In this document: positions 1-47,278 of the stretch, one piece after another
Layout: every line of letters starts with the position of its first letter
Numbering within the stretch: the first letter of the stretch is position 1
Assembly (NCBI GenBank): GCA_019634055.1
Contig: JAHQVZ010000234.1
Location: forward strand, 1-47,278
From: Leptolyngbyaceae cyanobacterium MAG.088
GTDB lineage: Bacteria; Cyanobacteriota; Cyanobacteriia; Phormidesmidales; Phormidesmidaceae
Length of the DNA: 47,278 bases
Direction of reading: 5' to 3'
The notes under the pieces: model-generated
Seen by the model: only the letters and a program-made list of their open reading frames with translations
Told to the model about the DNA's origin: nothing
Database searches by the model: none
Program-made: the position numbers and the translations under genes

Positions 1-2439
1 AATGGCGCTGAAGCCTGGCAAGACGTACTAAAGTGCCTTCATCCAGTAGAGTTTGGTGCCCAAGATCCGCTATATAACCGCGAGATTAGCTTTTATATTT
101 TTCAACTTCCCCTTTTCGAGCGCTTACATCGAGCAATAACCGAGCTGCTTGTCTGGAGTCTAGTTCTAATTGCCTGCATCTATGGCGTCAAAGGCGAAAT
201 TCGGCCAGAACGAGGTTGGAAATATTTTCTCACCGGGGAAGTCAAAACTCACTTTTGTGTTCTATTAGCTGGATTGGCCGCTGTCTTGGCCCTTGGTTTT
301 TGGCTCGCACGCTACGAGCTGCTCTACTCACCAACGGGGGTTGTCTTTGGTGCCGGTTACACCGATGTGCATGCTCGCATGCAGGCTTACGGCATTATGG
401 GATTTATTACCATTGCCGTCGGTATTTTGTTCCTCGCTTCTCTATGGCGCAGTGGATTCCTACTTCCTTTAACAGCTATTAGCCTCTATGCCACTATCTT
501 TATTCTAATCACGGGGGTGTACCCATGGGCCCAGCAAAAATTTATTGTAGAACCCAACGAACTACAAAAAGAGGCCCCTTATATTGCCGACAACATTGAA
601 CTTACTCGTCTAGCCTATGGCCTCGATAACGTTCAACAACAATCTTTCGAAGTCAAAAATCAGCTAGATGCTGAAAAATTAGAACGCAACAACGCTACTA
701 TTGACAACATTCGACTATGGGACTATCGTCCTTTACGCAGTACCTATAGCAGTCTGCAAACCCTACGTCCTTATTATCGATTCCAAGACGTCGATATTGA
801 TCGATATACCTTTGACGATGACTATCGTCAGGTAATGCTATCCCCTCGAGAGTTAGTAGATGATGCATTACCTGCCCAAGCTCAAACTTGGGTAAATCAA
901 CATCTTATCTATACCCATGGCTATGGATTAGCCATGAGCCCAGTCAATAAAGTCACCGAAGATGGTCTTCCCGAATTATTTATAAAAGACCTTCCCCCTC
1001 AAAGTTCAGTTGACTTAACGGTTGAACAACCCCGTATTTATTATGGTGAAGCTACTGACCGCTACATTTTGACCGGTACAAATCAGGCTGAATTTGACTA
1101 TCCCTTAGGTAATGACAATGCTCAATATAGTTATACTGGGCCTGGCGGAGTGCCCATTGGATCAGTCTTTCGGCGGTTGGTCTATGCCTACAGTCTAGGT
1201 GACTGGCAGCTACTATTCTCGAACTCCTTAGGAGAGAATTCACGAATTCACTACCATCGCCTCATTCAAGAACGAATTCTCCAGCTTGCTCCATTTCTCT
1301 CCCTCGATAGCGATCCATATATGGCAGTTATTAATGGGAGACTACAGTGGATCGTTGATGCCTACACCCTCAGCAATCGTTATCCCTATTCTGAACCGCT
1401 CTGGCGCAGTGAAGGCATTCAATCAGTGATTCAAGGTCGCGCTATGCAAAGTATTGTTAGCCGTGGCACCAACTATATTCGCAATCCAGTCAAGGCCGTT
1501 GTCGATGCTTACGACGGCACAATCAAGCTCTACGTCGTAGACTCAGCCGATCCTATTCTTACCTCGTTCCAACAAAGCTTTCCCACCCTTCTTGAGCCAT
1601 TAGAAAATGCATCGCCTGACCTGCTGGCTCATTTTCGCTACCCTCAAATGTTGTTTAAAATCCAGGCTCAAATATATCGGGCATATCATATGGAACGTCC
1701 GGATGTATTTTATAACCAGGAAGACCTTTGGGATTTTCCCACTCAGATTACCCGAGAAGAAAGTCCTGAACTTCTAGAGCCTTACTACGTCATCATGAAA
1801 TTGCCTGAGGCCGAGGCCGAGGAATTCATGCTAATCGTACCGTTTACCCCCGTTGGGAAAAATAACATGGTGGCCTGGATGACCGCTCGTTGTGACGGAG
1901 CAAACTACGGCAAACTACTCGTCTATGAGTTTTCTAGACAGGCACTATTATACGGGCCTCGCCAAATCGACTCCCGCATTGATCAAGATACTGAAATTTC
2001 CCAGCAACTAACATTGTGGAACCAGGAGGGTTCAGAAGTATTTCGTGGTGATTTGCTCGTTATCCCCATTGAAGAATCCCTGCTCTATGTAGAACCCGTA
2101 TATCTACAAGCACGAGGGCAAAATGACAATAGCAATGCTATTCCAGAACTAAAGCGAGTGATTGTAGCCTACAAAGACTCAATCGTCATGGAAAAAACAC
2201 TAGAAGGTAGCCTAACTAAAATATTTGGTCAGCGGCAAATAACATCCCCCCCCAAACCCTTAACCACCGCACAACCTGAAACATCCCCTGGTGCTAACCA
2301 ACAGGACCTGATCAAATCTGCAGTAGAAGCCTATACCCTGGGGCAACAGGCTCTACAAAAGGGCGATTGGCAAGCATATGGAGAAGCTCAAACACGCTTG
2401 GGCCAACTGCTTGAACAATTAAACAAACCCGAAAAATAG
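1..2439 (+). CDS. UPF0182 family membrane protein (5' end cut by window)
   Basis: The reading frame is open from base 1, so the true start lies upstream of the window. The first residues contain the family-typical block DPLYNREISFYIFQLPLFE. Two or three hydrophobic helices follow (around bases 150-200, 260-310, 390-530), then a large soluble, probably extracytoplasmic, domain to the TAG stop. The end is Pro/Gln-rich with a short helical tail. UPF0182 (COG1615) proteins are large membrane proteins of actinobacteria and cyanobacteria with no established biochemical role. The in-frame ATG at 274 lies inside the membrane region and is unlikely to be the real start. No terminator was seen before the kinase gene that follows on the same strand about 220 bases later. 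Confidence 0.9.
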   Translation, partial: NGAEAWQDVLKCLHPVEFGAQDPLYNREISFYIFQLPLFERLHRAITELLVWSLVLIACIYGVKGEIRPERGWKYFLTGEVKTHFCVLLAGLAAVLALGFWLARYELLYSPTGVVFGAGYTDVHARMQAYGIMGFITIAVGILFLASLWRSGFLLPLTAISLYATIFILITGVYPWAQQKFIVEPNELQKEAPYIADNIELTRLAYGLDNVQQQSFEVKNQLDAEKLERNNATIDNIRLWDYRPLRSTYSSLQTLRPYYRFQDVDIDRYTFDDDYRQVMLSPRELVDDALPAQAQTWVNQHLIYTHGYGLAMSPVNKVTEDGLPELFIKDLPPQSSVDLTVEQPRIYYGEATDRYILTGTNQAEFDYPLGNDNAQYSYTGPGGVPIGSVFRRLVYAYSLGDWQLLFSNSLGENSRIHYHRLIQERILQLAPFLSLDSDPYMAVINGRLQWIVDAYTLSNRYPYSEPLWRSEGIQSVIQGRAMQSIVSRGTNYIRNPVKAVVDAYDGTIKLYVVDSADPILTSFQQSFPTLLEPLENASPDLLAHFRYPQMLFKIQAQIYRAYHMERPDVFYNQEDLWDFPTQITREESPELLEPYYVIMKLPEAEAEEFMLIVPFTPVGKNNMVAWMTARCDGANYGKLLVYEFSRQALLYGPRQIDSRIDQDTEISQQLTLWNQEGSEVFRGDLLVIPIEESLLYVEPVYLQARGQNDNSNAIPELKRVIVAYKDSIVMEKTLEGSLTKIFGQRQITSPPKPLTTAQPETSPGANQQDLIKSAVEAYTLGQQALQKGDWQAYGEAQTRLGQLLEQLNKPEK

Positions 2440-2665
2440 GATCACAAACCCGATTAGTTCATGCCGGTACACAGCGAGTCCGATGACTTGCCGTATACCT
2501 AATTTTTACATGGTTTCATGATTGGGACTCCTGACGACTACTGAGATCGCTTGGAAAGTTATAGAGAAAGCTGACAGCTGTAGCAAGTCGGACCCCATTA
2601 TCCACTTGGCTACGACTATAGTTCCTAACGCCAGATACTCATCCAGTCCACAAGGGAAGCTAAGC

Positions 2666-4657
2666 GTGAAAATCAGATCTAAAAGCCTACTGCTTCGGCT
2701 CATTACTCCCCTATCATTACTGTCTGTCGCAACGGTATTGACGATTTCTGTCAGTACGTATTTTTCAGCTAGAGAAACGCTTAAGCAATCGCTATATGAC
2801 CGATTGAGTGTAGCGGCAACCCTGAAGGAAGAAGAGCTTAACCAATGGTTTCAATTTCATCGTAATGATATTTTGCTCTTGGCAAATTTACCAGAGCTTC
2901 AAACGCAAACTGAGGTGTTATTATCTGCACCCGCACCTCAAGATGATGAAAATAATAGTGAGGAATTAAACAATACCGAGGTACCGACAGAGACAGATAT
3001 CAAAAAAGAGGCCCGCAAACAGCTAACCTCTTATCTACGTGACATCACTACGTTTAAGCCAGATTTAGCCGAGGTTTCCATTGCAACAGAGAATGGCCTC
3101 ATTCTATTTTCTACCAATAAAAAACTAGAAAACACATCTCAGCCCCTGGATACGAACACAACCTATTTTGCCGATGGTTCAGATGATATTACGCCCATTC
3201 CATACATTTCTCCTACTACTGGTAAAACGGCAATTACTCTGGCAACGCCTATTTTAGATACAGCTAAAAATCGTATTGGAATTCTCTTAGTAACTCTGGA
3301 TTTGCAGGATATAGACTCTCTTATTCAAGAACGCACTGGATTAGGAGAAACAGGGACAACCTATCTGGTTGGTCAAATAGGGGAACAAAATATATTCATT
3401 GCTTCTGATAAAGATGAAGACTCAACGGGGAATATTACCAGCTTTGCTATTGATGCAGCCATCGCAGGCGAGAGTGGTGCTGGGCTCTATCAAAACTATG
3501 CGGGCAAATCGGTAATTGGAGTCTACCGTTGGGTAGAGGGGCAAAACCTGGCGTTATTAGCTGAAATCAATCAGCGAGAGGCTTTTGGCCCTGCCCGTGT
3601 GCTTGCTAGAAACATTTTATTAATTGGTTTTATAGCAACAGGTTTATTGTTATCAGGCATTTATCTTTTGTCTCGTCGCATTACTCAACCGATTACACAG
3701 ATTACAAAGGCGGCCATTCAACTTCAAAGTGGGCAGTTAGACCAAGCCTTATCGGTTAACAGCCAAGACGAAATCGGTGTATTGGCACAAGCGTTTAACC
3801 ATATGGCCCAACAGCTCAAACAGTCTTTCGACTTTTTGGAAAATACGAACCAAGACCTTGAATTTCGTGTACAGGAACGAACAGTTGAGTTAGAAGCGGC
3901 TAAGGAGGCTGCAGAATCAGCCACTCGAACTAAAAGCGCATTTTTAGCAAACATGAGCCATGAGCTCCGCACCCCCCTAAATAGCATTATTGGCTATAGC
4001 GAGATGCTAGAAGAAGATGTTGAAATGATTGGGGAAAAGAGTTTAGTTTCTGACCTACGTAAGATCCAAGGCTCTAGCAAACATTTATTAAACCTGATTA
4101 ACAGTGTTCTTGAGCTGTCTAAAATTGAGGCAGGTCGAATGGAATTACAACTAACATCGGTCAATATTTTAGCTTTAGCACAAGATGTATTGGAAGCTGT
4201 TAGGCCAGCTGTAGAAAGGAAATCGAACCATGTAATCCTCAATAATTCTAGCATGGTGGATTTGATAGAAACTGACTTAGGTAAACTACGCCAGTGCTTG
4301 CTAAACCTGCTCAATAATGCCAATAAGTTTACCGAGCAAGGCCAGATTACCCTTACTATTCAAAGCTCTCAATATCAAGGCGAAAGCTATCTGGAGTTTA
4401 CGGTTGAGGACACAGGAATTGGCATAGACCCAAACCAACTAGAATACGTGTTCGAGGCATTTACTCAGGTAGATGATTCATCTACTCGCCGTTATGATGG
4501 CACAGGATTAGGATTAACCATTACTCGTGAATTTGTGCATATGCTTGGCGGAGTGATAACGGCCCAAAACAATCCAAGCAGAGGGGCTATATTCACTATA
4601 CGAATCCCACAGGCCATCCCTAAGGCTCAACAGCATTTATCTATTGCTCAGGTTTAA
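2666..4657 (+). CDS. Sensor histidine kinase (cache-like sensor, HAMP, HisKA, HATPase), paralog 1
   Basis: Predicted 663-aa transmembrane histidine kinase. In order: first membrane helix (residues ~12-32), periplasmic cache-like sensor domain (~35-310), second membrane helix (~315-335), HAMP (~337-390), coiled-coil linker, HisKA with H-box MSHELRTPLNSIIGYSE (phospho-acceptor His432 from this start), then HATPase_c with N-box LLNLLNNANKFTE, G1 VEDTGIGID, F-box FEAFTQ and G2 GTGLGL. The GTG start at 2666 is chosen because the protein then aligns at its start with the paralog at 8003, and GGGA lies upstream; a TTG at 2522 would add 48 unconvincing residues. It has no receiver domain and no response regulator gene is adjacent, so its partner is elsewhere. 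Compared with the paralog, the sensor domain has a ~20-residue acidic insertion (around bases 2935-3000). Confidence 0.93.
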   Translation: MKIRSKSLLLRLITPLSLLSVATVLTISVSTYFSARETLKQSLYDRLSVAATLKEEELNQWFQFHRNDILLLANLPELQTQTEVLLSAPAPQDDENNSEELNNTEVPTETDIKKEARKQLTSYLRDITTFKPDLAEVSIATENGLILFSTNKKLENTSQPLDTNTTYFADGSDDITPIPYISPTTGKTAITLATPILDTAKNRIGILLVTLDLQDIDSLIQERTGLGETGTTYLVGQIGEQNIFIASDKDEDSTGNITSFAIDAAIAGESGAGLYQNYAGKSVIGVYRWVEGQNLALLAEINQREAFGPARVLARNILLIGFIATGLLLSGIYLLSRRITQPITQITKAAIQLQSGQLDQALSVNSQDEIGVLAQAFNHMAQQLKQSFDFLENTNQDLEFRVQERTVELEAAKEAAESATRTKSAFLANMSHELRTPLNSIIGYSEMLEEDVEMIGEKSLVSDLRKIQGSSKHLLNLINSVLELSKIEAGRMELQLTSVNILALAQDVLEAVRPAVERKSNHVILNNSSMVDLIETDLGKLRQCLLNLLNNANKFTEQGQITLTIQSSQYQGESYLEFTVEDTGIGIDPNQLEYVFEAFTQVDDSSTRRYDGTGLGLTITREFVHMLGGVITAQNNPSRGAIFTIRIPQAIPKAQQHLSIAQV

Positions 4658-5230
4658 GTCGACTAAAATAAAGACAACGTTTTTTTGATAGAAGGAATCA
4701 ATACTAGAGTAAATGACATACTAAAAACCATCCTCTCAAGGGTTTTCACTTAGAAAAAAGTGTCATTTTTTTAGACACCACCCTAAACACTTCTTCTGAT
4801 TTTCATATCTTCCTCTAATTTCCATATAATTGCTTGATTAAACTTTCCCGATAAAGATGATCAAGTATACTTTCTTCTCGGCAACAATATTCGTCAAACT
4901 CATACTACATCAAAGAATTCGATGCAAGCATTTTTCTTTAGAAAGACTAATACTTTCAAATAGTTAGTCTTTCTAAAAATACTTGTATAAAGAGTTTCTC
5001 ACTCTACGAGAGCTCAGAGGATTATTAAGATAAGAACAACTCAATATTATATTTTTTATGATTTACTTCACTAAGCTTGCAGCCAATACCTTGCACACTA
5101 TATACCTAGTTTATAAGGGATAGCATTAAGCACCTCATCAATATTTTCGGTATTCCTAGAAAATACTTTGGCATCTACGGTATAAAAATAGACTCACTTA
5201 GGTTCTTCTGATTACATCAGATCAATAGCC
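4658..5230. other. 573-bp AT-rich intergenic region
   Basis: No convincing gene. The stretch is visibly richer in A and T than the kinase genes and matches the AT-rich permease gene that follows. It holds a perfect 14-bp inverted repeat (4937-4977, listed separately) and a weak GTGTC/GACAC dyad around 4760-4778. A 36-codon frame starting at ATG 4857 has no good ribosome binding site and ends inside the inverted repeat; I do not count it as a gene. A promoter for the permease is likely near the right end, but I cannot place it with confidence. Confidence 0.6.
4937..4977. repeat. Perfect 14-bp inverted repeat (hairpin or operator)
   Basis: TTTAGAAAGACTAA (4937-4950) is exactly complementary to TTAGTCTTTCTAAA (4964-4977), with a 13-nt loop. 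Neither flank carries a proper U-run after the stem, so it does not fit a standard intrinsic terminator. It could be an operator, an mRNA-stabilising hairpin downstream of the kinase gene, or a mobile-repeat remnant. Confidence 0.7.
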
Positions 5231-6289
5231 ATGGCGTATTTAGTCCAAACAATTGTTCTTTTTTTCATAGGGATATGGCTTAAATACAGATTTAAGGATG
5301 ACCTTAACTTTAATTCGATCAAGATTCTAATGATGCAGGTATTTTTACCTGCTGTAATTTTTTATCTAATCTTGACAAATAATACAGGGGTGACAGAGCT
5401 TCATGTCTGGAATATAGTTGCTGCTACATTAGGGCTTAATTTTATTACATTTATCTTTGCTAGGTTTTTTTTACCAGCTATATTGCCTAAACTTGGGAAA
5501 AGAATCATTAATACAAATGCTGTGATGTTAAGTGCATATGCCCCTTGCATAACAGTTGTACCCATTGCGGCAGCATTATCAACCAACACTCACGCGACTT
5601 ATGCAGCCTTATTTGATATTGGGGATAAGTTTTTCATTTTTATAATTCTATTTGCCTATATCTCTATAGAAGCTCAAGATAAAGGTCATAGTTTTATTGA
5701 TAAAACGTGGCTGTTTTTTAGAAAAATAATTTTACAGCCCATTAACTTAGCTTTGTTAGCAAGTCTATTATTGGTAGGCTTAGGAATTGAATTTAATGAA
5801 CTATCTACTATCCTCCAAGAAGTAATAATCAGCATTAAAAATCCACTTCTTATACTGATACCTATTTTTATTGCTGGCGTTGTTGAGATTGAAAATATAT
5901 CCAGCACTTTACTAGCTGTTTTAATGTGTAAATATGGGTTCGGATTTTTGGTAGCATCTGCATTTTTATATGTATTTCCAGATGTTATATCAGCAAATTT
6001 AGGTTTGTTAGTTCTAACAGCACCATTAGCTTCCTCAAGTCTATGGGCAAAGCAAAATTTACTGGAGTTTAATCAAGAAAAGATCAACAGAAAGTTTGAT
6101 CTTCAATTTGCAGACGACTTATTCACAAACTCATTTGGCATATCGTTGATATTGAATTTCTCTATTTTTTCTATTGGTGACGTATTTGTTCAACCTTTTT
6201 GGCTCATGATAGCAGGAATTAGTTTATTAGTTATTGCTGGATTTTGTTATAGAATCAAAATAATTATTGATTCAAAACAACCTGTCTAG
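5231..6289 (+). CDS. AEC-type (auxin efflux carrier family) permease
   Basis: 352-aa polytopic membrane protein with about ten hydrophobic helices. The layout fits the AEC/bile-acid-transporter-like fold: an N-terminal helix block with LPAVIFYLIL, then an Asn-bearing segment TNAVMLSAYAPCITVVPIAA and the AALFDIGDKFFIF segment similar to the AALFDLGN region of AEC carriers. These carriers export or import organic anions; the substrate here is unknown. The gene is AT-rich, with strong use of AAA, ATA, TTT and TTA codons unlike its neighbours, which suggests horizontal acquisition. It lies between two paralogous sensor kinases, so its substrate may be related to what they sense (inference). The assignment rests on residue pattern only. 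Confidence 0.7.
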   Translation: MAYLVQTIVLFFIGIWLKYRFKDDLNFNSIKILMMQVFLPAVIFYLILTNNTGVTELHVWNIVAATLGLNFITFIFARFFLPAILPKLGKRIINTNAVMLSAYAPCITVVPIAAALSTNTHATYAALFDIGDKFFIFIILFAYISIEAQDKGHSFIDKTWLFFRKIILQPINLALLASLLLVGLGIEFNELSTILQEVIISIKNPLLILIPIFIAGVVEIENISSTLLAVLMCKYGFGFLVASAFLYVFPDVISANLGLLVLTAPLASSSLWAKQNLLEFNQEKINRKFDLQFADDLFTNSFGISLILNFSIFSIGDVFVQPFWLMIAGISLLVIAGFCYRIKIIIDSKQPV

Positions 6290-6546
6290 CGGATAAAAGC
6301 TTGGAAATAGTTTTTGGGTGCGTATAAGTTCTGTCAGGATTAAGGGTGTTTGTATTTGTATATTTGCTATTACCACTCAAATAAATATTAGTTCTATTGC
6401 CATACTCAAATAACTGATTTCAGAGAATTCTGTTTTTAAGTTATTTAGATACTGGAAGATACAATATTTTCCTACATTCCTGAGAACAGGGGCATCAGTA
6501 CTTAATCTACTGGAAAAACTTGAAAATCCTGATTGGAAATTAATTC

Positions 6547-7926
6547 ATGAAAAGACGCACATTCTCTCAGTTGTCACTATGTGCATTAGGTGGAACGCTG
6601 ATTAGCTGTAGCGCTGCGAAAAAAAATCCTATCACACCTAATAGTAATGCTTCTGATAAGTCTCTCAAGATATGGTGGCAAGAAGGTTTTTACCCAGAAG
6701 AAATTGATACGCTGAAGCGTATTATTGAAGACTGGAAAGTCCAAAGTCAGGTAGATGTTGATCTGCGTGTAATTCCACAAAAAGATATTTTAGCCGCACT
6801 TGATCGAGCCTTAACTCAAGGCACTGATGATATTCCTGATATTTTCTATTCTGGTTCAGCTGATCTCACTACGATTCCTCGATTAGCATGGAATGGCGGG
6901 TTAGTAGATGTCTCTGATGTAATTCAACCTATTGAAAACTACTACACACCAAATGTATTAGAGGGTGTTAACTATCAAAATAAAATAGCAGCCAATCGTA
7001 GCTACTATGCTGTGCCACTGATGCAATCTGCTATTCACATTCATTATTGGGAAGATTTATTAATCAACGCTGTAGGTGAACGCCGTGTCACCATTCCCAA
7101 AGATTGGCAATCTTTCTGGGATTTTTGGCAAAATGTTCATAGTACGCTTCAGGCTAACCAAGGTAGCGATATTTACAGTGTCGGCATGCCCATGTCCCTC
7201 AGCCTGGATACATATAATAACTTTGAACAGTTTTTAGAAGCCCATAATATTGAAGTTCTCGATGAATCTGGCAACTTTGCCATTACGGCAAGTAATCGAG
7301 AAGCTTTTGTCAACGCCATCGAAGATTATGCAAGTTTCTTTAAGGATGGCACTGTCCCACCTGATGCTGTTAATTGGGATAATACGGGCAATAATGTCTC
7401 TTTGCTAAGTCGGAAAAGTTTAATGACCGTTAACCATACGCTTTCTGCTCCAGGCTCTCAGCGTAGTGATAGTGATACTTACTACGAGAAGCTTGCTACT
7501 GTCGAATGGCCTAGCAAGCCAGATGGCAGCCCAATGCGCTATGTAATTGAGATTAAGCAGGCGGTTATTCTATCGCAATCAACTCAGCCAGAGGCTGCTA
7601 AAGATTTTCTTGCGTTTCTTGCTCAGCCCCAGAATCTATCGGCTTATACCAAAGGTGCTCAGGGCAGATATTTACCCGTTATGCCTGAACTTTTTGAGGA
7701 TCCATTCTGGAAAGACCCACAAGACACTCATATTTCTGTAGCTGTGGAACAGCTTCAAAATACTCGCCCCGCCTACCAAGTTGTCAATCCAGCCTATGGT
7801 GAGGTAGCGGGCCAAAATGTTTGGGGCCAAATTATGAACAAAATCGCCTTAGGTGAGTTGGATAGTAATGCCGCTGCAGACGAAGCCATTCAAACTATTC
7901 AACAAATATTCAGCGACTGGCAATAG
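6547..7926 (+). CDS. ABC-type family 1 extracellular solute-binding lipoprotein (orphan)
   Basis: 459-aa protein resembling family 1 (sugar-type) solute-binding proteins, with KIWWQEGFYPEE near the start and an alpha/beta clamshell length. The N-terminus MKRRTFSQLSLCALGGTLISC combines a twin-arginine-like RRTFSQL motif with a lipobox whose Cys is residue 21, so it is probably a Tat-exported lipoprotein. No permease or ATPase gene is adjacent, so it is not part of a complete local ABC transporter. It sits 76 bases upstream of the second kinase gene on the same strand, probably co-transcribed. A role in presenting ligand to that kinase's periplasmic cache-like domain is a reasonable inference, not shown. 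No strong Shine-Dalgarno sequence precedes the ATG. Confidence 0.85.
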   Translation: MKRRTFSQLSLCALGGTLISCSAAKKNPITPNSNASDKSLKIWWQEGFYPEEIDTLKRIIEDWKVQSQVDVDLRVIPQKDILAALDRALTQGTDDIPDIFYSGSADLTTIPRLAWNGGLVDVSDVIQPIENYYTPNVLEGVNYQNKIAANRSYYAVPLMQSAIHIHYWEDLLINAVGERRVTIPKDWQSFWDFWQNVHSTLQANQGSDIYSVGMPMSLSLDTYNNFEQFLEAHNIEVLDESGNFAITASNREAFVNAIEDYASFFKDGTVPPDAVNWDNTGNNVSLLSRKSLMTVNHTLSAPGSQRSDSDTYYEKLATVEWPSKPDGSPMRYVIEIKQAVILSQSTQPEAAKDFLAFLAQPQNLSAYTKGAQGRYLPVMPELFEDPFWKDPQDTHISVAVEQLQNTRPAYQVVNPAYGEVAGQNVWGQIMNKIALGELDSNAAADEAIQTIQQIFSDWQ

Positions 7927-8002
7927 TGTTTAGCCTTTAAATCAATTTCCTCTGATGGGTAGCTACCTTAATCAGTCAAACCTCTACCAACCAAAATCAA
8001 AC

Positions 8003-9931
8003 ATGAAAAAAATAAAGCAAAGCCTATTGCTGAGGCTGATTAAACCGTTATTTTTATTGTCGACAGCAACTGTACTCACTATTTCAGTTAGTACATATTT
8101 TTCAGCAAGAGAGATTATCAAACAATCTTTGTTTGATCGGTTGAGTGTAGCTGCTACACTCAAAGAGGAGGAAATCGAGCAATGGTTTAAAGTTCAGAAA
8201 AGTGACATCTTATTATTAGCGCGCCTACCAGAGGTTAAAACTCAGACGGAAGCACTGGCTGATGATAATTCTCAACAATATGCCTATGAACAATTATCAT
8301 TATATTTAGAAGATATTATCTCAGCTAAAACTAACCTGGCTGAAGTTTCGATCCTCACGGAGGGTGGAATTGTTATATTCTCAACTAATAAGGCTCTAGA
8401 AAAAACGTATCAACCGTTAGGAGCTACCACAACTTACTTTACAAATGCTGGTGAGAAAGTTGTTCCCACCTTATATCTGTCTCCTGTCACGGGGGCAACT
8501 GTTATCACATTTGCTACCCCTATTGTAGATAGTAATAAAACCCGTGTAGGTGTCCTCTCGGTAACTCTAGACTTACAAGATGTAGATTCACTGATACGGG
8601 AACGAACAGGATTAGGTGATACGGGAACAACCTATCTGGTAGGGCAGTTGGAAAGTAGGAATACATTTATTGCCTCTGATCAAGATAACGAGTCACCAAC
8701 AGACCTGAATAGCTTCGCCATTGATGCTGCAACTTCTGGAGAACGAGGATCTGGGCTTTATGAGAATTACACAGAGGAACCTGTCATTGGTGTTTATCGA
8801 TGGTTAGATGGTCAGAGCTTAGCCTTAATTGCTGAAATTAATCAAAAAGAAGCCTTTGTTCCTGCTCGACTCTTAGCTAGAAATATTTTGCTGATTGGTG
8901 CTATTGCAACGGGCTTATTGTTATCGGGCATTTATTTGTTATCGCGCCACATTACTAAGCCAATTGCAGCTATTACAGAAGCCGCTATGCAGCTCGAAAA
9001 TGGTGAGTTGGAGCAATCAATTGCAGTAGTTAGCCAAGATGAAATCGGCCTTTTAGCTCAAACGTTTAACCGTATGACCCAGCAATTGAAAGAATCATTT
9101 GCGGCCCTGGAAACCAGTAATCAAGAACTAGAATCTCGTGTTAAAGAACGCACAGCTGAATTAGAAGAAGCCAAGGATGCGGCTGAGTCTGCTACACGCA
9201 CAAAAAGTTCTTTTTTGGCCAATATGAGTCATGAGCTGAGAACACCGCTTAATAGTATTATCGGCTATAGTGAAATTCTACAAGAAGAAGCCGAAATAGA
9301 TGGAAATGAGGGTATAGTTCCTGATTTACTAAAAATACAGGGTTCCAGCAAGCACTTACTCAATTTGATTAACAGTATTCTCGATTTGTCCAAAATCGAG
9401 GCTGGTCGTATGGAAGTCCATTTAGAATCTGTGAGTGTTGTGGAATTGGCTCAAGATGTTATAGATACGATTCATCCGGTAGCCGAAACGAAACATAATA
9501 ATGTTCTATTAGAGAATGAAAGTACTGTTGATGTAATTGAAAGTGACCAGGGGAAACTACGCCAATGTCTACTTAATTTATTAAGCAATGCTAATAAGTT
9601 TACTGAGGAAGGTCAGCTTACCTTAACCATTAGAACGGTCGACTATCAAACTGAGAACTATCTTGAGTTTACTGTTGCTGACACTGGTGTTGGGATGGAA
9701 AAAGATCAGTTAGCCAAAATCTTTGAAGCATTTACCCAAGCAGATAATTCATCTACCCGACGCTATGGAGGGACAGGATTAGGGTTAACGATCACCCGTG
9801 AATTTATCCACATGTTAGGTGGTACGGTTTCAGCTCAAAGCGAAGTGGACAAAGGTTCTAAGTTTACCATTCTTATTCCAGTCGCTATCCCTAATGTTCC
9901 AACCCAGGTAGCGGCTGCAACCATGGTTTAA
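8003..9931 (+). CDS. Sensor histidine kinase (cache-like sensor, HAMP, HisKA, HATPase), paralog 2
   Basis: 642-aa transmembrane kinase with the same domain order as the gene at 2666-4657 and long near-identical stretches, for example TVLTISVSTYFSARE at the first membrane helix and SFLANMSHELRTPLNSIIGY at the H-box (His410 from this start). N-box LLNLLSNANKFTE, G1 VADTGVGME, F-box FEAFTQ and G2 GTGLGL are all present, so it should be catalytically competent. ATG 8003 aligns with the paralog start; an upstream ATG at 7955 would add 16 residues and has no ribosome binding site. It follows the solute-binding lipoprotein gene closely, suggesting an operon. No cognate response regulator lies nearby. 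Confidence 0.93.
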   Translation: MKKIKQSLLLRLIKPLFLLSTATVLTISVSTYFSAREIIKQSLFDRLSVAATLKEEEIEQWFKVQKSDILLLARLPEVKTQTEALADDNSQQYAYEQLSLYLEDIISAKTNLAEVSILTEGGIVIFSTNKALEKTYQPLGATTTYFTNAGEKVVPTLYLSPVTGATVITFATPIVDSNKTRVGVLSVTLDLQDVDSLIRERTGLGDTGTTYLVGQLESRNTFIASDQDNESPTDLNSFAIDAATSGERGSGLYENYTEEPVIGVYRWLDGQSLALIAEINQKEAFVPARLLARNILLIGAIATGLLLSGIYLLSRHITKPIAAITEAAMQLENGELEQSIAVVSQDEIGLLAQTFNRMTQQLKESFAALETSNQELESRVKERTAELEEAKDAAESATRTKSSFLANMSHELRTPLNSIIGYSEILQEEAEIDGNEGIVPDLLKIQGSSKHLLNLINSILDLSKIEAGRMEVHLESVSVVELAQDVIDTIHPVAETKHNNVLLENESTVDVIESDQGKLRQCLLNLLSNANKFTEEGQLTLTIRTVDYQTENYLEFTVADTGVGMEKDQLAKIFEAFTQADNSSTRRYGGTGLGLTITREFIHMLGGTVSAQSEVDKGSKFTILIPVAIPNVPTQVAAATMV

Positions 9932-10257
9932 TCAAGCTCCTCTTAGGCGGTGGGCTTAATCGGTGTAGCGAGATAAACGGCTCTATATTGACTATCCGAA
10001 TTTCACAGGTGATTTCTACTGTGAACCGCCAGTAGTAACCCCTGAGACATAACCCCTGAGACATAGTTTTGGTTAGAGGCTATCTCGATTGTTTATGGGA
10101 TTAAGATGTCCTATAAAACGACAATAATATGTATAGCTGGAATTTAGGACAGTGTTATTGAGGATACAATGACAGCTCAAAGTGGAGCAGGTAAAAACTT
10201 CCTCCTTTAACAAGCCTCATGCCACAAGTTACTTGTGTGGTTTATGGCTGCTGGCAT
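9932..10257. other. 326-bp convergent intergenic region
   Basis: Lies between the convergent kinase (plus strand) and glycosyltransferase (minus strand). It holds the kinase remnant (9943-10035), the 14-bp tandem duplication (10036-10063) and a near-palindrome CACAAGT-T-ACTTGTG (10223-10237). No intrinsic terminator with a U-run was seen. Confidence 0.6.
9943..10035 (+). pseudogene. Remnant of the 3' end of a third histidine kinase gene
   Basis: Directly after the stop of the kinase at 9931, the frame 9943-10035 reads LGGGLNRCSEINGS, then ILTIRISQVI, ending at a TAG. It lines up without a gap with the last part of the kinase at 2666 (LGGVITAQNNPSRGA, then IFTIRIPQAI). The G2 box and everything upstream are missing. 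It is followed by two perfect tandem copies of the 14-mer TAACCCCTGAGACA (10036-10063). The simplest reading is a leftover from tandem duplication or unequal recombination between kinase copies. Confidence 0.65.
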
Positions 10258-11547
10258 CTAGGGCTTAAGAGATATATTTTTGGGCTGCAATGTGGATGTT
10301 ATGGATGCAGGTGCATTTGCTTTATTAACTAGACTGATCAGCAAGGACTCGTATCCTTCTAGAGATTGCTCAAATGAGTAGTTCGCGATCGCATACGCCC
10401 GACCATTTTTACCAAACTGTTCCTGACAGATTGGATCGTTGTAAATTTTCAGAATGGCTCTGGCCAATGTATTTGGCTTTTCAGGCTCCACAACTAAGCC
10501 GCCCATACTATCCTGAACAGCTTGGGCGGCTGCTCCGTTATCGGGCACAGACGCAACGATAGGCCGACCACTTGCCATTAGCACCATTGTCTTAGATGGC
10601 ATGTTAAAGCCTACGACACTTGCTTTCTGCATAATTAGCGACACATCAGCTGCTGCTAGCATAGTCGGTAGCTCCTCACGGGGAGCAAATGGCAATAAGG
10701 TTACATTTTCAACACCTAGTTCACGACGTAAATTATCCAAGTCGCCTAGCTGACGTTCTTCACCAACAATAACAAACTCAATTTCAGGAATATCCTGTAG
10801 AGCATCTGCTGCATGGATAATAGTACGCACTCCCTGAGTACGGGCAATATTACCTGAGTAAAGAACGATAAACTTATCCGATAAACCATACTTCTGTCGA
10901 AATTGATTATCGTACTTCGGCAGAGGACGAATAAAGTTTGTATCAACCCAGTTAGAAATCCGCTTAATCTTACTGGGGCGAACGCCTTTATCTATAAGGT
11001 TTTTGGAGAAATTATCAGTAATCACAGCAATGTGTGATGCACTGGCATAGGCAAACTTCTCTAACACCTCAAAGACTTGAATCGCCAGCTTATTGCTAAT
11101 CAGCCCAGTGCGCACAGCCGCCTCTGGCAAAATGTCCTGCAAACTGAGCACAGCTGGACAGCCGTAGATCAATTTCAGAATTGCTGCAGGGACACAGGCC
11201 GGCAATGATGGACTAGTAGACAAGATCACGTCAGGCTGCCATCCCTTTAGCGCATGAAAAAAGCTCAACAGGGAGAAACTGCCATCCAGTAGGATACGGG
11301 TTATGACCCCTGGATTCGGATGAATCGCCACATAACAGCGCTGAATCTTAACGCCATTGCGCTCTTCTTCACAGTAAAGCTGACCACGATAATCAGGATA
11401 AATTCTACGCTGGGGGTAATTCGGCATAGCCGTCACTACCCTTACCTCATGCCCTTTAGTCACTAGTCCTTCAGCCAACTCGGTCATTAAGGGGGCAATA
11501 CCGATAGGCTCGGGGTGATAATTGTACGAATAGATGAGTATACGCAT
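10258..11547 (-). CDS. WcaI-like family 4 glycosyltransferase
   Basis: 429-aa GT-B fold glycosyltransferase. The N-terminal Rossmann half starts MRILIYSYNYHPEPIGIAPL, typical of WcaI/colanic-acid-type enzymes. The nucleotide-sugar-binding half contains VLYSGNIARTQGVRTII, FVIVGEERQLGDL, the loop VGFNMPSKTMVLMASGRPIV and NGAAAQAV, the region where family 4 enzymes hold their donor-binding Glu. Role: transfer of a sugar from an activated donor in exopolysaccharide or cell-surface glycan synthesis at the cytoplasmic face; acceptor and donor are unknown. ATG 11547 is chosen because the domain begins there; an upstream ATG at 11580 would add 11 unrelated residues. It stands alone, with no other polysaccharide genes next to it. 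Confidence 0.88.
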   Translation of the reverse strand: MRILIYSYNYHPEPIGIAPLMTELAEGLVTKGHEVRVVTAMPNYPQRRIYPDYRGQLYCEEERNGVKIQRCYVAIHPNPGVITRILLDGSFSLLSFFHALKGWQPDVILSTSPSLPACVPAAILKLIYGCPAVLSLQDILPEAAVRTGLISNKLAIQVFEVLEKFAYASASHIAVITDNFSKNLIDKGVRPSKIKRISNWVDTNFIRPLPKYDNQFRQKYGLSDKFIVLYSGNIARTQGVRTIIHAADALQDIPEIEFVIVGEERQLGDLDNLRRELGVENVTLLPFAPREELPTMLAAADVSLIMQKASVVGFNMPSKTMVLMASGRPIVASVPDNGAAAQAVQDSMGGLVVEPEKPNTLARAILKIYNDPICQEQFGKNGRAYAIANYSFEQSLEGYESLLISLVNKANAPASITSTLQPKNISLKP

Positions 11548-11829
11548 GAGAATCGCTCTGACTACTGATGTCGCGGTCAATAAATTAGCAACAAGCGCGA
11601 GCAGGGCTAAAAATTAAAGAGACCAAATACTGAAGTCGCAGAAATTTCTTTGAGCTTCAATAATAGAGTCCTACAGGTTACCTAATAAGTCTTTCGTATA
11701 TAGGACAACATAAGTTGCACTTTTCTGAAGATACAGGCATGCACCCTAAGGGTTCCCCAAACAGCTTTCAAAAAATCTAAGGAATTAATATCTGACCAAT
11801 ATTTGCTATGACGAACAGGAAGAAAATAA

Positions 11830-11955
11830 GTGAACAAACGCTCTAAAAGTATGGATGACCAAAAAATGGTAAACCCTATACCAAAAAGCTACCTAAGCAT
11901 TTATTACCTAGGAGGATTGAACATGTTAGACACAGTGAAAATCACAATGAATTAA
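11830..11955 (+). CDS. Candidate small ORF (41 aa, or 10 aa from an internal ATG)
   Basis: A GTG at 11830 is preceded by AGGAAG and opens 41 codons ending at TAA 11955. In the same frame, ATG 11923 is preceded at 7-nt spacing by AGGAGG (11910-11915), the strongest Shine-Dalgarno sequence in the window, and would encode only MLDTVKITMN. The protein has no recognisable domain. It may be a leader peptide or a decayed gene end. Support is the ribosome binding site alone. Confidence 0.25.
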   Translation: MNKRSKSMDDQKMVNPIPKSYLSIYYLGGLNMLDTVKITMN

Positions 11956-12472
11956 AGAATTGAGATCAAAAAACGATCTTTTCTAAAGACACTAAACTTT
12001 CCATCGCTATATTCACTCGACCCCAAATCAACATTCCGTCTTATGTCATGAAATTGAACAATCGACTCAACTAAACCTTCAGTAGCTAGTTAAAACATGT
12101 TTAACGGTCACCACTGATTCTGCAGGGAGATGGCTTCAGCTATATGGCTTACTATTAGACTTTTGCATGTAGCACATTAGCGTAGGACAAGCCGTCACCT
12201 TATATGATAAAGGGTCGAGGACTCCATATGAATGAGTCGAGAAAATCTTTATGATAATTAGGCAAAATCAATTGGTTTTAGACGAACTCTTTACAAAATT
12301 CTTTGCATAAAGCTTATAGCGTACTACGAAGAAAGCTACGGATGACATTTGTTTAATCTAAAGGTGTTGTCGTGAAACTCAATTCTGTAAAATTACAGAC
12401 AGTTTTGCATTTATTTCTTACAACACAAATCACTAGTGGTCTGTTAAGACGAAGATTTAGGCTCAAGATTAG

Positions 12473-12520
12473 TGAAGAGTAAAGGGTCAAACGAGATGAG
12501 CAGTGACTCTTTACTCTTTA
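12473..12520. terminator. Long imperfect hairpin downstream of DUF3318 gene
   Basis: The arm 12473-12489 (core AGAGTAAAGGGTCA) pairs with 12504-12520 (core TGACTCTTTACTCT), one G-U pair inside the core, with a 14-nt loop. It sits about 40 bases past the stop of the minus-strand DUF3318 gene, so it may end that transcript. There is no U-run on either side, so factor-independent termination is doubtful. Confidence 0.4.
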
Positions 12521-12557
12521 TCAAGGCAGAATTTCAATTTTTAGCTTTGACGCTGCA

Positions 12558-13205
12558 CTAGTAAGCGCGTGAAGCATCACGATCTGATCGGATACGATCT
12601 TTGGCACGGTTAGCGCTACGCTTCAATGCTTCTAAACGCTTAACATAGCGATCTCGCTGCTTTTTTTTAGGCGTTTGCTCAATCAACGTTTTCAAAGCGC
12701 TACCAAGACTCTTATAGGCATTGGGAAGGGAATATCCAAAACGAGTTGCCAGTGAAATAGCCTTCTCATCGGCATCCATGGATTCCTTTAGCGTTTTTTC
12801 AGCGTTATTGCGTTTATATAAACGCCACCCGGAAATGCTACATAGCCCTAGAGCTAACATCAGGAGCAGGCCATCTTGGACCCAGAGTTCTCCTACAGCA
12901 CCGCCAAGCCCAATGGCTAAGGCCGCCATTTCCCAGCCATCACGTGGAATTGTATCGTTCTGTACCCGAGCAACTTCATGCCAAAAAAGTAAATTGCGCT
13001 GATCTATGGCTAGCTGTTCCCACTTTGGTAGATCAATTTGAACCTCGACTTGATCTTTACCAAGTTCTTCAGACGTAATTAGTGGTGGACCTACATCCAT
13101 AGCGGGCTCTACTGTAACCCAGCTTTGCAGTTCTGGGGGCAGCAGACTGCGTAAACGGCGAAGCTCGCCCATATCTGCTCTGGAACTGTAGGTGGCGTAA
13201 GACAT
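12558..13205 (-). CDS. DUF3318 domain-containing protein
   Basis: 215-aa cyanobacterial protein. Recognised by the block LLFWHEVARVQNDTIPRDGW followed by two adjacent hydrophobic stretches (residues ~92-108 and ~112-128), a basic helical region and a strongly charged C-terminus (KKKQRDRYVKRLEALKR). HEVAR resembles a zinc-binding helix (HExxx), but a full metalloprotease motif is not seen. Function is unknown; membrane association is likely. It begins 34 bases downstream of dusB on the same strand, so the two are probably co-transcribed. The 3' side carries the hairpin at 12473-12520. Confidence 0.85.
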   Translation of the reverse strand: MSYATYSSRADMGELRRLRSLLPPELQSWVTVEPAMDVGPPLITSEELGKDQVEVQIDLPKWEQLAIDQRNLLFWHEVARVQNDTIPRDGWEMAALAIGLGGAVGELWVQDGLLLMLALGLCSISGWRLYKRNNAEKTLKESMDADEKAISLATRFGYSLPNAYKSLGSALKTLIEQTPKKKQRDRYVKRLEALKRSANRAKDRIRSDRDASRAY

Positions 13206-13239
13206 GCTGATACTGGTCCGGAAACGCTATTGAAAATGC

Positions 13240-14370
13240 CTATACTATAGCGGTCTTTCGGTAGCTATGGCTGCAAAGTTGGGGGGAGATTACCGTAATT
13301 ACTTGTTCTAGTAACCCGCAGCCTTCCTCTACTGATTCAATCCGACATAGTTTTTCCCGAAGTTCTGCAGCCCCATCAAACCCTTTGGCATACCAGGCCA
13401 TGTGCTTACGAGCCTGACGGATGCCGCTTTTGCCTTTATATTCCGCTAGCATAACTAGGTGTTCCTGGGCACAACGCAGACGCTCAACTATAGTCGGTGG
13501 TGGCAGATGCTTACCCGTTTTAAGAAAGTGGTCAATTTCTCCAACTAGAAAGGGATATCCCAGGGTGCCACGGGAACACATCACACCGTCGGCTTGGGTT
13601 TGCTCCAGACAGTTAATGGCCGCATCCACCGAAAAAATATCGCCATTGGCAATTACTGGCACACTCAACGCCTGCTTCACCTTAGCGATCCAGCTCCAGT
13701 CGGCGGTCCCGTTATAGCCTTGGGAGCGGGTGCGTCCATGCAGCGTGAGCATTTGGATGCCGGCGGATTCTAACCTACGGGCAAATTTCACAGCATTAAT
13801 GTCATTTTCAGACCAGCCAATCCGGGTTTTAGCTGTGACGGGTACAGACACAGCCGTACTGACCGTTTCAATAATGCGGGCGGCGTTATCAGGATCTTTT
13901 AGCAGCGATGAGCCTCCGCCATTTTTTGTGATTTTATTTACGGGGCAGCCCATGTTGATATCAATGGTGTCTGCTCCTTGATCTACTGCTTTTTTAGCGG
14001 CTTCTGCTAAAAATTCGGGTCTGCGATCAAACAGCTGAATGCTGATGGGACGTTCATCGGGATCAACCTCCATCACCTTCGGGAGCTTGCGCATATGATG
14101 CAGTTCAGCTGCACTTACCATTTCGGTGTACATCATCGACTGGGGGGCGTAACGACGTACCAATCGACGGAAAACAAGGTCGGTTACTCCAGACAGTGGA
14201 GATTGCAGTACGCGACTTTGGACTTCGACAGTGCCGATTTTTAGGGGGGTGGCAAGGCGGGCTTTGAGGGCAGGGGTAAGTGAGTAGTGCGTGGTGAGTG
14301 GGCTTCGAGGTGGGTGCTTAGCTGAACTTGAGTGGTGGGATACTTGGTCGAGGTTTATGGATACTGACAT
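13240..14370 (-). CDS. dusB: tRNA-dihydrouridine synthase (DusB-type)
   Basis: 376-aa flavoenzyme that reduces uridine to dihydrouridine in the tRNA D-loop using FMN and NADPH. The TIM-barrel starts at residue ~41 (ATPLKIGTVEVQSRVLQSPL). The catalytic Cys142 lies in DINMGCPVNKITKNGGG, with substrate and FMN-binding stretches KTRIGW, LTLHGRTRSQGYNG and VIANGDIFS, and the C-terminal helical tRNA-binding domain contains MAWYAKGF. The first ~40 residues are not family-typical: codons for SPLTTHYSLT coincide with heptamer repeats GTGAGTA/GTGCGTG/GTGAGTG on the plus strand (14280-14300), so the N-terminus seems to be repeat-derived. No later ATG or GTG fits before the barrel. It is divergent from the EamA gene. 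Confidence 0.93.
   Translation of the reverse strand: MSVSINLDQVSHHSSSAKHPPRSPLTTHYSLTPALKARLATPLKIGTVEVQSRVLQSPLSGVTDLVFRRLVRRYAPQSMMYTEMVSAAELHHMRKLPKVMEVDPDERPISIQLFDRRPEFLAEAAKKAVDQGADTIDINMGCPVNKITKNGGGSSLLKDPDNAARIIETVSTAVSVPVTAKTRIGWSENDINAVKFARRLESAGIQMLTLHGRTRSQGYNGTADWSWIAKVKQALSVPVIANGDIFSVDAAINCLEQTQADGVMCSRGTLGYPFLVGEIDHFLKTGKHLPPPTIVERLRCAQEHLVMLAEYKGKSGIRQARKHMAWYAKGFDGAAELREKLCRIESVEEGCGLLEQVITVISPQLCSHSYRKTAIV
14280..14300. repeat. Heptamer repeats (STRR-like) inside dusB 5' end
   Basis: Three adjacent heptamers, GTGAGTA, GTGCGTG and GTGAGTG, of the same GTGARTN family as the array at 20664-20691. Related units (ATTCACC-type, other orientation) are at about 14402-14425 in the dusB/EamA promoter region. 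They resemble the short tandemly repeated repetitive sequences of filamentous cyanobacteria. Confidence 0.6.
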
Positions 14371-14469
14371 ACTGCTTACTTCTCTGTCGGTGGCTTAAAC
14401 ATCACGATTCACCGATTCACCATTCCCCCCTCCAAAGCTTACGCTAACTCCAGTACTTACACAGTAAAC

Positions 14470-15354
14470 ATGTTTCAAGGGGAAATTGCGGCGCTGAGTG
14501 CGGCAGGGTTGTGGGCGTTTGCCACATTGATGTTTGGTCGATTAGGAAAACAGCTATCGCCCCTGGTGTTGAACTTAATTAAGGGATCCATGGCGATTGG
14601 GTTTATCGTACTGACTCTGGCGGTGCGACAGCAGTTATTGGCATCGTTGCCGATGGGCTCGGTATTGCTGCTTTTGACTAGTGGTGTAGTGGGAATCGGT
14701 TTGGGCGATACGGCTTACTTTGCCACGGTAAATGCGTTAGGCGCACGGCAGGCATTGCTGCTGGAAATGTTGGCTCCGCCGATGGCGGCTTTGATGTCAT
14801 GGGCCTTTTTGCAGGAGCAACTGTCGATGCGGGCATGGCTGGGTATGGGGCTGACGCTAGTTGGCATTGTCTGGGTGGTGAGTGAGCGTAGTCCTCGGAT
14901 GAATGGTGCCAAGTCAAAAACTATTATTACTAGGGGAATTTGGTTGGGCATTGTGGCCGCCCTCGGTCAATCTATTGGGAGTGTGCTGTCCCGGGCGGCG
15001 CTGGCAGATACGGTGGTAGATCCGTTATGGAGTAGTTTGCTCAGGCTGTCGGCGGGGCTAGTTTGTATTGGTGGATTATTACTGTGGCGTAGAAAAGAGC
15101 AGGTTTTTACGCGTCCGTCGAGACGGCTACTGGGAGGGGTGGCGATCGCAGCCTTTTTTGGTACTTATTTAGCCATCTGGCTCCAGCAGATAGCCCTGAA
15201 ACACTCACCTGCTGGGATTGCTCAATCGCTTTTAGCAACGAGTCCGATTATGGTGCTCCCCATGGCCCTGGTTATAGGAGAACGCGTTACGCTGCGAGCC
15301 ATCTGTGGAGCTGCGGTGGCTTTGAGCGGCATCTGGCTATTGTTTAGCCGTTAG
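14470..15354 (+). CDS. EamA/DMT family transporter
   Basis: 294-aa inner-membrane protein with ten predicted helices arranged as two EamA repeats (residues ~5-135 and ~155-292), the standard drug/metabolite transporter layout. Recognisable segments are LWAFATLMFGRLGKQLSPLV in the first half, ALLLEMLAPPMAALMSW with the following EQLSMRAWLGMGLTLVGI, and the matching second half QSLLATSPIMVLPMA with GERVTLRAICGAAVALSGI. Such proteins usually export amino acids, other metabolites or toxic compounds; the substrate here cannot be told. It is divergent from dusB with about 100 bases between, and stands as a single gene. Confidence 0.9.
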   Translation: MFQGEIAALSAAGLWAFATLMFGRLGKQLSPLVLNLIKGSMAIGFIVLTLAVRQQLLASLPMGSVLLLLTSGVVGIGLGDTAYFATVNALGARQALLLEMLAPPMAALMSWAFLQEQLSMRAWLGMGLTLVGIVWVVSERSPRMNGAKSKTIITRGIWLGIVAALGQSIGSVLSRAALADTVVDPLWSSLLRLSAGLVCIGGLLLWRRKEQVFTRPSRRLLGGVAIAAFFGTYLAIWLQQIALKHSPAGIAQSLLATSPIMVLPMALVIGERVTLRAICGAAVALSGIWLLFSR

Positions 15355-15393
15355 CCCAAGTGCTTTTTTAGAGGCATAACCCATCTTTAATCT

Positions 15394-15413
15394 ATATGAA
15401 TTAACTTTCATAT
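15394..15413. promoter_or_regulatory. Candidate operator: ATATGAA-N6-TTCATAT dyad
   Basis: A perfect 7-bp inverted repeat, ATATGAA (15394-15400) and TTCATAT (15407-15413), partly repeated again as CATATGAA. It lies about 45 bases before the ArsR-like gene and has the AT-rich dyad form used by ArsR/SmtB repressors, so it may be an autoregulatory operator. Inferred from position and symmetry. Confidence 0.4.
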
Positions 15414-15456
15414 GAATCTCAGTTCACTTTAAGCTGTCCCTGTCAATGTCGAGGTT

Positions 15457-15738
15457 ATGAATCAGGTCACTTGTGTTGATAAGCTCAAGATTTTGGCTGA
15501 TACCACACGGTTAGGAGTATTACAACAGTTGCAGTTTGGGCCTCAGTCAGTGGGGTCCTTGATAGATGTCTTAGATGTGGAGCAAACCCTTTTGTCTCAT
15601 CATCTACGTATCTTACGGCAAGCTCAGTTTGTCATTGCAGAGCGTAGCGGCAAGCACGTCCTCTATCGGCTGGCACCTGATATTCTGATTGAGCAAAACA
15701 GCCTTAACTTAGACTGTTGCGTTCTATCGTTTCGGTAA
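15457..15738 (+). CDS. ArsR/SmtB-like winged-helix transcriptional regulator
   Basis: 93-aa protein with the compact ArsR fold: KLKILADTTRLGVLQQL (residues ~9-25), helix-turn-helix SVGSLIDVLDVEQTLLSHHL (31-50) and wing AERSGKHVLYRL (61-72). The classic metal/arsenic site CVCDL of ArsR/SmtB at the start of the recognition helices is replaced by SVGSL. Other cysteines exist at residues 6, 87 and 88, so a different thiol site is possible. It is followed 54 bases later by pstS on the same strand. Control of the pst operon is a natural guess, for example by phosphate/arsenate status, but not shown. A candidate operator lies at 15394-15413. Confidence 0.85.
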   Translation: MNQVTCVDKLKILADTTRLGVLQQLQFGPQSVGSLIDVLDVEQTLLSHHLRILRQAQFVIAERSGKHVLYRLAPDILIEQNSLNLDCCVLSFR

Positions 15739-15792
15739 AGCCTAAATGGAATGCTCAAAACAGGTCCCTGAACAATGCTCTTCTAAAAGGAC

Positions 15793-16656
15793 ATGGTGTT
15801 TATGGTGCATACCCTTTATTTAAAGCGTTTAGGGTTAGTTTCGTTAGCGTTCGCAAGTTTAGCGGCTTGTTCGTCACCGTCTATAGACTCCAGCAACGGA
15901 GATCTGCAGGGGAAAATTATTCTAACGGGATCTAGTACGGTCGCGCCCTTAGCCTCTGAGCTAGGCAAACGGTTTGAAGAAGACCATCCTCATGTGCGAG
16001 TAGATGTCCAAACAGGGGGATCATCGCGGGGGTTGGCTGATGCCCGCAGCGGCCAGGCCGATATTGGTATGATGTCGCGAGATTTAGCAATCGATGAAAC
16101 AGATGTCACAGCGTATGCCGTTGCTAAAGATGGGGTAGCCATTGTTATTCATGCCGATAATCCGATAACGGAGCTAAGCCCTGAAAAGATTGTAGAGATT
16201 TACAAAGGTGACGTCACACAATGGGAAACGGTGGGTGGCAACGATACGCCCATCAGTGTGGTGAATAAAGCTGAAGGGCGTTCTACCCTAGAGGTTTTCC
16301 TGAAACATTTCGATCTGAAAAATAGCGAGATCAAAGCCCAGATCATCATTGGTGATAACGAGCAAGGGATTAAAACGATAACTGGCAACCCTGATGCCAT
16401 CGGCTATGTATCTATTGGTGCAGCGGAAAACAGTATTGCTCGGGGTGAGCCTTTAAAGTTGTTGCCGTTAGAGGGTATAGAGCCAAGTACGGCATCGGTC
16501 CAGGATAGTTCATTTCCGTTGTCACGCACACTGAACTTTGTCACCAGCGGTGAACCAGAAACGTTGTCTAAAGCATTTATTGATTTTGCGCAGTCCTCTG
16601 AGGTGCATAACATTGTGGAGCAGCAGAACTTTGTTCCCATTGATTTTTCCAAGTAA
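15793..16656 (+). CDS. pstS: Phosphate ABC transporter substrate-binding lipoprotein PstS
   Basis: 287-aa periplasmic phosphate-binding protein. Signal peptide with lipobox LAAC (Cys26), then the first phosphate-binding loop TGSSTVAPL, the second loop around GGSSRGLADARSGQADIG, the family block EIYKGDVTQWETVGG, and NKAEGRSTLEVF corresponding to the third ligand loop. The ATG at 15793 has AAAGGA six bases upstream. It is the first gene of pstSCAB and delivers phosphate to PstC/PstA. No clear tandem Pho box (CTTAACCT-like direct repeats at 11-bp spacing) was found upstream. Confidence 0.93.
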   Translation: MVFMVHTLYLKRLGLVSLAFASLAACSSPSIDSSNGDLQGKIILTGSSTVAPLASELGKRFEEDHPHVRVDVQTGGSSRGLADARSGQADIGMMSRDLAIDETDVTAYAVAKDGVAIVIHADNPITELSPEKIVEIYKGDVTQWETVGGNDTPISVVNKAEGRSTLEVFLKHFDLKNSEIKAQIIIGDNEQGIKTITGNPDAIGYVSIGAAENSIARGEPLKLLPLEGIEPSTASVQDSSFPLSRTLNFVTSGEPETLSKAFIDFAQSSEVHNIVEQQNFVPIDFSK

Positions 16657-16675
16657 ACGTAATCTATCTCACCCG

Positions 16676-17563
16676 GTGAGTTCGCTTGCTTCTCTTAGGC
16701 AGGCTAAACGGAATGATTGGTGCTTGATTAATAGTCTTCGAATATTGGCAAGTGTCACAGCCCTGGTAGGGGTCTTGATCACTGTGTTTGTTTTAAAGGA
16801 GGCATTGCCTGCCTTGCAGTCTATCGGCATGCTACGTTTTTTTGGGGATGATGCCTGGTATCCCCTGGAGGGACAGTTTAATCTGGTGCCGATTTTGTTG
16901 GGAACCGTGTTAACTGCGTTGGGAGGGGTTGCGATCGCAACCCCCCTCGGTCTTCTCTCTGCCCTCTTTTGCCAGTTTTATGCGCCAAACATACTCGCGT
17001 CTAGTTACCAACGACTGCTAGAACTTTTGGCTGGAATTCCTTCAGTTGTATATGGCTTCTGGGGTTTAGTGGTGTTAGTGCCAAAAATCAATCAGCTACA
17101 CCCACCAGGACAAAGCCTGTTAGCAGGCATTTTAATTCTAAGTCTGATGATATTACCGACGGTGGCTTTGCTCTCAACGGCCAGCCTGGGAGATGTTCCT
17201 AAGGCTTATTTGCAAGGAGCAGATGCCCTCAGTTTGTCCCGATGGACAACGCTAACTCGACTTGTTATTCCCACGGCAAGATCGGGTTTAATCACAGCCA
17301 TTATATTGGCGACAGGACGGGCCCTCGGTGAAACTATGGCCGTACTCATGGTCTGTGGCAATGTGGTGCAGATTCCAAACTCAGTCTTTGATCCGGTACG
17401 CTCTCTAGCTGCCAATATTGCCCTGGAAATGGCCTATGCCACAACCGATCACCGTTCGGTCTTATTTATTAGCGGATTGGTTTTATTAGCACTGGTGGGC
17501 TTGTTAGTGATGATGGCATCTGTTTTAGGTTCAGAGGAGCGAGAAAAAACGCGTGGCATCTAA
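16676..17563 (+). CDS. pstC: Phosphate ABC transporter permease PstC
   Basis: About 295-aa inner-membrane permease with six predicted helices. Family blocks are FLVP-type start ALQSIGMLRFFGDDAWYPLE, the segment LLELLAGIPSVVYGFWGL, and the EAA loop region (GADALSLSRWTTLTRLVIPTA) that contacts the ATPase. The frame is open further upstream into pstS, but GTG 16676, just after the pstS stop, is the best start by length; TTG 16640 is an alternative. No strong ribosome binding site is visible. The 3' end overlaps pstA by 11 bases, indicating translational coupling. Confidence 0.92.
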   Translation: MSSLASLRQAKRNDWCLINSLRILASVTALVGVLITVFVLKEALPALQSIGMLRFFGDDAWYPLEGQFNLVPILLGTVLTALGGVAIATPLGLLSALFCQFYAPNILASSYQRLLELLAGIPSVVYGFWGLVVLVPKINQLHPPGQSLLAGILILSLMILPTVALLSTASLGDVPKAYLQGADALSLSRWTTLTRLVIPTARSGLITAIILATGRALGETMAVLMVCGNVVQIPNSVFDPVRSLAANIALEMAYATTDHRSVLFISGLVLLALVGLLVMMASVLGSEEREKTRGI

Positions 17564-18416
17564 AATATTTTCTCAATCAAGCTCTAAAACCTGGCCTGAT
17601 TTTTTATTGTTAGGGGCAACCTGGACAACGGCAATTAGTATTACTGTTATTTTTCTATGGGTTGTATTATCGATTGTGGGTCAGGGATTAGGGCAGCTCT
17701 CTCTAGAGTTTCTTCTAACTGAGCCAATGAATGCAGGACGGGACGGGGGAATTGCGCCCATGCTGATATCTACGCTGTTGATTTTAGTAGTGTGTTTGGC
17801 CGTTGCCCTCCCGTTGGGGTTAGGAACAGCATTATTACTAGCCGAATTTTCTGTTAGTGACAAACGGTTCGGACAATGGGTGCGACGCAGTTTAGATTTC
17901 TTGGCAGGTGTGCCATCCATCGTGTTTGGGTTATTTGGCAGTGTGTTTTTTTCTAAGATTTTAGGATTGGGATTTTCACTCCTTTCTGGAGGGTTAACCC
18001 TAGCTTGTATGGTTTTACCATTGTTGATTCGAGCCACAGAGGAGGGACTGCGGTCTCAACCTGCCAGCTATCGACAAGGAGCCGCTGCGTTGGGTCTCTC
18101 CAAAACCACTACATTATTTAAAGTTCTCTTACCTGCCGCATTGCCGGGCCTCATGGTTGGTCTCGTCTTATCGGTAGGACGAGCTTTGGCCGAAACCGCT
18201 GCCTTGATTTTTACCAGCGGTTATGTAGATCGGTTTCCAGCCTCACTGCTGGATTCAGGTCGAGCATTATCAATCCATATTTTTGATCTATCTATGAATG
18301 TACCCGGTGGAGACCATAATGCGGCAGCCTCTGCTTTAGTACTGCTGGCCCTATTATTAATCCTAAATGGCTTAGCAGCCTTTATCTCTCTAAGGTGGTC
18401 TACAAAAATCAAATAA
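17553..18416 (+). CDS. pstA: Phosphate ABC transporter permease PstA
   Basis: 287-aa partner of PstC with six predicted helices. Typical stretches are SLDFLAGVPSIVFGLFGSVF and the EAA loop (GAAALGLSKTTTLFKVLLPAA), followed by GRALAETAALIFTSG. It starts with GTG inside the end of pstC (overlap 17553-17563), with AGAGGAG upstream, so the two subunits are probably made in equal amounts. Together with PstC it forms the membrane channel for high-affinity phosphate uptake. Confidence 0.93.
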   Translation: MASKIFSQSSSKTWPDFLLLGATWTTAISITVIFLWVVLSIVGQGLGQLSLEFLLTEPMNAGRDGGIAPMLISTLLILVVCLAVALPLGLGTALLLAEFSVSDKRFGQWVRRSLDFLAGVPSIVFGLFGSVFFSKILGLGFSLLSGGLTLACMVLPLLIRATEEGLRSQPASYRQGAAALGLSKTTTLFKVLLPAALPGLMVGLVLSVGRALAETAALIFTSGYVDRFPASLLDSGRALSIHIFDLSMNVPGGDHNAAASALVLLALLLILNGLAAFISLRWSTKIK

Positions 18417-18468
18417 TCAAAAACATCCTTACATCTCCTACATCCCTTTCTCCACCTTGTTCTCCCCC

Positions 18469-19278
18469 ATGCTCTCCTATCACACAAACACCGATCCTGA
18501 TTCTGTTGAAGTTTCTCCTTTAATAGACGTTCAACAGCTAAGGTTGCGCTATGGTAGCCACATGGCCTTTGAGCAGGTTTCCTTGCCAATTTATGCTGGT
18601 CAAATTACGGCCATCGTTGGCCCGTCTGGATGTGGAAAAAGTAGTTTTCTAAGTTGTTTAAATCGCATGAGTGATTTGGTCCCTGACTGTCATGTAGATG
18701 GGCAAATCCATCTGGCAGGGACTGATATTCTCCATCCAAATACAGATACATTGCTGCTACGTCGTCGTGTGGGCATGATATTCCAGCGACCTAATCCTTT
18801 TCCATTGAGCATTTGGGAAAATCTGGCTCTACCCCTACGAGAACATGGAAACATCAAACGCAATCGTCTAGCAGAAACGATTGAAACTGTCCTCAGGGAT
18901 GTGGGTCTCTGGTCAGAGGTAAAAGATCGGCTGCGCCAGTCGGCCCTGACGCTATCGGGTGGGCAGCAGCAGCGGCTGTGTATTGCCCGAGCCCTGGTGC
19001 TACAGCCGGAGATATTACTACTGGATGAACCCTGTAGTGCTCTAGACCCTATCGCCAGTGGTATTGTAGAAGACTTGATTGTCCGGTTGCGTCCCCGTTA
19101 TACCCAGGTGGTGATCACCCATAATTTGGCGCAGGCTAGTCGTATTGCTGACCAGGTAGGCATGTTTTGGGTTCAAAATAGTGTGGGTCGATTGATTGAA
19201 TTTGGCACCGCCCAGCAAATTTTTGCATCACCAAACCATGAACTAACTGCAGCCTATATTAGTGGTGGCAAGGGTTAG
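18469..19278 (+). CDS. pstB: Phosphate ABC transporter ATP-binding protein PstB
   Basis: 269-aa ABC ATPase with Walker A GPSGCGKS, the Pst-typical MIFQRPNPFPLSIWENLALP Q-loop, signature LSGGQQQR, Walker B ILLLDEP and the switch His in VITHNLAQA. It powers phosphate import through PstC/PstA. ATG 18469 is preferred; a TTG at 18457 would add four residues. About 50 bases separate it from pstA. No phoU gene follows, so PhoU is elsewhere or absent. Confidence 0.94.
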   Translation: MLSYHTNTDPDSVEVSPLIDVQQLRLRYGSHMAFEQVSLPIYAGQITAIVGPSGCGKSSFLSCLNRMSDLVPDCHVDGQIHLAGTDILHPNTDTLLLRRRVGMIFQRPNPFPLSIWENLALPLREHGNIKRNRLAETIETVLRDVGLWSEVKDRLRQSALTLSGGQQQRLCIARALVLQPEILLLDEPCSALDPIASGIVEDLIVRLRPRYTQVVITHNLAQASRIADQVGMFWVQNSVGRLIEFGTAQQIFASPNHELTAAYISGGKG

Positions 19279-19358
19279 ATTATTTTGTGGCCATGTCTAC
19301 CTGACGCATAGCTCAGGGTAACTTACATCATCTCTCACATCATCTAAAGGGGGCATAA

Positions 19359-20117
19359 ATGCACTTAAGCCTTGATATGGTGGCACTCATGTTTGGTGTC
19401 GCACTGGTGGCAGGCTGTGTCGACACCATTGCCGGTGGCGGTGGACTCATTGTATTGCCAACGATGTTAATGGTAGGTATGCCTCCGGCAGTGGCCCTGG
19501 CTACCAATAAACTACAGGGAAGTGGTGGCACGTTTGTGGCATCTATTTACTTTTTGCAAAAACAGATTGTTCGCCTGCAAGCCATAAAATTGACAGTCTT
19601 GATGACGTTTTTAGGCGCTGTGTTTGGTGTGTGGCTGGTGCTACAGATAGAAAGCACGGTGCTTAAGGCCGTTATCCCTTTTTTACTGATTACAATGGGA
19701 GCCTACTTTGCCCTATCGCCTAAGTTAGGGGCAACTGAGCAACAGCAACGAATAGCGCACAAAACATTTTCTATGGTTTGTGCCCCACTGCTCGGTTTCT
19801 ATGATGGCTTTTTTGGACCTGGCACAGGCATGTTTATGGCTCTATCTTTGGTAAATTTGCGAGGGTATACCCTAACCAAAGCAACAGCTCACACAAAGGT
19901 TCTAAACTGTACTAGCAATGTATCTTCCCTACTATATTTTCTTGCCTTTGGAGAGGTTTATTGGAAAGTGGGGTTAGTCATGCTGGCAGGTCAGGTAATC
20001 GGATCTTCTATTGGAGCCAGAATTGTTTTAGCCAAGGGTGCAGCCTTAATTCGTCCGGTGGTATCAATAGTTTGTTTTTTAATGGCGATAAAACTGTTGT
20101 TCGATATCTTTGGATAA
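19359..20117 (+). CDS. TSUP family (TauE/SafE-like) permease
   Basis: 252-aa membrane protein with about eight helices in two repeats. The diagnostic blocks are DTIAGGGGLIVLPTMLM followed by ATNKLQGSGGTF in the first half, and GFYDGFFGPGTGMFMALSLV with KVLNCTSNVSSLLYFLAFG in the second, matching the YfcA/TauE/SafE group. Such proteins move sulfite, sulfonates or other small anions; the substrate is unknown. The ATG has a good AAAGGGGG site upstream. It lies 80 bases after pstB on the same strand and could be transcribed with it, but its placement is no proof of a role in phosphate uptake. Confidence 0.9.
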   Translation: MHLSLDMVALMFGVALVAGCVDTIAGGGGLIVLPTMLMVGMPPAVALATNKLQGSGGTFVASIYFLQKQIVRLQAIKLTVLMTFLGAVFGVWLVLQIESTVLKAVIPFLLITMGAYFALSPKLGATEQQQRIAHKTFSMVCAPLLGFYDGFFGPGTGMFMALSLVNLRGYTLTKATAHTKVLNCTSNVSSLLYFLAFGEVYWKVGLVMLAGQVIGSSIGARIVLAKGAALIRPVVSIVCFLMAIKLLFDIFG

Positions 20118-20176
20118 TGGTCTAATGTGTTGTCAACGTCAAAACGTTAGATAAAACACTAAATCCTGACAAACCA

Positions 20177-20413
20177 TTAAGCATCTAAATACTCAGTCAA
20201 GACCTCACAGGCCCCATCTTCAACACCATCATAAATAGAAGGTGCTTGAGAGAATGGCGGTGCTGGCCTGTCAACAATTTCTAGATGATCGTGCAAAATC
20301 GTCAGGATTGCCTCAGATACAGAAGTAATAGCATGTTGCTGCTGATATGGACGCAGCTTATCTAATAATTTAGCTGATAGTAGTACGTTAACTGGGATTT
20401 TTGCGGTTGACAT
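20177..20413 (-). CDS. Small ribbon-helix-helix (CopG-like) protein
   Basis: 78-aa protein. The N-terminal ~40 residues IPVNVLLSAKLLDKLRPYQQ and ITSVSEAILTILHDHLEI fit a ribbon-helix-helix DNA-binding fold (beta strand, two helices); the acidic C-terminal half ends CEVLTEYLDA. Such proteins are often antitoxins or small repressors, but no toxin gene is adjacent. The frame stays open upstream through the 36-bp tandem repeat to 20536; ATG 20413 is chosen because the domain begins there and the upstream peptide is only repeat-encoded. The repeat sits 24-95 bases upstream of the start, where an operator would be. Convergent with the TSUP gene. Confidence 0.7.
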   Translation of the reverse strand: MSTAKIPVNVLLSAKLLDKLRPYQQQHAITSVSEAILTILHDHLEIVDRPAPPFSQAPSIYDGVEDGACEVLTEYLDA

Positions 20414-20436
20414 AGGATTAGAAATGAAAGAACTCT

Positions 20437-20508
20437 TTTCAGGATATAAGGAGATTGCGCAAAAATAACGTCTTTCAGGATATAAGGAGATTGCGCAAAA
20501 ATAACGTC
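20437..20508. repeat. Two perfect tandem copies of a 36-bp unit
   Basis: Positions 20437-20472 and 20473-20508 are identical over 36 bases (unit begins TTTCAGGATATAAGGAGATT and ends AAATAACGTC). They lie just upstream of the minus-strand ribbon-helix-helix gene, so they may be its promoter/operator. With only two adjacent copies and no spacer, this is not a CRISPR array. Confidence 0.85.
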
Positions 20509-20536
20509 CCAGGCAGGGCAATAGTTGGTGGTACAC

Positions 20537-21159
20537 GCAAGCGCATGGCCTTGGGCCTTGATCGTGAGTGGACTTCGACTTTCCTCAGTTCATAGCAATC
20601 GGAGTGATTTATTTAGACACATATAGCGGTTCCTGGTTGAGATGAATAAATTTTGGTGGTGAAGTGAGTGGTGAATCGTGAATCGTGAGTGGGATGTATT
20701 CAACCCATTTGAGAAACGCTATATATCTAACCTATGAGAAACAGAAAAAGCTGCAAGAGTACCTCTTAAGACCCTATTGATTGGACGTTTTAACGCAGCA
20801 GTAGGGGGCTAAATAGCAAAACTTTCTCTGAATCGTTTAAGCAAAAGACATATCGTTACATTTTCTAAATAACTGTCGTTTGCATCCTGTATTTGTGCAT
20901 GCCCAGTATGGTAAACGTTTCTGAACATTCTAGTCAGCGGAGTCTCTGATTTTTATCCGCTATCTGGCCTGATAAAAAACTCTTATAGATTTGCCGCTCA
21001 AGGCTACATGTTCTCTTGTAGCAATGGATTTCGCCTTTAGAAAATTTTGAACTTCAAAAAAAATGTTTCTAACACAACATCTCAAAACAAATTCAATACC
21101 TTAAATTTAAGTAGACTCACGTAAGTTGTCTACCTTTACTGTCTCCCCACGGAACTCCC
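20537..21159. other. 623-bp intergenic region with short repeats and dyads
   Basis: No gene found. It contains a heptamer duplication GGCCTTG (20547-20560), the heptamer array at 20664-20691, and, close to the next gene, the palindrome CTTAAATTTAAG (21100-21111) and a GTAGAC/GTCTAC stem (21111-21133). The last two are 27-60 bases before the ATG at 21160 and may belong to its promoter or leader. Confidence 0.55.
20664..20691. repeat. Heptamer array (STRR-like)
   Basis: Four consecutive heptamers: GTGAGTG, GTGAATC, GTGAATC and GTGAGTG. The same family occurs in the dusB region (14280-14300 and ~14402-14425). Typical of short tandem repeats scattered in filamentous cyanobacterial genomes. Confidence 0.7.
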
Positions 21160-24100
21160 ATGGTTCTAACGCAGCGCAGACCAATTCTTTTCCCTCAACG
21201 TTCCATGGTTATTAGCCTCGCGTTAATCCTGGCTTTGAGCGCATTTCCCCATTCAGCTACTGCAACTACTCTGGCCATTGCGCCCGCACAAGCATCGGCT
21301 GTCAATGTTGGTAACAGTGTCATCCAAAATAAAGATGTACGAGATGTTGTTACGCAAACACAAGCCTTAAAGATCGATGGCAGTCGATTGATGCAACCCA
21401 TCAATCAATCATTAAAGGAAAGTTTTGAGCAAGCGTATCCAGGGACAGACGTTACTGTTAAAAGCAATGGCACTGAGCCAGCTCTAGATGCATTGATTAA
21501 CAATGATATTGATCTAGCAGCCATTGGTCGCTCGCTTTCTGCAGAAGAAAAGGCAAAGGGCCTGATAGAAATTCCGGTTAGTCAGGATGCCATTTCTATC
21601 ATTATTGGTCGTAACAATCGCTTTCAGGGGCATCTTACCTTGGAACAATTTGCTCAAATTTTTCGAGGAGAGATTACCAACTGGTCTGAAATAGGGGGAG
21701 CACCAGGTCCCATTCGATTTATTGATCGTCCTCTTTCGAGTGATACCCGTGCTGTGCTTAGTACCTATGGAATTTTAGGGGACTCCGAGCAAGCCCAGGG
21801 TGAGCAGTTGGTGACCCTGAAAACCGATGATACGGCTGAGGTTATTCGTCAGTTGGGCAGTCATGGAATTAGCTATGCGATCGCAAGTCAAGTCCAGGAT
21901 CAGCGCCGAGTCAAGGCAGTCAAAATGGCTATCCTGCAAGATACTTTGCCCGGTGAACGAGCCTACCCCTACTCCCAGGTGCGGGGGTATGCCTACAAAA
22001 AAGACAATGCTAAAGCCGTTTTGCCCTTTGTTAACTGGGTAGCTGGAGAGTCCGGTAAAGCCGCCATAAGTACCGGCAAAACAGCTGAAGCTAAAGCTGT
22101 CGCCATTGCCCTTAATCCCCCCGTCTTAGCAAAAGGGGCAACGGACGCGGTGGCAGGGGCCTCCGGATTTGGCCGCATAGGTTGGTTATTGGGGCTACTG
22201 CCGTTACCGTTACTCTTTTTCCTATTTGGTCGGCGGCGTGCTGACTCTGAACCGCTGAACACCGAACGCTCGATAGCGGAGCCTAAACTGCCAGAGCCTA
22301 AACCCACGATCTCCGCACCTGTTCCGGAGTCAAAGGTAGAACCAAAGGTGGAAACAACGCCAACAGCGGCAGCTTCTCCTCCTTCGGTGAAGCCTGCACC
22401 GTCAGTCAAACCGGCGCAGCCAGTAGTGAAGCCTGCAATTACGGCCAAAGCTGCCCCCATAGCTACTCCAGTGGTTTCTAAGCCAGCCCCCCAGCCACCG
22501 CCCGTTGTTGCTGCTCCAAAAATTAGCGCTCCCCCTAAAGCGCCTAAAACTACAGCACCGTCTCCAACTATCACAAAACCTATTGTTACGAAACCAGTCA
22601 CCACATTATTAGTCACACCATTTGAGCAGACAGCGGGTTGGAACGATGCCAATACGGTCTCTCAAAAAGGGTTCGACTATATCATGTCAGAACAAACTGA
22701 CAAGGCGGAATCTTACTTTAAGCGAGTATTAGAGCTCTCTCCCCAAAATATTCTGGGCATCTTGGGTTTGGGTAGCGTATTTTTGACCTTAAAGCAGGGA
22801 GAAAATGCGCTTACACAATTTACCCAGGCAACTGAGCTCGCCCCTGGCAATATTGATGGTTGGATTGGAAAAGGAAAAGCCCTGACATTATTAGGACAGG
22901 CAGAGTCTGCCCTGGAGGCTTTTGATCGATCACTACAGCTAAATAAGACATCTACAGATGCTTTGAAAGCTAAAGGAGATGCGTTTTTAGCCCTGGGTCG
23001 GTTAGACGACGCGAATCGTTATTACGGTGAAGCGAATTCTCTGCTAAATGGTACCCCTATACCAGTTTGGAAGCCTGGTACTAGTGATCCACAAGCTGTT
23101 ATGGTTACCTCCTCTTCATCTGTAGCGCCAATCCCAGTGCCATCCGCTACAGATGAAGAGTTTATAAAAGAGTCATCTGCAGATAGAGCTGTACCAGATG
23201 TTGTTGTCGCTGAATCGACCGACAGTATCATTCCATTCAAAACGATTCAACAACTTGTAAACTGGAATGATCCTGATGCCATATGTCAGAAAGGGCTATA
23301 TTACCAGAGCTTAGGTCGGTCCCATGAGGCAGAGTACTGTTTTCGACGGGCATTAGAACTCTCTCCCCAAAACGTTATCGCAATAATCGGTCTAGGGCAG
23401 ATATTGCTAAAATCTGGAGAAGCCAACAATGCGTTTACGCTGTTTGACCAGGCCGTTGAGCTAGAGCCCGATCTAGCTAAAGCTTGGATTGGTCATGGAG
23501 ATGCTTTAGTAGCCTTGAACCGGCCAGATGAAGCAAAACAGAGCTATGCTCGCGCCTGGGGGATGGAGCCAAGTCCTGTTGTAGTCGTCACATCGCCACC
23601 ACCACCGGTCACTGAGTTAGAGCCCGTTAACCCAGTGTCTGTTCAACCTCCCACTCCGGCTTCATTTGTCGCTCCGTTAACGCCACAGCTACTGGATATG
23701 GTGATTTTGGTGGATGGTCAGGCACCGACAAAAAATGATCTTACGGAAATGGATATAGCGATAACGGATGCGATTGCTACCACCGCCCGCCCTACTGATG
23801 TACGAGTCACCTGGCTAGGAATCCATAGAGATTTTGATGGCACCCCCATTCAACAAAGTGTCTCTGCGTATCTAGGTAGCTTAGGCAACATATCAGGCAA
23901 TGCTTCAAATGGGGCAATGTCTTCGGCTGATATGATTGCCGCTACCACCAAACACTTTGATTGGCGTCCCGGAGCAGCCCAATCTCTCCTATATCTAGGT
24001 AATGAGAGTATAGACAAGCAAAATAATGGAACGGTGCAAACGGTTATTCAAACTGCTCAGGAGACGGGTACTATAGTCAGCACCTATCTGTTCAAGACAC

Positions 24101-24624
24101 CTACTACCACTGCTGCTGCCACTGCAGAATATGACAAACTGGCCATGGCAACGGGAGGCCTTGCCTTTATAAAAGATGGCAGCACCTCTGCTCGCGATGT
24201 CTTAGGGCAGACGATAGAACAAAGCTGTCGAGAATGTATCTATCGGAGACTGACGATCCGAAGCAATAATGACTCTCTTATTCTCGATCAAGGTCAGCTT
24301 GAGCGGCTCCAGTCGTTAGCCAACGCTGCCCCTCTAGGCCCAGGCAAATATATTATTCGGATTAACTCGGGCACCTTTAGCTATTGGCCAGATGCACCCA
24401 TGTTTGAGCCTGAGCCCTGGGTAATGCTTTGGATTTACGGTGGACGATTTACTAACCAGGCAACCAATGTTGAAGTGGGAACAACTTGGGTGACGTTGAA
24501 TGGTTATGACGATGTCCTCAAACTTGAGGTATTAGAAGAGACTAATCTCTGTGCCTTGTTTTTGGATACTTACAAATACGATAACGTCGGACAAGTTATC
24601 TTGTCGATTGTGGAGGCAGGTTAG
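21160..24624 (+). CDS. PstS-like binding domain - TM - TPR - vWA-like - C-terminal module protein
   Basis: 1154-aa multidomain protein. N-terminal signal/anchor (residues ~15-35); PstS-like periplasmic binding domain (~65-315) with FAQIFRGEITNWSEIGG at ~165; one membrane helix (~340-356) followed by GRRR, which places the rest in the cytoplasm by the positive-inside rule; Pro-rich linker (~365-490); two TPR blocks (~495-625 and ~702-800); a vWA-like domain (~844-1025) with LDMVILVDG and WRPGAAQSLLYLGNES but no DxSxS metal site; and a C-terminal module (~1029-1154) shared with the next two genes. The PstS loop TGSST is replaced by DGSRL, so phosphate binding is uncertain. It looks like a receptor linking a periplasmic ligand to cytoplasmic protein-interaction domains. 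Function is not known to me. Confidence 0.85.
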   Translation: MVLTQRRPILFPQRSMVISLALILALSAFPHSATATTLAIAPAQASAVNVGNSVIQNKDVRDVVTQTQALKIDGSRLMQPINQSLKESFEQAYPGTDVTVKSNGTEPALDALINNDIDLAAIGRSLSAEEKAKGLIEIPVSQDAISIIIGRNNRFQGHLTLEQFAQIFRGEITNWSEIGGAPGPIRFIDRPLSSDTRAVLSTYGILGDSEQAQGEQLVTLKTDDTAEVIRQLGSHGISYAIASQVQDQRRVKAVKMAILQDTLPGERAYPYSQVRGYAYKKDNAKAVLPFVNWVAGESGKAAISTGKTAEAKAVAIALNPPVLAKGATDAVAGASGFGRIGWLLGLLPLPLLFFLFGRRRADSEPLNTERSIAEPKLPEPKPTISAPVPESKVEPKVETTPTAAASPPSVKPAPSVKPAQPVVKPAITAKAAPIATPVVSKPAPQPPPVVAAPKISAPPKAPKTTAPSPTITKPIVTKPVTTLLVTPFEQTAGWNDANTVSQKGFDYIMSEQTDKAESYFKRVLELSPQNILGILGLGSVFLTLKQGENALTQFTQATELAPGNIDGWIGKGKALTLLGQAESALEAFDRSLQLNKTSTDALKAKGDAFLALGRLDDANRYYGEANSLLNGTPIPVWKPGTSDPQAVMVTSSSSVAPIPVPSATDEEFIKESSADRAVPDVVVAESTDSIIPFKTIQQLVNWNDPDAICQKGLYYQSLGRSHEAEYCFRRALELSPQNVIAIIGLGQILLKSGEANNAFTLFDQAVELEPDLAKAWIGHGDALVALNRPDEAKQSYARAWGMEPSPVVVVTSPPPPVTELEPVNPVSVQPPTPASFVAPLTPQLLDMVILVDGQAPTKNDLTEMDIAITDAIATTARPTDVRVTWLGIHRDFDGTPIQQSVSAYLGSLGNISGNASNGAMSSADMIAATTKHFDWRPGAAQSLLYLGNESIDKQNNGTVQTVIQTAQETGTIVSTYLFKTPTTTAAATAEYDKLAMATGGLAFIKDGSTSARDVLGQTIEQSCRECIYRRLTIRSNNDSLILDQGQLERLQSLANAAPLGPGKYIIRINSGTFSYWPDAPMFEPEPWVMLWIYGGRFTNQATNVEVGTTWVTLNGYDDVLKLEVLEETNLCALFLDTYKYDNVGQVILSIVEAG

Positions 24625-24748
24625 CCATTGCACTATATCGTGAGTTTTCCCTAGACGTCACGCCTGATTCTTCTTGAAGACACCGCTGTTGTGGACATGG
24701 GTAATACTCGAAAACGTTTTGTAAATGCAAAAGAAAGGATAATCAAAA

Positions 24749-25129
24749 ATGCGTGTAATTGTTGATAGCCAAGAACATTGCTACGAATTAGATCAAGAGT
24801 ATTTGAATGCTCTACAATCAACTGCCAATTCCACTCAACTAGAGCCAGGGACCTATGTCCTTCGGATTGAACGTGGAGCCTTGAGCTGTTGGACTGAGCA
24901 GCAAAAATTTTCTCCTGAGCCCTCGGTCATGCTTTGGATCTATGGTGGATCTTTCGTCAACAGAAAGACTAACGTCAAAGTGGGTGCAACCTGGAGTAGC
25001 TTAAACGGTTATGACGATACCCTTACCCTTGATGTTTTAGAAACAGCAACCGTGTGTGGATTCTTCTTTAACACGTATAAAGAACATAGTTCTGGAGAAA
25101 TCACCCTCTCGATTTTAAAAGATAAGTAG
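24749..25129 (+). CDS. Stand-alone copy of the shared C-terminal module (126 aa)
   Basis: The whole protein is the ~110-residue module found at the C-termini of both neighbouring giants: YELDQEYLNALQS at the start, then PGTYVLRIERGALS, MLWIYGGSFVNRKTNVKVGA, TWSSLNGYDDTLTLDVLE, and FFFNTYKEHSSGEITLSIL. It has no signal peptide and looks like a small beta-rich soluble protein. The ATG has AAAGGA about ten bases upstream. It sits 124 bases after the first giant gene and 60 before the second, all on one strand, so an operon is likely. It may bind the same partner as the modules in the neighbours or form mixed oligomers with them (inference). No named family recognised. Confidence 0.85.
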   Translation: MRVIVDSQEHCYELDQEYLNALQSTANSTQLEPGTYVLRIERGALSCWTEQQKFSPEPSVMLWIYGGSFVNRKTNVKVGATWSSLNGYDDTLTLDVLETATVCGFFFNTYKEHSSGEITLSILKDK

Positions 25130-25189
25130 AACTGTTGATTATTCAAGACGCAACACCCTCCATAGCTAACACCCTCGCTTTCACGTCCC

Positions 25190-28100
25190 ATGAAAGAATC
25201 AAAGGCATCTCAGAATATTATGCAACAGCGGTCATTTCACCTAAGTGGTCCCGATTTTGATCCGATGAATCAACGTCTCGTTCAAGCACGCAAGGTTCGA
25301 CGGATGTCTTTGGCGAAGTTTATTGCCATTGTTCTCAGTGCCGCCACAGTAACTCAAATTCCTGGGGCAATTCTTGCGAGTTCGAAAAGTACGGCACTGG
25401 CCCAGCAGTCGTTTGGTCAAAATCCTGACAGCTTTCCCATTCCTGAGTCGTTACCCGATGGTACCACCTTAAAGCTGGATGGTTCTACCAGTATGCGCCT
25501 CACCAATGAAGCTGTTGAAGAACGTTTTGAGGCCCAGTATGACAACATTGATGTAGAGTTGGATGCTAGTCGTACCGATCAAGCATTTGAGGCTTTAATC
25601 AAGGGTGATATTGATATTCTGGCCACCGGTCGCCCCCTAACAGAAGACGAGAAAGCTCAAGGTGTGGTAGAGGTTCCGCTTGAGCAGAGGGAAAAACTGG
25701 CTGTTATCCTTGGACCAGACAATCCATTGCCCACAGAAGACGACCCTGCTACCCCTGAAATTGAAGGAAATCTTACGTTTGAGCAGTTTGCCCGCATGTT
25801 TCGAGGAGAGATTACCAACTGGTCTGAAGTGGGGGGTCCCGATCTACCGATTCGGTTTGTAGATCGACCAGACTATAGCGATACTCGGCGGGCTCTGAGT
25901 ACCTACACTGTATTTGACGGAAAACCTTTTGAAACGGGCAGTACGGTGGATCCGGTAGACGTTGATGAAACCGACGCTGTGGTCAACGCCCTTGGGGACG
26001 ATGGTATTGGCTACTCTGTTGTATCCCAAGTCGCGGATCGAGATGATGTGCGCATCATTTCCATGCACCAAACGCTACCGGACGATCCTCGTTATCCCTA
26101 TTCTCAATATCGGGCATTTGCTTACAAAGAGGCCAGTCCTGCTGCTCTCGCCTTTATGGGGTTTGCCACCAGTGAGCCGGGTCAAGAAGTCATTGCTGGG
26201 GCGGCACCAGTCGTCGTTGTTCCAGAAAGCATTCCCCCAGCAGAATCTGTTCCTACCGCTGACGATGGGGCGGTGGCACCAGGGAAGGGCAAATTTCCCT
26301 GGTGGTGGCTATTGTTGTTAGGGTTAATTCCGTTATTGTGGCTAGCATTACGAGGCTTAAAGGGGAGGGGGGCTCCAGCACCAGCGCCAACGCCAGCTGG
26401 AGTTATCCCCAACCCTCGTATGGTACTTACTCCTCGCAATTGCCATGAAGGGTATGCCTATTGGGAGGTGCCAAAGCTTCTGTTAAATAAGGCTAAGGGG
26501 GCCGCTATGAAAGTCCGTCTATACGATGTGACAGGGCAAGCTTCCGACGCGCCCCTACCCAAAGTCAAGGCTGAGTTTGACTGCCTTGAAGATAGTTGCG
26601 ATTTACACTTACCCATGCCTGTAGATGGCCGCACCTATCGGGCGGAGGTGGGTTATGTAACTGCAGACAACCAATGGCGGTCCTGGGCTATATCTGAACC
26701 TGTTAAAGTGCCCGTCTGCCCTCAAGAAAACAATGGCCCATCTACTGTCAAAGCCAGAGATGTCAAAGCCAGAGATGTCAAAGCCAAAATCCCTGCAGCT
26801 GCCAGTGCTGCTGCTATTGCAGGGACTGTTGTCGGTGCTGCTGCCATAGGTGTGCAGAAGCCTAAGCTACCTCCTAGTCGTATGGTGCTGACGCCTCGTA
26901 CATCGCGTGATGGGTATACCTATTGGGACGTTCCTCAGGCACGCATTGACGCAGCGAAACAACAGGGTGGTAAAACAATGAAAGTACGTCTGTATGATGT
27001 TACTGGACGTTTGCCGGATGCACCATTGCTCGATCCTGTTATTCAGATTGACTGCAATGAGACTGAGCCAGATCGACATGTCCCCATTGAGCGGGCTGAG
27101 CGAGACTATGTGGCCCAGGTAGGATATCTCACTCAGGAGAATCGTTGGTTACCCCTAGCTAAATCTAATGCAATACGCGTCTCTGAAGACCTTGAGGACA
27201 ACATTAAGGAGGCTGGGGCAATACCCTGGGGCACCTTGGGCGCTGTGGGTGCAGGGGCCATCGCCACTGGTCTGAGCTTATCTAAAGCTGAAGAAAAGCC
27301 CAATGTTAATCTGAAAGCGACCGTTAAGCCTGTTTCAATTGAAGCGCGTTCTCCTGAGGAATTTCAGGTTGAATGGACCATGCCTGAGGAGCAGAAAGCG
27401 GCATTGTTGAACGATGATGCCTATGCGCCCCTGGTGAAAATTCATGATGTTACCGAGATTGACTTAGCCAAACAACCGGCCCACCGTGTGACGACTCATC
27501 CTGTCACGTCTCGTGATTTTGATGGGAATACCGCATCGATGTTGTTGCCAGTACCCCGATGCGATCGCGACTATTTAGCAGAACTGGGTTACACCCATGA
27601 CAACGATTGGGTGTCACTGGGCAAGTCTCGTCATACCCATGTAAAATGCCCGGTCAACGTAAAAGCACCGGTTGAAGATATTTCAGTAGAGGTACGCTCT
27701 CCTGAGGAATTTCAGGTGCGTTGGGCCATGCCAGCTGATCAAAAGACGGCTCTGTTGAGTGATGATGCCTATGCGCTTGAGGCAAAAGTTCTCGATGTCA
27801 CTGGAATTGATTTAGCCAATCAGCCAGCCCACAGTGTGACGACTCATGCCATCACTTCCCGTGATTTTGATGGGACTACGGCGTCGAAGTTGTTACTAGT
27901 GCCCCAATGTGATCGTGACTATCTAGCCGAGTTGGGTTACACCCATAACAACAACTGGGTGTCTTTGGGTAAGTCTCGCCACACCCATGTAAAATGCCCT
28001 GTTGACCTCAAAGCTCCGGTAGAAGATGTCTCGATTGAGGTGTATTCTCCTGAAGAATTTCAGGTGCAGTGGACCATGCCTGAAGATCAGAAAGTGGCCC

Positions 28101-29893
28101 TGGTGGATGATGGAGCCTACTCGCCTCAGGTGAAAATTTATGATGTGACGGGTATTGATTGGGCCAGGCAACCTTCCCATAATGTGACTGTTCATCCGGT
28201 CACAGATAATAATTTTGATGGCAATACGGCTTCTATGCGGCTGCCGGTGCCCCAATGCGATCGCGACTACCTGGCAGAACTGGGCTATGGCGATGACAAG
28301 GGTAAATGGGTGTCGCTGGGGCGATCCGGTCATACCCATGTGAACTGTCCTATTGACCTCAAAGCTCCGGTGGAGCCTATCTTGATAGACGTACGTTCTC
28401 CTGAAGAGTTCGAGGTGCGGTGGTCTATGGCAGAGGAACAAAAGTTGATCCTGTTGAACGATGACGCCTATGCACCTGAGGTACAAATCCTCGATGTCAC
28501 TAAAATTGATCTAGCTCATCAGCCTGCCCACAGTGTTACTGTTCATCCTGTTATGGAACGTAATTTTGGCGGTAATACTGCGTCCATGCTTTTGCCAGTG
28601 CCTCAGTGCGATCGCGACTATCTGGCAGAACTTGGGTACACCCATGACAACGAATGGGTATCGCTGGGCAAGTCTCGTCATACCCATGTGAAATGCCCGG
28701 TCAACGTAAAAGCACCGGTTGAAGATATTTCAGTAGAGGTACGCTCTCCTGAGGAATTTCAAGTACGATGGGCCATGCCAGCGGATCAAAAAAGGGTCTT
28801 GTTGAATGATGATGCCTACACCCCCCAAATAAAAATTCTCGATGTCACTGGGATTGATTTAGCTCATCAGCCGCCCCACAATGTGACGACTCATCCTGTC
28901 ATCGGCGATGACTTTGACGGTAATACTGCATCAATGCTGTTGCCAGTGCCCCAGTGCGATCGCGATTATCTAGCAGAACTGGGCTATATCCATAACAACG
29001 CCTGGGTCTCTCTCGGCAGGTCTCGCCATACCCATGTGAAATGCCCCGTCAACGTGAGAGCCCCAGTTGCCCCCATCTTGATTGAGGTACACTCAACCGA
29101 AGAATTACAGGTGCGATGGTCTATGCCAGAGGACCAGAAGCTGGCTCTACTAAACGATGATGCCTACACACCTCAGGTAAACGTTCTGGATGTGACAGGT
29201 ATTGACTTGACTAATCAACCTGCCCACAGTGCGACGACCTACCCGGTAACTGGCCATGATTTTGATGGCAATACCGCTACCATGTTGTTGCCGGTATCTC
29301 AATGTGACCGTGACTACCTGGCAGAACTGGGGTATCTTGACAACGCCAACAATTGGGTTGCTTTAGGGCAGTCCTTACGCACCCATGTAACCTGTCCACC
29401 TGTTTCTCAGGATGAGACCCCTGTCAATTCTCTTCTGGCTGCCAACTTAGGTCCAACGGCAGAAGAGAGTGGAGCATTGACTCCAGTAGACGTCTTTAGC
29501 AAGGGCCCAACCTGTCATCAGCGATTGATGATTAATAGCCAGGACCATACCTATCCCTTGGATGAGGAGAACGTGTCTACTCTCCAAGCAAACGCCAAGC
29601 ATATTCCCCTTGACCCAGGATATTATATCCTTACTCTGGATGTACAGACTGTTAATAATGCCGAGTTAGATGCGATCTCAGAACCTATTATTATGCTCTG
29701 GCTCGAAGGCGGCCGTTTTATAAATCAAAAAACCGGTGTAGAGGTAACATCAACCTGGACCACACTCAATGGCTACAATGATAGTCTTGCACTAAATGTG
29801 TTGGAATCTACCAATGTATATGCAGTATTCTTCAACACAACTGCTCAAATAGCTGGTAGCCAGCTAACACTGCTAATGTTGAAAGATGAGTAA
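25190..29893 (+). CDS. PstS-like binding domain - TM - eight DUF4912-like modules - C-terminal module protein
   Basis: 1567-aa protein. Signal peptide or anchor (~40-72, ending near ALAQQ); PstS-like binding domain (~90-340) with FARMFRGEITNWSEVGG at ~200; membrane helix FPWWWLLLLGLIPLLWLALR (~369-388) followed by basic residues; two canonical DUF4912 modules (~410-512, LTPRNCHEGYAYWEVP; ~564-665, LTPRTSRDGYTYWDVP); six further related repeats (~715-1404) of 116-117 residues, each with SPEEFQVRW, DVTGIDLA and CDRDYLAELGY; and the shared C-terminal module (~1442-1567). Ala/Gly-rich hydrophobic stretches at ~540-558 and ~680-697 separate the parts. Likely topology: binding domain outside, repeats inside. 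DUF4912 has no established activity known to me. The start ATG has no clear ribosome binding site. Confidence 0.85.
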   Translation: MKESKASQNIMQQRSFHLSGPDFDPMNQRLVQARKVRRMSLAKFIAIVLSAATVTQIPGAILASSKSTALAQQSFGQNPDSFPIPESLPDGTTLKLDGSTSMRLTNEAVEERFEAQYDNIDVELDASRTDQAFEALIKGDIDILATGRPLTEDEKAQGVVEVPLEQREKLAVILGPDNPLPTEDDPATPEIEGNLTFEQFARMFRGEITNWSEVGGPDLPIRFVDRPDYSDTRRALSTYTVFDGKPFETGSTVDPVDVDETDAVVNALGDDGIGYSVVSQVADRDDVRIISMHQTLPDDPRYPYSQYRAFAYKEASPAALAFMGFATSEPGQEVIAGAAPVVVVPESIPPAESVPTADDGAVAPGKGKFPWWWLLLLGLIPLLWLALRGLKGRGAPAPAPTPAGVIPNPRMVLTPRNCHEGYAYWEVPKLLLNKAKGAAMKVRLYDVTGQASDAPLPKVKAEFDCLEDSCDLHLPMPVDGRTYRAEVGYVTADNQWRSWAISEPVKVPVCPQENNGPSTVKARDVKARDVKAKIPAAASAAAIAGTVVGAAAIGVQKPKLPPSRMVLTPRTSRDGYTYWDVPQARIDAAKQQGGKTMKVRLYDVTGRLPDAPLLDPVIQIDCNETEPDRHVPIERAERDYVAQVGYLTQENRWLPLAKSNAIRVSEDLEDNIKEAGAIPWGTLGAVGAGAIATGLSLSKAEEKPNVNLKATVKPVSIEARSPEEFQVEWTMPEEQKAALLNDDAYAPLVKIHDVTEIDLAKQPAHRVTTHPVTSRDFDGNTASMLLPVPRCDRDYLAELGYTHDNDWVSLGKSRHTHVKCPVNVKAPVEDISVEVRSPEEFQVRWAMPADQKTALLSDDAYALEAKVLDVTGIDLANQPAHSVTTHAITSRDFDGTTASKLLLVPQCDRDYLAELGYTHNNNWVSLGKSRHTHVKCPVDLKAPVEDVSIEVYSPEEFQVQWTMPEDQKVALVDDGAYSPQVKIYDVTGIDWARQPSHNVTVHPVTDNNFDGNTASMRLPVPQCDRDYLAELGYGDDKGKWVSLGRSGHTHVNCPIDLKAPVEPILIDVRSPEEFEVRWSMAEEQKLILLNDDAYAPEVQILDVTKIDLAHQPAHSVTVHPVMERNFGGNTASMLLPVPQCDRDYLAELGYTHDNEWVSLGKSRHTHVKCPVNVKAPVEDISVEVRSPEEFQVRWAMPADQKRVLLNDDAYTPQIKILDVTGIDLAHQPPHNVTTHPVIGDDFDGNTASMLLPVPQCDRDYLAELGYIHNNAWVSLGRSRHTHVKCPVNVRAPVAPILIEVHSTEELQVRWSMPEDQKLALLNDDAYTPQVNVLDVTGIDLTNQPAHSATTYPVTGHDFDGNTATMLLPVSQCDRDYLAELGYLDNANNWVALGQSLRTHVTCPPVSQDETPVNSLLAANLGPTAEESGALTPVDVFSKGPTCHQRLMINSQDHTYPLDEENVSTLQANAKHIPLDPGYYILTLDVQTVNNAELDAISEPIIMLWLEGGRFINQKTGVEVTSTWTTLNGYNDSLALNVLESTNVYAVFFNTTAQIAGSQLTLLMLKDE
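27330..29400 (+). repeat. Six in-frame ~348-bp repeats coding DUF4912-like modules
   Basis: The recurring ctcctgAgGa block (in SPEEF) starts at 27351, 27699, 28047, 28398 and 28746, with the equivalent position one period further at 29094: period 348 bp, once 351. Positions 27644-27714 and 28691-28761 are identical over 71 bp, which shows recent duplication or gene conversion between units 2 and 5. Four of the six units carry a HIP1 octamer at the CDRDY codons (27561, 28257, 28608, 28956). Confidence 0.9.
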
Positions 29894-29973
29894 TGGGTGA
29901 CTGCCAAACATAAAGGCTGAGAGGAAGACGGGCATTGGATAAGACCATTGAGCCGTAGCTGTGTTCTAATGAG

Positions 29974-30029
29974 ACATAAACAAATTTATGTAGCATGAAG
30001 AAAATTTTCTTGCTTGAAAGATTTTTTTT
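29974..30029 (+). terminator. AT-rich hairpins with T8 tract after the giant gene
   Basis: ACATAAA (29974-29980) pairs with TTTATGT (29985-29991); a palindrome AAGAAAATTTTCTT follows (29998-30011), then a run of eight T (30022-30029). Weak stems, but the position 80 bases after the stop fits a transcription end. Confidence 0.3.
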
Positions 30030-30085
30030 GCTTAATTTAGTTCCTAAAAAATGCATAACTTTTAGTAGTTCAGCATTAGTAATAG

Positions 30086-30799
30086 ATGTGTACCTTAGAA
30101 AGGGGCATCTACCTCATGTATTCAGACGGTCGCTACCATGAAACGCTTGGTTACCTGCATATTCAGTTTGGGAATCTAGATCAAGCTTGTCTTGATTACT
30201 TGAACGCGATTGAAGCATTCCATCGCGACGATGATCAAGACTCAGCCATCCAGGTGACTGAGCGTCTAAACGCACTTAACTATGACCTAGAAAGTCAGGC
30301 ACAGCAAGGACCTAGCCCCTCTTTGTCCGTTCATTTAAAAGTTGAAATTCTACGACTCTGCCGGTTGGGTTTGCGTTATAGCCGTCGGCATCGATACCAA
30401 ATTGCCCTTAATGTGCTAGATCGAGGGCTACAGCTAAGCGATATCCTTGTGGATGTAGACCAACAGCAGGGACAATACTGTGCCGCAATTGTGCTGGGTA
30501 TGATGGGAAAAATCTACCATACTCAACGCTATTATCTCTTTGCCCTAGCCTCCTTTAAGGCTGCCTTAGAAGCCTATGAGGCTTTGCCAAAACCTGATAA
30601 ACAAACGCAAAGTCGTAGGGCCACCATCATGTGCAAAATTGCTGACATTGCTGAAATAACGAATCACCCTGATGTAGCCATCGAATACTACTTGGATGCA
30701 TTGTGGTACTTAAATGCAAATGGTCAAAAGCCCCAAGCCAAACAAGTTATGCAACAGTTAAATAACCTTTGCAAGGTACCACAACCAGTTAACAGTTGA
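30086..30799 (+). CDS. TPR-repeat protein
   Basis: 237-aa soluble helical protein with TPR-like repeats: ETLGYLHIQFGNLDQACLDY (~20-40), RRHRYQIALNVLDRGLQL (~100-117), GKIYHTQRYYLFALASFKAA (~142-161), and ADIAEITNHPDVAIEYYLDA (~190-210). It should act as a protein-interaction scaffold. ATG 30086 is used; ATG 30116, which has AAAGGGG ten bases upstream, is an equally good start and would remove ten residues. It follows the receptor-like giants on the same strand about 190 bases later; the first giant also has TPRs, so it may belong with them. No enzymatic motif. Confidence 0.75.
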   Translation: MCTLERGIYLMYSDGRYHETLGYLHIQFGNLDQACLDYLNAIEAFHRDDDQDSAIQVTERLNALNYDLESQAQQGPSPSLSVHLKVEILRLCRLGLRYSRRHRYQIALNVLDRGLQLSDILVDVDQQQGQYCAAIVLGMMGKIYHTQRYYLFALASFKAALEAYEALPKPDKQTQSRRATIMCKIADIAEITNHPDVAIEYYLDALWYLNANGQKPQAKQVMQQLNNLCKVPQPVNS

Positions 30800-30920
30800 T
30801 TACACCCCTTCATGGGAAGTGCCACAGCACGGTTGTAAAGAAATAAGTATCAATGAATAACTTATAGGGTGTCAGACGAGAGAGCTATATAGAACTAAGC
30901 AAATACCCCCTAAATCTACC

Positions 30921-31061
30921 ATGCTACCTATCTTTGTATTTGGCACCTTGCTAATGATGTGGAGTCGTTTGACATTGTCTCCACCCCCTAAACAGCCTAA
31001 TAAAAAAGAAAAATCACCAACTAAATTAACGATTGAAGTGGTTACCTCAGATAGCACGTGA
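30921..31061 (+). CDS. Candidate 46-aa single-span membrane protein
   Basis: ATG 30921 to TGA 31061 encodes a short protein with a hydrophobic N-terminal half (MLPIFVFGTLLMMW), a PPPKQP turn, a Lys-rich stretch (PNKKEKSPTK) and a short beta-like end. This hydrophobic-then-basic layout is that of real small membrane proteins. There is no clear ribosome binding site and no homology that I can name. The frame on the other strand is of similar length but lacks such a pattern. Confidence 0.4.
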   Translation: MLPIFVFGTLLMMWSRLTLSPPPKQPNKKEKSPTKLTIEVVTSDST

Positions 31062-31157
31062 ACTATATGCCAACAGTGAGCCCATGTCCTGAACCATTAG
31101 GTAGGACATGGGCGATGGCTTTGACACGACACTAGAAAATTTGACTTGCAATAAGAA

Positions 31158-32024
31158 CTAAGGATTTGCGGTAGTTTGTTCCACAATTGTCATTAAGGTA
31201 GTGCTGAAGGTTTCGTCATCACTTTCTAAGGTGGCTAAGTCTTGTAGTAATCCAGTGCGAACTTCTTGATCGACATTACTGTTACCGGTTGAGACTAACG
31301 CTAGGGCGTTGTACCAAATGCCAGCATTCCCATATACTTTTGCTTTTTCCGCATTTGTTGTAGTCATTGCTAAAGCACTTGTCAGTTCTGGGGTAGGGGT
31401 GACAACTTGCAACGATAGAGTAGTTGCCCAAAAGTTAGATGCGCGCTCAGAGTCACATCTAACAATCACTTGCCATAGATAGTCTTTACCAACGCCGAGG
31501 GGGGGAACATCCTCGGGTAACTGGTAGCGCATAAAGCCAACCTGGGCAGCAAGATTAGCCGTATTGACAACACTTGCTAGACCATTTTCATCGAGTTCTA
31601 ACAATCGAAACATCACAGGCGCGGCTGTAACCCCCTCTGTCATATACCAGACAAACTCTGGACGAACACTAGTGGTCAGTCCTGCGATGGAGCGTGGCCC
31701 TAAACCAGAAAGAACAACTCCATCAGTAATATTCGAGCAGCTGTCACCGCGTGTTCCAGTCGTAGTCGGGGTACCTCTAAAGGGCTGAGTATCGGGCGGC
31801 TGAAAATATCGTCCGCCTGTCGTGTTGATATCAGTATCGGAGTCTAAAGGGGGTGTTGTCGTCGGCTCAAACTGAGTGAGGCGTGGAGTTAACTGCGAAG
31901 GTGCCTTAAAAGTAACAGATGCATAGGCATATGTTCGGAACAGAAAAAAAGGCACGCTTAAACCAAGGAACAACTTAAGCGACTTTGGCACAGATTTAAA
32001 GAACATAGGGGCACCTTGAGACAT
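31158..32024 (-). CDS. DUF928 domain-containing exported protein
   Basis: 288-aa cyanobacterial protein with N-terminal signal peptide (LKLFLGLSVPFFLFRTYAYA, residues ~17-36), Thr/Pro-rich linker, then the DUF928 core: TRGDSC, LSGLGPRSIAGLTTSVRPEF, VWYMTEG, VGFMRYQLPEDVPPLGVGKD and YLWQVIVRCDSERASN. It ends in a helical part of the kind DUF928 proteins usually have. Function unknown; genomic partners in cyanobacteria include CHASE2, CHAT and TpsA genes, as here. Start 32024 is used; ATG 32006, with AAGGTG upstream, would fit the signal peptide equally well. It is the last gene of the minus-strand set that begins at 35651. Confidence 0.82.
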   Translation of the reverse strand: MSQGAPMFFKSVPKSLKLFLGLSVPFFLFRTYAYASVTFKAPSQLTPRLTQFEPTTTPPLDSDTDINTTGGRYFQPPDTQPFRGTPTTTGTRGDSCSNITDGVVLSGLGPRSIAGLTTSVRPEFVWYMTEGVTAAPVMFRLLELDENGLASVVNTANLAAQVGFMRYQLPEDVPPLGVGKDYLWQVIVRCDSERASNFWATTLSLQVVTPTPELTSALAMTTTNAEKAKVYGNAGIWYNALALVSTGNSNVDQEVRTGLLQDLATLESDDETFSTTLMTIVEQTTANP

Positions 32025-32182
32025 TAACTAGGACGAAAAAGCAGACAATTATATTTAGGGTTACCTACATCTAACTTATGCACATGTTATGCACATGAGA
32101 TAGACTACCTTTGACCATGGGGCATCACTCCAAGGGACTACTACATTGTCGATCTATATCGTCATTATTTAATCTTGCTGTT

Positions 32183-34093
32183 TTAAGCATCGTTGGAACT
32201 ATCTGGCCCCCCATGTGGTTTTAATTTACTAAACCCAAACCAGCTTTGTTTAGTTAAAATTGGCCAACGCAATTCACATCGTACGCCTTTAGGGCTAACC
32301 GTTTGGCGTTCAAATACACCCTGAAGATTATGGGCCAATTGTTTGGCCTGACGAGTACCATAGCCATCTTGGTTGGTAGCAGGTAGACCGTTTGAACCAT
32401 TATCAATGATCCGAATAACGTTGTTTTTCCCTTCCGGTTGACACACTACATTCAGACGGGTTGTCCCTGGGGCATATTTACAAACATTTAGTAACGCTTC
32501 TTCTAAAAAACGCCCTAAATCACGTTTTTGATCAGGGGTTAAACGACTATCGTCGACTTCTTTAAACTCTGTAATGTGCAGAAGGGGCTCAAAAAAATCC
32601 TTTCGACGTTTTGTGGTGTTGTTATAAATTTCGTAGAGCAGTTCTCTCAAGGGGATATCCAGATTGATTATCTGCTGTTGGCTAAGCACTAGCTGTTGAC
32701 CAGGCATCAACATTTCCTGACGCATGGCATCGTAGAGATCGCGCAGTTCCTGATTTAGTTGCTTTAAATCGGTTTTGGTAATGTTAGGGGGATGGCTATC
32801 TGTGGGCCATTCTTTGAGAAACCGTGCCAACGTTTGCAAGGGGCCATTATGGATGGTGCTAAAGGTCCAGTCAATTAGCTGATGACGTTGATTGAGTTGC
32901 GATCGCAACTGAGCCTGGGCCTGGTACATAGGATAAAGCACCATGGCATTAAATCCGAAAATAACCATCACGGGGACCAGTGGCAACCACCAACTGGCCA
33001 ACAACGTGCCATAAAATACGATGACCAATCCGCTGCTAACAGCAGCAACAATGAGTAAATGAGTAGGCGGCCTTAGACACTTACTAGCGAGTACCAAACC
33101 AGCCAGGCCACCTGTAATTAAAAGCCCATATTCTAGCCATACCGGAAGTGTCCTTAAAAAAGCTCGATTATTGAGGGCAGCATTGATGATCTGACTCACC
33201 GCATGGGCCTGGACGTCAACTCCAGGAACCAATCCAGGATTAGCCCCCGCTAGAGAGGCTACGTTAACAAAATCTTTGGCGCTGATGGCATCGTACCCAA
33301 CTAAAACAATTCGGTCTGTTAGTAGAACAGGGTCTACTTCGCCATTAATCAAATCACTATACGTGACCTTAGCAAACGAATTAGCGCCAGCACGAAAGTT
33401 AATCAACGTTTGGTTGCCAGCATCATCTGCTCGTACATAACCGCCCGAATTAGATCTAAACCGGGGGACCTCAGCCTCACCAAATCTCATTGTTGCCGGA
33501 TCACGTCGTCCATTTTCAAGAGTAAAGCCATCGTCTGCTAAGTATCTCTCAGCTAATCGAATTGTAAATGAAAACTGATAATTGCCCTGCTCATCAGATA
33601 CGCCTAACAGGCTACGACGCAGAAACCCATCGTTGTCTAATGGGGCATCAACAAAACCGACTCGTTCTGGCAGCAATGCTGGCGGACCAGAGACAGTAGG
33701 TGGCGTAATCTTTTTAATGCCAATAATGTTATCTGAATTGGCAAAGACGTCTACTAACTCGTTGTATCCTTCACCAACCTGAAAGTCTCGAAAAATGTCT
33801 AAACCAATGACCCGAGGCTCGTAGGTTTGGAGACGATTTAACAAGTCTGCCAGGGACTGATCTGCAATGGGATAACTCAACGATTGTTGAATATCCGCTT
33901 CAGTAATATTTATGATTGTGACCTTATCATCAGGCGCTTCTGCCGGGCGCTTACGGAGGGCAAAATCTAGCACATTCCATTCCAGGGCTTGCAAAAGACC
34001 AAGCAATCTTAGAGCCAGAAAGATCGCAATAATCGACAGCCCTGAAAATTCACCGCTGTTTAGATTAATGCGTCTGTCTTTGAAAATGGCCAT
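32183..34093 (-). CDS. CHASE2-domain sensor histidine kinase (NarL-type)
   Basis: 636-aa membrane sensor. N-terminal helix (~15-35), extracytoplasmic CHASE2 domain (~38-310; typical VTIINITEADIQQ, RVIGLDIFRDF, DRIVLVGYDA), three membrane helices (~320-400), a dimerisation helix with FSTIHNGPLQTLARFL (~410-425) and HATPase_c with N-box EEALLNVCKYAPG (~525-537), G1 RIIDNG and a Gly-rich GYGTRQAK. HNGPLQTL matches the His-containing motif of HisKA_3-type kinases (His-Asn instead of the usual His-Asp). It should phosphorylate the response regulator encoded 37 bases upstream. A good ATG start precedes INLNSGEFSG. Confidence 0.88.
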   Translation of the reverse strand: MAIFKDRRINLNSGEFSGLSIIAIFLALRLLGLLQALEWNVLDFALRKRPAEAPDDKVTIINITEADIQQSLSYPIADQSLADLLNRLQTYEPRVIGLDIFRDFQVGEGYNELVDVFANSDNIIGIKKITPPTVSGPPALLPERVGFVDAPLDNDGFLRRSLLGVSDEQGNYQFSFTIRLAERYLADDGFTLENGRRDPATMRFGEAEVPRFRSNSGGYVRADDAGNQTLINFRAGANSFAKVTYSDLINGEVDPVLLTDRIVLVGYDAISAKDFVNVASLAGANPGLVPGVDVQAHAVSQIINAALNNRAFLRTLPVWLEYGLLITGGLAGLVLASKCLRPPTHLLIVAAVSSGLVIVFYGTLLASWWLPLVPVMVIFGFNAMVLYPMYQAQAQLRSQLNQRHQLIDWTFSTIHNGPLQTLARFLKEWPTDSHPPNITKTDLKQLNQELRDLYDAMRQEMLMPGQQLVLSQQQIINLDIPLRELLYEIYNNTTKRRKDFFEPLLHITEFKEVDDSRLTPDQKRDLGRFLEEALLNVCKYAPGTTRLNVVCQPEGKNNVIRIIDNGSNGLPATNQDGYGTRQAKQLAHNLQGVFERQTVSPKGVRCELRWPILTKQSWFGFSKLKPHGGPDSSNDA

Positions 34094-34130
34094 ATTACAT
34101 TAACCTGTCGAGCTCCTGTTCAGCCGTTTT

Positions 34131-34796
34131 TTAATCCAATAAACCAACCTCTCTCGCCCTTACATAGGTCTGTACGCGAATATTTATGCCATCGTCTGGA
34201 TAAACCTGCAGGGCATCTTGCACCCTGGTCCAATAGTAGCGAACAGTGCGTTCCCCCACATGCATGCGCTCAGCAATCGCCTTATCGGTCAGGCTTTCTT
34301 TGAAGGCCAGTTCGATCACTTTTAACCATTCGGGCTTAACTTCTAAGCCTGTGCGCATTTCTGGTGGTGTGTAGAGGAGGCCTTTCAAGGCCCAGTCCAC
34401 TTTAGTAAGCATTTCGTTACTGGTCAGACTTTTATCTGCAATAGTAAAACCGCCCTGATGGGTATCGATAATTGGCTTTAATCGCACTAAGGACCTTACG
34501 TGGGCACTTTGCACCACAATATTAAGGTCTGTATAGTCTGCTAATAAGGTTTTGAGAAGATCTAATCCAGTCTGCGTTTGAGACTTGTCCCCATCCTTTA
34601 CCGGCACAGACAGGTCCATGACAAATAGGTCAGGTGGAGTATCTGATATAAGCGTTTCAGCGTCAGTTGCCGTACTGGCGGTTGCAATTTTGCTATCAGG
34701 ATACTGTTCTTGTAATACGCTACAAGTACCAGCTAAAACAGCTGCATGATCGTCTAATACAACAAACGTAGGGGCATTAGCCACTGCATGAACCAT
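34131..34796 (-). CDS. NarL-type response regulator
   Basis: 221-aa two-component regulator. Receiver domain with acidic pocket VVLDDHAAV and phospho-acceptor Asp in LFVMDLSVPV (residue 61 from this start), a slightly longer loop (KDGDKSQTQTG) after it, and a C-terminal LuxR/NarL-type helix-turn-helix: ALTDKAIAER-like SLTDKAIAERMHVGERTVRY. Start ATG 34796 places the receiver right at the N-terminus; GTG 34829 is an alternative that adds 11 residues. It is between the membrane-anchored kinase-like gene and the CHASE2 kinase on the same strand, so it is the obvious partner of the latter. Likely target is this locus, through the divergent promoter region at 35652-35823 (inference). Confidence 0.88.
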   Translation of the reverse strand: MVHAVANAPTFVVLDDHAAVLAGTCSVLQEQYPDSKIATASTATDAETLISDTPPDLFVMDLSVPVKDGDKSQTQTGLDLLKTLLADYTDLNIVVQSAHVRSLVRLKPIIDTHQGGFTIADKSLTSNEMLTKVDWALKGLLYTPPEMRTGLEVKPEWLKVIELAFKESLTDKAIAERMHVGERTVRYYWTRVQDALQVYPDDGINIRVQTYVRAREVGLLD

Positions 34797-34859
34797 GACA
34801 GGACATTCCTCGCATAGGGAAATGAACACACAATAAATAGTAGCGAACTAAAAATATCT

Positions 34860-35651
34860 TTAGCCACTCACTACAGGCCAACTTAGTTGGCAAATCAGTT
34901 CGACATCATCCTGATTAATATCCAATGTACCGGACATTAAACTATGGAAAATTTCCTTGAGATACTGCAATTCAGTCGAATTTAATAGCAGTAGTTTAGA
35001 TTGTTGATTCAGCATACTCCTGGAGAGCTGCAGGTTATTCATGGTCCCCACACGTTGCAATCTTACATTAAGCGGTATTTGTAATTCTGGTATTTGAGCT
35101 TCTGGTAAGAGTAGAGGTAAAAGCTCGTTCACAATGGATAGTAACGTTCGATTGCTTTCGGTGCCATCACATGACCAGTCTGTCTCTAACTCTAAATCTA
35201 AAGACGTTTCGATTTGCTTATGATTTTTGAGTACAAACTGGAGGGCCAGCGGTAGGCTATCGTCTATAAACGGTGGGGATAGCTCGTTACTCAGGTTTTC
35301 TAGGGATCGATAAAATTGGTTGAATTGCTCTAGATAGGGAACGGTTTCCTGGGTCGGATGGCTGCCTTTTTCTAAATGTCGACGCAGGGCAAAGGCTTCT
35401 TGCAGTAAGCCGTCTCGTACAATTTCTGCTTGAGTATGCTGTTGTTGCTGTTGCTGGCTATGCCACCAATGCCATGTTTTTCGTCGTTGTCGCGTTGTGC
35501 GTTGCGATCGCCAATTGGAGATCGCACTACCCATAAATATAACCACACTTATACCTACTAATATGCTATGGTCCTGGGCTACATTTGCCACCGTCTCACG
35601 GTAGTTGGCCCAAGTAACAGCATAAATGTCGATATTCAACCGTAGAACCAT
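34860..35651 (-). CDS. Membrane-anchored histidine-kinase-like protein, catalytic motifs missing
   Basis: 263-aa protein. One membrane helix near the N-terminus (SILVGISVVIFMGSAI, ~29-44), a basic, Trp- and Gln-rich segment (WHWWHSQQQQQQHTQ), then a helical pair LLQEAFALRRHLEK (~82-95) and SLENLSNELSPPFIDDSLPL (~117-136) that resembles the dimerisation/phosphotransfer helices of HisKA_3-type kinases. The following part has kinase-like spacing (ALQFVLKNHKQIETSLDLE, TLLSIVNELLPLLLP), but the N, G1 and G2 ATP-binding motifs are absent. It could be a regulatory subunit or decoy for the adjacent CHASE2 kinase. It is the first gene of the minus-strand operon. Confidence 0.65.
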   Translation of the reverse strand: MVLRLNIDIYAVTWANYRETVANVAQDHSILVGISVVIFMGSAISNWRSQRTTRQRRKTWHWWHSQQQQQQHTQAEIVRDGLLQEAFALRRHLEKGSHPTQETVPYLEQFNQFYRSLENLSNELSPPFIDDSLPLALQFVLKNHKQIETSLDLELETDWSCDGTESNRTLLSIVNELLPLLLPEAQIPELQIPLNVRLQRVGTMNNLQLSRSMLNQQSKLLLLNSTELQYLKEIFHSLMSGTLDINQDDVELICQLSWPVVSG

Positions 35652-35712
35652 AGTTTAGGTACTACTCAAAGTAATTACAGGCCAAGCTTATCGTCGATAG
35701 TTACTCGCCATC

Positions 35713-35776
35713 TTGCAGTTTTCTGCAAAAGTCACTGCTAATTTCGTCATTAGTCGACTAAACGTTGCACTTTTCT
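35713..35776. promoter_or_regulatory. Repeated dyads in the divergent promoter region
   Basis: TTGCAG-TTTT-CTGCAA (35713-35728) is a perfect 6-bp dyad; TTGCAC-TTTT-CTACAA (35765-35780) is an imperfect copy about 52 bases away. The palindrome TTAGTCGACTAA (35750-35761) lies between. They occupy the gap between divergent operons, an ideal place for the NarL-type regulator to bind. The 13-mer GTTGCACTTTTCT at 35764 recurs at 11714. Confidence 0.5.
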
Positions 35777-35823
35777 ACAATTAGCCTCTCCGTTTTCGGT
35801 CTATTAGTCTGCACTTAGGGTGA

Positions 35824-37323
35824 GTGATTCCAAATTCGGAAAATTCTACTGTAGTCAATATCAGGGAATTAGCTGATAGATATCAGCGCATTCTATTGTT
35901 GACAGCTCACCGAATATCTTCTAGAACCATGGAAACTTTCCTTAACTACTGGCAACTGGCGAAAATCACGAGCTCTGGTCGTTACTATTGCAAAACGTTT
36001 CCACATATTCAAATCTGGTTTGAACAGTATTTTTTGAGTACTCTAAACGATTTATCAGAGCGCAATGTGCAAGATAGTCTGGTCAGATGCTGGCAGGCGG
36101 GTGGTACAGACGCAGCTATGGCAGGGTTAAGTCTACGCTGCTTTATTAGCCATAATATTTACAACACCTGTCGTCATTTGGCTCAACAGTTTGGGCATCA
36201 CTATAAATTCTCCACTACAGATTTATTGCCCTATGTGCTAGATGACAATGGCCGCCTTAAGAATTCGTATCGCCCCTTTACATTAGAGATTTTAGAGCGT
36301 TACAGCATTACCAAAGCAAAGCTAAGTACCTGGACCACCCACTTAACTAAAAACCGTCGGGGTTTAAATGAATTTCTGTTAGAACAGGGCCTCTATCGCA
36401 TCAGTAACTGGGCCATTCTTAACGATACGACTTGCTCGCAGCTAGACCGAATTTTTGAAAACTTTTATCAGTTTCCTAAAATAGAACGAAAAGCGGCTCA
36501 GAACCTGCTGCAGCGTTACCATGACGTGTATCGTCGTGACCGTAATCTGAAATTGCAAACGCGACGCCAGGGTAGCCGTTGCCAAAGCCCTAGCTATGAG
36601 CAACTTCAGAAAATAGCGATTAATCAGACTCCTGAACAGGCCCTTGTGCAGCTCGAAGATATGGCCACCAAGCTACGCCAGTATCGAATTTACAGACGTA
36701 ATGGCCATGTTCAAACCTTGGGGAATGTTATTTTTCTAGACGAACTAGATAATTTTTCGCTTGAACGCTATATGAGCGTAGAGCCGGTTGATGAAAGTGA
36801 TAATGCTGATGAACAACAGGCATTTTTTCAACAGTATCAGACCAAGTTAGAGCTCTGTTTACGACAGGCTATTCAACAAGCTTTACAGCAACGGGTAGAA
36901 AACTTACAGAGACGAGGTGATAAGTTTAAGGCCCAAGCGTATATCGAGGCCGTTAGACTCTTTCACCAGGAAGGGCTATCGATGGGTGAGATCGCAACTC
37001 GTCTAACCAAGCAGTTTTCTCCCCATATTAACTTTAATAACCAGGTACAAATTACGCGTCTGCTCAAGTTAAAAGAGTTGCGATCTCAAATTCGTCAGTT
37101 GACCCTCGATAATATTAAGGCGTTTGTCTATGAAGCAGCAGGTCATCATACTTCTGCTAACCGCTTGGGAGAACTTAAGTCTTCTATCGAGACGATTCTG
37201 ACCCAGACCATTGATCAAATTATCGGTGAGGCAGCAGCAGAAGCCCAGAGCCCCAATCGTCAACATCCAGAAAGCCGTCTAGCGGTTACCCTCTGTCAGG
37301 TAGTTAACGTAATTGCGGCCTAA
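35824..37323 (+). CDS. Conserved cyanobacterial protein with sigma-like helix-turn-helix region
   Basis: 499-aa soluble, mostly helical, basic protein from GTG 35824. No signal or membrane segment. Recognisable only in part: FLLEQGLYRISNWAILNDTT in the middle, RYHDVYRRDRNLKLQTRRQG after it, and a C-terminal LFHQEGLSMGEIATRL (~377-392) plus QVQITRLLKLKELRSQIRQ that reads like a sigma-70 region 4 or similar helix-turn-helix. I recall similar proteins beside CHAT and CHASE2 genes in cyanobacteria, without a known function. It is divergent from the kinase operon and ends 9 bases before the convergent CHAT gene, with no terminator in between. Confidence 0.6.
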   Translation: MIPNSENSTVVNIRELADRYQRILLLTAHRISSRTMETFLNYWQLAKITSSGRYYCKTFPHIQIWFEQYFLSTLNDLSERNVQDSLVRCWQAGGTDAAMAGLSLRCFISHNIYNTCRHLAQQFGHHYKFSTTDLLPYVLDDNGRLKNSYRPFTLEILERYSITKAKLSTWTTHLTKNRRGLNEFLLEQGLYRISNWAILNDTTCSQLDRIFENFYQFPKIERKAAQNLLQRYHDVYRRDRNLKLQTRRQGSRCQSPSYEQLQKIAINQTPEQALVQLEDMATKLRQYRIYRRNGHVQTLGNVIFLDELDNFSLERYMSVEPVDESDNADEQQAFFQQYQTKLELCLRQAIQQALQQRVENLQRRGDKFKAQAYIEAVRLFHQEGLSMGEIATRLTKQFSPHINFNNQVQITRLLKLKELRSQIRQLTLDNIKAFVYEAAGHHTSANRLGELKSSIETILTQTIDQIIGEAAAEAQSPNRQHPESRLAVTLCQVVNVIAA

Positions 37324-37332
37324 CAGAATCAT

Positions 37333-40152
37333 CTATAGCCAGTTGCCGAGCAAAATAAAGGGAGACCAATAGTATGGGCTATTGAAATTTGGATCTTTAA
37401 GAACTTTTAGTTGTGCCTTTTGCAGTGCTTTTGCCTTGCTCAATTGATTAGAGGTTAGCTGTTTGTAAAATTCACTGATTAACTCAGCCGTACTGGCATC
37501 ATTTACCTGCCATAAGGTTGCCAACGTGCTGCGTGCCCCAGAACGGGTGGCGACACCCGCAATCCCCAAGACCGATCGGTCATCGCCTCTAGCCGTTTCA
37601 CAAGCACTAAGTACCAACAGCTCTAGCTCACGATCACGACTTAGCTCACTGGTTTTGATCAACTGACTCAGTTCATTTACATTGAGCTGATCTTGCCAGG
37701 TCAAAATAAATGTATCCTCAGCTGTCGAGCCAAATTGACCATGGGTTGCTAGATGAACAATAGGGGCTGAAGATGTGGCAATTTCAACTTCTAATACTTC
37801 ATTGGTGACCTTGTCATTCAGTAAGGCATTGCCGTCGACAATGCCGCTAACATTAGCCAACTCTATTTCAATTGCTGGCAAAGCAATAAATCCCTGTTGG
37901 GCTTCGGAAACACCGGCTATAAATGCCTGAATAGAATCCCGCGCAATGGGCTTGGGTTCAACTAGCTGTAACCCAGGTGTTAGGGCTACCGCATATTTCT
38001 CAATCAAATAGTTTTGACCATCGGAAAGAGCCGCCATGGAAACATTGCGTAGCTTATCATCCAGAACAAATACCAGTGTGTCCACATCGGCTGCATTCAA
38101 ATCTTCTTCAATGGGAGTGATTAGCCATTGGTAAAGCTGTTCTGAAAATTGGTCTATGTCTGGTGACGGAAAATCCTGGATAAATTCATTTGTGGTCCCG
38201 TCAGATACTTGTTTTGCTGCAGCTGGAAATAGCACCTCTTGCAGCCGAATGCCATCCGACCATTTATCAATGGTGTCATCTAGCTCGGCTTTACTTACCC
38301 AACTGCTGTGACGGGTAATTTTATCGGTCAAGCTTAAAATGATTTCTAAGCGATCTTCTAAAACAATAGGATAAATAACCGCTGTTTTCTCATCGACAAC
38401 CTCATCTAAATTTACGCTTTGAATTTCTAGACAGGCCTCTCGAAAAAAGTTGTCTAGTTCAGCTAGCTGAAGTGATTCTAGAACCTGACGAGCCTCCTGA
38501 AGATTGGCTTCATAGGCTGCATCATTGGCATCCGTTTTCAGCAGTAAATCAATAAAATTGCGATATACGGGCTCAACCTGTTTTTGAAATTCAAAGGTTG
38601 CGTCTGATCCTTTAGCCGCTAAATCATTACGTAAAAGATTAACGGTACTCACTGCTGCTCGGCAAGCCTTAATGGCTTCACCAGGTACTGGACTATCGGT
38701 ATTCTGCAAAATTTGACAGAGTTGTTCTTGCAGCTGATATTCTAAATCAGGCAGATTAGCTCCTTGGGCCAGGTTCAGCGCAGTCAGTGTTTGTTGTTTA
38801 GCAATTTCCCACTGTTGGGTTTGGCTGTAGAGTCGACCCAGGCGGCTCAGGGCATAAGCCTGAGCTTTAATGTCATTAAGATTTTGGGCCGCACCATAGG
38901 TTTCTAACAAGAGTGTGGCAATGGTGTCTCCCTGCGGCAGGGCCTCAGCCAGTGTTAAGAGAGCGTCATTTTCTGGGGAAAGAGCGTCAGCGGACTGGAG
39001 AGATTCTTCGTCTGTTGTTAGCTGCTGAGTGGCTTCATCAGTTAAATCTACTGTCGCATTTTCTACGGCTAATTTAGCGGCGTCTGCCTCTCGCTGTGTT
39101 AGGGCAACGTCAACGGCCTGACGTAAATCTAACAGTAGCTGCCCATAGGTTAAACGGGCATAAATGTTATCCCGATTGGGGGGTTGCGCTTGGAGTTGCT
39201 CAGTCAATGTGGGTAAAATTGTAGCCACCACTTGCCAATCTGTTTGCTCAATAAATAGCCGTAGCTGACTGACTTGGGCGGCTATTCCCAGTCTTGTTGA
39301 TGACAGTTCAGGGGCGAGCTCAGTTGCCAGTTGATAATAGTTTAAGGCGGCGTCTGGATCATCGTTGGTTTCTGCTAACACCCCTAAACTGTTATAGATA
39401 GATGCGATCGCATCTGGTAACGCTAACTCTTCAGCCAGGGTCAACGCTTGCTCTAGGGTCTCGCCAGCTTCATCCCTTTCGCCCGTCAACCTGAGCAGTT
39501 CTCCATAGGTACGTAGCGCATCTAAAGTAACGTCATCTGATGGCTGAGATGTCAGGGCTTTTTCTATTTGAGACCGGGCGCGATCATAGAAACCAGCCGA
39601 TTGCAAAGCCTGAACCTGATTGACCTGAGCGCGCACCTGTTCGCGGGGCTGATTGGCTTGTTTATAGGCAACGGCGGCCTGAGCCCAAACCTCGGCAGCA
39701 CCAATGTTGTCGCCTTGAGAAAACAGCAGCTGTCCCTGAATTGAAAGCACCTGCCCTCGGCTAGACAACACATCTGGCGGTGCTGCATCCCCCATAGGCG
39801 TTAACCCCAAAGCCTTTTCAAGCGCCGCTTTGGCCTCGTTCCATTGGCCCAGTTGCTGATAGCTTAAGGAGAGATTTGCAAATGCCAGGGCCGCTTGCAC
39901 CATCTGTCCCGCTGACTGATATTCATTGGCCGCTTGAGCAAAGGCTGCGGCGGCGGCGGCATAATCACCGGCTGCATAGGCCGTTCGACCCTGCTGGTCT
40001 AACGTAGCATTGGCCTGGATTTCGACCATACCTACACTAGCCATGGTTCTAGTTACCGGCATGGTCAGACACAGGAGCGCTGTTGCTATCGCTAAACAGA
40101 TAAGCCAGAGCGGGCGACGAAGGGAGAATCGGGGACGGAAATGAGATCGCAT
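37333..40152 (-). CDS. Exported TPR - CHAT domain putative protease
   Basis: 939-aa protein. Signal peptide (WLICLAIATALLCL, ~16-30, cleavage near TMA), a long array of TPR repeats (~50-480) and a C-terminal CHAT domain (~600-939). The CHAT peptidase His and Cys are present: His804 in IVHLATHGQFG and Cys851 in LLVLSACETARG, with the end block SPYYWSPFILLGNWL. CHAT domains are caspase-like (clan CD) cysteine peptidases; TPR regions usually recruit the substrate or regulator. The signal peptide would place this one in the periplasm or outside, near the TpsA system encoded just upstream. The start has a strong GAGGAG site. It begins 36 bases after tpsB, so is probably in the same operon. Confidence 0.92.
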   Translation of the reverse strand: MRSHFRPRFSLRRPLWLICLAIATALLCLTMPVTRTMASVGMVEIQANATLDQQGRTAYAAGDYAAAAAAFAQAANEYQSAGQMVQAALAFANLSLSYQQLGQWNEAKAALEKALGLTPMGDAAPPDVLSSRGQVLSIQGQLLFSQGDNIGAAEVWAQAAVAYKQANQPREQVRAQVNQVQALQSAGFYDRARSQIEKALTSQPSDDVTLDALRTYGELLRLTGERDEAGETLEQALTLAEELALPDAIASIYNSLGVLAETNDDPDAALNYYQLATELAPELSSTRLGIAAQVSQLRLFIEQTDWQVVATILPTLTEQLQAQPPNRDNIYARLTYGQLLLDLRQAVDVALTQREADAAKLAVENATVDLTDEATQQLTTDEESLQSADALSPENDALLTLAEALPQGDTIATLLLETYGAAQNLNDIKAQAYALSRLGRLYSQTQQWEIAKQQTLTALNLAQGANLPDLEYQLQEQLCQILQNTDSPVPGEAIKACRAAVSTVNLLRNDLAAKGSDATFEFQKQVEPVYRNFIDLLLKTDANDAAYEANLQEARQVLESLQLAELDNFFREACLEIQSVNLDEVVDEKTAVIYPIVLEDRLEIILSLTDKITRHSSWVSKAELDDTIDKWSDGIRLQEVLFPAAAKQVSDGTTNEFIQDFPSPDIDQFSEQLYQWLITPIEEDLNAADVDTLVFVLDDKLRNVSMAALSDGQNYLIEKYAVALTPGLQLVEPKPIARDSIQAFIAGVSEAQQGFIALPAIEIELANVSGIVDGNALLNDKVTNEVLEVEIATSSAPIVHLATHGQFGSTAEDTFILTWQDQLNVNELSQLIKTSELSRDRELELLVLSACETARGDDRSVLGIAGVATRSGARSTLATLWQVNDASTAELISEFYKQLTSNQLSKAKALQKAQLKVLKDPNFNSPYYWSPFILLGNWL

Positions 40153-40188
40153 AGTTGCTCCTCGGTTACGATACTGAGTTCAGGTGCC

Positions 40189-41925
40189 TTAAAACGCTCG
40201 ATAGTTTAAAGATAAATGAATGCCATTTTCCTGCAGCGAATCCCCATCGGCATCACCATCAATGAGAGGAATGCCCCAGTCAAGTCTTGCCGTCAGATTG
40301 TCATCCAACTGCCATAACAAACCAAGTCCCGTCGATAGCAAGGTATCCGGGGCAGGATCACTATCATCAGCATTCCAACCAAAACCACCCTCAAGAAAGG
40401 GTGTCAGTTGTAAAACAGAACGTCGATTTGATGAACGATATAGGGGCAAACGAAATTCTGCCGAAGCAGATACGCCATTATCAGCCAGCAATAAATCCTG
40501 ACGATAGCCCCGCACCGTATTGGGACCCCCCAAGCCAAACTGTTCCAGTGGCAATAACGATGAGTCAGCTAGCTGAGCATCTGTCTGAAAGATAAATAAT
40601 GTATCCGGGGCCAACAACTTTAAAAACTGCCCCTGCCCCCGCCAGGCAAAAAACTCACTGTTGGGACTATTTGCAGACGTTGCCCCTAAAACATCTAACC
40701 CCACGCTAAATTGAGACCTAGCAGCCAATACCTGTCTCGGCTGTTGTTTAACCCATTCTTGGAAAAACCGTAATGCCGTTATCCGAGTACGGCCATCATC
40801 ATCAGCACCTCGAGTGGGAAACCCAACCTCTTCACCAAAAAAGCTTTCTAAGAAAATGCTGCGACTACCTTGACGTGATGCCGTCAGCCCCAGGGCAAAC
40901 TCCTCGGTGGGCGTTTTCTTCAACGGTTGTCGCCAGGTAATCTCATAAAATGCTGACTCGGACTCGATTTCCAAGATATCAAAAGGTTCTTCAACAACAT
41001 CGCTTCCCGAAAACCCAGCATTGAACTCCAGCGTGCCACCGATAGGATTAAGAAAAAAGCCGTAGCTTATATCAGCCGAGCGCAGTCCATCAGTACGGCC
41101 AATTTCAACTTCTAAGCGTTCACCGTTACCCAACATATTGGCCTCGGTATAAGCCACCTCTTGTTGAAAGGTTCCCACGCTGGGTGAGGCCGCGTTGTTA
41201 ACCCGTAAGTCAAACCAATTACTATCAGCTTCTTCAACAGTCACTGTCAGTAAACTGGTTCCTTGCTGAGGCCCTGCCGATAGTTCAGCCGATACACGCT
41301 GAATCAACGGATCTAGCTGCAATAGCTGCAGCCCTTCCAAGACGTCATCAATCTGCAGCGGTGCCTTTGCAAACCGTTCCATACGACGACGTACATAGCT
41401 ATCATTAAGCCTGCCAGGGCTAACAACTTTAATATCTTCTAACCCGCCCTCAAGAATTTGTACCTCAAGAGTGCCACCCTCAGGCGCAAACTCCTGCGGT
41501 GGCAAAATGGCAGACGACGTCACATAGCCCGCATCAGCATAAAGCTGGGTAATGGCTGAACGCACCCTAAACAATTCCGAAAACGAAAGCTCTAACGGCA
41601 GCTCGGTATCGAAAGTGTTTTCCACAGCTTCAGTCAGTTCATCGGCAGTGAATACCGTACTCCCTTCAAACTGAAAATCTTGAATAATGACTGTTTCCGG
41701 AACATCTGGCCCTGGTTCAGGCGTTACAGGAATCGGCTGCGTTTCCAGTAACGTTTCCGGTGGTGTGATGGGTTCAAAAATCTCTGGTCGTTCAAACTCC
41801 TCCTCTGACGGCGGTTCAATGGTAGGTGTTACGATGCCAGGCTCTTGAGCTAACGCAGAAACAGCAAAAAATAGCATGCTCAACGGCAGAGCAAGCAAAA
41901 ACAATCCAGAACAATTAGAGCGCAT
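40189..41925 (-). CDS. TpsB outer-membrane transporter (ShlB/FhaC/HecB family)
   Basis: 578-aa outer-membrane protein. Signal peptide (LFLLALPLSMLFFAVSALAQ), acidic Pro-rich linker, POTRA domains (VIIQDFQFEGSTVFTADELT at ~80 and a second near VEVQILEGGLEDIKVV) and a 16-strand beta barrel to the C-terminal aromatic residue (ISLNYRAF-like HLSLNYRAF). The barrel includes the conserved loop region LGGPNTVRGYRQDLLLAD, the VRGY motif of the Omp85/TpsB superfamily. It exports the TpsA partner encoded immediately upstream, with which its gene overlaps by 11 bases (41915-41925), a sign of translational coupling. Confidence 0.93.
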   Translation of the reverse strand: MRSNCSGLFLLALPLSMLFFAVSALAQEPGIVTPTIEPPSEEEFERPEIFEPITPPETLLETQPIPVTPEPGPDVPETVIIQDFQFEGSTVFTADELTEAVENTFDTELPLELSFSELFRVRSAITQLYADAGYVTSSAILPPQEFAPEGGTLEVQILEGGLEDIKVVSPGRLNDSYVRRRMERFAKAPLQIDDVLEGLQLLQLDPLIQRVSAELSAGPQQGTSLLTVTVEEADSNWFDLRVNNAASPSVGTFQQEVAYTEANMLGNGERLEVEIGRTDGLRSADISYGFFLNPIGGTLEFNAGFSGSDVVEEPFDILEIESESAFYEITWRQPLKKTPTEEFALGLTASRQGSRSIFLESFFGEEVGFPTRGADDDGRTRITALRFFQEWVKQQPRQVLAARSQFSVGLDVLGATSANSPNSEFFAWRGQGQFLKLLAPDTLFIFQTDAQLADSSLLPLEQFGLGGPNTVRGYRQDLLLADNGVSASAEFRLPLYRSSNRRSVLQLTPFLEGGFGWNADDSDPAPDTLLSTGLGLLWQLDDNLTARLDWGIPLIDGDADGDSLQENGIHLSLNYRAF

Positions 41926-44365
41926 TGCAGATAAATCCAGGTAACACAGGAGAATATGTTTGATGGGGCTGAGCGGCTAAAACGACCTGGCCATCATCAC
42001 CATATCGCCAGGTTTGAGCTTCGACTGCGCTGCTTGTAGCGTCAGTCATTGCATTGTTGTTATTCGCCGCTATCCATGCATCTGCCTCAGCTAAGTTAGC
42101 ATCGTCTGGGCTTGACGCTAAACGGCTGGGGGGCATCGTCCCCGTCAGTTTTTCCTCAGGCGTTACCGATAGTCCCTCACGACCTGTCACAGTTAAGTCA
42201 CCAACATTCTGTGCGGCACTGAGACCTCCTGCCGTACAGCCTTGGGCAATCAATCTAGATGGATCAATCGTATCTGGTGAGGGCTCTGCAGTTGGTTGAA
42301 ATGACGAAAACTCACTAAACGCCCCGAGAAGAGCACCATCTGACGCGCCACCTTCACCATTAAACGAAATATCATTAGACAGCAGTGATGAATCTTGGAT
42401 TTCAATATTTCTCAAGAAGGGTTGTGTGCCTGCTACAAATTCAACTATGCCAGCACTTCCACCGGTTCCCCTTGCATCAACCGTAATATCATTATCCAAT
42501 GAGGGACTAGCGATAATTTCAAAGTCAATGTTTAGGCTAACACCTTGAAAGTTATCAGGTGAAGTACCGTTATTTTCAAAATTTGAAATTGTTGTTACCG
42601 AACTCTTATTAGCTAATACTAAAAACTCACTGTCCAAAGCAATTAAGCCACCTTGGCCAGACGTATTTTCTGCAGAAATTCCTGTATTACGTATGCTGCC
42701 GTTTGGAGATGTTATCGGCAAACCTCTATTCATAGCGATTAAATCTGCAACAATACCGATTTGGCCAGGTGTCGCAGCTCCCTCACTAGTTGCACTAATT
42801 TCAGCTCCATTTAAAACTCCTACCCGACGAGCATCAATAAAGATAAAACCAGGCGACTGTCCTTGAAACTCGAACGAGCTATCGCCAGGAGCATTCACAG
42901 CCCGACTTAGTATGAGACCACCATTACCTTTAACAACAACGTCATCATCCGCATCAATGATAATCACTCCTGCAGATCCCTCACCAAAATTAGAGGCTTC
43001 AATTAATGCGAGACCATCAGAGGCGTCTATTTCCAAAGAGCCTACGTCCAGAAAAACCAATCCAGAACTTGCTTGAGCATCTGAACCTACTGACGCAAAT
43101 ATACCTGGAGGAAAGTCAAACTGATCCGAACCTTCCAACGTGACGGCTCCAGTCGTTTGAATAAGAATTACACCAGCAAACGTATCAGGGGAATTCACGC
43201 CGCCCCTAACCAAAACCTGTAATTGCGAGCTGTCCTTTAAAGTCAACGTCCCAGTATCGACTATTATTGCTCCACCTTGACCTCTGGGACCAGATGCAAT
43301 TTGGCCATTAGCATCTTCTTGTTCTACGGTTGCAAAAACATCACCGTTACTAAGGGTGATATCACCCTGTGGACTTGTCTGTAACCCAACATAGCCAGCA
43401 TTCGCCATCGAAGTGGTAAATGCAGTGATATTTGAATCTCGAATTATAATCTCGCCAGATGCTCTGACAAATACTCCTCCAGCGTTTAGATCTTCTTGAA
43501 AATCCGAAGTAGTATCTGTGCTTGAAAACAGGTTGTCAGGATTAAGCTCAGTACTGTTAGGGGCAGCTTCGCTAGAGATATTAGTGTTTTCGATCAATAC
43601 TTGCCCATTTCCTTCAGGAAACGTACCAGCAGGAAAACTAATACCAAGACTGTTTTCGGAGTCTACGAATATAGGTGCTTCTAAAAACGATTGTGAACCT
43701 ATACCAATAATCTCAATACGACCGCTGGGCGCACGAATCTCATCAATATTACTAATACGAACATTGCTCCCAATTAGTGCAAACGTTCTATCTACGTCAA
43801 CGTTAATAACTGCGTTTGCGGCAGCACTATTGCTAACAACTTCAATATCACCATTGTTGCCATTAAAGATAAACGAAAAAGGGGTATCGCCAGTGGGTGC
43901 ACCAGTTGATAGAGATGCAGAAAACGTAGAATTATCAAAAAATGAAATGCTGTCAGCAGTGACACCAAAGAAAGAACGATCAAGCTGAAGAGAGGCATTT
44001 TCATTAAAAATCAACCCGGATGGGTTCATTAAAAAGAGATTGACATCTCCTCCATTTATTGCTCCATTAATCACTGAAGCATCACCACCAGTAACCCGCG
44101 CGAAAATGCTATCGGCATCTACAGTATTCTCAAATGTTGCGGTTTCTCCCTGCTGCAGGTTGAACTGCTCAAAGCTGTGGAAAAGATTGTTTAGGTCACC
44201 AGGTACAAAAGTACCATCTTGAATAATGAACTCTGTCCCCAAACGCTCAACTCTAGTATTCAGGGAGTTATCTGCTTGAATGCTTTGGGCAAGACCTGTG
44301 AATTGTAAGTTTACAAAAGCTATGCCAGTTAAGGTACTTATTTTAAGGAAATTGCCTAGTGCCAT
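41915..44365 (-). CDS. TpsA exoprotein (filamentous haemagglutinin N-terminal / S-layer-like)
   Basis: 816-aa secreted protein. Signal peptide to about residue 26 (IAFVNLQFTGLAQS), then the TPS secretion domain (~27-250) with the hallmark NPSGLIFNENASLQLDRSFF (variant of NPNGI and NPNL motifs) and VNLFLMNPSG. The rest is a right-handed beta-helix-like region rich in SGGVFVRASGEIIIRDSNI-type turns. It ends in the cyanobacterial conserved tail: RLIAQGC, EADAWI and GQVVLAAQ. Relatively small for the family. It is secreted by TpsB encoded next. ATG 44365 is preferred, with GAGTAGG just upstream; a TTG at 44377 would add four residues. The stop overlaps the tpsB start. Confidence 0.9.
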   Translation of the reverse strand: MALGNFLKISTLTGIAFVNLQFTGLAQSIQADNSLNTRVERLGTEFIIQDGTFVPGDLNNLFHSFEQFNLQQGETATFENTVDADSIFARVTGGDASVINGAINGGDVNLFLMNPSGLIFNENASLQLDRSFFGVTADSISFFDNSTFSASLSTGAPTGDTPFSFIFNGNNGDIEVVSNSAAANAVINVDVDRTFALIGSNVRISNIDEIRAPSGRIEIIGIGSQSFLEAPIFVDSENSLGISFPAGTFPEGNGQVLIENTNISSEAAPNSTELNPDNLFSSTDTTSDFQEDLNAGGVFVRASGEIIIRDSNITAFTTSMANAGYVGLQTSPQGDITLSNGDVFATVEQEDANGQIASGPRGQGGAIIVDTGTLTLKDSSQLQVLVRGGVNSPDTFAGVILIQTTGAVTLEGSDQFDFPPGIFASVGSDAQASSGLVFLDVGSLEIDASDGLALIEASNFGEGSAGVIIIDADDDVVVKGNGGLILSRAVNAPGDSSFEFQGQSPGFIFIDARRVGVLNGAEISATSEGAATPGQIGIVADLIAMNRGLPITSPNGSIRNTGISAENTSGQGGLIALDSEFLVLANKSSVTTISNFENNGTSPDNFQGVSLNIDFEIIASPSLDNDITVDARGTGGSAGIVEFVAGTQPFLRNIEIQDSSLLSNDISFNGEGGASDGALLGAFSEFSSFQPTAEPSPDTIDPSRLIAQGCTAGGLSAAQNVGDLTVTGREGLSVTPEEKLTGTMPPSRLASSPDDANLAEADAWIAANNNNAMTDATSSAVEAQTWRYGDDGQVVLAAQPHQTYSPVLPGFICNAL

Positions 44366-44446
44366 ACACCTACTCAAACACCTTTATAACTCTGCCAATC
44401 TACCCAAAAGCGATTAACCGCTTATGTATGATTAGATACTATATTC

Positions 44447-44530
44447 GCATACTTAACTAGATGTAGTATAGCAAAACACTCTATTTTGAAGTCTCACAAA
44501 ATAGAGTGTTCTATATATAAAGTAGTATGC
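44447..44530. repeat. Nested inverted repeats between plsC-like and tpsA genes
   Basis: Around the perfect 14-bp hairpin (44475-44510) lies an outer pair GCATACT (44447-44453) / AGTATGC (44524-44530), giving an 84-bp nearly symmetrical element with AT-rich, partly complementary inner flanks. It may be a small palindromic element or an extended terminator. Confidence 0.5.
44475..44510 (-). terminator. 14-bp perfect hairpin downstream of acyltransferase gene
   Basis: AACACTCTATTTTG (44475-44488) and CAAAATAGAGTGTT (44497-44510) form a perfect stem with an 8-nt loop. On the minus strand it lies past the acyltransferase stop and the stem ends in TT followed by TTGC, a short U-tract, fitting a weak intrinsic terminator that separates acyltransferase from tpsA. 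Confidence 0.5.
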
Positions 44531-44615
44531 TTATGTCGTAGGCTTAGGGTGGGCATTCTCCATCGTCCAGGAAGTGCTCACCATCCAGGCATATCATGGG
44601 TTGCCAAAATTAAAC

Positions 44616-45350
44616 TTATGGCGTTACCTCTAAGAGGTTTTTGACACCAGATAAGGCTTCTAAAGATTGCTTTAAGTCAGCGGTTAATCGCATTGCTTGC
44701 TGCTTTGCTGAGGCAGAATTTAAGTAGTTTCTGACCGCTAATGGTTGACCGATACGCACCTCGACATTACTACCAAAGGTAGGGCGAGGACTATCGTAAT
44801 CAAGATATATAGGCAATACTTTAACGTCAAGGTTTGGGGTCGACTGCTCTGCTCGGAGTGCTAATCTGGCCAAGCCGGGCTTAAGACGCTGGATTTGCTT
44901 TTTACGGAAAATATCGCCTTCGGGGAAGATTACCAGGGTTTGCTGGTTTTTGAGTAGTTGCACACCATGGCGTAGCGTTGCGATCGCAGGTCTTCTCACA
45001 TCCACTGGAAAGCCACCCAGTCGCTTAATGGCCCACCCTTGTAACCCCATGCACTCATCGGCCGTTACCATAAAGCGCAAATAACGACCCGTGGCCTGAT
45101 GGCCCACCAACCCGACTAACAATGCATCCCATCGAGAGCGATGGGTGGGGGCAAACACAACAGGACCGCTAGTGGGAATATTTTCCTGGCCAGTGATGTT
45201 AATCGTCTTAAAGAAATTTGGCAATAGCAAGCATTCACCAATTTTGTAGGCTAACGGCGCTAGCCAGGGCGATAGCTTGGACGAACACACAGAAGAAACC
45301 ACCTCTGATGTGGACTGTCTGTGATGCAAAAATTGCGGACTAAAAGCCAT
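44616..45350 (-). CDS. 1-acyl-sn-glycerol-3-phosphate acyltransferase-like (PlsC family)
   Basis: 244-aa acyltransferase of the LPLAT family. The catalytic HX4D motif is present as THRSRWDALL (His70, Asp75), and the substrate-binding FPEG block as LVIFPEGDIFRK, with a third block VLPIYLDYDSPRP corresponding to the V(P)ipvG region. Reaction: transfer of an acyl chain to lysophosphatidic acid to make phosphatidic acid at the membrane. Cyanobacteria have several such paralogs, so the exact acceptor is open. Single gene on the minus strand; followed by the hairpin at 44475-44510. Confidence 0.88.
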   Translation of the reverse strand: MAFSPQFLHHRQSTSEVVSSVCSSKLSPWLAPLAYKIGECLLLPNFFKTINITGQENIPTSGPVVFAPTHRSRWDALLVGLVGHQATGRYLRFMVTADECMGLQGWAIKRLGGFPVDVRRPAIATLRHGVQLLKNQQTLVIFPEGDIFRKKQIQRLKPGLARLALRAEQSTPNLDVKVLPIYLDYDSPRPTFGSNVEVRIGQPLAVRNYLNSASAKQQAMRLTADLKQSLEALSGVKNLLEVTP

Positions 45351-45524
45351 TAGCGATGCTCAGGAAAAGAAAAACACACCCAAAGCGGAATAAAATCGTG
45401 AACGATTGCCCATGCATGAGCTTATAGCCATGGCTAGACCATGTGCTCAACGATACCTAACTCCACATTTGTATACATACCATATACCTATCTAGAGAGT
45501 AGATCTGCCGGTATGCAGACAGTT

Positions 45525-46022
45525 TCATTGCCGTCTCTGACGAAACCAATTTTGTAACTGCTGCCGACAGGAAGATGCGAGAATTCCCCCCTGTACGTCT
45601 AATCGATGATTAGACGCTGGTCCATCTGGCACATTTAAGACAGAGCGTATTGCCCCAGTTTTGCGATCATCTGTGCCATAAACTAGTAAACCCAATCGGG
45701 TATTTACAATTGCACCGGCACACATGGGGCAAGGTTCAAGGGTTACATATAAGCGGCAATCATTCAGATGCCAGTTTTGTAAATATTTTCCTGCCTGGCG
45801 CAGGGCCAATATTTCTGCATGGGCGGTGGGGTCATGATCCCGTTCGCGGCGGTTGGCGGCTTCGGCAATCACGTCATCCTCAGGGCCGACGATTATGGCC
45901 CCGACTGGCACCTCGCCTGCGTTGCCTGCAGCTTCGGCTAATTCTAGCGCCCGTAGCATCCAGCGACGGTGGTTCAGGTAAATAGGATTATCTAAAGGTG
46001 GTGGCGGCACGTCATAGGGCAT
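45525..46022 (-). CDS. tadA: tRNA adenosine(34) deaminase
   Basis: 165-aa zinc-dependent deaminase that converts adenosine to inosine at the wobble position of tRNA-Arg(ACG). Zinc/catalytic residues are all visible: TAHAEILAL (His68, Glu70) and LEPCPMCAGAI (Cys98, Cys101), with VPVGAIIV and the substrate-binding tail DDRKTGAIRSVLNV. Length fits the family. The ATG directly abuts the stop of the cupin gene (TAAATG), so translation may be coupled to it. Confidence 0.94.
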   Translation of the reverse strand: MPYDVPPPPLDNPIYLNHRRWMLRALELAEAAGNAGEVPVGAIIVGPEDDVIAEAANRRERDHDPTAHAEILALRQAGKYLQNWHLNDCRLYVTLEPCPMCAGAIVNTRLGLLVYGTDDRKTGAIRSVLNVPDGPASNHRLDVQGGILASSCRQQLQNWFRQRRQ

Positions 46023-46355
46023 TTAGACAATCCCGAAATAATTTAGCACTAGGGGATCTTGGCCTGTGTTGGTCACTTCATGAACATCACCCGGTTCTAC
46101 CAAAATGCATACCCCAGGGGAAAGGGCCTGATCTTCGCCGTTGACGGTCATAGTGCCACTGCCTGCCGAGACAAAGAATACTTCATACATATCTGAGTGG
46201 GCGTGGGCTTTAGCAACTTGGCCAGGGGCAAATGTAGCTTGGGAAAAGTTGGTCAGGTGGGGGATTTCCCCCGGCTGCAGCATGACTTTTTTGCGAATGG
46301 CGGTGTTATGGGAAACACCTTGAGTGGTTAGCTCGCTAAGGTTGACTCGTTTCAT
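46023..46355 (-). CDS. Cupin-domain protein
   Basis: 110-aa single-domain cupin. The metal-binding residues are His51, His53 and Glu58 in AHAHSDMYEVFFVSAGSG and His92 in GDVHEV, a full set. Substrate unknown; small cupins of this type bind metals and may act as isomerases, dioxygenases or sensors. ATG 46355 is chosen as it gives the usual family start (MKRVNLSELT); ATG 46427 would add 24 residues without family character. It lies immediately upstream of tadA, with no gap. Confidence 0.85.
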   Translation of the reverse strand: MKRVNLSELTTQGVSHNTAIRKKVMLQPGEIPHLTNFSQATFAPGQVAKAHAHSDMYEVFFVSAGSGTMTVNGEDQALSPGVCILVEPGDVHEVTNTGQDPLVLNYFGIV

Positions 46356-46469
46356 GAGTAGGTTGCAGGGCAGTGACGTCAACCATACTTTAATCGTAAG
46401 TGTCCCTATTTCCTCTGGGAAGGCCATGCCAATGACTGCGCTCAGGGTCGCTGGGTTTGCGCGAAGAGT

Positions 46470-46775
46470 TTAGTCGTGTGATGCTGACGTGTCTTTATTT
46501 TCGTTAGCGCCTGCTTCATTGGAGACTATTAGCTCGCTGAGGTCTGTTTTACCCACCATGGGAATGGGGGGCACTGGATCGTAACCGCCTTCGTGCCAGG
46601 GGTTACAGCGGATAATGCGTTTGATGGCCATCCAGCTACCTCGCAGTGGGCCAAAGCGATCTATGGCGACCAGGGCGTATTTGGAGCAGGTCGGTGTATA
46701 GCGGCAGGTGGCTGGGAATAGAGGTGAAATTAATAGCCGATAGCCGTGAATGAGTGCTTTGAGCACCAGTTTCAT
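46470..46775 (-). CDS. yidD: Membrane protein insertion efficiency factor YidD
   Basis: 101-aa small protein with the family core: [40 protein letters not shown] and [17 protein letters not shown], including the three Cys. YidD aids insertion of membrane proteins alongside YidC and the ribosome. The C-terminal ~25 residues are polar and less conserved. ATG start, with no strong ribosome binding site. It is separated from the usual rpmH/rnpA/yidC cluster here. Confidence 0.94.
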
Positions 46776-46865
46776 AGGAATGTGGCCTGGATGACAGTCT
46801 GATTATGACAGCTAGAGTTGGTACACGACTAATTCCTTAGAGCGATCGCAATACCTAACCTCACA

Positions 46866-46893
46866 TAAAAAACCCCCACCCTATGGGCAGAGG
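46866..46893 (-). terminator. Intrinsic terminator of the repeat-protein gene
   Basis: On the minus strand, CCTCTGCCC (46893-46885) pairs with GGGTGGGGG (46881-46873) through a 3-nt loop, with some G-U pairs, followed directly by six T (46872-46867). This is a good factor-independent terminator for the gene ending at 47024. Confidence 0.75.
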
Positions 46894-47023
46894 CTTAGTG
46901 TGTGTGTAAAGGGAGAATCGGAAGAGAAAAGGGTGCCTCATGAAAGGGAATGAAGCTTCACAGATGTACGGAGACACACCAGGCACCCAAACTTGGTTAG
47001 CCTGACTACGCCCCGCTAGTCTG

Positions 47024-47278
47024 TCAGCGGACGACGGACTTAGTGCGGGCATCTAGGGCATCAAGGCGAGCTTCCTGGATGTTATCGACTGCTTTGGTCC
47101 GAGCATCTAACGCTTCTAAACGAGCGGCTTGAATATCTTCAATAGCTTTGGACTGGTTATTCAGGTGCTCAATGCGTAGCTTGTGAACGTCGTTCTTAGT
47201 GCGGGCATCCAATGCGTCTAAGCGAGTGGCTTGGATGTTATCGACAGCCTTGGTGCGGGCGTCTAGGGCTTCTAGACG
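47024..47278 (-). CDS. Amphipathic 18-residue repeat protein (5' end cut by window)
   Basis: The frame is open to the window edge, so only the last 84 residues are seen. It consists of 18-residue units with consensus RLEALDARTKAVDNIQ plus two residues, at 54-bp spacing (DNA units near 47043, 47097, 47199 and 47253; one 102-bp gap holds a 16-residue variant plus a diverged unit). Charged and Ala/Leu-rich without Pro or Gly, so almost certainly a long alpha-helix or coiled coil; it ends ARTKSVVR. Similar in style to LEA-like or apolipoprotein-like repeats; no family that I can name. It is followed by a terminator at 46866-46893. An ATG at 47212 is internal. Confidence 0.7.
   Translation of the reverse strand, partial: RLEALDARTKAVDNIQATRLDALDARTKNDVHKLRIEHLNNQSKAIEDIQAARLEALDARTKAVDNIQEARLDALDARTKSVVR

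Follow-up and report, generated by a model that had tools for sequence, protein, structure and literature searches.

A cyanobacterial cassette of paired, receptor-like PstS-related proteins, with relatives fused to an apparently inactivated glycogen phosphorylase

Venus-flytrap receptors such as BvgS and the LuxPQ-type sensor kinases sense with a solute-binding fold outside the cell, which a membrane helix connects to an effector in the cytosol. Solute-binding proteins are known to have been turned into receptors in this way, but those of which we are aware are joined to kinases or cyclases. Among solved structures, the nearest to the PstS-related solute-binding domains (PBPs) described here was Sll0540, a PstS homologue of Synechocystis (PDB 9l8j), matched by the PBPs of two neighbouring genes, A (E 6e-44) and C (E 1.3e-41). 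The sll0540 gene is mentioned in PMC3610870 and PMC11221513, and a search of the open-licence PMC literature gave no ligand for Sll0540. For PstS of E. coli, PMC10846223 gives T10, F11, S38, D56, R135, S139, G140 and T141 as the phosphate contacts. No description of the fusions studied here, or of the cassette to which they belong, was found in the open-licence PMC literature.

We analysed a contig of 47,278 nucleotides from Leptolyngbyaceae cyanobacterium MAG.088 (JAHQVZ010000234.1, assembly GCA_019634055.1), hereafter the window. A sequence-only reading of this DNA had singled out two adjacent genes, each encoding a PstS-like domain, one membrane helix and a huge C-terminal part, and this observation on genes A and C was confirmed, both PBPs giving PBP_like_2 matches. 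The reading had treated them as fusions of a single kind, but A and C fall into separate, paralogous groups, and a third gene, B, lies between them. It had also overlooked gene B, the Ala/Gly-rich linkers in C, and a domain shared by all three proteins, which makes up the product of gene B and lies at the C-terminus of A and C. We refer to this domain as CTD. The features are as follows.

15793–19278, + strand: pstS, pstC, pstA and pstB, real phosphate transporter genes (profile matches)
21160–24624, + strand: gene A, an intact ORF of 1154 aa with a signal-like start, PBP, predicted transmembrane helix (TM), Pro-rich linker, TPR, vWA-like domain and CTD
21355–22047, + strand: PstS-related domain of A, aa 66–296 (PF12849, PBP_like_2, E 2.6e-32)
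22177–22227, + strand: predicted membrane helix of A, aa 340–356, followed by GRRR (Kyte-Doolittle scan and sequence)
22657–23559, + strand: TPR region of A, about aa 500–800 (several TPR families; TPR_2 E 1.7e-28)
23692–24216, + strand: vWA-like domain of A, about aa 845–1019, without DxSxS (aligned at 29% identity with its vWA-like counterpart in locus L182)
24247–24618, + strand: CTD of A, aa 1030–1153 (match to CTD)
24749–25129, + strand: gene B, a stand-alone CTD protein of 126 aa, no N-terminal signal seen (ORF; AlphaFold2 pLDDT 90.3)
25190–29893, + strand: gene C, an intact ORF of 1567 aa with a signal-like start, PBP, predicted TM, eight DUF4912 domains and CTD
25454–26176, + strand: PstS-related domain of C, aa 89–329 (PBP_like_2, E 3e-27)
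26309–26359, + strand: predicted membrane helix of C, aa 374–390 (hydrophobicity scan)
26417–29407, + strand: the DUF4912 domains of C, eight in number, with a predicted fibronectin type III (FnIII) fold (PF16258 above cut-off, E 2.7e-113; AlphaFold2 pLDDT 95.6)
29519–29887, + strand: CTD of C (match to CTD)

The C-terminal part of A does contain TPRs and that of C eight DUF4912 stretches, as had been proposed. The vWA-like region suggested for A had no Pfam VWA match, carries DGQAP at the MIDAS site instead of DxSxS, and aligned to the N-terminal domain of the L182 protein with E 8e-22 in that single comparison. The L182 domain has a DTSPS motif, and an L200 protein similar to it gave a weak VWA_4 match (E 3.5e-4, below the cut-off of that family). 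Judged by this alignment, the domain of A is a degenerate homologue of the L182 domain. The structural model of DUF4912 gave eight PDB matches at E ≤ 0.001, all of them FnIII or FnIII-containing, with the FnIII structure 5dft as the best (E 3.5e-4). A carbohydrate-binding module was considered for DUF4912 and rejected, since the model adopts the predicted FnIII fold. CTD belongs to no Pfam or NCBIfam family, the sole Pfam line (E 0.1) being noise. Its model, from gene B, has a beta fold with one helix and matched nothing in the PDB at E ≤ 0.001, the best of the 50 best Foldseek matches listed having E 1.1e-2; a LecA-like lectin fold, a motif-based guess, was absent among the matches listed. 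Pfam and NCBIfam scans showed no kinase, cyclase or DNA-binding domain in A or C. Another DUF4912 protein of the same genome (L025:2505-3845, contig C374) has 446 aa and by eye consists of a Rho_N-like region and one DUF4912, with the best DUF4912 score of the genome.

A receptor-like order of domains is supported for A and C, in which PBP, predicted membrane helix and C-terminal modules follow one another. Of 60 distinct fusions, 57 had a membrane segment separating the PBP from the domain that follows it and three had none, and an N-terminal hydrophobic segment was present at the threshold used in 42 and absent in 18. The topology had first been suggested by positive-inside residues. Lys and Arg were commoner after the membrane segment in 38 of the 57 (means of 1.3 before and 2.6 after), so that the balance leans towards a cytosolic C-terminus without doing so in every protein. 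The phosphorylase that follows the helix in homologues and the signal-less CTD proteins argue in the same direction. In A as in C, one strong helix follows the PBP, and in A no later segment was found. C contains Ala/Gly-rich hydrophobic linkers, including aa 534–550 (two were counted in a separate analysis), that could be membrane segments, and its predicted topology is therefore less certain than that of A. A hydrophobic segment past the first cytosolic domain was found in 36 of the 60 fusions. The number of linkers was even in 24 homologues and odd in 15 (n = 39), and this varying parity makes it unlikely that all of them cross the membrane. The linkers of C (window positions 26700–27300) are about 15–20 residues long and lie between DUF4912 domains; an Okeania homologue (L146) has up to eight.

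Genes A, B and C are one unit of a widely shared cassette of putative receptors. Five CTDs are encoded in the window genome, three in A, B and C and two on contig C234, where a stand-alone CTD again precedes a PBP-TM-DUF4912(3)-CTD protein. A profile of these five, searched against 388 Cyanobacteriia genomes at E ≤ 1e-5, found CTD in 48, and 47 of the 48 held at least two copies. Pfam scans of 41 large CTD proteins (excluding L062, a 487-aa homologue with unknown bases) detected PBP_like_2 in 35, DUF4912 in 30 and TPRs in 3; the six without a PBP were tandem-CTD proteins. Stand-alone CTDs were counted as proteins of 100–200 aa, identical ones once, over 120 loci drawn from these genomes and from named ones, some places being represented twice. 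In 51 of the 69 distinct stand-alone CTDs obtained, a PBP fusion gene lay directly next on the same strand, with gaps of −58 to 720 bp (median 90). One was followed by a DUF4912-CTD piece, five lay at a contig end, and 12, mostly from Okeania, Nostoc and related genomes, were followed by something else. Within the stretch seen upstream of the 51 pairs, a phosphorylase gene was present in 6 cases, another CTD protein in 6 and neither in 39.

Stand-alone and tandem CTDs without an adjoining receptor also exist, mainly in heterocystous genomes and Okeania. CTD, for which searches of Pfam, NCBIfam and the PDB gave no family and no significant structural match, marks further uncharacterised proteins. 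Giant soluble tandem-CTD proteins occur at L182:4960-9753, L207:8117-13138, L195, L199, L201, L208, L209 and L211, and those that were read contain vWA-like, beta-propeller-like (DUF4394) and Asn/Gln-rich coiled-coil-like regions. The L182 giant, from Iningainema, is encoded directly upstream of a CTD gene and a PBP-DUF4912-CTD gene. A short protein with the motif SLSFDSFGRxP...VVRREEEI.LIRKVRKVEEI adjoins tandem CTDs or is fused to them (L179:10596-10886, L200:6743-7030, L089, L097 and L185). At L185:1031-4519, a tandem-CTD gene is convergent with a broken, degenerate phosphorylase gene that has no visible PBP.

The relationships of the PBPs were examined in a tree of 71 sequences, from which five short or duplicate rows were omitted. 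The receptor PBPs formed one group (100/100), next to Sll0540 and an Sll0540-like protein and apart from PstS, in a tree whose root is unsure because PstS and a few other rows sit on long branches. The PBP of A and those of its two orthologues were sister to a PBP-phosphorylase (99/90), within a clade (100/98) that comprised the PBP-phosphorylases and one short PBP gene of genome G149. The PBP of C was placed elsewhere, among the DUF4912-CTD receptors. Since the PBP of A is nested in the PBP-phosphorylase clade, A looks like a PBP-TPR-phosphorylase gene in which the phosphorylase has been replaced by vWA-CTD. Two further proteins were noted. One, at L023:2040-4124 (contig C314), has 694 aa and combines a PBP and a membrane helix with an extended tail of Gly-rich repeats. 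The tree places this PBP in the receptor group, and the adjoining genes look by eye like minC and minD. The other, at L024:1663-3807 (contig C166 of the window genome), has 714 aa and by eye consists of a Ser/Thr kinase, a membrane helix and then PBP_like_2 (the last supported by profile), a domain order reverse to that of A and C, and appears to be another PstS-like receptor.

The position of A in relatives can hold a PBP fused to glycogen phosphorylase (PF00343). All six of the PBP genes scanned there matched PF00343, five at E 1e-260 to 1e-287 and one partially at E 1.7e-52, and TPRs were also present in three of the six proteins. A profile of the phosphorylase part, run over the 388 genomes with residue checks, found this pseudo-phosphorylase type in 15. 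The PBP lies in the same gene in 12 of the 15 (a stop divides the gene in G237), and the other three genes are truncated or interrupted. Residues of the sugar pocket and at pyridoxal phosphate (PLP) were scored in the numbering of the rabbit muscle enzyme; the count omits L185 (degenerate, with a gap in the PLP column) and fragments shorter than 250 residues. The PLP lysine of the EASGTGNMK motif is I, M or A in all 15 distinct pseudo-phosphorylases, whereas K is present in 18 of 18 canonical enzymes, which keep every scored position. Furthermore, the K568 position is lost in 15 of 15 and the R569 position changed in 13 of 15, and K or R replaces the glycine-loop Asn in all 14 with data; the H377, N484, H571 and E672 positions are kept in 15 of 15. 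These residues indicate that the fused phosphorylase of the relatives is apparently inactivated. CTD was found in 13 of the 15 pseudo-phosphorylase genomes, against a base rate of 48 in 388 (hypergeometric 3e-11, kinship ignored). No PBP-phosphorylase fusion was found in the window genome, which has one strong canonical GlgP match (an 890-aa frame) and two weaker phosphorylase-like genes.

In three lineages, genes of glycogen breakdown or fermentation were found around such receptor genes. In Leptolyngbya sp. FACHB-8, one strand carries xfp, an ldh-like gene, the PBP-pseudo-phosphorylase gene, CTD, PBP-CTD, pgi, a canonical glgP and gpm. In G149, from another family, gpm, a canonical glgP, an ldh-like gene, PBP-DUF4912-CTD, the short PBP gene and xfp share one strand, with ppk1 opposite; the ldh-like genes score below NCBIfam cut-offs. 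Directly after the pseudo-phosphorylase gene come tal and ackA in G258, and ackA in G309. A glycogen debranching enzyme lies 1.7 kb away in G024, glgC lies downstream in seven genomes of one related group that includes Nodosilinea (one of the seven was profile-tested and the rest are at least 96% identical), and GH13 enzymes occur near some other CTD loci. Most other loci, the window included, showed by eye no carbon-metabolism neighbours. As the window genome has neither a PBP-phosphorylase nor a glycogen gene beside its cassette, we infer a glycogen output for it from the relatives. Elsewhere in the window, at 6547–9931, what by eye is the gene of a solute-binding lipoprotein precedes that of a sensor histidine kinase, the kinase being supported by profile. 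The region 37333–44377 encodes a filamentous-haemagglutinin-type protein (41915–44377) adjoining a BamA-like outer-membrane protein (40189–41925, a weak match).

The binding pocket was compared with that of PstS in 58 PBPs, chosen as those whose own ORF also encodes CTD, DUF4912 or phosphorylase. R was present at the R135 position in 53, S at the S139 position in 58 and T at the T141 position in 57, while the G140 position was D in 56 and E in two. The D56 loop held no acidic residue in any of the 57 with data; T10, S38 and D56 were assigned by eye in short PstS. The sequence-only reading had noted that the first PstS loop, TGSST, is DGSRL in A and DGSTS in C. The loops are as described, but the change from T/S to D before the first-loop Gly, where 48 of 58 have D, probably falls outside the phosphate contacts, and the change in the pocket sits at the G140 position. 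The counterpart of T10, assigned by eye, is a later Ser, which is kept in 49 of 58 and is Leu in A. TIGR02136 scores were 103.4 for A and 63.0 for C, with 186.7 for the PstS of the window, none reaching the cut-off of 206.6. Taken from these residues, phosphate is a doubtful ligand of A and C. However, the window PstS has K, R, S and T at the R135, S139, G140 and T141 positions, and since it thus also departs from the E. coli contacts, substitution alone does not decide against phosphate.

The pst operon noted upstream of A is real and ends 2 kb before it, but the phosphate theme that it had suggested was not borne out. The cassette itself turned up widely in other cyanobacterial genomes, where a search had been recommended. 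Of the loci retrieved, two had pst permeases near the cassette, that of the window and that of Leptolyngbya sp. PCC 7375 (L137). The pst operon was accordingly rejected as a partner of the cassette, not being a conserved neighbour. No Pho-box-like triplet was found within four mismatches of a Pho-box consensus on either strand of the window, and Pho-box control of A was rejected on that ground.

We propose, as a reading that comes close to probable without quite reaching it, that paired Venus-flytrap receptors couple an extracytoplasmic ligand to the catabolism of sugar stores. The PstS-derived domains of A and C would be exposed to the periplasm, or to some other space outside the cytoplasm, where they would take up a small ligand, and one membrane helix would transmit the state of the PBP to a cytosolic scaffold of TPR, vWA-like, FnIII-like DUF4912 and CTD modules. 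A, B and C would be held together by their CTDs. The family as a whole would serve to tune the breakdown of stored glycogen and the ensuing sugar catabolism or fermentation. The pseudo-phosphorylase may pair with, recruit or restrain the true enzyme, or may sense sugar; in the window genome, which may have retained the glycogen output, this arm would have been replaced by TPR-vWA-CTD. The cassette would thus act by protein contacts, with the phosphorylase-derived arm as a regulator. A stricter form of the proposal is that a solute-binding domain outside the cell controls a catalytically dead glycogen phosphorylase inside, as an obligate set with the CTD adaptor and the second receptor, that this set governs glycogen breakdown and dark fermentation, and that in the window lineage a TPR-vWA scaffold took the place of the pseudo-enzyme. 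We offer this form more tentatively.

Other explanations were weighed against the same data. If the PBPs bound inorganic phosphate and signalled the supply of this phosphorylase substrate to glycogen metabolism, one could understand their PstS ancestry, the conservation at the R135, S139 and T141 positions, the pst operon near A, the ppk1 gene beside the receptors in G149 and the likewise divergent contacts of the window PstS. We nevertheless consider a phosphate receptor unlikely, because all 58 PBPs have Asp or Glu at the G140 position, the D56 loop has lost its acid, pst linkage was seen in two genomes alone among the loci retrieved, and the window search gave no Pho-box-like triplet. The pocket also bears on the idea of a structural tether, in which the proteins would fix a cytosolic body, either glycogen granules or an assembly of several enzymes, to the membrane and the PBP would be a degenerate, ligand-free spacer. 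S139, T141, the R at the following position and the G140D change are nearly invariant over 58 divergent PBPs, and such near-invariance at pocket-side positions suggests selection on a binding site. The tether would suit the many repeat and scaffold domains, the sugar-pocket residues kept in the pseudo-phosphorylase, and A and C as proteins in which no kinase, cyclase or DNA-binding domain was seen; its chance seems to us similarly small.

The cassette might also be one branch of a wider CTD/vWA system of stress, conflict or filament type, with no special tie to glycogen. The tandem-CTD giants with vWA-like, beta-propeller-like and coiled-coil regions, among them that at L182 directly beside a CTD and PBP-DUF4912-CTD pair, and the stand-alone CTDs without a receptor are in line with such a system, but it would leave aside the fused phosphorylases and the clusters with glgP, xfp, pgi, tal and ackA in separate lineages, and we think it improbable. 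Very improbable, in our judgement, is an accessory substrate-binding protein on the membrane that feeds Pst or another ABC transporter. PBP ancestry and a pst operon nearby in two genomes speak for it; against it, Pst permeases are missing near the other cassettes fetched, the receptor PBPs separate from PstS in the tree, and 800–1100 residues of other domains would go unexplained. Of the proposals, we favour that of paired receptors coupled to sugar stores. If it is true, an outside signal would act directly on how cyanobacteria control their main carbon store, with no phosphorelay in between, and culturable strains, Leptolyngbya sp. FACHB-8 among them, would allow the link between glycogen mobilisation and outside conditions to be tested directly.

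Compared with known systems, A and C have the PBP_like_2 fold and several contact positions in common with PstS, and differ from it in the fusion of the PBP to a membrane helix and predicted cytosolic domains, in the changed G140 position and in TIGR02136 scores below the cut-off. Sll0540 resembles the receptor PBPs in its DGSTSM and SRPL loops and adjoins their group in the tree, whereas it retains SGT at the S139–T141 site where the receptors have SDT, and its solved chain of 242 residues comprises the binding domain only; an Sll0540-like protein of L070, 313 aa long, is anchored at its N-terminus and lacks cytosolic modules. With the DUF4912 family, C shares eight copies that score over the cut-off, and the L025 protein of the same genome, unlike C, has no signal peptide. 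The full-length domain of glycogen phosphorylase (GT35) is found in the counterparts of A in other genomes, not in A itself, and these counterparts depart from the enzyme in the missing PLP lysine and K568 and in the mostly changed R569. Like BvgS and the LuxPQ-type kinases, the cassette is predicted to have a solute-binding fold outside, a membrane helix and a cytosolic part. Unlike them, it has no histidine kinase or cyclase, but a pseudo-phosphorylase or scaffold, and includes a small CTD protein in the unit; in its relatives the inner partner is a phosphorylase without the cofactor lysine, encoded beside genes of glycogen breakdown and fermentation.
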